Assembly (NCBI GenBank): GCA_005884455.1
Contig: VBCH01000213.1
Coordinates: 1-46,351 of the forward strand
Length of the DNA stretch: 46,351 bases
Source of the DNA: Betaproteobacteria bacterium
GTDB taxonomy: Bacteria; Pseudomonadota; Gammaproteobacteria; Burkholderiales; SG8-39
Reading direction: 5' to 3'
The notes beneath the pieces are model-generated. The model saw only the letters and a program-made list of their open reading frames with translations. It was not told where the DNA came from and made no database searches. Made by a program: the position numbers and the translations under genes. Positions 1 to 46,351 of the stretch are shown in pieces (the first letter of the stretch is position 1; each line of letters begins with the position of its first letter).

Positions 1-1128
1 AAGATCAATATCCTCTTCGCTATCGATTACTTTCACCGTACCGGGGGCACGGAGAAACATCTGGCACAGCTCGTCCGACTTCTGTCTCGCGATACTTTCA
101 AATGCAGTGTGGTGGTATTCGATCTCGGCGCCAATGCCTTGATCGATGGCATGCGCGCCGCGGGGGTGCCGGTGCGCCACGTTCCCGTGCAGCGTATCTA
201 CACGCCAAACGCGCTGCGGCGGGCGACGGAACTGGCCGGGATTATCAAGCGCGACAATGTCGATATTGTGCAGACGTTTCATCAAACATCGGACACCTTT
301 GCGGCGATCGTCGCGAAGCTGTCCGGTGTGAAGTGCATCATTTCCAGCAAGAGGGATACCGGTCAGCTCAAGCGGCCAGTACACATTTTTCTCAACCGCC
401 GGCTCAAGTTTCTGTTCGATAGGACCATCGTCGTGGCGGATGCGGTGGGCGAGGCGGTCGTGGCGACCGAGCACATCGATCGGTCCCGGATAACCAGGAT
501 ATACAATGGGGTCGATACCGTGGAGTTTTCTCCGCCGAACACGCGCGAAGCGGCGGCGGCGAGAAGCCGCTTGAGGTTCGGTGACGGGGATTTCGTAGTC
601 GGGATGGTGGCGGGATTCCGGCCCGAGAAGAATTACGACATTTTTTTCCAAGGCGCCGTGAAGGCCATGACTGTGATCCCGTCTCTCAAAGTTCTCGCTG
701 TGGGAGGCGGGCCGCTTCTGGAGCACTTTCGAACGCTTTACGATATCGAGCGCTTCCGCTCTCGGATCGAGTTTACCGGAGAAACGGAAGACGTCGCCCA
801 ATACCTCAAGGCAATGGATGTCGGCTGCCTGATTCCCGGCAAGAACGAGGGTTTCTCCAACGCCGTTCTGGAAAAAATGGCCACGGGTCTACCGATGATC
901 GTCACCGAGGTCGGCGGCAATGCGGAGGCGGTCATCGACGGAGAGAACGGAATTGTCATTCCTCCCGCGGACTGCGAGGCGTTTCGCGCCGCCCTTGTCC
1001 GGATGCATTCGGATCCGACCGCAAGACTAGCCATGGGCAGAAGGTCGCGAGAACTGGTAGAGCAGAGATACAGCCTACAAGACATGTGTAGGAAGCATGA
1101 AGCCCTTTATCTGGCTCTCTGTGCATAG
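1..1128 (+). CDS. Glycosyltransferase family 4 (5'-truncated by window edge)
   Basis: Frame 1 is open from base 1 (KINILFAIDYFHRTGGTEKHLAQLVRLL...) into the 109..1128 ORF; GT4-like GGTEKHL, GFRPEKNYDIF and EGFSNAVLEKMATGLPMIVTEVGGNAE motifs. Confidence 0.92.
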   Translation, partial: KINILFAIDYFHRTGGTEKHLAQLVRLLSRDTFKCSVVVFDLGANALIDGMRAAGVPVRHVPVQRIYTPNALRRATELAGIIKRDNVDIVQTFHQTSDTFAAIVAKLSGVKCIISSKRDTGQLKRPVHIFLNRRLKFLFDRTIVVADAVGEAVVATEHIDRSRITRIYNGVDTVEFSPPNTREAAAARSRLRFGDGDFVVGMVAGFRPEKNYDIFFQGAVKAMTVIPSLKVLAVGGGPLLEHFRTLYDIERFRSRIEFTGETEDVAQYLKAMDVGCLIPGKNEGFSNAVLEKMATGLPMIVTEVGGNAEAVIDGENGIVIPPADCEAFRAALVRMHSDPTARLAMGRRSRELVEQRYSLQDMCRKHEALYLALCA

Positions 1129-1152
1129 CAGGGCCGAACAAGATTTGCGTGC

Positions 1153-2205
1153 ATGGAAGACTCGGGAACCGGAGGATATCAGTTCGCCATCACCGGTTAT
1201 GCCGGATTCGGAGGCGAGATACTGCGACTACGCAACGCGAACCGCTCGGTTGCGCAGACCGCCGCGTATCTCAACTGGCGGTACGCAGACTCACCTGGCG
1301 CACCGGAGCCGAAGATCATCTGGGCAAGGGACGCGGCCGGGCGTTCGCGGGGGATGGCCGCCTTGATATTTCGCCCCTTCTGGCTGAATGGTGAATTGCA
1401 GCATGTTGCAGTTCTGGGTGATATATCGCTGGATTCGGAGCTGCGTGGCAAAGGGCTGGGCCGATGCCTGCTGAAGTTCATGACGGACTATCTGGATCAA
1501 AGCCACCCTGAGCGTCTTGCCATGGTGATCCCGAACGACGCCGCCGAAAGAAGCCTCACGCGCATTGGATGGGCCACGGGAGGGCGTCTCGTCCCCTATG
1601 TATTCGTGCTGAATCCGGAAGCCAAACTGCCTGGCAGCCTGAAGGGCTCGCAGTTGGCGGTCGGGGTGGCCCGGGCGGTAAGCAAGGCGATGGCAAAGCT
1701 CCAACGATGGCACCTCAGGCCAGGTTATTCGCTTAGCGTCGTTGATACATTGGACGACTCGTTCGATGCGTTCTGGAAGCGCTATCCCAAGGCCAAGCTG
1801 GTACTGAGCGACCGAGGGATCGAAACGCTCAGCTGGAGATACATGAATCATCCCCAAAACAAGTTCAGCTTCGCCAAGCTCGAGCATGATGGTCGGTTTG
1901 TGGGCTACCTCGTATATGAACGCTCGGACACCACGCCTATGTGCTTGGTATACGACTTCATTCTGTCGGACCACTCTGATCTCCCTTGCCTGCTTGCCTT
2001 GTTCGTGAAGCACTGTGTCGATCAAGGCGGCATCGACACCATTCGCCTGCTGCTCGGTGGCGAGCATCCTTACCGCAAGCAGCTGTGGAAGCTGGGATTC
2101 ATCCCCAGGGAGGATGCAGGGGTATTCCAGTTGCACGGCCCGAAGTCTCGGGCCCGCTTGACGGAAGCCAAGTGGTTCCTCACCTACGGAGACAAGGACA
2201 TATGA
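1153..2205 (+). CDS. GNAT-family N-acetyltransferase-like protein
   Basis: VAVLGDISLDSELRGKGLGRCLLKFMTDYL resembles the GNAT acetyl-CoA binding motif; overlaps next gene by ATGA. Confidence 0.7.
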   Translation: MEDSGTGGYQFAITGYAGFGGEILRLRNANRSVAQTAAYLNWRYADSPGAPEPKIIWARDAAGRSRGMAALIFRPFWLNGELQHVAVLGDISLDSELRGKGLGRCLLKFMTDYLDQSHPERLAMVIPNDAAERSLTRIGWATGGRLVPYVFVLNPEAKLPGSLKGSQLAVGVARAVSKAMAKLQRWHLRPGYSLSVVDTLDDSFDAFWKRYPKAKLVLSDRGIETLSWRYMNHPQNKFSFAKLEHDGRFVGYLVYERSDTTPMCLVYDFILSDHSDLPCLLALFVKHCVDQGGIDTIRLLLGGEHPYRKQLWKLGFIPREDAGVFQLHGPKSRARLTEAKWFLTYGDKDI

Positions 2206-3551
2206 GGATTGCAGACCTGACCTGGCTCTCGAAACACGTGTTTTTTCCGCTGTCGGATATCAAGGGCCGCTCTCACCGGCGTCAGTACCTGCGCGAGATG
2301 TCTGCGAGCCAATGGTGGGACGCGGAAAAGTTCCAAACATGGCAAATCGAGCAACTGCGCGGAGCCATGAGCTATGCGTTTGCCCATGTGCCGTACTACA
2401 CAGCGCGATACGGGGCCGCCGGCTTCAAGGGGACGCTTCAAAGCTGGGAGGATTTCAGGCGCTTACCGTTCCTGCGCAAGGAGGACATCCGCAGAAGCGG
2501 AGATGGCCTCATTTCCCGGGAATTCAGACGCCAGGACCTCGTTGAGGCGAGAACCGGGGGGTCGACTGGTACCGCTTTGACGCTCTACTTCGACAGGCGC
2601 TGCCAGGAACTGCGCAACGCCGCCGCTATGCGTAGCAACCAGTGGGCAGGGTGGGACGTGGGCATGAGAGTTGCTGCAATCTGGGGCAACCCGCCGGTAG
2701 CCGATACGCTCAAGAAGAAGCTTCGCAACGCGCTGCTCGATCGCACCATTTACCTGGATACGATGGATATCAACCAACGCAGCGTGCACGATTTCGTCAT
2801 GAAATGGCGGCGCACAAAGCCGAAAATGATCTTCGGTCACTCACATTCCATCTACATCCTGGCCAAGTATCTGGAGGAATTGGGCGTCCGTGATCTGCGG
2901 CCTGAAGGCATCATCTCCACATCTATGATGCTCCTTGCTCCCGAGAGGAGATTCATCGAGCAAGCGTTCGGCTGTGCGGTCACCGACCGTTATGGTTGCG
3001 AGGAGGTCGGGTTGATTGCCTCCGAGTGTGAGCGGCACAACGGTTTGCACTTGAACCTGGACCACGTCGTAGTCGAGTTCCTGCGCGAGGACGGTTCCCC
3101 CGCGAAACCCGGCGAAGATGCAAACATCGTGGTTACCGATCTCATCAATCGCGGCATGCCGCTGATCCGCTATTGCCTCGGGGATAGGGGCGTGCCCAGC
3201 GACCGTATCTGCGCCTGCGGGAGGGGGCACCCGTTGATGGAGCGAGTCACGGGACGCCAGGCGGATTTTCTCAAACGCCCGGATGGCTCTCTCGTGGCCG
3301 GTGTTTCGCTGGTGGAGCGTACTCTGACGGCGATACCGGGAATCGAGCAGATGCAGCTGGTCCAGAACAAGCTGCACCGAATAACGGTCAAGCTGGTGAA
3401 GGGAGGGGAATTTGGCGACAAGTCCGAGAGCGCATTGAAACGCGAACTCCGCTCGGTGTTTGGTGAAGCGGTTGTAATCGAAATCCAGGCCGTACCGGCG
3501 CTGGATCAGACCGGTGCAGGCAAGTACCGTTTTTCCATATGCAACGTCTAG
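2202..3551 (+). CDS. Phenylacetate-CoA ligase-like (PaaK/CapK-type) adenylate-forming enzyme
   Basis: ARTGGSTGTALTLYFDRRC (P-loop-like), TDRYGCEEVGLIASEC, ITDLINRGMPLIRYCLGDRG; start at ATG 2202 overlaps upstream stop. Confidence 0.82.
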   Translation: MRIADLTWLSKHVFFPLSDIKGRSHRRQYLREMSASQWWDAEKFQTWQIEQLRGAMSYAFAHVPYYTARYGAAGFKGTLQSWEDFRRLPFLRKEDIRRSGDGLISREFRRQDLVEARTGGSTGTALTLYFDRRCQELRNAAAMRSNQWAGWDVGMRVAAIWGNPPVADTLKKKLRNALLDRTIYLDTMDINQRSVHDFVMKWRRTKPKMIFGHSHSIYILAKYLEELGVRDLRPEGIISTSMMLLAPERRFIEQAFGCAVTDRYGCEEVGLIASECERHNGLHLNLDHVVVEFLREDGSPAKPGEDANIVVTDLINRGMPLIRYCLGDRGVPSDRICACGRGHPLMERVTGRQADFLKRPDGSLVAGVSLVERTLTAIPGIEQMQLVQNKLHRITVKLVKGGEFGDKSESALKRELRSVFGEAVVIEIQAVPALDQTGAGKYRFSICNV

Positions 3552-3639
3552 TTTCCCGGCTCACTGCGGCAGGACCGCCTGCGATACGGGGCAACCCGAG
3601 CGTGCCTAGGGCCTCCGACTATTTTGCGCAGCCTAGAAG

Positions 3640-4545
3640 ATGAGAGTGGCCGACAAGCCCTTGGTCAGCATTGTCGTGGCTACGTACAATATGGCCGCGT
3701 ACTTGCCGTTGGCGCTTCGTTCCGCGCTCGACCAGACCTATGGCAACGTCGAGGTCCTGGTAGTCGACGATGGATCGCAAGACGATACGCGTGGGGTCAT
3801 GGCGCCTTTTCTGGGCGATCTTCGCGTCAGATATCTGGTTCAGGAGAACCAGGGACAGGCGGTCGCGAAAAACCACGGAATTCGGGAAGCGCGCGGGGAA
3901 TATATCGCCTTTCTCGATGCGGACGACATCTGGGTTCCAGAGAAACTCGAACAGCAGATGCCGCTGTTTTTCCAGTCTGGGTCTGTAGGAGTTGTCTACT
4001 CAAGGCTTGCCTATATCGACGAAACCGGGAAGGAATTGAGCCTTGCGGACAACCAGCTTTTCCGAGGGCGTGTCAGCGGTCCCCTCCTGGTCCGCAATTT
4101 CATAGGCTTTGGGACCAGTGTCGTAAGGAAGGAGTGCTTCGACCGCCTAGGGCGTTTCGATGAGGCCATGAGGATGGGCATCGACTACGATCTCTGGCTG
4201 AGGTTCTCAACACAGTATGAGTTCGATTATGTGGACCACCCGTTGCTCCTCTATAGAGTCTGGTCCGGTCAGATGTCCAACAACTGCAAGAGCCGCTACC
4301 TCAGCGGCATAGCGATCATGGAACGATTTCTAAAACAGTATCCGGATGTCGTGGAAAAGAGTACGCAGGAAGAGGCTTGGGCGCACACCTATGTGGGATA
4401 TGGCCAGTGCGTGCATCGAGTCGATCGACGCGTCGCGCCCGCTCTGAGCCTCTATATTCGGGCTCTGCGCCACAAGCCCGGCTACGTTCCCGCGTGGAAA
4501 GCCATGGTGGCGACTATTCTGGGATTGCGATCGTTCGGGCGATGA
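3640..4545 (+). CDS. Glycosyltransferase family 2
   Basis: VSIVVATYNMAAYLPLALRSALDQTYGNVEVLVVDDGSQDDT ... YIAFLDADDIW: GT-A fold with DXD-like motif. Confidence 0.93.
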   Translation: MRVADKPLVSIVVATYNMAAYLPLALRSALDQTYGNVEVLVVDDGSQDDTRGVMAPFLGDLRVRYLVQENQGQAVAKNHGIREARGEYIAFLDADDIWVPEKLEQQMPLFFQSGSVGVVYSRLAYIDETGKELSLADNQLFRGRVSGPLLVRNFIGFGTSVVRKECFDRLGRFDEAMRMGIDYDLWLRFSTQYEFDYVDHPLLLYRVWSGQMSNNCKSRYLSGIAIMERFLKQYPDVVEKSTQEEAWAHTYVGYGQCVHRVDRRVAPALSLYIRALRHKPGYVPAWKAMVATILGLRSFGR

Positions 4546-5147
4546 ACGCCAACAGAGGACTGTCGTTTTGGTCCCTGATGCGGGCCGACCTAAACCGCTA
4601 CGGAAGCGGCATGTCAATGCCGGCTCTGCTGCGGCGCTATTTGAGTACGCCAGGATTCAAGTATTCATTTTGGATGCGGCTCACCAACCATGTCCGGAAT
4701 AAGAGCGTGATCTGGCGCCCCGCCTACTACTTGTGCCGGTTGATCCTGAATCGTCAGAGCCTGAAATACGGGATATCGATACCTTACAACACCCAGATCG
4801 GGCCGGGGCTATACATCGGCCACTATGGAGGGATCGTGCTGAACGATATGGCCGTGGTCGGCTGCGACTGCAATATCAATCACGGCGTGACCATCGGCGT
4901 GAAGTATGGGGGCAAGAATCCCGGCGTGCCCGTCATTGGCGACCGTGCGTTTCTTGGCCCGGGTTGCGTTGTAATCGGCGGAATCACGCTAGGGAACGAT
5001 GTGGCGGTGGGCGCCAACGCCGTAGTTCTCGAATCGGTACCCGATTCGGGCGTGGTGGCGGGCGTGCCGGCCAGCCTCGTATCAGTGAGGGGGTCGGCGG
5101 AATACGTGGTCAACACGCACACGCGGCGCCCTGCCAGAACTCCCTGA
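4542..5147 (+). CDS. Serine O-acetyltransferase-like hexapeptide-repeat (LbH) acetyltransferase
   Basis: GISIPYNTQIGPGLYIGHYGGIVLNDMAVVGCDCNINHGVTIG ... VIGDRAFLGPGCVVIGGITLGNDVAVGANAVV hexapeptide repeats; ATG 4542 overlaps the GT2 stop. Confidence 0.85.
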   Translation: MNANRGLSFWSLMRADLNRYGSGMSMPALLRRYLSTPGFKYSFWMRLTNHVRNKSVIWRPAYYLCRLILNRQSLKYGISIPYNTQIGPGLYIGHYGGIVLNDMAVVGCDCNINHGVTIGVKYGGKNPGVPVIGDRAFLGPGCVVIGGITLGNDVAVGANAVVLESVPDSGVVAGVPASLVSVRGSAEYVVNTHTRRPARTP

Positions 5148-6320
5148 TCAGTGCATCTCACGCTGCAATTCTGCATACAGTTGCAGGTAGCCCTTTGTCA
5201 TCGCATCCAGCGAGTACCTGGCTTGCTGAACGCGCCGAGCAGCCTCCCCAAGCTGCGTGCGCAGGAGATGGTCTTCATACAGTCGACGGACCGCGTCGGC
5301 CAGAGCTCCTGCATCGCGCGGCGCAACCAACAGTCCGGTAACTTCATTCTGAAGGACCTCCGCGAGTCCGCCGACGCGGGACGCGATAACGGGCGTGCCG
5401 AGCGCCATGGCTTCCAACAGCGTATACGGGAGGCCCTCGTGAAGGGAAGGCATGAGCAAGGCGTCACAGTGGGCAATGAAGCTGTGGGCATCGCGCCTGA
5501 ATCCCAGGAAGTGGACGCGCTCGGACAGGCCGGCGGCTTTCGCCCGTGCGCGCAGCTCGCCCTCGCATGGACCGGTTCCAACTAGGTAGAGTTCGACGTC
5601 CCGAGGCATGCCTTGAGCTGACAAGGCGTCGATGGCCACGTCGAGCGCTTTCACCGGGTCCAGCCTGCCGACGGCGGCGAGGTTGAACCGCTTGGAACGG
5701 AATTCCCGCGGAGGCGGCAGGTCCCCCCTGTCCATACCGGAAATACCGTTGGGAATCAGCCGGGCCTGCCGCGTCGAGCTGCCCGAGTGCTGCGCGAGGA
5801 GCTCCGTAGTCACGCAGCACACCGTGGCATTCGACAGGCGCGTTGCCGCGGCATCGAACAGATGGTAAAAATGGCTGCGCAGCGCCTCGATGGGCTTGCC
5901 GGGTGTTTTCTCCGGCAAGCCGTGTTCCGTCTTCACCAGCGCGAAGCGATACTTGCGACGCGCGATTGCGCAGAACACCATGGCCTTGTAGCCGTGAGCG
6001 TGCACGATGCGCACATTGCGGCTTTCGAGGACGCCGGCCAGTTGCTTCGATGTGGAGAGCAGAAAGCGGTTGCTGTCGGGTAAAATGATGAGTTCGATGC
6101 CGCGCTGGCGTGCCTGGGCGGCCAGTTCGCCGTCGTGGAATAGAAAGAACAGGCTGCTGATGCTCCGCGCCTGAAGAGAGCTCGCCATCTCCAGAACATG
6201 ACGTTCCACCCCGCCAAACAGCTCGCCCACGGTGCACACAGCAATGCACTTGAACGAGGCATCGGTTAAGGTGCTCACGGAGAGTGGCTGGAGTCTTGCA
6301 CAAGTCATGTGTAGCGGCAA
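5148..6320 (-). CDS. Glycosyltransferase family 4
   Basis: GELFGGVERHVLEMASSL..., HEGLPYTLLEAMALGTPVIASRVGGLAEVL; start codon uncertain. Confidence 0.9.
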   Translation of the reverse strand: MPLHMTCARLQPLSVSTLTDASFKCIAVCTVGELFGGVERHVLEMASSLQARSISSLFFLFHDGELAAQARQRGIELIILPDSNRFLLSTSKQLAGVLESRNVRIVHAHGYKAMVFCAIARRKYRFALVKTEHGLPEKTPGKPIEALRSHFYHLFDAAATRLSNATVCCVTTELLAQHSGSSTRQARLIPNGISGMDRGDLPPPREFRSKRFNLAAVGRLDPVKALDVAIDALSAQGMPRDVELYLVGTGPCEGELRARAKAAGLSERVHFLGFRRDAHSFIAHCDALLMPSLHEGLPYTLLEAMALGTPVIASRVGGLAEVLQNEVTGLLVAPRDAGALADAVRRLYEDHLLRTQLGEAARRVQQARYSLDAMTKGYLQLYAELQREMH

Positions 6321-6416
6321 CTATTCTCCCACAGGCGGAACGCCCTGCCGCTCGGCAACGACGGGTTCGGACCGATCCGGGAAATTCGCCCTGATCCGCT
6401 CTTCCGCCGAAGCGGC

Positions 6417-7745
6417 GTGTTTTGTGTCGCCCACATCATGAATTCCTCCGAGGCAAGGATTTCCCCGATTGCGGTGTCCACGACGCCTGGACTCAATCTG
6501 TACTTGCTGTTCGTCTTCAGCTGGTTCGTGCACCTCCCGGCACGCTTGGAATTCCTCGGGGTAATCCGGTTCGATCTGATACTCGTTTGCATTCTGGCCG
6601 TCCTCGCGTTGACGAGGGTTTCCAATGACGAACCGCCGGCGCCGGCTGGAAAGATGCTTCGGTTACTCATCGTGTATGCGATCGTGATGGCCCCTTTCGC
6701 CTACTGGCCGGGCAGCGCGATAAAATCCGGGCTGCCCAATTTCATTAAGGCAGCGGTCTTTTTCTATTTCACGATCGCTTTCGTCAGGACGGAGGCGGAT
6801 CTCAAGAAGTTCGTCCTGATGTTCCTTGCGTGCCAAGTCTTTCGCATCGTCGAGCCGTTGTACCTGAATCTCACGCAGGACTATTGGGGCTCGGCCGCTT
6901 CGATGGGAAACTGGGAGCGCATGCTCAGGCTTTCCGGCGCGCCCAGCGATATCATCAATCCGAACGGGCTGGCGTTCGTGGTGTGCACGGTCCTACCCTT
7001 TCTTTACTTCATGTCGGGGCTGTCATCGAAGTACTTCTTCATGGCGTTGATGCTGGCGCCTGCCTGCCTCTACGTGCTTTCCCTCACCGGTTCGCGTTCC
7101 GGGATCATCGGTCTCGCAGCGTTGATGGTGGGCATCATTGTGAAATCAAAGAGCCGCGCATCCCTCTTTCTGATAACCACGATCGGGCTTGTCGTGCTAG
7201 GAGTCGGTTTCACGTTTCTAGCCCCGGAGCTACAGGATCGATACCTGTCGATCATCGGGAAAGGCGAGAAGAATGCGACAACCGCGGATCAGCGGATGGA
7301 AGGCATGGAGGCGCAGTTTGAAGTCGTGATGAACAGGCCGATCCTCGGGTACGGTCTCGGGACCTCGGCGGAGGCGAATGCGCACTTTACAACCTCGGGG
7401 CCCTACAAGGACCAGGAGCTTCCTGCACACAATCTCTATCTGGAGCTGGCGCAGGAATTGGGCTTGGGGGGGTTGATCATCTTCCTCTTCTTCATCAAGG
7501 AGATCTTCTACGGTTTTGCGAAAAGCAAGAAACTGGGCGCGCGTCACGATCCGGGTGGATTCCTGGCGAGGATGACTGACGCGATGCAGGTATGGCTCGC
7601 GATGAACGTCGTGTTCAGTTTTGCGAGCTATGGATTGTCCAGCTACGAGTGGTATCTCTTCGGAGGGCTCTCGGTTGTGCTGCAGCGTATTGCTGAACGC
7701 GAGTCCGCCGAGGAACTTCCGGCGAAGGACAGCGCCGCCACGTAA
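6417..7745 (+). CDS. O-antigen ligase/polymerase (Wzy/WaaL-like) membrane protein
   Basis: Polytopic hydrophobic protein with NRPILGYGLGTSAEANAHF...AHNLYLELAQELGLGGLIIFL typical of the O-antigen ligase family; start may be ATG 6438. Confidence 0.85.
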   Translation: MFCVAHIMNSSEARISPIAVSTTPGLNLYLLFVFSWFVHLPARLEFLGVIRFDLILVCILAVLALTRVSNDEPPAPAGKMLRLLIVYAIVMAPFAYWPGSAIKSGLPNFIKAAVFFYFTIAFVRTEADLKKFVLMFLACQVFRIVEPLYLNLTQDYWGSAASMGNWERMLRLSGAPSDIINPNGLAFVVCTVLPFLYFMSGLSSKYFFMALMLAPACLYVLSLTGSRSGIIGLAALMVGIIVKSKSRASLFLITTIGLVVLGVGFTFLAPELQDRYLSIIGKGEKNATTADQRMEGMEAQFEVVMNRPILGYGLGTSAEANAHFTTSGPYKDQELPAHNLYLELAQELGLGGLIIFLFFIKEIFYGFAKSKKLGARHDPGGFLARMTDAMQVWLAMNVVFSFASYGLSSYEWYLFGGLSVVLQRIAERESAEELPAKDSAAT

Positions 7746-7748
7746 GGG

Positions 7749-8672
7749 ATGGGCCGATATATTGCGCAAGACCCGCGCTCACGCGGAGTGTCATCACCCG
7801 AAATCTCCTCCGACCGTGATAGTATCGAGTGCCCAGGTACCGCGAAGGTCAGAAGTGCCCACGGTGCGAATTCAAATGTCGAGTCGAAGGTAACTGTGCA
7901 GGACGATCGGTTAAGAAAGGATCTGGCTTCGCGCCACGAGGCCGAATCGGAATTCCACGACCGGAAGTACGGCCGCGGCGAGGGTTTCCCGCGTCACTAT
8001 GCGGTACATCCGACCTACCCCATATATTTGCGAATGTTGAAAATGACGGGGAACCTGGCAGGCAAGCAAGTGCTCGAGTATGGCTGCGGCGATGGAGGGA
8101 TCACGCGGGACCTGGCCCAGAATGGAGCAATGGTCAGCACCTTCGACATCTCCGCCGAGGCGGTGAACAAGACGCATCAAATGCTTGCTTCCGCCGGATT
8201 GGCCGACCGGTGTCGCATCGCTCAGATGGGTGCCGAGCGTCTCGACTACCCGGACGAGTCCTTCGACATGGCCGTCGGTTTTGCCATCCTCCACCACCTG
8301 GATCTCAAATTGGCGATCACAGAACTGTACCGCGTTCTCAGGCCCGGAGGCGTGGCTTATTTCGCGGAGCCGCTCGGAACAAATCCGCTAATAAATCTGT
8401 ACCGACGTTTGACGCCCCAGTATCGAACGGAGGACGAGGAACCCCTCAATCTTAAAGCGCTCGCGCCGCTCTTGAGCAGGTTTCGCAAAGTCGAGCACTC
8501 CGACTACTACGTTACGGCTTTGGCCGCGATCGCGCTCGCCTACCTGCCCTTCGGCTCGCGGTTTTACCCCTCTGTGAATCGGCAATTGATGAAGCTTGAT
8601 GATGGACTGCTGCGGTGGTTCCCCGGTCTGGGTTGGCTTGCCTGGTATACAATCCTGACGCTGAGAAAGTGA
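7749..8672 (+). CDS. Class I SAM-dependent methyltransferase
   Basis: VLEYGCGDGGITRDLAQNGAMVSTFDIS ... VGFAILHHLDLKLAITELYRVLRPGGVAYFAEP; real start may be GTG 7896. Confidence 0.87.
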   Translation: MGRYIAQDPRSRGVSSPEISSDRDSIECPGTAKVRSAHGANSNVESKVTVQDDRLRKDLASRHEAESEFHDRKYGRGEGFPRHYAVHPTYPIYLRMLKMTGNLAGKQVLEYGCGDGGITRDLAQNGAMVSTFDISAEAVNKTHQMLASAGLADRCRIAQMGAERLDYPDESFDMAVGFAILHHLDLKLAITELYRVLRPGGVAYFAEPLGTNPLINLYRRLTPQYRTEDEEPLNLKALAPLLSRFRKVEHSDYYVTALAAIALAYLPFGSRFYPSVNRQLMKLDDGLLRWFPGLGWLAWYTILTLRK

Positions 8673-8901
8673 AGACGCCTTGGGACAATCGGCCCGAGGC
8701 GATCCTATCGGGCGCACATCCCGATAGGTTCCAGCAAGCAGAGCCCGTCCACGATCCTGTGTCGTCCCCTGTTCGCAAAGAAGGGCGAGCAACTCTTTGT
8801 CAGATCCCACCCCGGATCCCGCGCGGCTCGCGAAGCGACGAACGCAAACGAGATGACGGAACACCCGCACTGTACTCCAGCAAGCGACGAGAGAACCAAG
8901 A

Positions 8902-10044
8902 ATGACGATGAAGTCCAGACGGATTCGAAAGATTCGAGTGTTGACCGTCATCGGGACACGGCCCGAAGTGATCAAGATGGCGCCGGTAATTAAAGAGCTC
9001 AGCCAGCGACGGGCCCACTTTGCCGTAACCAACGTGCTAACCGGGCAGCATCGAGAAATGAGCCGTCCGTACCTATCGCTGTTCAAGATACGTCCGCACT
9101 ACGATCTCGACATCATGCAGCGCGCCCAATCCTTGGACGGAATCGTCGAGAGAATACTCCAGCGGCTGCCGCGGGTGCTGGAAGAGGTCAGACCCGACAT
9201 CGTGCTGGTGCAAGGCGACACTACATCCGCGTTTGCGGCGGCTCTTGTCGCATTTCATCGGCAAATCGCAATTGGTCACGTGGAAGCCGGGTTGCGGACG
9301 AACAATAAATACAATCCCTATCCGGAGGAGCTGAATCGCCACCTCATTGGGACCCTGGCGGACCTGCATTTTGCGCCGACGCAGATGGCCCGACGCAGCC
9401 TGTTACGGGAAGGGGTGGCAGCGGCGAACATTTTCGTCACGGGTAATACCGTCATTGATGCGCTAAAGAGCGTCGCGCAGCAGCGCTTCGCGTTCACCGA
9501 TGCGGTCCTCGCGAAAATCCCGTACGGGCGCCGCCGTGTAATCTGCGTGACGATACACCGGCGAGAAAGCTTCGGCACGCCGATACGAAACATACTGAAG
9601 GCTCTTCGCCGAATCGTCGATCGGTACTCGGACGTCGAGGTCGTAATTCCAGTGCACTACAATCCGAACGTGCGGGAGCAGGTATTCCGATTCCTCGCCG
9701 GCGTTGAGCGGATACATCTGATCAATCCCCTCCCATACGAAGCGTTCGTGCATTTGATGAACCGCTCCCATCTGGTGCTTACCGATTCCGGGGGAATCCA
9801 GGAGGAGGCTCCGGCGCTCGGCAAGCCGGTGCTGGTGCTACGGGAAACGACGGAGCGACCCGAGGGAATCCGCGCCGGAACCGCAAAACTTGTCGGCACG
9901 GATTCCGACCGTATCGTGAGCTCGACGGCGAAGCTTCTCGATCACGATCGTGCTTATCGCAGCATGGCGCAAGCCGTTAATCCTTACGGCGACGGCCGGG
10001 CAGGCATGCGAATCGCCAGGATTCTTCAGGCGCGCTACGGCTAG
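8902..10044 (+). CDS. wecB: UDP-N-acetylglucosamine 2-epimerase (non-hydrolysing)
   Basis: VLTVIGTRPEVIKMAPVIKEL, GQHREM, VQGDTTSAFAAALVAF, HVEAGLRTNNKYNPYPEELNR, LTDSGGIQEEAPALGKPVLVLRETTERPEG. Confidence 0.96.
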   Translation: MTMKSRRIRKIRVLTVIGTRPEVIKMAPVIKELSQRRAHFAVTNVLTGQHREMSRPYLSLFKIRPHYDLDIMQRAQSLDGIVERILQRLPRVLEEVRPDIVLVQGDTTSAFAAALVAFHRQIAIGHVEAGLRTNNKYNPYPEELNRHLIGTLADLHFAPTQMARRSLLREGVAAANIFVTGNTVIDALKSVAQQRFAFTDAVLAKIPYGRRRVICVTIHRRESFGTPIRNILKALRRIVDRYSDVEVVIPVHYNPNVREQVFRFLAGVERIHLINPLPYEAFVHLMNRSHLVLTDSGGIQEEAPALGKPVLVLRETTERPEGIRAGTAKLVGTDSDRIVSSTAKLLDHDRAYRSMAQAVNPYGDGRAGMRIARILQARYG

Positions 10045-10130
10045 ATGCGCCGAGTCTGTGTTCGTCGTGCGCTGCGGCGAAACACATCTTTGTGCTTCCC
10101 ATGCCGTGGAGCCGTCAGCCGGAGACTGCA

Positions 10131-11324
10131 ATGGGTCGCAGGATGAAAATAGGCATCATCTGGAAAAACGACTTCCCATGGGACGTGAGGGTGGAGAAGA
10201 TCGCGCGCTCCTTGCTTGCGATTGGCCATGATGTCTACATCCTCAGCGCCAATACTCAAAGGCGGGCGAGGTACGAGACCCTTGACGGGATGGGCATCCG
10301 GCGGCTGCCGGCGACGCCAAGCCGCTGGCTCAATGCAGTCATCTCGATCCCGTTCTATCTCAACCCATTCTGGTTCCTCTTCGCCTCCCAGGTGGTGCGC
10401 CGCGAGCGAATCGACCTTATCATCGTTCGCGATCTGCCCCTTATCCTCGTGGGATTGTGGTTGAAACGTAGCTTCCGCGTGCCGCTCATTCTGGACATGG
10501 CCGAGAACTATCCCGCCATGTACCGCGAGGCGCTCGATATTGGAGGATGGCGGGCCTGCGTATATCTAATTGCGAAGAATCCGAAGATCATGGAGTTCGT
10601 CGAACGGCAGACGCTGGGATCGGTCGATCACATACTCGTGGTCGTCGAGGAATCCGCCGAGCGGCTGATGCGGCTCGGCATTCCGGGAGGAAGGCTCTCC
10701 GTGGTCAGCAATACCCCTCGCCTCGAAGATCTCGACCGTCCCGCGATCTTGGAGCACCGGCCACATTCCTGGCTGCAACTGATTTACACCGGATTAGTGC
10801 AGGAAGCGCGGGGGCTTGAGGTCGTAGTGCGCGCGCTGCTCCTGCTGCGAGAGCGGGGTCTGGATGTTCGCTTCCGGATTGTCGGCGGGGGCAACTACTT
10901 GAGCCGGCTGGTTGAAATGGTGAGAGAGAAGGGCCTGCAGGATGCTGTCGAGTTTACCGGGTGGGTTGCGCACCAGGAAGTCGCCAGCCACGTGAACGAT
11001 GCAGATGTGGGTGTGATCCCGCACCCGAAAAACGACCATACCGACACCACGATTCCGAACAAGCTTTTCGATTACATGGCCTGCGGCAGGCCGGTTGTCG
11101 TTTCAAGCGCGGCACCACTTGAACGAATCGTCACCCAGGAGCGCTGCGGACTGGTATTCACGGCCGGCAGTCCTGAGAATCTGGCCGACGTCCTCGCGCG
11201 CATGAGCGCCGATGGGGCGGCGCGCGAAGAAATGGGGCGGAATGGAGCCAAGGCGGTGAGGCGGCGCTTCCATTGGGAACGCGACGCCGGAGCATTGAGA
11301 GACGCCGTCGCTCGCTTCGCCTAA
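10131..11324 (+). CDS. Glycosyltransferase family 4
   Basis: MGRRMKIGIIWKNDFPWDVRVEKIARSL; C-terminal GT4 motif FDYMACGRPVVVSSAAPLERIV; GGAG 5' of ATG 10131. Confidence 0.9.
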   Translation: MGRRMKIGIIWKNDFPWDVRVEKIARSLLAIGHDVYILSANTQRRARYETLDGMGIRRLPATPSRWLNAVISIPFYLNPFWFLFASQVVRRERIDLIIVRDLPLILVGLWLKRSFRVPLILDMAENYPAMYREALDIGGWRACVYLIAKNPKIMEFVERQTLGSVDHILVVVEESAERLMRLGIPGGRLSVVSNTPRLEDLDRPAILEHRPHSWLQLIYTGLVQEARGLEVVVRALLLLRERGLDVRFRIVGGGNYLSRLVEMVREKGLQDAVEFTGWVAHQEVASHVNDADVGVIPHPKNDHTDTTIPNKLFDYMACGRPVVVSSAAPLERIVTQERCGLVFTAGSPENLADVLARMSADGAAREEMGRNGAKAVRRRFHWERDAGALRDAVARFA

Positions 11325-11471
11325 GACGAGGCGGGCAAGAAGCGCTGCGCTCTTGACCTAACGCGCCGGAGGACTGCATGATTTGCCGCTGCCCGAATTC
11401 GTAAGGCCTCGGGGGCGCGGACCTTGGCACAGGGCGGGATTGACCAAGCAGAAGGAGGGAACTTGCGCACC

Positions 11472-12464
11472 ATGGATGTCGAGCTGGCCATCCGCGAAGG
11501 CACGTCGAAGGTGGACGGGGATGCTCGTTTCGTCGCCAGACCGGCCTTGTATATTTCAATCGTTCTCGGCGTTGTCCTGGCGGCCTACGCTTACAAGCTT
11601 CGGACCGACGGCATTTTCGCTTGCTCAGCCGAGGGCTACACCTCCGACCGCTACCTGGCCTACTGCCACGCAAAAGGTTACGGCGACTATGAGCACGGCG
11701 CATTCTGGTTTGGTCTGGAGCCCTCTACCCAGGACTTCGCGAGGACCGCGACGGTGCTGTTCCTCGGGAACAGCCGACTGCAGATCGCGCTCTCCACGGT
11801 TGCGACGGCCGATTGGTTCTCATCGGCCGCTGCCCGATATTTCCTGATGGGCTTCGGTTACGACGGAAACGTCGTATTTGAAGGAGCGCTACTACGTAAA
11901 TTCAAGCCCCAAGCCAAGGTCTACGTGATCAACATCGAGCGGTTCTTTGACCAATTCGAGTCTCCGCCGGCCCGGACTGTCATGCGGGACTCCTCCGCGG
12001 GAAATCAATACGAATTGAAACGCATTGGGCAATTCGCGCATGAGCCCAGTTGCAAGGCAATCCCGCTCATATGCGGCAGCCGATATACCATCTTTCGTTC
12101 ACGCGAAACGGGGGCTTATCATGTGAATGGATTGGCCGAGTTCAAGAAGCGAGCCGTGTCCTATGACCAGACCATCGACCAAGCCGCGGCCCAAAACGAA
12201 ACGGAGGCCGCAAGAGAGTTTCTGTCTGGCCTCCCCGTCGAGCGCGATTGCGTGATACTGACAATGATTCCTTACGCCGGAACGAAACTCGGAACTGCAA
12301 ACGCCATAGCCAATGCTCTGGGGATGGATCTCGTGATACCCCAGCTTGACGGACTGCAGACATTTGACGGATCCCATTTGGATCAAACAAGCGCTGAGCG
12401 CTGGTCTGAGGCTTTCCTCACGGCAGCGGGCCCCCGGATTCGGAAATGCCTAGATAGACAGTAG
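11472..12464 (+). CDS. SGNH-hydrolase-like membrane-anchored protein (possible AlgJ/AlgX-type acyl-transfer partner)
   Basis: N-terminal TM (ALYISIVLGVVLAAYAY), block I-like VLFLGNSRLQI, C-terminal block V-like FDGSHLDQTSAERW (D-x-x-H); in ORF 11424..12464. Confidence 0.6.
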   Translation: MDVELAIREGTSKVDGDARFVARPALYISIVLGVVLAAYAYKLRTDGIFACSAEGYTSDRYLAYCHAKGYGDYEHGAFWFGLEPSTQDFARTATVLFLGNSRLQIALSTVATADWFSSAAARYFLMGFGYDGNVVFEGALLRKFKPQAKVYVINIERFFDQFESPPARTVMRDSSAGNQYELKRIGQFAHEPSCKAIPLICGSRYTIFRSRETGAYHVNGLAEFKKRAVSYDQTIDQAAAQNETEAAREFLSGLPVERDCVILTMIPYAGTKLGTANAIANALGMDLVIPQLDGLQTFDGSHLDQTSAERWSEAFLTAAGPRIRKCLDRQ

Positions 12465-12477
12465 GCTTACGCTCTGA

Positions 12478-14436
12478 GTGTCAGACATATCACTTCACGC
12501 CGTACCAGGTCCCTTGCGGAGCAACGCGCCGCACCTTCCAACGTCGATGACTTGGCTGCCAGCCGCGTCGGATTTCCGGAGAGATCTGCGCGCAGCGCTG
12601 GGAACTGCGGATTCCACGACGCGCGTGGAAAAGCTGGCCTCTCTGGCCCAGCACCGGCTCGGCTTTCTTGAGACTATGCAGCTCGATCGGTCCCTCGGCC
12701 GAATCACGTCGGACACAGTGCCCGGGTTTTCCCTGGTGCGCCTTGCAATCCTTGCGTCGTCCACAGTCGACCACCTTGTGCCCGCGATCCGGGTCGCGGG
12801 CTTGCGTCGGCGGCTCCTGATCGACGTTCATGTCGGAGCCTACGGACAGCACCGGCAGGACCTGTTGGATCCGGCCTCCCAGCTCTACCGGTTCGGCCCG
12901 CAGACCGTCCTGTTGTCCCTTACGGCGCGCGACGCGACGGCCGGCGTCTCGCTCACGGCCACGACCTCCGAGGTCGACCAGGCGATCGCCCGCTCCATCG
13001 ATGAATTGCGTCATCTGTGGCGAAAAGCCCGAGAAGCGTTCAAAGCGACCGTGATTCAGCAAACCTTTCTGGATGCCACCCATCCGGTATTCGGCAGCTA
13101 CGACCGCCTCGTCCCGGGGACACCTTCTCGGCTGGTGGCTCGGTTGAACGATCTCTTGTCGCAGGCTGCATCATCCGAAGGCGTGTTACTCCTCGACATT
13201 GCACGAGCCAGCGAGCGTGACGGGATCGACGCGTGGTTCGATGCAGTACGCTGGATGCAGGCGAAGATGGAAATCGCGCCCCAAGCCGCGCCTTTGTACG
13301 GTGACTTGGCGGTCCGAATCATCGCGGCCCAACGCGGGCTATCCAAAAAATGCCTCGTCCTCGATCTCGACGACACGTTATGGGGTGGGGTCATAGGAGA
13401 CGATGGGCTCGAGGGCATCGTGCTTGGAGAAGGCAGCGCGTCTGGCGAGGCGCACCTCGCCCTCCAACGCTATGTGCTTCAACTGAAGGCGCGCGGCGTC
13501 ATTCTGGCCGTTTGCTCCAAGAACGACCCGGTGATCGCCGAGGCTGTATTTCGCGATCATCCGGAAATGGTCCTTAAGCGGCCGGATATCGCCGCCTTCG
13601 TGGCGAACTGGGATGACAAGGCCGAAAACCTCAAGGCCATTGCGGCACGCCTGAACATCGGCCTCGACAGCCTAGTATTTGTGGACGACAACCCCGTGGA
13701 ACGGGCGCGTATCCGCGAAAGCCTCCCCATGGTCGCGGTTCCAGAACTCCCGGAAGACGTCGCACACTATGTGCGCTGCGTTGCGGACGCGGGGTACTTC
13801 GAAGCCGTTAGCTTCACTCCCGACGATCAGCGGCGCTCCGACCAATATGCCGCTAATGCCGAACGCGAAGCCTTGTTAGGGTCGTCCGAAAGTATGGACG
13901 ATTTCCTGCGCGGTCTGCGAATGTCCGTCGTATTCGGACCCGTCAAGGCGGTCGATTTTGCTCGCGTAACACAGCTGATCAACAAAACCAATCAGTTCAA
14001 CCCGACAACACGGCGATGTACCGCTGAAGAACTGGCCGCGATCGCGGCTGCCCCGGAGGCCGTGACCCTGCAATTCCGGCTCGTTGATCGATTCGGCGAC
14101 AACGGCCTCATCAGCGTGTTGATTCTTCGCCCGGACCCCGGGCGACCGGACGTGCTCGAGATTGAGACTTGGGTCATGAGCTGCCGCGTGTTCGGCCGAG
14201 AGCTTGAATTTGAAGCCATGAACATTGCGGTCGAGATCGCTCGCCGCCGTGGGGCTCGCGCGCTTCGCGCCAACTACATCCCTACCAAGAAAAACGGCGT
14301 GATCCGCGATCTGTATCCGAGTCTCGGCTTCACCCGCGCAAATGAGGAGGCACCAGCAAACGCGGCCATACACTGGTCCCTGAACTTGGCCGAGTATGTC
14401 GCTCGGAAAACCCACATTGATCGGCTAGAAAAATAG
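12478..14436 (+). CDS. FkbH-like HAD-IIIC family protein with C-terminal GNAT-like region
   Basis: KCLVLDLDDTLWGGVIGDDGLEGIVLG, GVILAVCSKNDP, LVFVDDNPVERARIR, NKTNQFNPTTRR, DRFGDNGLISVLIL; GTG start. Confidence 0.93.
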   Translation: MSDISLHAVPGPLRSNAPHLPTSMTWLPAASDFRRDLRAALGTADSTTRVEKLASLAQHRLGFLETMQLDRSLGRITSDTVPGFSLVRLAILASSTVDHLVPAIRVAGLRRRLLIDVHVGAYGQHRQDLLDPASQLYRFGPQTVLLSLTARDATAGVSLTATTSEVDQAIARSIDELRHLWRKAREAFKATVIQQTFLDATHPVFGSYDRLVPGTPSRLVARLNDLLSQAASSEGVLLLDIARASERDGIDAWFDAVRWMQAKMEIAPQAAPLYGDLAVRIIAAQRGLSKKCLVLDLDDTLWGGVIGDDGLEGIVLGEGSASGEAHLALQRYVLQLKARGVILAVCSKNDPVIAEAVFRDHPEMVLKRPDIAAFVANWDDKAENLKAIAARLNIGLDSLVFVDDNPVERARIRESLPMVAVPELPEDVAHYVRCVADAGYFEAVSFTPDDQRRSDQYAANAEREALLGSSESMDDFLRGLRMSVVFGPVKAVDFARVTQLINKTNQFNPTTRRCTAEELAAIAAAPEAVTLQFRLVDRFGDNGLISVLILRPDPGRPDVLEIETWVMSCRVFGRELEFEAMNIAVEIARRRGARALRANYIPTKKNGVIRDLYPSLGFTRANEEAPANAAIHWSLNLAEYVARKTHIDRLEK

Positions 14437-14437
14437 T

Positions 14438-14680
14438 ATGGGTGATCAAGAAATCCTGGATGTACTGACCCGTGTTCTGCGCGACCTTTTGATGGACGAC
14501 TCGATCGTACTCACGAAGGAAACCCGACGGGAGGACGTTCCCAACTGGGATTCCCTGATTTACATCAGTTTCATTGTCGCTGTCGAAATCGAGCTTGGCA
14601 TCAAGTTCAGGGTGGCCGACGTAGAGTCTTTTGCCAACGTCGGGGCGATCGTCGCCCAGATAAAGTCGATGCCGCGATAA
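14438..14680 (+). CDS. Acyl carrier protein
   Basis: 80 aa, phosphopantetheine attachment motif NWDSLIYISFIVAVE (Ser codon 14552-14554); adjacent to FkbH-like gene. Confidence 0.88.
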   Translation: MGDQEILDVLTRVLRDLLMDDSIVLTKETRREDVPNWDSLIYISFIVAVEIELGIKFRVADVESFANVGAIVAQIKSMPR

Positions 14681-14710
14681 CCCGCGTTCCACCAACCCAG
14701 GCGCCAAACC

Positions 14711-16342
14711 GTGCTATTCAACTCGTATGAGTTTATTTTCTTTTTTTTGCCGCTGACCACCGCCGGCTTTTTCGCGCTGGGCAGCCTTTCTCGGGCGTGG
14801 TCGCTGCGCTGGTTGATTCTTGCGTCGTTCTTTTTCTACGCGTGGTGGAGACCGCTCAACGTACTACTCATCGCACCGTCTATCCTGATCAATTACGCGC
14901 TGGCGCGAATGCTCCAGCGATTGGGTCGGAACGAGAGCCGCCGCCGTGCTTCCAGGGTAGTCCTCATACTGGGTATTGCGTTCAACGTCGCGTTTCTCGG
15001 ATATTTCAAATATACGAACTTCCTCGGAGGCGCGATCAACGATCTGTTCGGCGCCGATCTGATCCTGACGGAAATAATTCTGCCCCTGGGCATATCTTTT
15101 ATCACGTTTCAGAAAATTGCCTTCTTGATCGACGTTCATGCGGGGCGCATCGAGCCCTTTACGCTCCAGGAATATTGCCTGTTCGTGTTGTTCTTTCCTC
15201 AGCTCATTGCTGGTCCGATCGTTCATTATCGCGAGATGATGCCGCAGTTCCAGAGCGCGCCTTGCCGATTTGACAAGGAGAACATTGCGGTCGGCGTAAC
15301 ATTGCTGTTGTTCGGATTGTTCAAGAAGGTGGTACTTGCCGACAGCATTGCGCCCCACGTTACGTCGATTTACGGGCAGGCAGCAGCCGGCGGCAGCATC
15401 TCATTTTTTCTGGCATGGATGGCCGCGATAGGCTTCACGCTGCAGATCTATTTCGACTTTTCAGGCTATTCGGACATGGCGCTGGGAGCGGCCCGGTTGT
15501 TCGGGATCCGGTTACCCCAGAACTTCAATTCGCCGCTTCAGGCATCGAGCATCATCGATTTCTGGCTGCGCTGGCACATGACGCTGACGCGTTTTCTGAC
15601 GGCGTATATCTATAACCCGCTGGTGCTCGCATTGACACGGCGTCGCCTGACGAGGGGCCAGCCCGGTTTCGCCGGGCACAGGACGACTCTCGGGGCATTC
15701 GTCCAACTGATGATGTTCCCCACATTACTCACGATGTTCGTCTCGGGAGCATGGCATGGCGCCGGTTATCTGTTCATCCTGTGGGGTTTGCTCCACGGCG
15801 TCTATCTCACGATCGCTCACGCGTGGCGCCTGGTCGCACCTAGGTTCTGGCGGGATAGAAATGACTACGCGCGATTCATGAAACCCTTCGGGCTGGTGCT
15901 GACCTTGGTCGCGGTGGCTGTCTCGATGGTCTTGTTCCGGTCTTCGACGACCGCGGCCGCCGTCGACCTCTTGAAGGGGATGATCGGACTGAACGGCGTT
16001 GCGCTGCCGGCCTCGGTCTACAAGACCCTCGGTCCGCTCGCCGCGTGGCTGGACAGCCTAGGCGTGATCCGCGATCCGGGGAATGATTGGGACTTCATTA
16101 AGATGACGATTTGGATTCCCGTCCTGACATTCATCGCCCTGTTTTGCCCGAATACGCTCCAGGTCCTTGCTCGATACGAACCGGCGCTCGGCGTAAAGCC
16201 GAGTCCTTCGGACGCAGCCGTCGCCGGACGAAAGATTGAATGGAGTCCCTCGCTGGCTTGGGCCTTCGCAGCGTCAGTGATCGCAGGAATCGGAATCCTC
16301 TCCCTGGGTGGGAAAAGCGAATTCCTCTACTGGCAATTCTAG
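14711..16342 (+). CDS. MBOAT-family membrane-bound O-acyltransferase (AlgI/DltB-like)
   Basis: MLFNSYEFIFFFLPLTT, LGISFITFQKIAFLIDVHAG, FFPQLIAGPIVHYREMMPQ, DFSGYSDMALGAARLFGIRLPQNFNSP, SGAWHGAGYLFILWGLLHG. Confidence 0.96.
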   Translation: MLFNSYEFIFFFLPLTTAGFFALGSLSRAWSLRWLILASFFFYAWWRPLNVLLIAPSILINYALARMLQRLGRNESRRRASRVVLILGIAFNVAFLGYFKYTNFLGGAINDLFGADLILTEIILPLGISFITFQKIAFLIDVHAGRIEPFTLQEYCLFVLFFPQLIAGPIVHYREMMPQFQSAPCRFDKENIAVGVTLLLFGLFKKVVLADSIAPHVTSIYGQAAAGGSISFFLAWMAAIGFTLQIYFDFSGYSDMALGAARLFGIRLPQNFNSPLQASSIIDFWLRWHMTLTRFLTAYIYNPLVLALTRRRLTRGQPGFAGHRTTLGAFVQLMMFPTLLTMFVSGAWHGAGYLFILWGLLHGVYLTIAHAWRLVAPRFWRDRNDYARFMKPFGLVLTLVAVAVSMVLFRSSTTAAAVDLLKGMIGLNGVALPASVYKTLGPLAAWLDSLGVIRDPGNDWDFIKMTIWIPVLTFIALFCPNTLQVLARYEPALGVKPSPSDAAVAGRKIEWSPSLAWAFAASVIAGIGILSLGGKSEFLYWQF

Positions 16343-16367
16343 GGACAATGCGCACCAAGCCGCCGGC

Positions 16368-18506
16368 CTAGTCCATGGGCGGCAGCGAAAGAGCGAACAG
16401 GGTGTTGCCGGCAATCACCGCTATGAACTGAGTCCGACCGACTGCGTACGCCACCGGTGGAGCATTCAGACGCGCTCCGAGGCGAATGCGCCACAAAGTT
16501 CGGCCGGTATCGGAATCAAACGCAAGAAACTCGTGATAGTAACCAGCGAAGACCACGCCGCCGGCGGTTGAGAGGACTCCGCCGACGAAGTGCGTGATAT
16601 CAGCTCCGCGCTCGAGTGGCGCTTCCCAGCGGACATTGCCCGTCCCTGCTTCGATCGCTCTTATGCTCGCCAGGGCCGACTGGTTTCCGGAGAAAATCGA
16701 TGTGCTGCCCTCCCACGCCCGCTCCCCTTTTGCGACGTGAACTTCGCTGGCGAAGTAGATCGACGCGGCGTCGATTGTAGGCACGTACATCAACCTGCGG
16801 CCCGCATCGTAGGATGGCGGCCACCAGTTCGTGGCGCCGCCCACTGCCGGCGACACGAGCGTACCCTTGCGGCTCGATTTCGCCTCGGGGCGGACGATCG
16901 GGTGGCCGTCGGGCGTGAATCCCGCCGCCCAGGTTTGTTTGGCGAACGGCCTGGCGAAAAGAAACTGTCCCGTCTGCCGGTCGATCGCATAGAAAAACCC
17001 GTTGCGATTCGCCCACAGGAGCGCGGCCCGCGGTTGTCCCTGCCAAGGGATTTCCGCGAGTACCGGCTGCTGTACTGCATCCCAATCGTGCTCATCCCCG
17101 GGCGTGAACTGGTAGTGCCATCGGAGCTCCCCGGAGCCGCTATCCAGGGCCACCACGCTGTTCGAGAAGAGGTTGGCGCCAGCGCGTTCCTTGCTCTGGA
17201 AGGGCGGCGCCGGGTTGCCGACGCCCCAGTACAGAAGGTTCAGATTCGCGTCGTATGCCCCGGTAGTCCACGTCGGCGCTCCGCCGGTCTTCCAGGAATC
17301 GCCGGCCCAGGTATCGTGCCCGGCCTCCCCGGGGCCAGGCACGGTATTGAACTTCCACAGAAGCCGTCCGTCGCTCGCAGCGTATGCTGCGATGAACCCG
17401 CGGATACCGAACTCTCCGCCTGCGACCCCCACTACGACGCGATCACCCAAAGCGAGCGGAGCCCCCGTCATCGAATAGCCGTCGCGAAAATCCGCGACCC
17501 TGGTCTCCCATTTCTTGCGTCCCGTTGAGGCATTCAGGGCAACGAGATGCGCATCGAGCGTCCCCACAAATACCGAGTCGTTCAAGATCGCAACGCCTCG
17601 GTTCACCGGCCCGCAGCACAACGGGAGGTTAGTCGGCACGGGCCGCCGGAATTCCCATACCTTCTTTCCCGTGGCCGCATCGAGCGCAACTACCCCGTCG
17701 GGCGACTCCGTGACGAAGACCAGATTTGAAGCAACGATTGGAGAGGCTTCGAGAAACTCGTTCGTGGATCTGAGTTGCGCGACCCATGCTACTCGCAACT
17801 TTCGAACGTTCTGTTTCGAGATGCTTGAGAGATGGCTATGACGGTGTCCGGCATAGTTCCCGGCGAAGGTGAGCCATTCATTTGGGCGCTTGCCCGACTC
17901 AAGAATGCTTGCCGCTTCGACTTTGATCTGCGCGGCCATCGCAGGAGTTCCCTCGGTGCTCGAGGTATCGAGCAATCGCTGCTTCAAATATGCGTGCGTT
18001 TCCCAGATCTCGCGATCAGCCAGCGGCTGCGCGGACATCGCGGTGCCCGGGCGCCCCCATTTTACCGCCGCAAAGAATGTCCAATCCGTGTTGTTCCCGA
18101 TGAAGGAAACCAAATCCGGGCCGCTCTTGCCCCTTCCACCGTCTCCGTGACAGGACGAGCATGACGTGCCGTACAACCGGGCACCCCTCTCTACGGAATC
18201 CTTGCCAGAAATAAAGTTTGTAATCGCCGAGACGACATTTGGATTCTTGGCTAGGTCTCCGAGGTAAACCGGGCTTTCGGGGGCGAGCCATCTCACGAAG
18301 TCCGCAAGCGGAAGTTCCGGAAGCTCACCCAAGAGCTTTGCTCGGACAACACGCGCTCGCCAGGCAAGCGCGTCAGACGAGATGATGGCGAGAGCGGCCA
18401 ATGCCACCAAGGCCGCCACAAAGACCAGCCCCATCAACACTACGCGCCGTGAAGGGCGCATGCTATGTCGAGCCTTTGCGATGCGGGCTCCAAACCGCCG
18501 GAGCAT
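16368..18506 (-). CDS. Membrane-anchored PQQ-dependent quinohemoprotein dehydrogenase with N-terminal cytochrome c domain
   Basis: N-terminal TM; CSSCH heme site (18147-18161); vicinal CC in PLCCGPVN (17613-17618); WAGDSWKTGGAPTW; GGEFGIRG; GVGNPAPPF; DEHDWDAV; NRNGFFYAIDRQTG. Confidence 0.92.
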   Translation of the reverse strand: MLRRFGARIAKARHSMRPSRRVVLMGLVFVAALVALAALAIISSDALAWRARVVRAKLLGELPELPLADFVRWLAPESPVYLGDLAKNPNVVSAITNFISGKDSVERGARLYGTSCSSCHGDGGRGKSGPDLVSFIGNNTDWTFFAAVKWGRPGTAMSAQPLADREIWETHAYLKQRLLDTSSTEGTPAMAAQIKVEAASILESGKRPNEWLTFAGNYAGHRHSHLSSISKQNVRKLRVAWVAQLRSTNEFLEASPIVASNLVFVTESPDGVVALDAATGKKVWEFRRPVPTNLPLCCGPVNRGVAILNDSVFVGTLDAHLVALNASTGRKKWETRVADFRDGYSMTGAPLALGDRVVVGVAGGEFGIRGFIAAYAASDGRLLWKFNTVPGPGEAGHDTWAGDSWKTGGAPTWTTGAYDANLNLLYWGVGNPAPPFQSKERAGANLFSNSVVALDSGSGELRWHYQFTPGDEHDWDAVQQPVLAEIPWQGQPRAALLWANRNGFFYAIDRQTGQFLFARPFAKQTWAAGFTPDGHPIVRPEAKSSRKGTLVSPAVGGATNWWPPSYDAGRRLMYVPTIDAASIYFASEVHVAKGERAWEGSTSIFSGNQSALASIRAIEAGTGNVRWEAPLERGADITHFVGGVLSTAGGVVFAGYYHEFLAFDSDTGRTLWRIRLGARLNAPPVAYAVGRTQFIAVIAGNTLFALSLPPMD

Positions 18507-18929
18507 GCGACCGAGCCCGACGAGCGGCCCCGGGCTCCGATGGGGGAGATGCCTGCGGTTTGAGGTGAGCCACGCTGGCGCGCCATGCGGCGGATACTTT
18601 TGTTTATCTGCCCTTATGTTTCAAGTTCTTGAGCCAACCCCACCGACGCGAAGCAAGTTAAGTATACAGTAACGGGCATTTCCCGATCCAGTGCCGGACA
18701 CCAGGCGCCGGCCCACGCTGACCTCCGACAGAGATGGCGGCAAGGAAGCGGCACTGCCAAGCGAGCACTTCACGAATCCTTTGCTCATTTGATGACGGTC
18801 GGAAACGAAGGCCTTGTCTAAATCCCTTGTAGAATCCTTCCTTCCGAAATTTCCCCGGGATCGAGCTCAACGGCGGTTTCCACTGCTGCCATTGAGAACC
18901 ATGCGTCCCTGGACAGGCTACGAGAAACG

Positions 18930-20822
18930 ATGTGCGGCATTTGCGGGTTTTTCGGCGAGGGGATACAGGCCTCGGCGGACGCTCTGGAGCGCATGAACCA
19001 GACGCTCGTGCGCCGCGGGCCGGACGAAGACGGCATCTTTCTGCGTGCCGGGGTCGGGCTGGCGATGCGACGGCTGAGCATCATCGACCTCAGCGGGGGC
19101 CGCCAACCGATCCACAACGAAGACAGCACCGTATGGGTGGTCTTCAACGGCGAGATCTACAATTATCGGGAGTTACGCGCCGCACTCCTAGCGCGAGGGC
19201 ACCGGTTCGAGACCCATTCAGACACCGAGGTGATCGTCCACCTCTACGAGGAATACGGGGATGAGTTGGTGCACCATCTGCGGGGCATGTTTGCGTTTGC
19301 GCTTTGGGACACGCGCCGCAGCCGCGGCCTGATCGCCCGGGACAGGCTCGGCATCAAACCCCTGTTTTACGCCGAGTTGGGAGGCACGCTGCTGTTCGGC
19401 TCCGAGATAAAGGCCGTCCTCGCCTCGAAGTTGGTCAGTCGGGAACTTGACTATCAAGCGATCGATGCCTTCTTCACCTTTACCTACATACCCGCGCCGC
19501 TCACCATCTATCGCCGGGTGCGCAAGCTGGAGCCGGGGCAGCTCCTGGTGTGGGAATCTGGACGTGCCGAGATGCGGCACTACTGGGACCTCGACGTCAG
19601 CAGGGTCGACGAGCGGCCGGACGAGCAGGGGTGGCTAGGTCTCTTCGACGCCGCCATCGAGGACGCGGTGTCGTCGCATCTGGTGAGCGACGTTCCGATC
19701 GGGGCTTTTCTTTCCGGCGGAATCGACAGCAGCCTGGTCGTGGCGCTGATGAAACCTCATCTGAAGGATCCAGTGCAGACGTTCACTATGGGCTTTGGCG
19801 GCGCCCGCAACCCGCTGATCGATGAGCGCCCCCTGGCGGCCAAGGTGGCGGCCCGCTACGGCTGTGAATTCCACGACTATTCCGTTCAACCGGATTTTCG
19901 CGAAATTGTCGGCGATATCGTGCACGCTTTCGACGAGCCTTTCTCGGACGACTCCGTGGTTCCCAGCTATTACGTCTCCCAGTTCACGCGGCAACACGTC
20001 AAGGTGGCGCTCTCGGGGCTCGGCGGCGACGAGCTCTTTGCAGGGTACCAGCGTTACTCGGGAGTCCTGCTTGGCCAGTACTATTCGCGCTGGGTACCCG
20101 GCCCGCTGCACCGGCACGTGGTTCAGCCCCTGTTGCAGCATCTGCCCGAACCGGCGCACGGAGGCGACCGCGTCGACCACGCCAAGCGCTTCGCCGCCGG
20201 CGCGCTTCAGTCATCTGCCGAGCGCTATCTAGGATTCGTCTCGACCCTTCCGGCGCACGAGCGCCGCTGCCTGTTTCGGCCGGACGTCTCCCGGCAGATC
20301 GACTTCGCCGCGACCGACCGGATCGTCACGGAACCTTATGAACGATGTGGCGCTCCCGAAGACGTTACCCGCGCCCTCTACGTTGACATGAAGACCTATC
20401 TTCCAGAGGATATCCTTGCCCTGTCGGACCGGCTCAGCATGTGGCATTCGCTGGAAGTGCGCGTGCCGCTGGTCGACCATCGGCTCGTTGAACTCAGCGC
20501 GAAGCTTCCGGCACGCTACAAAATCGACTGGCGCCACAAGAAGATTCTGCTGAGGCAAATCGCGGCGCGCCGCCTGCCTTCGGAGGTGATCACGCATCGC
20601 AAGCAGGGATTCGAATCACCGATGGGCGCTTGGCTGCGCACCGATTTGGCCGGGTACGCGCGCGATATTCTAGGGACGGGTCGCCTCGGAAAGACCGGCC
20701 TGTTCGACATGAAATATGTCTCTGCAAGACTCGAAGAACATATGAGCGGGCGCCACAAGAACAACAAGCTGCTTTTCTCCCTGATCATGTTCCAGGAGTG
20801 GTTCGAACGCCATGGAGTATGA
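18930..20822 (+). CDS. asnB: Glutamine-hydrolysing asparagine synthase (amidotransferase)
   Basis: MCGICGFFG N-terminal nucleophile Cys, RRGPDEDG, FNGEIYNY, FLSGGIDSSLVVALM synthetase motif. Confidence 0.95.
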   Translation: MCGICGFFGEGIQASADALERMNQTLVRRGPDEDGIFLRAGVGLAMRRLSIIDLSGGRQPIHNEDSTVWVVFNGEIYNYRELRAALLARGHRFETHSDTEVIVHLYEEYGDELVHHLRGMFAFALWDTRRSRGLIARDRLGIKPLFYAELGGTLLFGSEIKAVLASKLVSRELDYQAIDAFFTFTYIPAPLTIYRRVRKLEPGQLLVWESGRAEMRHYWDLDVSRVDERPDEQGWLGLFDAAIEDAVSSHLVSDVPIGAFLSGGIDSSLVVALMKPHLKDPVQTFTMGFGGARNPLIDERPLAAKVAARYGCEFHDYSVQPDFREIVGDIVHAFDEPFSDDSVVPSYYVSQFTRQHVKVALSGLGGDELFAGYQRYSGVLLGQYYSRWVPGPLHRHVVQPLLQHLPEPAHGGDRVDHAKRFAAGALQSSAERYLGFVSTLPAHERRCLFRPDVSRQIDFAATDRIVTEPYERCGAPEDVTRALYVDMKTYLPEDILALSDRLSMWHSLEVRVPLVDHRLVELSAKLPARYKIDWRHKKILLRQIAARRLPSEVITHRKQGFESPMGAWLRTDLAGYARDILGTGRLGKTGLFDMKYVSARLEEHMSGRHKNNKLLFSLIMFQEWFERHGV

Positions 20823-20939
20823 ACAGTCCACCGGCATGCAATGCCGGATGCTCGGAATGCAATGGGTCGCCAGCGCTCGCCCGCGGGAGAATCGGCCGGG
20901 CCCCGTGGCAGCATCGGTGTCGGGTATGGACACGGCTCC

Positions 20940-21965
20940 ATGAAAGTCCTTGTCACCGGAGGCGCCGGCTACATCGGATCCCACAGCTGTGTCGAACTGA
21001 TGCAGGCTGGGCACGACGTCGTGATTTTCGACAATCTGTGCAACAGCCATGCGGCAGTGGTCGGGCGCATCGCGCGCATCACGGGCCGGACCCCGGATTT
21101 CCTGAAGGGAGACGTCCGTGATAGGGATTCGCTTCGCGATGCGTTTGCGCGCCAGCGTTTCGACGCGGTCATCCACTTCGCCGGCCTCAAGGCCGTCGGG
21201 GAATCAGTCGAGAAGCCGATCGAGTACTACGACAACAACGTGCAAGGCGCGTTGACGCTGTGCCGCGCGATGGCGCAGGCAGGAGTCCGAATGCTAGTGT
21301 TCTCCTCCTCGGCGACGGTCTACGGCGATCCTTCCTCGGTGCCTATCCGCGAAGACGCGCCGCTCGCTCCCACCAACCCCTACGGCCACTCGAAGCTGAT
21401 GGTCGAGCAGATTTTGGGGGATCTCGCGGCCTCCGATCCCACCTGGCGCATGGCCGTGTTGCGGTACTTCAACCCCGCCGGTGCTCACTCGAGCGGATTG
21501 ATCGGTGAAGATGCGCAGGGTATTCCGAACAATCTGATGCCCAATCTCGCTCAGGTTGCCGCGGGCGTTCGCGACAAGGTACGCGTATTCGGCAGCGACT
21601 ATCCGACGCGCGATGGGACCGGGGTACGTGACTACATTCATGTGGTGGATCTCGCGCGTGGCCATCTCGCGGCGGTTGAAACCATGCTGCGGGAGGGGAG
21701 GGGGATCACACTGAACCTGGGCACCGGGAGCGGGATTTCGGTGCTGGAGGCGGTGCGCGCATTCGAGCGCGCGAGCGGCCGACCGATTCCCCTCGAGCGC
21801 GTGGCCCGCCGTGCGGGGGATGTGGCCGAGTGCTATGCGGACCCATCGCTCGCCGAAAAGACGCTTGGCTGGAAGGCTCAATACGGCCTCGACGAGATGT
21901 GCCGGGATGCATGGCGCTGGCAAAGCACGAACCCGCGCGGCTACCGCGAGGAAAGTCGAAAATGA
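20940..21965 (+). CDS. galE: UDP-glucose 4-epimerase
   Basis: MKVLVTGGAGYIGSHSCVELMQAGHDVVIFDNL, VFSSSATVYGDP, YGHSKLMVEQIL, GTGVRDYIHVVDLA. Confidence 0.95.
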   Translation: MKVLVTGGAGYIGSHSCVELMQAGHDVVIFDNLCNSHAAVVGRIARITGRTPDFLKGDVRDRDSLRDAFARQRFDAVIHFAGLKAVGESVEKPIEYYDNNVQGALTLCRAMAQAGVRMLVFSSSATVYGDPSSVPIREDAPLAPTNPYGHSKLMVEQILGDLAASDPTWRMAVLRYFNPAGAHSSGLIGEDAQGIPNNLMPNLAQVAAGVRDKVRVFGSDYPTRDGTGVRDYIHVVDLARGHLAAVETMLREGRGITLNLGTGSGISVLEAVRAFERASGRPIPLERVARRAGDVAECYADPSLAEKTLGWKAQYGLDEMCRDAWRWQSTNPRGYREESRK

Positions 21966-22975
21966 GGGTTCTTGTCACGGGAGCGGCTGGATTCATCGGC
22001 TCGGCGCTGGCACACCAGCTGCTCGATCGCGGCGATGAAATCGTTGGCATCGACAATCTGAACGCCTACTACGACGTCCGGCTCAAGCGGGCGCGGCTCG
22101 AGCGCCTGCTCGCGCGTTCCGGGTTCCGCTTTCAGAAGCTGGACATCGTCGAGCGCAAGCCGATGGGCGAGCTTTTCGCAGGCGGCAAATTCGACTCGGT
22201 GGTGCATCTAGCCGCGCAAGCCGGGGTGCGCTATTCGATCGAGAATCCCTCGGCCTACGTCGACGCCAACCTCGTCGGCTTCATGCACGTGCTCGAGGGG
22301 TGCCGCCACACGAAGGTCGGGCATCTCGTGTTCGCGTCGAGCAGCTCCGTCTACGGCGCAAACACCCGGTTGCCGTTTTCCGAGCACGACAATGTCGACC
22401 ACCCGGTCTCGTTGTACGCGGCGACCAAAAAGGCAAACGAATTGATGGCGCACAGCTACGCTCACCTCTACGGGTTGCCGTGCACGGGCCTGCGGTTCTT
22501 CACCGTCTACGGTCCCTGGGGCCGCCCGGACATGGCGCTGTTCAAGTTCACCGAAGGAATCCTCGCCGGGCGGCCGATCCCGGTGTTCAACCGCGGGGAA
22601 ATGGTGCGCGATTTCACCTACGTCGACGACATCGTCGAAGGAGTCATCCGGGTCATGGGGAAGCCTGCCGCTCCCGCCGCCGGCTGGAGCGGCGACCGCC
22701 CGGACCCCGCGACCAGTTATGCTCCCTGGCGCATCTTCAACATCGGCAACAACCAGCCGGTCAAGCTCATGCGCTATATCGAAGTGCTCGAGCAGTGTCT
22801 CGGGCGAAAGGCGCAGCTCGAGCTCCTTCCGATGCAAGCCGGAGATGTTCCGGCGACTTTTGCGGATGTGAGCGAGCTGCACGAATCGGTCGGCTACAAG
22901 CCGCAGACTCCGATCGAGGTCGGCGTCAGGCGATTCGCGGAGTGGTATCAGGCCTTCTATTGCAAATCCGCGTGA
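21962..22975 (+). CDS. NAD-dependent epimerase, UDP-glucuronate 4-epimerase-like
   Basis: MRVLVTGAAGFIGSALAHQLLDRGDEIVGIDNLNAYYDVRLKRARL, AAQAGVRYSIENPSAY, SLYAATKKANELMAHSY, RFFTVYGPWGRPDMA. Confidence 0.93.
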   Translation: MRVLVTGAAGFIGSALAHQLLDRGDEIVGIDNLNAYYDVRLKRARLERLLARSGFRFQKLDIVERKPMGELFAGGKFDSVVHLAAQAGVRYSIENPSAYVDANLVGFMHVLEGCRHTKVGHLVFASSSSVYGANTRLPFSEHDNVDHPVSLYAATKKANELMAHSYAHLYGLPCTGLRFFTVYGPWGRPDMALFKFTEGILAGRPIPVFNRGEMVRDFTYVDDIVEGVIRVMGKPAAPAAGWSGDRPDPATSYAPWRIFNIGNNQPVKLMRYIEVLEQCLGRKAQLELLPMQAGDVPATFADVSELHESVGYKPQTPIEVGVRRFAEWYQAFYCKSA

Positions 22976-22999
22976 ACGCAATACGCGGGGCCTGGACGA

Positions 23000-23458
23000 C
23001 TACTGCGGAAGGGAAATGCGCCGCGCTCCGTCGAATCGTCTCACCCAGTAGTTTCCGCGCATGTTTTCGACGCGCACTGCGCTGCCGGGCCGAGGTGCGT
23101 GGATGAAGCGATTGTCGCCGAGAAAAATTCCCACGTGGGAGTAGGGTCGCCGCTCGGTGTTGTAGAACACCAGGTCGCCCGCTTCGAGCTGCGACAGGGT
23201 CACGTGTCTGCCCATCCTGCTTTGCGCCAGGGCATTGTGCGGCAGCTCGATGCCGAAAGCTTCCCTATAGACGTGCGCCACCAAGCCGCTGCAGTCGAAG
23301 CCATTTTCGGGCGAATCTCCACCCCTGCGGTACTGCACACCCGCGCTGGCGAGCGCCTGAAAGACCATCTCCTGGCTGCGGGGAGAGCGTTGCGACTGGA
23401 GAGGCGCGGCGCAGCCCGAGAGAATCAAAACCGCCAAAAACAGGTAGTTGCAACGCAT
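23000..23458 (-). CDS. NlpC/P60-family cell-wall hydrolase lipoprotein
   Basis: Lipobox LILSGC, catalytic Cys in ENGFDCSGLVAHVY, His in RPYSHVGIFLGDNRFIHAP; start assigned at MRCNYLFL. Confidence 0.9.
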   Translation of the reverse strand: MRCNYLFLAVLILSGCAAPLQSQRSPRSQEMVFQALASAGVQYRRGGDSPENGFDCSGLVAHVYREAFGIELPHNALAQSRMGRHVTLSQLEAGDLVFYNTERRPYSHVGIFLGDNRFIHAPRPGSAVRVENMRGNYWVRRFDGARRISLPQ

Positions 23459-23591
23459 GATGAAAGTTACCTTAGACCATGGGGACCTCGGTGTAAAGAA
23501 GGACAAGGCCGGCTTCGAGGCCGGCCCGAGGCGAAGCCCGAATCGAGGCTTCGACGTTATAGTGCTTGGGTCATGAAAATCGGGGTCCAGG

Positions 23592-25580
23592 TTGAAGAAG
23601 GCGGCTAACCCCGGCGAGGGGATCGCGCAAAGGCTCCAGGCGGTCTTTGACCGGCACGGGCCGCTTGCGGCAAGAATCCCGGAATACCGCGAGCGATCGC
23701 AGCAGGTGGAAATGGCGAATCGCGTGGCGGGGGCGATCCGGGACAACGCCGTGCTGGTCTGCGAAGCGGGGACAGGCACCGGCAAGACCTTCGCCTATCT
23801 CGTCCCTGCGCTGCTCTCCGGCGGCAAGGTCATCCTGTCGACGGGCACCAGGACGCTCCAGGATCAGCTCTACCACCGCGACCTTCCGACAGTGCGCGCG
23901 GCCCTCAATGTACCGGTGACCACGGCGCTGCTGAAAGGCCGGGCCAACTACGTGTGCCACTATCACCTGGAACGCAACCTGGCGGAGGCCGGGTCATCCG
24001 GTCGCGAGGTCGCCTCCGACTTGCAGCGCATCGTGAGCTTTGCACGCGTCAGCCGCAGCGGAGACAAGAGCGAGCTTGCCGATGTGCCGGAGGAGGCTCC
24101 GGCGTGGAACCTTGCGACCTCGACCCGCGAAAACTGCCTGGGACAGTCGTGTCCGCGATTTCGCGACTGTTTCGTGATGGCTGCGCGGCGCGAGGCGCTC
24201 GCCGCGGATCTCGTCGTCGTCAACCATCATCTGTTCTTCGCCGATGTGATGCTGAAGGACGAGGGGATGGCAGAGCTCCTGCCAGCGTGCAATACCGTGA
24301 TTCTCGACGAGGCGCACCAGCTCCCGGAAACGGCGACGCTCTTTTTCGGCGAATCTCTGTCCACGGGGCAGATCATCGAGCTCACGCGGGACGTTCGTGC
24401 GGAAGCGCTCACCGGAGCGAAGGACATGCCCGATCCGTTGCGGCTCGCTGCCGCGCTGGACAAGGCGGCCCGGGATCTGCGCCTCGCCCTTCCCAACGAA
24501 GGCGCGCGCTTCACTGCGGCATCGGTCAGGCGAAAGCGCGAAGTCTCGGATGCGCTCGCCGCGCTCGATTCCGCGCTGCGCTCGGTTTGCGCAGCCCTCG
24601 ACGCGCTCTCCGAACGCAGCGAAGGTCTTGCGCGCTGCGCCGAGCGCGCTCGAACGTCGCAGGCACTGCTCGAACGCTGGCGCGACGACAGCCGCGCCGA
24701 TCTGGTCCGCTGGATCGAGGTGTTCAGTCACTCCCTTCGGCTGAATGCGACGCCGCTCTCCATCGCAGCCATTTTCCGCAGGCAGCTCGACGGCCATCCG
24801 CGCGCCTGGATTTTTACATCCGCGACGCTTGCGGTAGCCGGCGACTTCAGCCACTACCGCGGCGAGATGGGCTTGGACGACGCCCGCACCGCGTTCTGGG
24901 ACAGCCCTTTCGACTACGCCGCCCAGGCTTTGCTCTATGTTCCGACGAAACTCCCGGATCCGAACAGCGACGAGCACACGCGCGCGGTCGTCGCGGCATC
25001 GCTGCCGGTTATCCGGGCGAGCGGTGGAAGCGCCTTTCTCCTGTTCACGACTTTGCGCGCGATGCGCCTTGCCCACGAGCTGCTGCGCGAGGAATTCCGG
25101 CGGCACGCGCTGGGATTTCCCCTGATGCTCCAGGGCGAAGGCTCCCGCAGCGAGCTGCTCGAGCGTTTCCGCCGTCTGGGCAACGCAGTCCTTCTCGGAA
25201 GCGCCAGCTTCTGGGAAGGCGTGGACGTGCGCGGGGACGCACTGTCGCTGGTGGTGATCGACAAGCTGCCGTTTGCGCCGCCCGATGACCCGGTGCTCGC
25301 TGCGCGGCTCGATTCGCTGGCGCGCGAAGGCGGCAATCCCTTCCTCGGCTACCAATTACCCCAGGCGGTCATTTCCCTGAAACAGGGAGCCGGCAGACTG
25401 ATCCGCGACGAAACCGACCGGGGCGTGCTCGTCATCTGTGATCCAAGGCTCTTTTCGAAGCCGTACGGCCGGCGAATCCTCGCGAGCCTCCCGCCGATGA
25501 AGCTCGTGCGTGAGCTCGACAAGGTCCTTTCGTTTATCGCCGCCGACCCGAAATCGCTCCGCGCGGCTCCTGCGGCGTAA
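23592..25580 (+). CDS. DinG/YoaA-like XPD-type ATP-dependent DNA helicase
   Basis: Walker A AGTGTGKTFAYLVPAL, DEAH (VILDEAHQLPE), four candidate FeS cysteines (YVCHYH, NCLGQSCPRFRDC), GSASFWEGVDVRGDALSLVVIDKLPF. Confidence 0.93.
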   Translation: MKKAANPGEGIAQRLQAVFDRHGPLAARIPEYRERSQQVEMANRVAGAIRDNAVLVCEAGTGTGKTFAYLVPALLSGGKVILSTGTRTLQDQLYHRDLPTVRAALNVPVTTALLKGRANYVCHYHLERNLAEAGSSGREVASDLQRIVSFARVSRSGDKSELADVPEEAPAWNLATSTRENCLGQSCPRFRDCFVMAARREALAADLVVVNHHLFFADVMLKDEGMAELLPACNTVILDEAHQLPETATLFFGESLSTGQIIELTRDVRAEALTGAKDMPDPLRLAAALDKAARDLRLALPNEGARFTAASVRRKREVSDALAALDSALRSVCAALDALSERSEGLARCAERARTSQALLERWRDDSRADLVRWIEVFSHSLRLNATPLSIAAIFRRQLDGHPRAWIFTSATLAVAGDFSHYRGEMGLDDARTAFWDSPFDYAAQALLYVPTKLPDPNSDEHTRAVVAASLPVIRASGGSAFLLFTTLRAMRLAHELLREEFRRHALGFPLMLQGEGSRSELLERFRRLGNAVLLGSASFWEGVDVRGDALSLVVIDKLPFAPPDDPVLAARLDSLAREGGNPFLGYQLPQAVISLKQGAGRLIRDETDRGVLVICDPRLFSKPYGRRILASLPPMKLVRELDKVLSFIAADPKSLRAAPAA

Positions 25581-25596
25581 GGGCGCCGCTCCGAAG

Positions 25597-26361
25597 TCAG
25601 CGGCCCAGCTGGGTGAGCAGGCTTTTCAGCTGCTCGCTGTCGGGAAAATTTTTCCTCAGGATCCGCTCGGCGTCGTCGCGCAGCTCGGGCATGCCGAGCA
25701 CGTCGTAGGCCCGGATCATGATGAGCAGCGCCTCTTCCTGGGCAGGGGCTTGAGGGTAGTTTTTCAGCGCGTACTGCGCACGGTTCGCCGCCGCGACGTA
25801 AGCGCCGCGCTTCATGTAGTAGCGGGCGACGTGAACCTCGTGTGAGGCGAGCGCGTTGACGAGGTATTTCATGCGCGCCAGCGCGTCGGGCGCGTACCTG
25901 CTGTCCGGAAAGCGCTGGACCAGCTCCTTGAAGGCATCGAATGATTCCCGCGCGGACTTGGGATCGCGCTCGGTCCGGTCCTGCCGCGCCATCCTGCCGA
26001 GCATACCCAGATCTTCGTTGAAGTAAGCCAGACCTTTCAGGTAATGCGCGTAGTCGACGTTGGGATGGTTGGGGTGCAGCTTCACGAACCGCTCTGTTGC
26101 AGCGACCGTGGATGCCTGCTCGTTCTGCTTGTAGTAGGCGTAGGCGATCTCGAGCTGGCCTTGCTGGGAGTAGCGCCCGTAGGGAAAGCGTGCTTCCAGC
26201 GTTTCGTAGCGCTTGATCGCCAGGTCGTACTGGCCGCTGTCGAGCGCGTCTTTCGCGTCGCGGTAGAGCTTATCGGCCGACCATCCCGACTTGGGGTCGT
26301 GTTTGTCGATGAAGGAACAGGCCGCCAATAAAAGAGCGAATAAAGCTACACTACGTTTCAT
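25597..26361 (-). CDS. bamD: Outer membrane protein assembly factor BamD
   Basis: Lipobox LLLAAC, TPR-like repeats YDLAIKRYETLEARFPYGRYSQQGQLEIAYAYYK, divergent to rluD. Confidence 0.94.
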   Translation of the reverse strand: MKRSVALFALLLAACSFIDKHDPKSGWSADKLYRDAKDALDSGQYDLAIKRYETLEARFPYGRYSQQGQLEIAYAYYKQNEQASTVAATERFVKLHPNHPNVDYAHYLKGLAYFNEDLGMLGRMARQDRTERDPKSARESFDAFKELVQRFPDSRYAPDALARMKYLVNALASHEVHVARYYMKRGAYVAAANRAQYALKNYPQAPAQEEALLIMIRAYDVLGMPELRDDAERILRKNFPDSEQLKSLLTQLGR

Positions 26362-27304
26362 GGTGGAACTTGCGGATGAGACGGCAAATTATACCGTGGC
26401 TAGGGTTACGCGACGCGTTCCAGAGACTCTTGCCGGCTTGCGCGTGGACAAGGCACTCGCGCGGATGTTTCCCGAGCATTCGCGCAACCGCCTGCAGCAG
26501 TGGCTGAAAGACGGGCACGTCAGCCTCGATTCGCACGCCGCCAAACCCAAACAGAAGATTTGGGGCGGTGAGCGCGTCGAAATCCGGTCGCAGCCCGGCC
26601 CGGCGGAGACGGCGTTTCGCGCCGAGCCCATCGCCCTCGATGTCGTGTACGAAGACGACGACGTCCTGGTGATCAACAAGCCGGCGGGCCTGGTGGTTCA
26701 TCCCGGAAGCGGCAACTGGAAGGGGACGCTGCTCAATGCGCTCTTGCACCGCGCGCCCCAGCTCGCCGCGATTCCGCGCGCCGGCATCGTGCACCGGCTC
26801 GACAAGGACACGAGCGGCCTTCTCGTGGTGGCGAAGACTTTGCGGGCGCACAGCGAGCTGGTTCGGCAGCTCCAGGCGAGGACGGTGAAGCGCGACTACC
26901 TCGCCCTCGTGCACGGGGTGGTCAAGCTGGACGGCGAAGTAAGCGCGCCCGTCGGGCGCGATCCGCGACGTCGCACGCGCATGGCCGTGGTCCTCACCGG
27001 ACGTCCGGCCTTGACGCGTTTCAAGGTGGTGAGGCGTTTCGCCCGCGCAACCTTGCTCGAATGCAGCCTCGCTACCGGCAGGACCCATCAGATTCGGGTG
27101 CACATGCAGTCCTTGGGCCATCCCCTGGTCGGCGATCCCGTTTATCGGGGCAAGCGACTCGACGATCCACGAACCCAGCAGCTCCGTCGCCAGGCTTTGC
27201 ACGCCGTCCGCCTCGGGTTTTCGCATCCGGTTTCGGGTGCGCTCAAGCGCTTCTCGGCGCCTTTGCCCGAAGACCTGCGGTCGCTCCTGGATTCGCTCGA
27301 GTGA
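26360..27304 (+). CDS. rluD: 23S rRNA pseudouridine synthase RluD
   Basis: S4 domain followed by GIVHRLDKDTSGLLVVAKT; divergent from bamD; start uncertain (ATG 26360 or GTG 26396). Confidence 0.93.
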   Translation: MVELADETANYTVARVTRRVPETLAGLRVDKALARMFPEHSRNRLQQWLKDGHVSLDSHAAKPKQKIWGGERVEIRSQPGPAETAFRAEPIALDVVYEDDDVLVINKPAGLVVHPGSGNWKGTLLNALLHRAPQLAAIPRAGIVHRLDKDTSGLLVVAKTLRAHSELVRQLQARTVKRDYLALVHGVVKLDGEVSAPVGRDPRRRTRMAVVLTGRPALTRFKVVRRFARATLLECSLATGRTHQIRVHMQSLGHPLVGDPVYRGKRLDDPRTQQLRRQALHAVRLGFSHPVSGALKRFSAPLPEDLRSLLDSLE

Positions 27305-28044
27305 GGAGCCGGCCCCACCCCGACTGGATCATTCCCGATTGGCCGGCGGAGAGGCGAGTGCGCACGCTCATCACCACGCGCGACGGTGGAGTGAGCTCGG
27401 GGAGATTCGCCAGCCTCAATTTGAGCATGCGCGTCGGCGATGACCCGCGCTGTGTGGCGCGCAACCGCGCCATCCTCAGGGCGTGCCTGCCCGCCGAGCC
27501 CGCTTGGTTGACGCAGGTGCACGGGACGGCCGTGGTCGACGCCGCGCGGGCGACGCCAGGTGCGGAAGCCGATGGCGTCGTGACGCAGAGCCCGGGGGAG
27601 GTCTGCGCGGTGATGACCGCCGACTGCCTTCCGGTCTTGCTGAGCGATCGCGCGGGCGGGAGCGTGGGGATCGCCCACGCGGGATGGCGCGGGCTTGCTG
27701 GGGGAATCGTCGAGAACGTCGTGCGAGCGATGGGTGTGCCCTCGCGGGACATCATCGCCTACATCGGGCCGGGCATTGGAGCGCACCGCTACGAGGTCGG
27801 AGAGGACGTCCGCAAGACCTTCGTCGGCAGAGACGCGGCTGCCGCGAACTCGTTCGCGCCGCGACCAAACGGGACGTACTTCGCCGATCTCTACGACCTT
27901 GCGCGGCTGCGGCTCGCCGCCGCGGGAGTCGCCGAGGTCTATGGGGGCGAATTCTGCACTGCGAGCGAGGGGCGCTTTTTCTCTTTTCGTCGAGACCGGA
28001 CCACCGGCAGAATGGCGAGCCTTATCTGGCTCGAGGACAGTTAG
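27301..28044 (+). CDS. pgeF: Peptidoglycan editing factor / YfiH-family (laccase domain) protein
   Basis: LTQVHGTAVVDA, ADGVVTQSPGEVCAVMTADCLPVLL, GIAHAGWRGLAGGIVENVV, FCTASEGRFFSFRRDRTTGRMASLIWL. Confidence 0.93.
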   Translation: MRSRPHPDWIIPDWPAERRVRTLITTRDGGVSSGRFASLNLSMRVGDDPRCVARNRAILRACLPAEPAWLTQVHGTAVVDAARATPGAEADGVVTQSPGEVCAVMTADCLPVLLSDRAGGSVGIAHAGWRGLAGGIVENVVRAMGVPSRDIIAYIGPGIGAHRYEVGEDVRKTFVGRDAAAANSFAPRPNGTYFADLYDLARLRLAAAGVAEVYGGEFCTASEGRFFSFRRDRTTGRMASLIWLEDS

Positions 28045-28047
28045 AGC

Positions 28048-28821
28048 ATGGCGACTATTGCATGGATCTCCGCGGCGACCGTCGCGGGCGGAGTGATCAG
28101 CATCGCGATCGCGGCGATGTTCGCGCTGTCCGCGCCCGCAAGCTGGGTGCCGGCGCTCGTGAGCTTTGCGATCGGTACCCTGCTCGGCGCGGTCTTCCTC
28201 GAGATCCTGCCGCATGCGATCGGCAGCGCCGGGAACCTTCAAGCGCTGTTTGCCACGGTGCTCGCAGGTATCCTGGGGTTCTTCGTTCTGGAGAAGCTCG
28301 TGCTGTGGCGGCATTGCCATGTCGAAGACTGCGAAGCCCACGACCATCGCGCCAACCCGGGCGATGGCGGCCGCAGCGGGCTCATGATCATCATCGGCGA
28401 CGCTTTCCATAACTTCGTCGACGGCATCCTGGTCGCGGCGGCGTTTCTGCAGAGCACCGAGCTGGGCGTGGTCACCGCAGCGGCGATCATCGCGCACGAA
28501 ATCCCGCAGGAAATCGGCGACTTCGTCATTCTGCTGCACTCGGGGTACAGCAAGCTCGCGGCATTGGCGCTCAATCTGCTGTCGAGCCTTGCGATGCTGG
28601 TCGGGGCGCTCCTCGCGTACTTCACGCTGCAGGCAGCACAGGAATGGATCGGCACGGTGCTTGCGCTCGCCGCCGCGAGCATGATCTACGTGGCCGTGGC
28701 CGATCTCATCCCCGGGCTGCACAGGCGCCCGGAGCTCCACGCCACAGCGCAGCAGGTAGCGCTCATCGCCCTGGGGGTCGCCCTGATCTGGCTCGTCGGC
28801 GATGTGGTCAGGGCGGCCTAG
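28048..28821 (+). CDS. ZIP-family metal transporter
   Basis: GDAFHNFVDGILVAAAF and IIAHEIPQEIGDFVILLHSGYS ZIP signature helices; His-rich loop. Confidence 0.92.
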   Translation: MATIAWISAATVAGGVISIAIAAMFALSAPASWVPALVSFAIGTLLGAVFLEILPHAIGSAGNLQALFATVLAGILGFFVLEKLVLWRHCHVEDCEAHDHRANPGDGGRSGLMIIIGDAFHNFVDGILVAAAFLQSTELGVVTAAAIIAHEIPQEIGDFVILLHSGYSKLAALALNLLSSLAMLVGALLAYFTLQAAQEWIGTVLALAAASMIYVAVADLIPGLHRRPELHATAQQVALIALGVALIWLVGDVVRAA

Positions 28822-30151
28822 CGCCCCGGTGCTGCGGAGCGGGGTTCGGTTGTGGATTCTCGTGGCGGGCGTGCTGGGTCTTGCCGAAGTCGGCTACGCG
28901 CAGGACGTTCCTGAAGAAACGAGCGCCAAGTTTCAGGCGACCTACGTCTGGCAGCGGAAATACCCTTTCGGCGCGGGGTATTCCGGCTCCCACAGCCTTA
29001 CCCCGGATCGCGAGAAGAGCTATTCGTTCACCGCGACCGCGGCCCTGGGCACAAGGATTTGGAGGGGAGGCGAGCTTTATTTCGACCCCGAGGTCGCGCA
29101 GGGCGTGCCCCTTTCCGGGTTGACCGGACTCGGCGGATTCACGAATGGAGAGATCGCGCGCGTCTCCGGCCCGAATCCCACTTTTTACCGGGCCCGGCTG
29201 TTTGCGCGCCAAACCTGGGGTTTCGGCGGGGGGAGCGAAAAGACGGAGCCGGATGCCAACCAGCTTGCCGGCAGCGTCGATCGGCGCCGGCTGGTCTTGA
29301 CCATTGGAAATCTTTCGGTGCTGGACATCTTCGACGACAACGCTTTCAGCCACGACCCGCGAACCCAGTTTCTGAACTGGTCGCTCATGACGCACGGAGC
29401 CTACGACTACGCCGCCGACGCGCGCGGTTACTCATGGGGCTTGGCCCTCGAGTATTTGAGCGAAGACTGGAGACTGCGGGCCGGCCGCTTCATCCAGCCG
29501 AAAGAGCCGAACCAGCTCGCCCTGGACTCCAGGATATTCAAGCACTACGGCGACCAGATCGAGATCGAGCGCGCATACACTCTGGCCGAACAGCCGGGAA
29601 AGCTGCGCTTTCTCGTCTTTCGCAATGTCGCGAGGATGGCGCGTTACCAGGACGCCTTGGATCTCGCGGCCCAGACGGGCGGGGCGCCCGACATCAACGC
29701 CGTGCGCACGGACGAGCAGGTCAAGCGCGGGTTCGGGTTCAACTTCGAGCAGGAGATCTCACCGAGCGTCGGCCTGTTCGGCCGGGCGAACTGGGCCGAC
29801 GGCCAGACCGAGACTTACGCTTTCACCGAGATCGATCGGTCGCTCTCGGGAGGTGTGTCGGTGAAAGGCGGAACATTGGGTCGACCTCAGGACACTCTCG
29901 GAATCGCATTAGTGCGCAACTCGCTTTCCACCGCGCATCGCGACTACCTCGCTGCGGGAGGGCTCGGTTTCTTCCTGGGAGACGGTGCGCTGAACTATCG
30001 GCCGGAAGACATCCTCGAAGCCTATTACAGCCTCAATGTCGCAAAAGACATTTGGCTCTCTGCCGATTTCCAGCGAATTTCAAATCCCGGCTACAACGCC
30101 GACCGCGGTCCTGCGACCGTCGTCTCGGCGCGCCTGCACTACGGGTTTTGA
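28802..30151 (+). CDS. OprB-type carbohydrate-selective porin
   Basis: Secreted beta-rich protein with WSLMTHGAYDYAADARGYSWGLALEYL...LRAGRF, GALNYRPEDILEAYYSLNVAKDIWLSADFQRISNPGYNADRGPATVVSARLHYGF; C-terminal Phe. Confidence 0.8.
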   Translation: MWSGRPSAPVLRSGVRLWILVAGVLGLAEVGYAQDVPEETSAKFQATYVWQRKYPFGAGYSGSHSLTPDREKSYSFTATAALGTRIWRGGELYFDPEVAQGVPLSGLTGLGGFTNGEIARVSGPNPTFYRARLFARQTWGFGGGSEKTEPDANQLAGSVDRRRLVLTIGNLSVLDIFDDNAFSHDPRTQFLNWSLMTHGAYDYAADARGYSWGLALEYLSEDWRLRAGRFIQPKEPNQLALDSRIFKHYGDQIEIERAYTLAEQPGKLRFLVFRNVARMARYQDALDLAAQTGGAPDINAVRTDEQVKRGFGFNFEQEISPSVGLFGRANWADGQTETYAFTEIDRSLSGGVSVKGGTLGRPQDTLGIALVRNSLSTAHRDYLAAGGLGFFLGDGALNYRPEDILEAYYSLNVAKDIWLSADFQRISNPGYNADRGPATVVSARLHYGF

Positions 30152-30179
30152 GTCAGCGCGTGCCCTGAGCAGTCGAAGA

Positions 30180-30620
30180 TCACGCAAGCTTGGGATGGAC
30201 GACGGCGAAGAGCTTGGTTTCGCCTTCGACGTGCCGCAGCCACCACACCGCGCCCTTGGCCATATGCCAGTCGGCTTGCGCGCCCGAGAGCAGGGTCGCC
30301 GCCACGCGGCCCAGTGTCGGCTGGTGCCCGACGATCAGGATCGCTCCCGGCCGTTCAGGCCAGGCGGCTGCGGCGATGAGGCCGGCGGCGTCCGCGCTCG
30401 TGCCCACCGCGGCGTCGGTCTTGAACCGTGCGCCGAGAGCCGAGACCGTCTCCTGGGCGCGCGCAGCGGGGCTCACCAGGATCTCGCAGCGCTTGGGCAG
30501 GCGGGGTTTCAGCCAAGCCGCCACGCGCTTCGCCTGGTCCCGGCCGTGCTTGGTGAGCTTGCGCGAGGCGTCGGGGCTGCCGTCCTCCGCTTCGGCGTGT
30601 CGCCAGAGAATCAAATCCAT
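30180..30620 (-). CDS. sixA: Phosphohistidine phosphatase SixA
   Basis: MDLILWRHAEAED (RHG motif), LVSPAARAQETV, ILIVGHQPTLG. Confidence 0.9.
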   Translation of the reverse strand: MDLILWRHAEAEDGSPDASRKLTKHGRDQAKRVAAWLKPRLPKRCEILVSPAARAQETVSALGARFKTDAAVGTSADAAGLIAAAAWPERPGAILIVGHQPTLGRVAATLLSGAQADWHMAKGAVWWLRHVEGETKLFAVVHPKLA

Positions 30621-30682
30621 GGGAGTATCATCGTCGGACGCTCTCGTTTGAAAGGGGCGACATTCCCAAAGGAGACGAACAC

Positions 30683-30898
30683 ATGGCCAAGACTGATGGA
30701 GTCTACCGGATCACCGAGGTAATCGGAACGAGCACGACCTCGTGGGAGGACGCCGCCAAGAGAGCGGTGGAGACCGCGTCCAAGACTCTTCGCGACCTTC
30801 GCATCGCCGAAGTGGTGAAGCAGGACCTGAAGATCGAGAACGGCAAGGTCGCAGCCTACCGCACTCGCGTACTGCTCTCGTTCAAGTACCAAAAATAG
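30683..30898 (+). CDS. Dodecin-family protein
   Basis: 71 aa; VYRITEVIGTSTTSWEDAAKRAVETASKTLRDLRIAEVVKQDLKIENGKVAAYRTRVLLSFKY. Confidence 0.93.
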   Translation: MAKTDGVYRITEVIGTSTTSWEDAAKRAVETASKTLRDLRIAEVVKQDLKIENGKVAAYRTRVLLSFKYQK

Positions 30899-30911
30899 GA
30901 TCGGCAGGCCG

Positions 30912-32336
30912 CTATTCCTTTCCCGACGCCGAGATGGCCTTGCGGACGAAGGCGTTCCTTTCGTCCTTGTCCTCGATTTCTTCGGCGATCAGGAGGTACA
31001 ACTCCCCGGCGTCACGCGCCTTGGCCGCGGCGCGCTTCACGACGACCTTGGCGACAGCGCCGATGTACTTGGCGAGGGCCGCTTCGGCGTTGGCGAGCGT
31101 CGGCGCATCGATATTCGACGTGCTCGGCGGCGCGGACTGTTGCCGCGCCGCGCCGGTTCGGTTCGGGTCCCCGGTCGGCGTCGACTTGTCGCCGGAGAAT
31201 CTCCTGACGAACGCGGCCCGCAGCTTTTCGTCGGCGATGTCTGCCGATACGATTTCGGCGAGGCCGGAGACGGTATAAGCCTTCTTGGCCGCGGCCTTGA
31301 TCACCAGGGGGGCGATCGGGCCGATATGCTTGGCGAGCTCCGTTTCGATTTTCTTGAGACTCTCGCGGTCGAACTCGACCCCGGTGGGAAACGTCGTCGG
31401 CGGGGCGGTACCTTGCGGAGGGGCCTGGATCTTCACGGTCGTCTTGTAGGTCACGGTGCCCGGGTCCGGCGCGGCAAGCCCGGAGAGCGCGGAGCGAAAC
31501 TCCGCCACCGATTGCGGACGCTGTTCTTCGTGCGACACCAGCGCCCAGTCGACCGCAGTGAGCAGCTCCATGCTGTAGCGGCTGCGGTCGGCGACCTGAA
31601 CCGCGGGCGGCAGCATGTCCTGGCGCACGCGCGCCACGGCCTCGACCGGCCTCTTGCCGATGATCATCCAATACAGGACTCCCCCGAACGCGTACAGGTC
31701 GCTCCACGGCCCCTGCCGGCCTTGCGAGTGATATTGCTCGATCGGCGCGTAACCCGGGGTAACTATCGCGGTCCGCTCGGTGCCCGACGAAGCGGTGCGG
31801 GCGGAACCGAAGTCGAGGAGCACGGGTGACCCGTCTTCGCGAATGAAGACGTTGCCGGGCTTGATGTCACGGTGCAAATAGCCCGTGCGATGGATGACTT
31901 CCAGGCCGTCGAGGAGCGGGATGGCGATGGCGAGCACGGCGCTTTGCTCGAGCGGCCGGCGGGTGCGGATCCATTCGCCCAGGGGTTGTCCCGCAACGAA
32001 TTCCATCACCATGTAGGCGGTGCTGTTCGCCTCGAAGAACCGCAAGACCCTGACGATATTCGGATGGCGGAACGACGCGAGCGTGCGCGATTCGTCGAGA
32101 AACCGGGAAAGGCCCCACTTGAACGACTCCGAGCTGGACTCTGACTTCGGCTGGACCGATTGATCCTCGCCGCGCTGGGCGAGGTCGCCGGGCAGGTACT
32201 CCTTGATCGCGACCTTGAGGTTGAGGTTCGAGTCGGTCGCGAGATAAGTCAGGCCGAAGCCCCCGATTCCGAGAGTCTCCTCAACGCGGTACTCGTGTAG
32301 CGCATAACCGTGTGGCAGGGCGATTTCGGCGGCCAT
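30912..32336 (-). CDS. Eukaryotic-like serine/threonine protein kinase with duplicated C-terminal alpha-helical domain
   Basis: LGIGGFGLTYLA, VAIKEYLPGDLAQRG, HRDIKPGNVFI, LLDFGSAR, VTPGYAPIEQY; start assigned to MAAEIALPHGY. Confidence 0.92.
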   Translation of the reverse strand: MAAEIALPHGYALHEYRVEETLGIGGFGLTYLATDSNLNLKVAIKEYLPGDLAQRGEDQSVQPKSESSSESFKWGLSRFLDESRTLASFRHPNIVRVLRFFEANSTAYMVMEFVAGQPLGEWIRTRRPLEQSAVLAIAIPLLDGLEVIHRTGYLHRDIKPGNVFIREDGSPVLLDFGSARTASSGTERTAIVTPGYAPIEQYHSQGRQGPWSDLYAFGGVLYWMIIGKRPVEAVARVRQDMLPPAVQVADRSRYSMELLTAVDWALVSHEEQRPQSVAEFRSALSGLAAPDPGTVTYKTTVKIQAPPQGTAPPTTFPTGVEFDRESLKKIETELAKHIGPIAPLVIKAAAKKAYTVSGLAEIVSADIADEKLRAAFVRRFSGDKSTPTGDPNRTGAARQQSAPPSTSNIDAPTLANAEAALAKYIGAVAKVVVKRAAAKARDAGELYLLIAEEIEDKDERNAFVRKAISASGKE

Positions 32337-32358
32337 CGAAATGCGGCTACTCCGAAGC

Positions 32359-32796
32359 CTAGGCCTTCGCGCGGGGTTTGTACGGGCAATGCGGCTTGGT
32401 GCACTCGGCGTACAGCTGCAGCGAGTGCTCGCGAATCGCGAAGCCGCGTTCGGTGGCGACACGCACCTGGCGCTTCTCGATTTCGCCGTCATAGAACTCT
32501 TCGACGCGCCCGCACTGCATGCACACCAGGTGGTCGTGATGGCTGCCCTCGTTCAGCTCGAAAACCGCCTTGTCGGACTCGAAATGGTGGCGCTGGAGGA
32601 TGCCGGCCTGCTCGAACTGCGTGAGGACGCGGTAGACGGTGGCCAGCCCAATGTCCAATCCTTCGGTGATGAGAATCCGATAGACGTCTTCGGCCGAAAG
32701 ATGGCGCACCTTGCTGTTCTCGAAAAGCTTCAGGATTCGCAACCGCGGGCCCGTGGCCTTCAGGCCGCTGGTTTTCAGGTCGTGCACGTTGGTCAC
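32359..32796 (-). CDS. fur: Ferric uptake regulator Fur
   Basis: [67 protein letters not shown]; divergent to bamE. Confidence 0.95.
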
Positions 32797-32870
32797 GGAG
32801 GATCACCTCGGGGAAAGATGCCCGTTTCCGCTATCATATAGCGTTTCATCGCCGCGGAAACACCCTGATC

Positions 32871-33221
32871 GTGCCGCGAATCCAGATTTTGGCGTTGCCG
32901 CTTCTCGCTGCGGCGTGCGGGCTTGCGCCGAGCCTCACACCTTACCGGATGGAAATCCAGCAGGGGAATTACATCACCCAGGAAATGGTCGCGCAGCTCA
33001 AGCCCGGACTGACCCGCGATCAGGTGCGATTTGTACTCGGCACGCCCCTGGTCAGCGACATCTTTCACGAGGAACGCTGGGATTACGTCTTCCTGCGTCA
33101 GCGTGCCAACAGCCGCGAGATCGAGTCTCGCCGCATTGCGGTGTTTTTCGAAGACGGGAAGATGAAGCGCGTCGAGGGAGATATCGTGGCCGCCGCATCC
33201 CCGGGAAAGCGCGAACAGTGA
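32871..33221 (+). CDS. bamE: Outer membrane protein assembly factor BamE (SmpA/OmlA)
   Basis: Lipobox LLAAAC, YRMEIQQGNYITQEMVAQLKPGLTRDQVRFVLGTPLVSDIFHEERWDYVF; GTG start. Confidence 0.93.
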   Translation: MPRIQILALPLLAAACGLAPSLTPYRMEIQQGNYITQEMVAQLKPGLTRDQVRFVLGTPLVSDIFHEERWDYVFLRQRANSREIESRRIAVFFEDGKMKRVEGDIVAAASPGKREQ

Positions 33222-34015
33222 AGCTTGTCATCGCTGGCGCGGGGGGCCGCATGGGACGCGCGCTGATCGAGATGGCCCTCGCATCGGGGGAACTCAAGCT
33301 CGCGGCAGCGCTGGAGGCTCCCGGAAACCCCGTCATCGGCAAGGATGCCGGAGAACTGGTCGGGCGTCCCTGCGGCGTGAAGATCGCTTCGAGCTTCGCC
33401 GACGGAGTCGCAAAAGGCGACTGCCTCATCGATTTTACCCGTCCTGAAGGGACGCTCGCGCACCTGGAACAGTGCTTGAGAAAAGGCGTGCGCATGGTGA
33501 TCGGAACGACCGGTTTTTCGGCCGAGCAAGATGAACGCATCGCGGCGGCCGCGGGAAAGATCGCGATCGTAAAGGCGCCGAACATGTCGGCCGGAGTGAA
33601 CGTCGCGTTCAGGCTTGTCGAGACGGCCGCGCGCACGCTCGGTGAGGCTTATGACGTGGAGATCCTCGAAGCACACCATCGCCACAAGGTCGATGCGCCT
33701 TCAGGCACGGCGCTCAAGTTCGGCGAAGTGATCTCCCGCGCCCTCGGCAGGGACCTCGCTCGCACAGCCGTGTACGGACGCAAAGGAGAGGTCGGTGAAC
33801 GCGATCCCAAGGCGATCGGGTTTCACTCCGTTCGCGGCGGCGATATCGCCGGTGAGCATACGGTGATGTTCATCGGAGAGGGCGAGCGCATGGAGATCAC
33901 CGTGCGCTCGGGCAGCCGCGCCACCTATGCCCTCGGGGCGCTCCGAGCGGCGCGCTTCCTCGAGAGCAAGGAACGCGGCCTCTACGACATGCAGGACGTG
34001 CTGGGGCTCCGCTAG
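33218..34015 (+). CDS. dapB: 4-hydroxy-tetrahydrodipicolinate reductase
   Basis: MKLVIAGAGGRMGRALIEMAL, VIGTTGFSAEQ, EILEAHHRHKVDAPSGTAL, GFHSVRGGDIAGEHTVMF; GTG overlaps bamE stop. Confidence 0.96.
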   Translation: MKLVIAGAGGRMGRALIEMALASGELKLAAALEAPGNPVIGKDAGELVGRPCGVKIASSFADGVAKGDCLIDFTRPEGTLAHLEQCLRKGVRMVIGTTGFSAEQDERIAAAAGKIAIVKAPNMSAGVNVAFRLVETAARTLGEAYDVEILEAHHRHKVDAPSGTALKFGEVISRALGRDLARTAVYGRKGEVGERDPKAIGFHSVRGGDIAGEHTVMFIGEGERMEITVRSGSRATYALGALRAARFLESKERGLYDMQDVLGLR

Positions 34016-34022
34016 TCCGGAC

Positions 34023-36089
34023 TCAACTACCCTGCTTCAGCGCGCGCAGAGCCTGCTGCGTCCATACCTCGTCGATCGCTTCGAGCACCTCGTCCGCCCT
34101 CTTGAAGCGGTTGCGGGGATCCACGGCGATCATCCTGTCGAGCAGCCCCTGATACTCGGCCAACCCGTCGGGGAGCTTCGGGCGCGGTGCGCTGACGTGC
34201 AGCGCGATCAACCCCGACACGGATTCGGCATCGAAGGGCCGCTGGCCCGTCAACATTTCGTAGAAAATGATGCCAAGGGCGTAGATGTCGGACTGCATCG
34301 TCGCGGGGCTGCCTTCGATCTGCTCCGGTGAAACGTAATAGGGAGTCCCGTAGAGCTCCCCTTGCCGGGTGCGCCCCTTGTCCTCTCCCAGCCGCTTGGC
34401 TATGCCGAAGTCGGCGAGGACGATGTTGCCGTCGGCGCGCGCCATGAGATTTCCGGGCTTGATATCGCGGTGGATGATGCCGCGGCCGTGAACCTCGCGC
34501 AGCGCCCCCGCGGCCTGGGCAAGCAGCGACAAGGCCTGCCGCCCGCTCAGACCGTTGGGAATGACTTGGGCGAGGCTGCCGTTGGGAAAATACTCCATCG
34601 CGATGTACGCGTGGCGATCGCTGAACCCCCGATCGTAGATCTTGACCACGTTGGGGTGATCGATCGACGAGATGATGTCGAACTCCTGCACGAAGCGCTG
34701 CAGCAGGATTTCGTCCAGGCCGGCAGTGGCGTTGAGGATCTTGAGGACGACCTGCTGCTTGTCGCTTTCCCGCTCGGCGAGGTAGACGACCGAGGACCCG
34801 CCGCGGCCGACCTTCGACACGACGCGGTAGCCCTGGACCGACAGGCGCTTTTCGCCGATCTCTCCGGTCATGATGCTCAAAGTGATGCCCAGGGCGGCCT
34901 TTGCCGCATCGGCAGCGACCCGGGCGTTGGCGGCGAGCGCCTGGCGCATGTCCTCCGGGATCTGAACGGAGGCGTGGTCGGCATCGCCGGCTGCAATGCC
35001 GATAATTTCGAACGCATCGGTGGGCACACTGCGCCCGCGCAACTGCACTTTGCGGCGCGAGCCGACGACAAGCCCCGAGCCGGCCGCGTTGACGGTCGCT
35101 TCGCTTGCGACTACCGCCCATCCGAGCTCCTTGGTCTGACCCTCAAGGCGCGAAGCGATGTTCACGGCGTCGCCGATCACCGTGAGCTCTCCGCGGCCCG
35201 GCGTGCCGACGTGGCACAGCAGCACTTCGCCGCTGTGTATGCCCACGCCTATTGAAAATTCGGGCAGGCTTTGCGCAGGGTGGTGCCGCTTGACCCATTC
35301 GCGGAATTCGAGCGCGGCAAGCTGCATTGCGAGACCGGCGCGCACCGCCCGGTGCGCGTGGGATTCGCCCGCTTCGCCCCGAGGGGACTCGAACAGGGCC
35401 ATGACGCCGTCGCCGATGAATTTCATGACGACGCCACGGCAGCGGATGATCGGCGCGCAAGCGGTCTGGAGGTAGGCATTGAGCAACTCGGCGATCTCGT
35501 CGCTGGTGAGGCGCTCCGAATACGTCGTGAAGTTGCGGATGTCCGAGAAAAGCACCGAGGCTTCGGCGATCTTGCCGGTCGGGGTGCCGGAATCGGTCTC
35601 CTCGAGGGCCGCGGTGCCGTCGCCGCCGGAGATTTTTTCCCGGAATTTCTGCGTGAGGCGGTCCTGCTTCGGCACCAGCCGCGCCGCCAGCGCCTGGGTC
35701 AAGGTCTCGAATTTCTTCAGCCTGCTGTTCACCGCTTCCATGAGCTCGTTTCGGGTGAACGGCTTCGGGAGGTAGTCGTCGGCGCCGAGGTTCATGCCGC
35801 GCCGGGTACTCGATCGGTCATCGAGTGCGGTAAGGAAGATAAACGGAATCTCTGCCAAGCGCGGCTCGGCTCGCAAGGCCTCGAGCACGGCGAATCCGTC
35901 CATTTCCGGCATCATCACGTCGCAGAGGATGAGATCGGGCGGATCGCTGCGCGCCAGCTCCAGGCCGACGCGGCCGTTTTCCGCTCCAGTCGCGGCGTAA
36001 CGTTCGACCTTCAGCATCAGCATGATGTTGTTGCGGATGCTGGGCTCGTCCTCGATGACGAGGACTTTCTTCCTGGATTCGTCGGCCAT
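34023..36089 (-). CDS. Fusion protein: response-regulator receiver + class III adenylate/guanylate cyclase + Ser/Thr protein kinase
   Basis: MADESRKKVLVIEDEPSIRNNIML...LILCDVMMPEMDGF...PKPF; cyclase EASVLFSDIRNFTTYSE, VVMKFIGDGVMALF, GELTVIGDAVNIASRLEGQTK; kinase VGRGGSSVVYLAERE, VVLKIL, HRDIKPGNLM, LADFGIAKRL, GTPYYVSPEQ. N-terminal part of the 34023..37004 ORF is antisense/frame shadow over the histidine kinase. Confidence 0.95.
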   Translation of the reverse strand: MADESRKKVLVIEDEPSIRNNIMLMLKVERYAATGAENGRVGLELARSDPPDLILCDVMMPEMDGFAVLEALRAEPRLAEIPFIFLTALDDRSSTRRGMNLGADDYLPKPFTRNELMEAVNSRLKKFETLTQALAARLVPKQDRLTQKFREKISGGDGTAALEETDSGTPTGKIAEASVLFSDIRNFTTYSERLTSDEIAELLNAYLQTACAPIIRCRGVVMKFIGDGVMALFESPRGEAGESHAHRAVRAGLAMQLAALEFREWVKRHHPAQSLPEFSIGVGIHSGEVLLCHVGTPGRGELTVIGDAVNIASRLEGQTKELGWAVVASEATVNAAGSGLVVGSRRKVQLRGRSVPTDAFEIIGIAAGDADHASVQIPEDMRQALAANARVAADAAKAALGITLSIMTGEIGEKRLSVQGYRVVSKVGRGGSSVVYLAERESDKQQVVLKILNATAGLDEILLQRFVQEFDIISSIDHPNVVKIYDRGFSDRHAYIAMEYFPNGSLAQVIPNGLSGRQALSLLAQAAGALREVHGRGIIHRDIKPGNLMARADGNIVLADFGIAKRLGEDKGRTRQGELYGTPYYVSPEQIEGSPATMQSDIYALGIIFYEMLTGQRPFDAESVSGLIALHVSAPRPKLPDGLAEYQGLLDRMIAVDPRNRFKRADEVLEAIDEVWTQQALRALKQGS

Positions 36090-37900
36090 CAGTTCGCTCC
36101 GGCCGGCTGTTTGGCTGGCCGCAAGGGGATCATAACCGTGAACCGGGTTCCGGAGCCGACCGCGCTGCTGAGACCGATTTCGCCGCCGTGAAGCTCCACC
36201 GCCTTCTTCACGATCGCGAGACCCAGACCCGTGCCGGGGCGGTTCTCGACGTTCGAGGCGCGGTGAAAGCTCTCGAACATCCGCGGCTGGTCTTCCAAGG
36301 GTATACCGATTCCCCGATCCTGGATCTCGATCGCCGCCTGCTCGTCGCGCCGGCTGAGGGAAAAAGTCACTTCGCTGCCCGGGGGAGAGTATTTCACCGC
36401 GTTCGAGAGGAGGTTGTTCAGGATATGCCGCAGCAGCCTCTCGTCCATGGTCACTTCCGGACGGTCGAAGCGGTCGTCGAGGGTGATGATGTGCTGCTTG
36501 CCTTGCGCGATGCGGAATTCCGACACCACCCTGCTGCAGAGCTCGCGCAGATTCGTCGGACCGAGGTTCAGCTTGAGCACGCCCGACTCCGCGCGGCCCA
36601 GGCTGAGCACATCGTCGATCATTTCGCCCATGCGTTTTGCGCCGCCCTGGATGGTCTGCAGGAGATTGGCTCTCTCGGCCGGGCTCAGGCTCTCGGAGTA
36701 GTGCTCGAGCAATTCCGCCGATGACAGCATGGTCGCAAGCGGCGTGCGGAACTCGTGCGAGGCGGTCGAGACGAACTTCGATTTCATCTCGGAGAGCTCT
36801 TTTTCGCGCTGTACGGCGGCCAGCAACTCGCCCTCGGCGCGCTTGCGATCGTCGATGTCCACGTTGACGCCAGTCATGCGGAGCGCCCGCCCGCCGGCGT
36901 CGCGCTCGACCACTCTCCCGCGGGAGAGGCTCCAAACCCAGCTTCCGGCGAGCGTCTTGACCCGGTGCTCGGCGACATACTCGGACTCCCCACCGTTCAG
37001 GCAATTGTCCAGGGCCTTCTTCACCTTCGGAAGATCATCGGGGTGCACCATTTGCGCCAATTCATCCAGGGTCAGGGCGCTGGTTTCCTTGCCCACTCTC
37101 AGAATGATCCCCCAGTTGCCGCCCAGGAACACATTGGTCCTGCGCGCGTCCCAGTCCCAGATGAGGATGTTGGCCGCCTGCAGCGCGAGGTCCAGGCGAT
37201 CCTTGGCGTCCTTGACCTGCTCGAGCAGTCGTTCATTTTCCCGGCCGAAGCGGAGCGTCTCGATCAGCGCCCGGTTCGAGGACAGGTACAGCGCCAGGAG
37301 CACCGCGGAGAACACCAGAATCAAGATCCCGGCGGAGGTGTTGAATGCACCGCCCTGCGAAAAGAGCAGGCCGATCAAGGGCGTGAAGATCGGCGCGATC
37401 AGACAGGCGAACGACTTGGGGCTGGGAGCGAGCGCCGGAGGCAGCCCCATCGCGACGCTGCCGATCAGGAATGGAAGGAGGATCTCGTGGAACTGGCCGT
37501 GCTCCGGGTAGAGCAGCAGCACCGTCAGACCCCAGACGGTGCCGACCGACGCGCTCGTGAGGCAGAAAAAACCCTCCCAGCGCGCCGCGGCTTCCGGTCC
37601 GGGCTGGCGCAGGTGGTACGCACGCTTCAGCGCGATGCGCACCAAGCTCGCCAGCACCAGCCAGATCAGCCAGGCGGCGAGGAGTTTGTCGCTGATATAG
37701 CCCCAGAGGGCGAATGCCGCGATGGCCGAAGTGACAAGGATGGCGGGGACGTCGTTTCCCGACAGCCGGTAGAGAAGCGAGACTCGCTGCGGAAGAAATT
37801 CGGCGGAGGACAGGGCGCCGATCGAGGCGCGTGGCGCGGTCACGTTTTCGTTCTCGGGAGCCGTGAAGAGTGAATCATTAATTCTGGCACGGTTTAGCAA
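36089..37900 (-). CDS. Membrane sensor histidine kinase (multi-TM N-terminus, PAS, HisKA, HATPase_c)
   Basis: Several N-terminal TM segments, PAS-like region, FVSTASHEFRTPLATMLSSAELL H-box, NLLSNAVKYSPPGSEVTFSL N-box, IQDRGIGIPLED, RPGTGLGLAIVKKAVELHGG. Confidence 0.94.
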   Translation of the reverse strand: MLNRARINDSLFTAPENENVTAPRASIGALSSAEFLPQRVSLLYRLSGNDVPAILVTSAIAAFALWGYISDKLLAAWLIWLVLASLVRIALKRAYHLRQPGPEAAARWEGFFCLTSASVGTVWGLTVLLLYPEHGQFHEILLPFLIGSVAMGLPPALAPSPKSFACLIAPIFTPLIGLLFSQGGAFNTSAGILILVFSAVLLALYLSSNRALIETLRFGRENERLLEQVKDAKDRLDLALQAANILIWDWDARRTNVFLGGNWGIILRVGKETSALTLDELAQMVHPDDLPKVKKALDNCLNGGESEYVAEHRVKTLAGSWVWSLSRGRVVERDAGGRALRMTGVNVDIDDRKRAEGELLAAVQREKELSEMKSKFVSTASHEFRTPLATMLSSAELLEHYSESLSPAERANLLQTIQGGAKRMGEMIDDVLSLGRAESGVLKLNLGPTNLRELCSRVVSEFRIAQGKQHIITLDDRFDRPEVTMDERLLRHILNNLLSNAVKYSPPGSEVTFSLSRRDEQAAIEIQDRGIGIPLEDQPRMFESFHRASNVENRPGTGLGLAIVKKAVELHGGEIGLSSAVGSGTRFTVMIPLRPAKQPAGAN

Positions 37901-37946
37901 GCGGTGCCGTTCACCGGAGCAAGAAGCGGACCGGCGAGCCGAAAGT

Positions 37947-37975
37947 TTGATGGGTACGAGGAATCAGGTTATACT
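37947..37975 (+). promoter_or_regulatory. Predicted sigma70-type promoter for carAB
   Basis: TTGATG (37947-37952), 17-nt spacer, TATACT (37970-37975); lies in the divergent intergenic region upstream of carA. Confidence 0.65.
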
Positions 37976-37986
37976 TTCAACGTTCG

Positions 37987-38026
37987 GTGCAGAGCGGGAC
38001 CGGCGTGAGCCGGTCCCGCTCTGCAC
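37987..38026 (+). promoter_or_regulatory. Perfect 18-bp stem-loop with GTGA (GNRA) tetraloop in the carA leader
   Basis: GTGCAGAGCGGGACCGGC-GTGA-GCCGGTCCCGCTCTGCAC; arms are exact reverse complements. Confidence 0.85.
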
Positions 38027-39182
38027 GTGTGGCCCCACCATGAGCCCGCTGCCGTGCCCGTCGCCCCGCCCGCCCTGCTTGCATTAGCCGACGGCACCGT
38101 CTTTCGGGGCACCTCGGCCGGAGCGGCCGGCCTTGCCTCGGGGGAGGTAGTTTTCAACACGGCCATCACCGGATATCAGGAGATCCTCACCGACCCATCG
38201 TATTGCCGCCAAATCGTCACGCTGACCCATCCTCACATCGGCAATACCGGGACCAACCACGAGGACCTGGAGTCGGGAAAGGTGTTCGCCGCGGGTCTGG
38301 TGGTCAGGGATCTGTCCGCCGCGGTCTCGAGCTGGAGGGCCGAACGCGATCTCTCCGATTTTCTCGTCTCCGACAAGGTGCTCGCCATCGCGGGCATCGA
38401 CACGAGGCGCCTCACCCGGATCATTCGCGAGAAAGGCGCCCAGAACGGCGCCGTGCTCGCGGGCTCCGACGACGCGGACCAGGCCCTGGAGGCCGCGCGC
38501 GCCTTTCCCGGTCTTGCGGGAATGGATTTGGCGAAGGTCGTGACGAGCGCCAAGCCTTACGAATGGTCGGAAGGGGGGTGGCGGACAGGGGGCGGGTTCC
38601 GCAAAGGCGCCGACCTGCGCTTCCACGTCGTCGCGTACGACTACGGCATCAAACGCAACATACTGCGCATGCTCGTCGATCGCGGCTGCCGGGTCACGGT
38701 TCTTCCGGCGCAGACGCCGGCGGCGGATGCGCTTGCGCTCGGGCCCGACGGGGTGTTCTTGTCGAACGGTCCGGGCGACCCGGAGCCTTGCGACTACGCC
38801 GTACGCGCTATCCGGCAAATCATCGACGCCGGGATTCCGACTTTCGGGATCTGCCTCGGCCACCAGCTCATGGGACTCGCATCGGGAGCCAGGACCGTGA
38901 AGATGAAGTTCGGGCATCACGGCGCCAACCACCCGGTGAAGGACCTGGAGAGCGGAACCGTCGTAATCACCAGCCAGAATCACGGCTTCGCGGTCGACCC
39001 GGACACGCTCCCGGCGAACCTCAAGGCCACCCACGTGTCCCTCTTCGACGGCAGCCTGCAGGGCCTCGCACGCACCGACCGGCCGGCATTCTGCTTTCAA
39101 GGACACCCCGAGGCGAGCCCTGGGCCGCACGACATCGGGTATCTCTTCGACCGCTTCGCAAAGATGATGCAGGAGCGCCGCA

Positions 39183-39190
<8 letters not shown>
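38027..39190 (+). CDS. carA: Carbamoyl-phosphate synthase small subunit
   Basis: [67 protein letters not shown]; start may be GTG 38054 rather than GTG 38027. Confidence 0.95.
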
Positions 39191-42431
<3,241 letters not shown>

Positions 42432-42469
42432 ATCGTCCTCCGCGAATTCTTCTGTTCTGAATAACCGAT

Positions 42470-42509
42470 GCCGCAGCCTGGCGCTCTTGGGGCGCCGCGG
42501 CGGCTTTTT
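42470..42509 (+). terminator. Putative intrinsic terminator/attenuator between carB and greA
   Basis: GCCGC(agcct)GGCGC-loop-GCGCCGCGGC then GGCTTTTTC; nested complementary arms followed by T5. Confidence 0.5.
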
Positions 42510-42521
42510 CTTGATACGGCC

Positions 42522-42998
42522 ATGAGCACGATTCCGCTGACCACGACCGGGGCCGAGCAGCTGCGACTGGAGCTGCACCGCCTGAAAACGGTGGAACGGC
42601 CGAACGCGATCACGGCGATCGCCGAGGCGCGGACTCACGGCGATCTCTCGGAGAACGCCGAATACGACGCGGCCAAAGAGCGCCAGGGCTTCGTCGAAGC
42701 CAGGATCAAGGAGATCGAGAGCAAGCTTTCCAACGCGCAAGTCATCGACCCGAAGCGGGTGGACGCGGACGGGCGGTGCGTGTTCGGCGCGACGGTCGAC
42801 CTCGAGGAGACGAAGGCGGGCGAGTCCGTCACGTATCAAATCGTCGGAGACGACGAAGCCGACATCAAGAAAGGCAAGATCTCGATCAGCTCGCCCATTG
42901 CGCGGGCGCTGATCGGCAGGTCCGCGGGGGACCAGGTCGAGGTGCAGACTCCGGGCGGAGTGCGCAGGTACGAGGTGCTCGAAGTCCGCTACGAGTAG
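42522..42998 (+). CDS. greA: Transcription elongation factor GreA
   Basis: [66 protein letters not shown]. Confidence 0.97.
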
Positions 42999-43226
42999 CC
43001 TTTCGGACGGGTCTTCGCTTCTCGAAATGGAATCGAAGTGCGGAAGAGAAAGCGGAATAGACGAAATATTAGCGACGCCAAGAAAAGGCGATCGAAGTGC
43101 GGTTGCGAGTGCTATGGACACGAGTTCGACGTTGCGGGGAGTGCTCGGCGACTAAACTCGGATCGGACGTTGGAACATAACGGCACTGGAACCGACGAAT
43201 AATTTCCAAAACCACCTTTGCCATGG

Positions 43227-43682
43227 TTAGTCTCCGCGCCCGCGATGATAGACGAGAGCAACATCCCCCGTTTCAAGCAGCGACTTGAGATTCGATATGA
43301 CCATCGGCCAGCCCTCCGACACGGCTCCGATGAACTTGGAGTCCGGCCGTTCAATCGAATGGGTGAGTGTGAGCTTCGCGGACTCTCCCGTGGGCTCAAT
43401 CTCGTAGACGCAACGGGAGTTGCCCTCTGCCTTGAACTCGGGCTTCCATTCATTTAGCCAACTCATCACCAGCCGCTTCTGCGGAACGCTCTCGAGAATC
43501 TCGCCCGAGTCCATGAGGCTTCCGTCAGCATACATTCTCCACGTGGAGCCGACCTTCCATTCGCTTTCGACGCTCATTCCGAACCGATACTGCTTTATGA
43601 TCCCGGGCGTTGTTAGTGCATGCCAAAGCTTCTCGGGTGTTATGCGGATGTACGTAACGTAAACAAATTTCGAGCCTGGCAT
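43227..43682 (-). CDS. SRPBCC/AHSA1-family protein (possible integron cassette gene)
   Basis: FVYVTYIRITPEKLWHALTTPGIIKQYRFGMSVESEWKVGSTW ... KLTLTHSIERPDSKFIGAVSEGWPMVISNLKSLLETG. Confidence 0.85.
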   Translation of the reverse strand: MPGSKFVYVTYIRITPEKLWHALTTPGIIKQYRFGMSVESEWKVGSTWRMYADGSLMDSGEILESVPQKRLVMSWLNEWKPEFKAEGNSRCVYEIEPTGESAKLTLTHSIERPDSKFIGAVSEGWPMVISNLKSLLETGDVALVYHRGRGD

Positions 43683-43735
43683 TGGATTGTCCTAGGTTTG
43701 CGATCCGCTTCTTTGCGGACGGACCCGCCACACGA

Positions 43736-43780
43736 GCCTAACGTCCGAGCTAAGGCCGCGGCCCGTCAGGTGCGGAATCT
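43736..43780 (-). other. attC-like site, 3' half (R'-L' side), separated from its partner by the IS
   Basis: Minus strand GCGGCCTTAGCTCGGACGTTAGGC; GTTAGGC matches the GTTRRRY core; complementary to the half at 45019..45051. Confidence 0.7.
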
Positions 43781-43808
43781 TCCCCCGATTTTGTTGACAC
43801 CGGGTTAG

Positions 43809-44609
43809 TCATGCCAGCTGTTTCTCGTACGCCGCTGGCGGCACGTAGTTCAACGACGAGTGTAGCCGAGTGCCGTTGTAGAAGGGAATGTAGGCGCGTA
43901 CCGCCGATTGGATCTCGCGGTCCTCGTTGAAGGTCAAGCCGTGCACGATATCGGTCTTCATGGAGTGGAAGAATGACTCGATGTGGATATTGTCGGTCAG
44001 CTTACCGGGTCGGTTCATGCTCTGGGTGATCCCGAGCTCGGCCAAGCGCGCCTTGAAGGCGAGGGCAGCGTACTCGATCCCTCGGTCGGTGTGGAAGATC
44101 AGCCCCCGCGCAGGCCTTCGGGTGCGTACCGCCCGATCCAGTGCTCTGAGCGTGAGCGCCACGTCCTTGCGCTTGCCGTAGGCCCAGCCCAAGACCCGGC
44201 GCGAGTACTTGTCCATCACCACCGCGAGGTAACGGTAGATCGCTCCCACCTTCAGGTAGGTGATGTCCCCGACCCAGACCTGGTCCGGGGTCCTCAGATC
44301 GACATCGAGTTGCTCGTTGCGCGTGGCTGAGAAGAAGTGCTGGAGAGTAGGGTTGGTGTAGCGAATCGTCGCCACCCGGGCCCGGATGCCGTGCGCGCGC
44401 ATCAGCCGCGCCACCCGGTTCTCACCCACGCAACAGCCCTCGCGCTTGAGCACCTGGTACACGCGCGGGCTGCCGTAGGTGCCGCGGCTTGCCCGGTGCA
44501 CCGCTCCAATGCGCTTGGCCAGTGTCTCGTTCTGGTGCTCTCGCTCGCTACGCTCGCGTGAGCACCAGCCATAGAACCCGGCCCGGGTCACCCCATAGAC
44601 TCGGCACAT
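43809..44609 (-). CDS. IS3-family transposase OrfB (DDE integrase core)
   Basis: HTH_21-like RGTYGSPRVYQVLKREG; VWVGDITYL (D), IFHTDRGIEY (D), NIHIESFFHSMKTD (E); open upstream in the -1 frame. Confidence 0.95.
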   Translation of the reverse strand: MCRVYGVTRAGFYGWCSRERSEREHQNETLAKRIGAVHRASRGTYGSPRVYQVLKREGCCVGENRVARLMRAHGIRARVATIRYTNPTLQHFFSATRNEQLDVDLRTPDQVWVGDITYLKVGAIYRYLAVVMDKYSRRVLGWAYGKRKDVALTLRALDRAVRTRRPARGLIFHTDRGIEYAALAFKARLAELGITQSMNRPGKLTDNIHIESFFHSMKTDIVHGLTFNEDREIQSAVRAYIPFYNGTRLHSSLNYVPPAAYEKQLA

Positions 44610-44971
44610 CAGTGCGACTTGGTGTTCGGCCCGGTTTGCTTCGATGAATTCGAAGGCTTCCGCTTTCGATCGGAAGCAAACCGGATGGCTTTTTTTAGGA
44701 GCTCGTGCTCCTCCTTGAGCACCTTGTGCTGCCGCTCCAGTACCCGCAGGCGCTTCAACTCCGCAGCCGTATGTACATCGAGCTTTGCACTCTTGGCCAC
44801 GATCACCCCGTCACGGACTTGTTTGCGCCACAGTGACAGCATGAACGGGTGGATGTCCAGCGCCGCCGCCACATCCTGAATCAGAACCCCCGGCAGACTG
44901 CTCAACTTCACCGCCGTCGCCTTGAACTGCTCGTCGTAGCGCGCAATCTTTTGTGGTCCTGCCCTTGCCAT
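44609..44971 (-). CDS. IS3-family transposase OrfA (HTH)
   Basis: ARYDEQFKATAVKLSSLPGVLIQDVAAALDIHPFMLSLWRKQVRDG ... leucine-rich coiled coil LKRLRVLERQHKVLKEEHELLKKAI. Confidence 0.93.
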   Translation of the reverse strand: MARAGPQKIARYDEQFKATAVKLSSLPGVLIQDVAAALDIHPFMLSLWRKQVRDGVIVAKSAKLDVHTAAELKRLRVLERQHKVLKEEHELLKKAIRFASDRKRKPSNSSKQTGPNTKSH

Positions 44972-45018
44972 TTCACACCTCCGAGCTGTTAGCCCAAGGT
45001 GTCAACTAATTTGGGGGA

Positions 45019-45051
45019 ACTCTAGCGTCGGCCTTCAGCGAGTGGTTAGGC
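45019..45051 (-). other. attC-like site, 5' half (R''-L'' side)
   Basis: Minus strand GCCTAACCACTCGCTGAAGGCCGACGC; GCCTAAC matches RYYYAAC; begins 6 nt after the stop of the 45058..45540 gene. Confidence 0.7.
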
Positions 45052-45057
45052 GTATGA

Positions 45058-45540
45058 CTACACACTGCCAGGCCCCTGCTTACGGAACAGGAAGTTGTAA
45101 ATGATGGATGGAATGCAAATGTGAGTAGTGCTGACCAGCGCCGCCACAAGGATGAGCGGAACGCCGAGCGCAAACCCAAGTGTGCTTGCACCCATATAAA
45201 AGGCCCAACCCGTGGCAATTAGCCACGCAAAGGCTAAGCCGCAGGCAAACTTGCGCTGCGGGCCGTTGTGCGGAAATGGACGCGTCCCGGTGAAATGCCG
45301 AACCCCATAGTTGTAGAGAAGGTCAAACGGATGGAATGGGAGGAATGCGCCGAAGAAGGCCGTGGCCGCGAGTAACCACAACACGACGGGCGACTGCATG
45401 GCAACGCCAAGGATCATGAAGAACGTACAAAGAACAGGGGACCACCTTAACCATGGCCCCACTTCTGCCAAGGTTGCGTCATCAAGGCCGCAAAATCCCT
45501 GTTCTTCGAGACGATGCCGAATTATTGGATTCATGGACAT
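45058..45540 (-). CDS. DUF4395-like small membrane protein (possible integron cassette gene)
   Basis: MSMNPIIRHRLEEQGFCGLDDATLAEVGPWLRWSPVLCTFFMILGVAMQSPVVLWLLAATAFFGAFLPFHPFDLLYNYGVRHFTGTRPFPHNGPQRKFACGLAFAWLIATGWAFY; strong SD AAGGAGGGAG. Confidence 0.75.
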   Translation of the reverse strand: MSMNPIIRHRLEEQGFCGLDDATLAEVGPWLRWSPVLCTFFMILGVAMQSPVVLWLLAATAFFGAFLPFHPFDLLYNYGVRHFTGTRPFPHNGPQRKFACGLAFAWLIATGWAFYMGASTLGFALGVPLILVAALVSTTHICIPSIIYNFLFRKQGPGSV

Positions 45541-45585
45541 GGCTCCCTCCTTGTTTCATACGTCTAACGTTCAATCACCTTCCGA

Positions 45586-45690
45586 AAAACCATCTATCAC
45601 GGCAGGCAGTTTAACCTTCATTCAAAAAGGCTTGTGCAAACACCGTTTTAGCATTGCCGTGCAAAAGCGCAGCGGATGATAGATGGTTTT
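45586..45690. repeat. Inverted-repeat-bounded noncoding element
   Basis: Perfect 14-bp arms AAAACCATCTATCA (45586-45599) and TGATAGATGGTTTT (45677-45690); nested CACGGCA (45598-45604) / TGCCGTG (45655-45661). Confidence 0.7.
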
Positions 45691-45742
45691 AGGTAGGCCA
45701 AGTCTTTGATCGAACAGGCCGTGAACCCTTGCAAGGTCCCTA

Positions 45743-46069
45743 CTAACGCCCGCGGCCCTTCTTGCGAAGCGATTCCTCCCGCGCACCGGGAGGCGGTTCG
45801 GGGTTCTCACGGAACAGGACGAGGACCTTTCCGATGTGCTGAACCGGGTGCGCTCCGGTTCGGCTGCAGATCTCCGCGAAGATCACTTCGCGCTTGGTGC
45901 GGTCGGCGCAAGGAACGCGCACTTTGATAAGCTCGTGGCTTTTCAGACCGCGGTCGATTTCCGCGAGGACTGCGGACGTCAATCCGGCTCCGCCGATCAA
46001 TACGACCGGATCTAGTGGGTGCGCGCGCGCCTTCAATTCGCGCCGCCGACTGGGCGATAATCCGGGCAT
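45743..46069 (-). CDS. yhbY: YhbY/CRS1-type RNA-binding protein
   Basis: LSPSRRRELKARAHPLDPVVLIGGAGLTSAVLAEIDRGLKSHELIKVRV...QHIGKVLVLFRENPEP. Confidence 0.94.
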   Translation of the reverse strand: MPGLSPSRRRELKARAHPLDPVVLIGGAGLTSAVLAEIDRGLKSHELIKVRVPCADRTKREVIFAEICSRTGAHPVQHIGKVLVLFRENPEPPPGAREESLRKKGRGR

Positions 46070-46085
46070 CGAGAAAGTCTAGAGA

Positions 46086-46351
46086 ATGACCCGAAGCAAA
46101 TCCAGCAGCGCGTGGCTCATGCGCCACGTGAATGATCCCTATGTCCGCCGGGCGAGAACGCAGGGGTACCGATCGCGCGCGGCCTATAAGCTGCTCCAAC
46201 TCCTGAAGCTGGACGGGCTGGTGCGTTCCGGCGACACCGTCGTCGATCTTGGCGCCGCGCCGGGAAGTTGGTCGCAAGTGCTCGTCGAATGCGTCGGGCG
46301 GTCCGGACGCGTCGTCGCGGTCGATCTGCTGGAAGTGGCGCCGGTGCCGGG
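46086..46351 (+). CDS. rlmE: 23S rRNA (uridine-2'-O-)-methyltransferase RlmE/FtsJ (3'-truncated by window edge)
   Basis: [68 protein letters not shown]. Confidence 0.94.

Follow-up and report, generated by a model that had tools for sequence, protein, structure and literature searches.

An integron attC site split by an IS3-family element from a clade that very probably homes to attC

Cassettes between yhbY and greA

The window analysed here is a stretch of 46,351 nt, contig VBCH01000213.1 of assembly GCA_005884455.1 (Betaproteobacteria bacterium, SG8-39). On its minus strand, yhbY, an attI-like region, a DUF4395 gene, an attC site split by an insertion sequence (IS) and an AHSA1-like gene follow one another; greA comes next on the opposite strand. 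The chromosomal gene yhbY (45743..46069, minus strand), upstream of the cassettes, encodes an RNA-binding CRM domain (PF01985, E=1e-25), and the order carB-greA-yhbY-rrmJ was kept in relatives. The first cassette gene (45058..45540, minus strand) encodes a 160-aa DUF4395 membrane protein (PF14340, E=5e-18) and the second (43227..43682, minus strand) a 151-aa AHSA1/SRPBCC-like protein (PF08327, E=1e-22), downstream of which no clear attC was found.

The attI-like region (45555..45736, minus strand) ends at the crossover G^TTAGAC (45568/45567), with no integrase gene adjoining. In four relatives (G035, G005, G014 and G010) it had homologues immediately upstream of intI; the loci concerned are L066 (69% identity over 135 bp, E=4e-14), L074/L059, L065 and L084. 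A perfect 14-bp inverted repeat (45586-45599 / 45677-45690) lies within the region and also occurs in the attI region of G010. That the repeat forms a mobile or invertible element of its own was ruled out; it was assigned to the attI-like region because the alignment with L066, in the same orientation, spans 135 bp. A full integron integrase (479 bits) was detected in the same genome, located at the end of contig C286 and not beside the window array. This full-length gene (L011, C286:7250-8194) has a LexA-box-like sequence upstream, and the assembly truncates its cassette array. Elsewhere in the genome, 23 attC sites were detected at E<=0.01. In terms of the CALIN criteria (attC sites lacking a nearby integrase), the window array has no intI beside it and a single (split) attC, with an attI-like region present and intI on another contig. 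Integrons were present in 33 of 61 relatives of the family. At L076 (G057 1781-15720), a very homogeneous attC array of more than 30 cassettes lies beside intI and could serve as a yardstick.

The greA-yhbY junction (window 42998-45743; L018, L019 and L020) is a variable spot in the genus. At this junction the congener G002 carried other cassettes and an intact 89-nt attC, G003 a different insert (a different gene), and G001 almost nothing. The yhbY stop codon falls in a CGTTAG motif resembling a cassette crossover, both in the window and in G002.

The interrupted attC site and the inserted element

The IS is 1250 bp long (43775..45024, minus strand), with ends placed from homologous copies and the empty site, and is flanked by a 3-bp duplication, CGC (43772-43774 / 45025-45027). 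Its 22-bp inverted repeats (43780-43801 and 44998-45019) are subterminal; an element ending at these repeats (43780-45019) was ruled out by the other copies and the empty site. OrfA (44609..44971, minus strand; 120 aa) contains an HTH_Tnp_1 domain (PF01527, E=2.5e-12), and OrfB (43809..44609, minus strand; 266 aa) is a DDE/rve transposase (PF00665, E=5e-25; NF033516, 266 bits). Both frames are intact and overlap in -1 phase, with an A7G run (44689-44696, minus strand) as the putative slippery site for a -1 frameshift from OrfA into OrfB. IS3-family elements have terminal inverted repeats and produce a short (3-5 bp) target duplication. The HTH OrfA, the DDE/rve OrfB, the A-rich slippery site, the 22-bp inverted repeats and the 3-bp target site duplication (TSD) agree with this family, as an earlier note on this DNA had proposed for the element interrupting the attC; the refined extent of the IS is less than the whole gap. 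Its termini are TAGAG...GATTC, not the usual 5'-TG...CA-3'. Because TG...CA termini are common but not strictly defining, the IS3 assignment stands on the transposase. One copy of the IS was present in this draft genome.

The 5' half of the attC (45025..45051, minus strand) comprises R'' GCCTAAC (45045-45051) and L'' and runs through one TSD copy (CGC, 45025-45027); the 3' half (43736..43774, minus strand) comprises the other copy (CGC, 43772-43774), the loop remainder, L' and R' GTTAGGC (43736-43742). Removal of the IS and one CGC copy from the window leaves a 63-nt site, GCCTAACCACTCGCTGAAGGCCGACGCACCTGACGGGCCGCGGCCTTAGCTCGGACGTTAGGC. Its complementary R boxes fit RYYYAAC / GTTRRRY and pair at 7/7 positions, and its L boxes pair at 9/9 with one extrahelical base; the earlier note was right on both pairings. 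The spacing that it gave, 6 nt after the stop of the upstream gene, also holds (DUF4395 stop at 45058, R'' at 45051).

An intact counterpart, L091 (QHZN01000370.1), was recovered by a DUF4395 protein search. Its identity with the window was 99% along 1326 bp spanning rrmJ, yhbY, the attI-like region and DUF4395, and 99% along 116 bp beyond the IS. It carries an uninterrupted 63-nt attC of the same length as the rejoined window site, with two loop bases different. The empty site that the earlier note had suggested looking for therefore exists in a near-identical relative, and the two halves, which it had read as one site, are contiguous there. QHZN01000370.1 is binned as an acidobacterial MAG yet is 99% identical to the proteobacterial window, a mis-binned public contig. 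An attC covariance model was trained on 37 array attC sites, mostly beside integron integrases of related genomes and with the window excluded. The intact L091 allele, taken as a stand-in for the IS-deleted window sequence, scored 50 bits (E=1.9e-9), in line with the covariance-model check that had been proposed. The separate window halves scored 17 and 15.6 bits (E>0.1), which is background, so standard attC searches would miss the split site. The bottom strand of the L091 attC folded at -20.2 kcal/mol (z=-4.5; 0/200 shuffles as good), a typical attC hairpin. An Rfam search returned no attC match. Judged by its sequence, the window site is a genuine integron attC, split by an IS3-family element. 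Observations beyond those of the earlier note are the exact IS ends and duplication, the attI-like region upstream, and a recurrent, position-specific insertion across genomes.

Placement of related copies

Three kinds of search gathered other copies: IS DNA similarity, applied to 99 genomes of the family; the inverted-repeat pattern by itself, applied to 400 genomes of the order; and OrfB protein similarity, applied at class, family, order and phylum level. The DNA query extended a few bases into attC at its ends; the other two queries contained no attC sequence. Many of the sampled loci are MAG contig ends. No copy at 60% identity or more was found in the plasmid collection.

In 14 of the 17 left ends with flank, a YYAAC-type R'' started 26-28 nt ahead of the IS (27 nt in most), against a background of 0.87% at random positions of the same loci (P=9e-27). 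A 15th left end, L109, had the variant GCATAAC at the R'' place; the exceptions were L104, with R'' at 53 nt, and L142, without R''. Four of the five left ends recovered by pattern only were in attC (L130, L131, L137 and L139, not L142). At the right ends, a standard R' box was present in 8/15 and a variant R' in 3 more, and no R' was found at L102, L106, L122 and L135. Orientation was constant, the transposase reading in the cassette direction. In unrelated attC sites the insertion point lay immediately apical to the L'' box, with R'' starting 26-28 nt away, and the distance from the IS to R' varied from 37 to 69 nt. Matching 3-bp TSDs were found in 4/4 complete main-lineage copies tested (CGC, CGC, CGC and, in L137, TGT). 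In the complete main-lineage copies each attC half paired best with its own partner, with 8-9 of 9 L pairs compared to 6-7 for swapped halves. Upstream flanks were at most 41% identical between copies; since these flanks upstream of R'' are unrelated, the insertions are independent. Neighbouring intact attC sites accompanied copies in their arrays.

Distant members also lay in attC at the same place, including L144 (OrfB 57%), L151 and L154 (about 48%) and, from another class of the phylum, L155 (43%); the right half of L152 (about 48%) lies in attC as well. No clean TSD was seen by eye in L144, L151 and L155. Three further members of the clade could not be scored clearly: L145 had only a degenerate R box, L146 was truncated and L147 had no flank. 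All attC copies fell in one clade of a maximum-likelihood OrfB tree (support 100/100), with a boundary that rests on 13 OrfB sequences. The copies at 48-49% OrfB identity were dropped as outgroup controls, some of them lying in attC, and nine plasmid-borne IS3 copies were used instead. All nine fell outside the attC clade, and no R'' was found at that position in their flanks where the ends could be placed.

By this positional record, the insertion in the window attC is not a chance event, its position and orientation recurring across genomes. An ordinary IS without target preference, landing in attC in one genome, would fit the single copy in this genome and the abundance of integrons in the family, where some ISs will land in arrays. 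However, at least 14/17 copies from many genomes share position and orientation, and even for insertions confined to arrays, with an attC every few hundred bp, a 3-nt window would be hit in <1% of cases. Chance is extremely improbable on these position statistics, unless the sampled copies descend from one insertion. Such descent is what is supposed if one old insertion in attC was followed by spread of the IS-bearing cassette through the integron integrase, the transposase itself not homing. In that case the IS would belong to a cassette, which IntI could in principle move, and the intact attC sites beside the copies agree with this. Against it, no upstream cassette gene is shared among the unrelated upstream cassettes, the R''-L'' and L'-R' halves vary among copies and fit their own partners best, the TSDs differ, and at the near-identical L091 locus the same cassettes stand free of the IS, so we regard spread by IntI as very unlikely. 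That the hairpin is a terminator or a REP-like palindrome is hardly credible, even though REP-targeting IS3-family elements are known (IS1397, ISKpn1 and ISPsy8; PMC1525189), given the canonical R and L boxes with their extrahelical base, the match of the intact L091 allele to a model trained on integron arrays, the attI-like region upstream, the integrase and the 23 attC sites that the genome carries, and, at the same locus in G002, other cassettes accompanied by an intact attC. The reading we prefer, that a genuine attC was hit by an IS3-family element belonging to a clade that homes to attC, is very probably correct.

Target recognition and known attC-targeting elements

From IS3-family biology, OrfAB would be made by -1 frameshifting, excise the element as a circle and insert it by DDE chemistry. 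The transposase may recognise attC by its R''-L'' arm, in the form of sequence or of an extruded hairpin, and cut beside this arm, preferring GA^CGC. That recognition acts on the R''-L'' side is suggested because the R'' distance is constant while the R' distance varies with loop length. A preference for GA^CGC is likely, though not absolute, TGT being used in L137. The target is non-coding and present in every cassette array, so the IS would gain a safe and portable home; lying between the L boxes, inside the crossover points, it would be part of the upstream cassette.

Homing may involve the duplex sequence only, that is the R''-L'' arm with GA^CGC, and not the folded attC, a sub-variant to which we give somewhat less than an even chance. 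GACGC ended about 13/16 interrupted left halves compared to about 17/37 attC sites in general (alignments counted by hand), and the position is fixed to the R''-L'' side while the R' distance ranges widely, which favours a duplex target. On the other hand, GC-rich genomes contain GACGC often, and even so R'' lies about 27 nt away in nearly all cases; L137 was inserted at TGT but still in attC. A bolder proposal, which we consider unlikely, is that a deep IS3-family clade over several Pseudomonadota lineages has a DDE transposase that recognises folded attC (cruciform or single-stranded), and that the IS-bearing attC is still mobile by IntI. In the folded-attC proposal the R and L boxes are kept, so the IS-bearing site could still be excised and integrated by IntI, and the IS would travel in two ways, by its own transposase and as a cassette passenger.

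Cassettes for antibiotic resistance and many others move through attC sites, the joints of integrons. An attC-seeking IS branch, if real, would be a new kind of attC parasite. It would conceal sites from attC-finding software, as the background scores of the window halves indicate, and could freeze or co-mobilise cassettes. As a tractable DDE system, the clade could also be used to address the question of hairpin reading by a transposase. In a plant-microbiome integron survey, 23% of phyllosphere cassette transposases were of the IS3 family (PMC11089894), a share for which attC homing could partly account. No report of attC homing by the IS3 family was found in the literature searched, a scope to which ISfinder and most subscription papers did not belong, and priority is unproven.

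Two kinds of element are established as homing to attC, IS1111 of the IS110 family and the group IIC introns. The IS1111-attC group (ISKpn4 and ISPst6; IS110 family) homes specifically to attC (Tetu & Holmes 2008 and Post & Hall 2009, as cited in PMC12444791 and PMC11187229); its DEDD transposases act with a non-coding RNA as guide and are directed at one end of attC (PMC11187229). The window element resembles this group in being an insertion sequence that homes specifically to integron attC. However, its transposase is of the rve/IS3 type, not the DEDD type of the IS110 family, and as a DDE element of the IS3 family it generates a 3-bp duplication and is placed between the L'' box and the loop. 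Group IIC-attC introns are likewise mobile elements specific for attC, also in integrase-less arrays, but they are retroelements, integrated after or within the bottom-strand hairpin close to R'' and oriented opposite to the cassettes (PMC7923331), whereas the window IS, a DNA transposon, points the same way as the cassettes. Within the IS3 family, IS1397, ISKpn1 and ISPsy8 insert specifically in REP/PU repeats, and the target choice of IS1397 and ISKpn1 is set by the transposase (PMC1525189). These elements share with the window IS a specificity for palindromic, hairpin-forming repeats; they target REP, and the window clade targets attC. Like the window IS, IS3-family copies in Vibrio chromosomal integrons lie within a cassette array, there a large one (PMC11023631), but the copy described had moved into a cassette coding sequence, not into attC.
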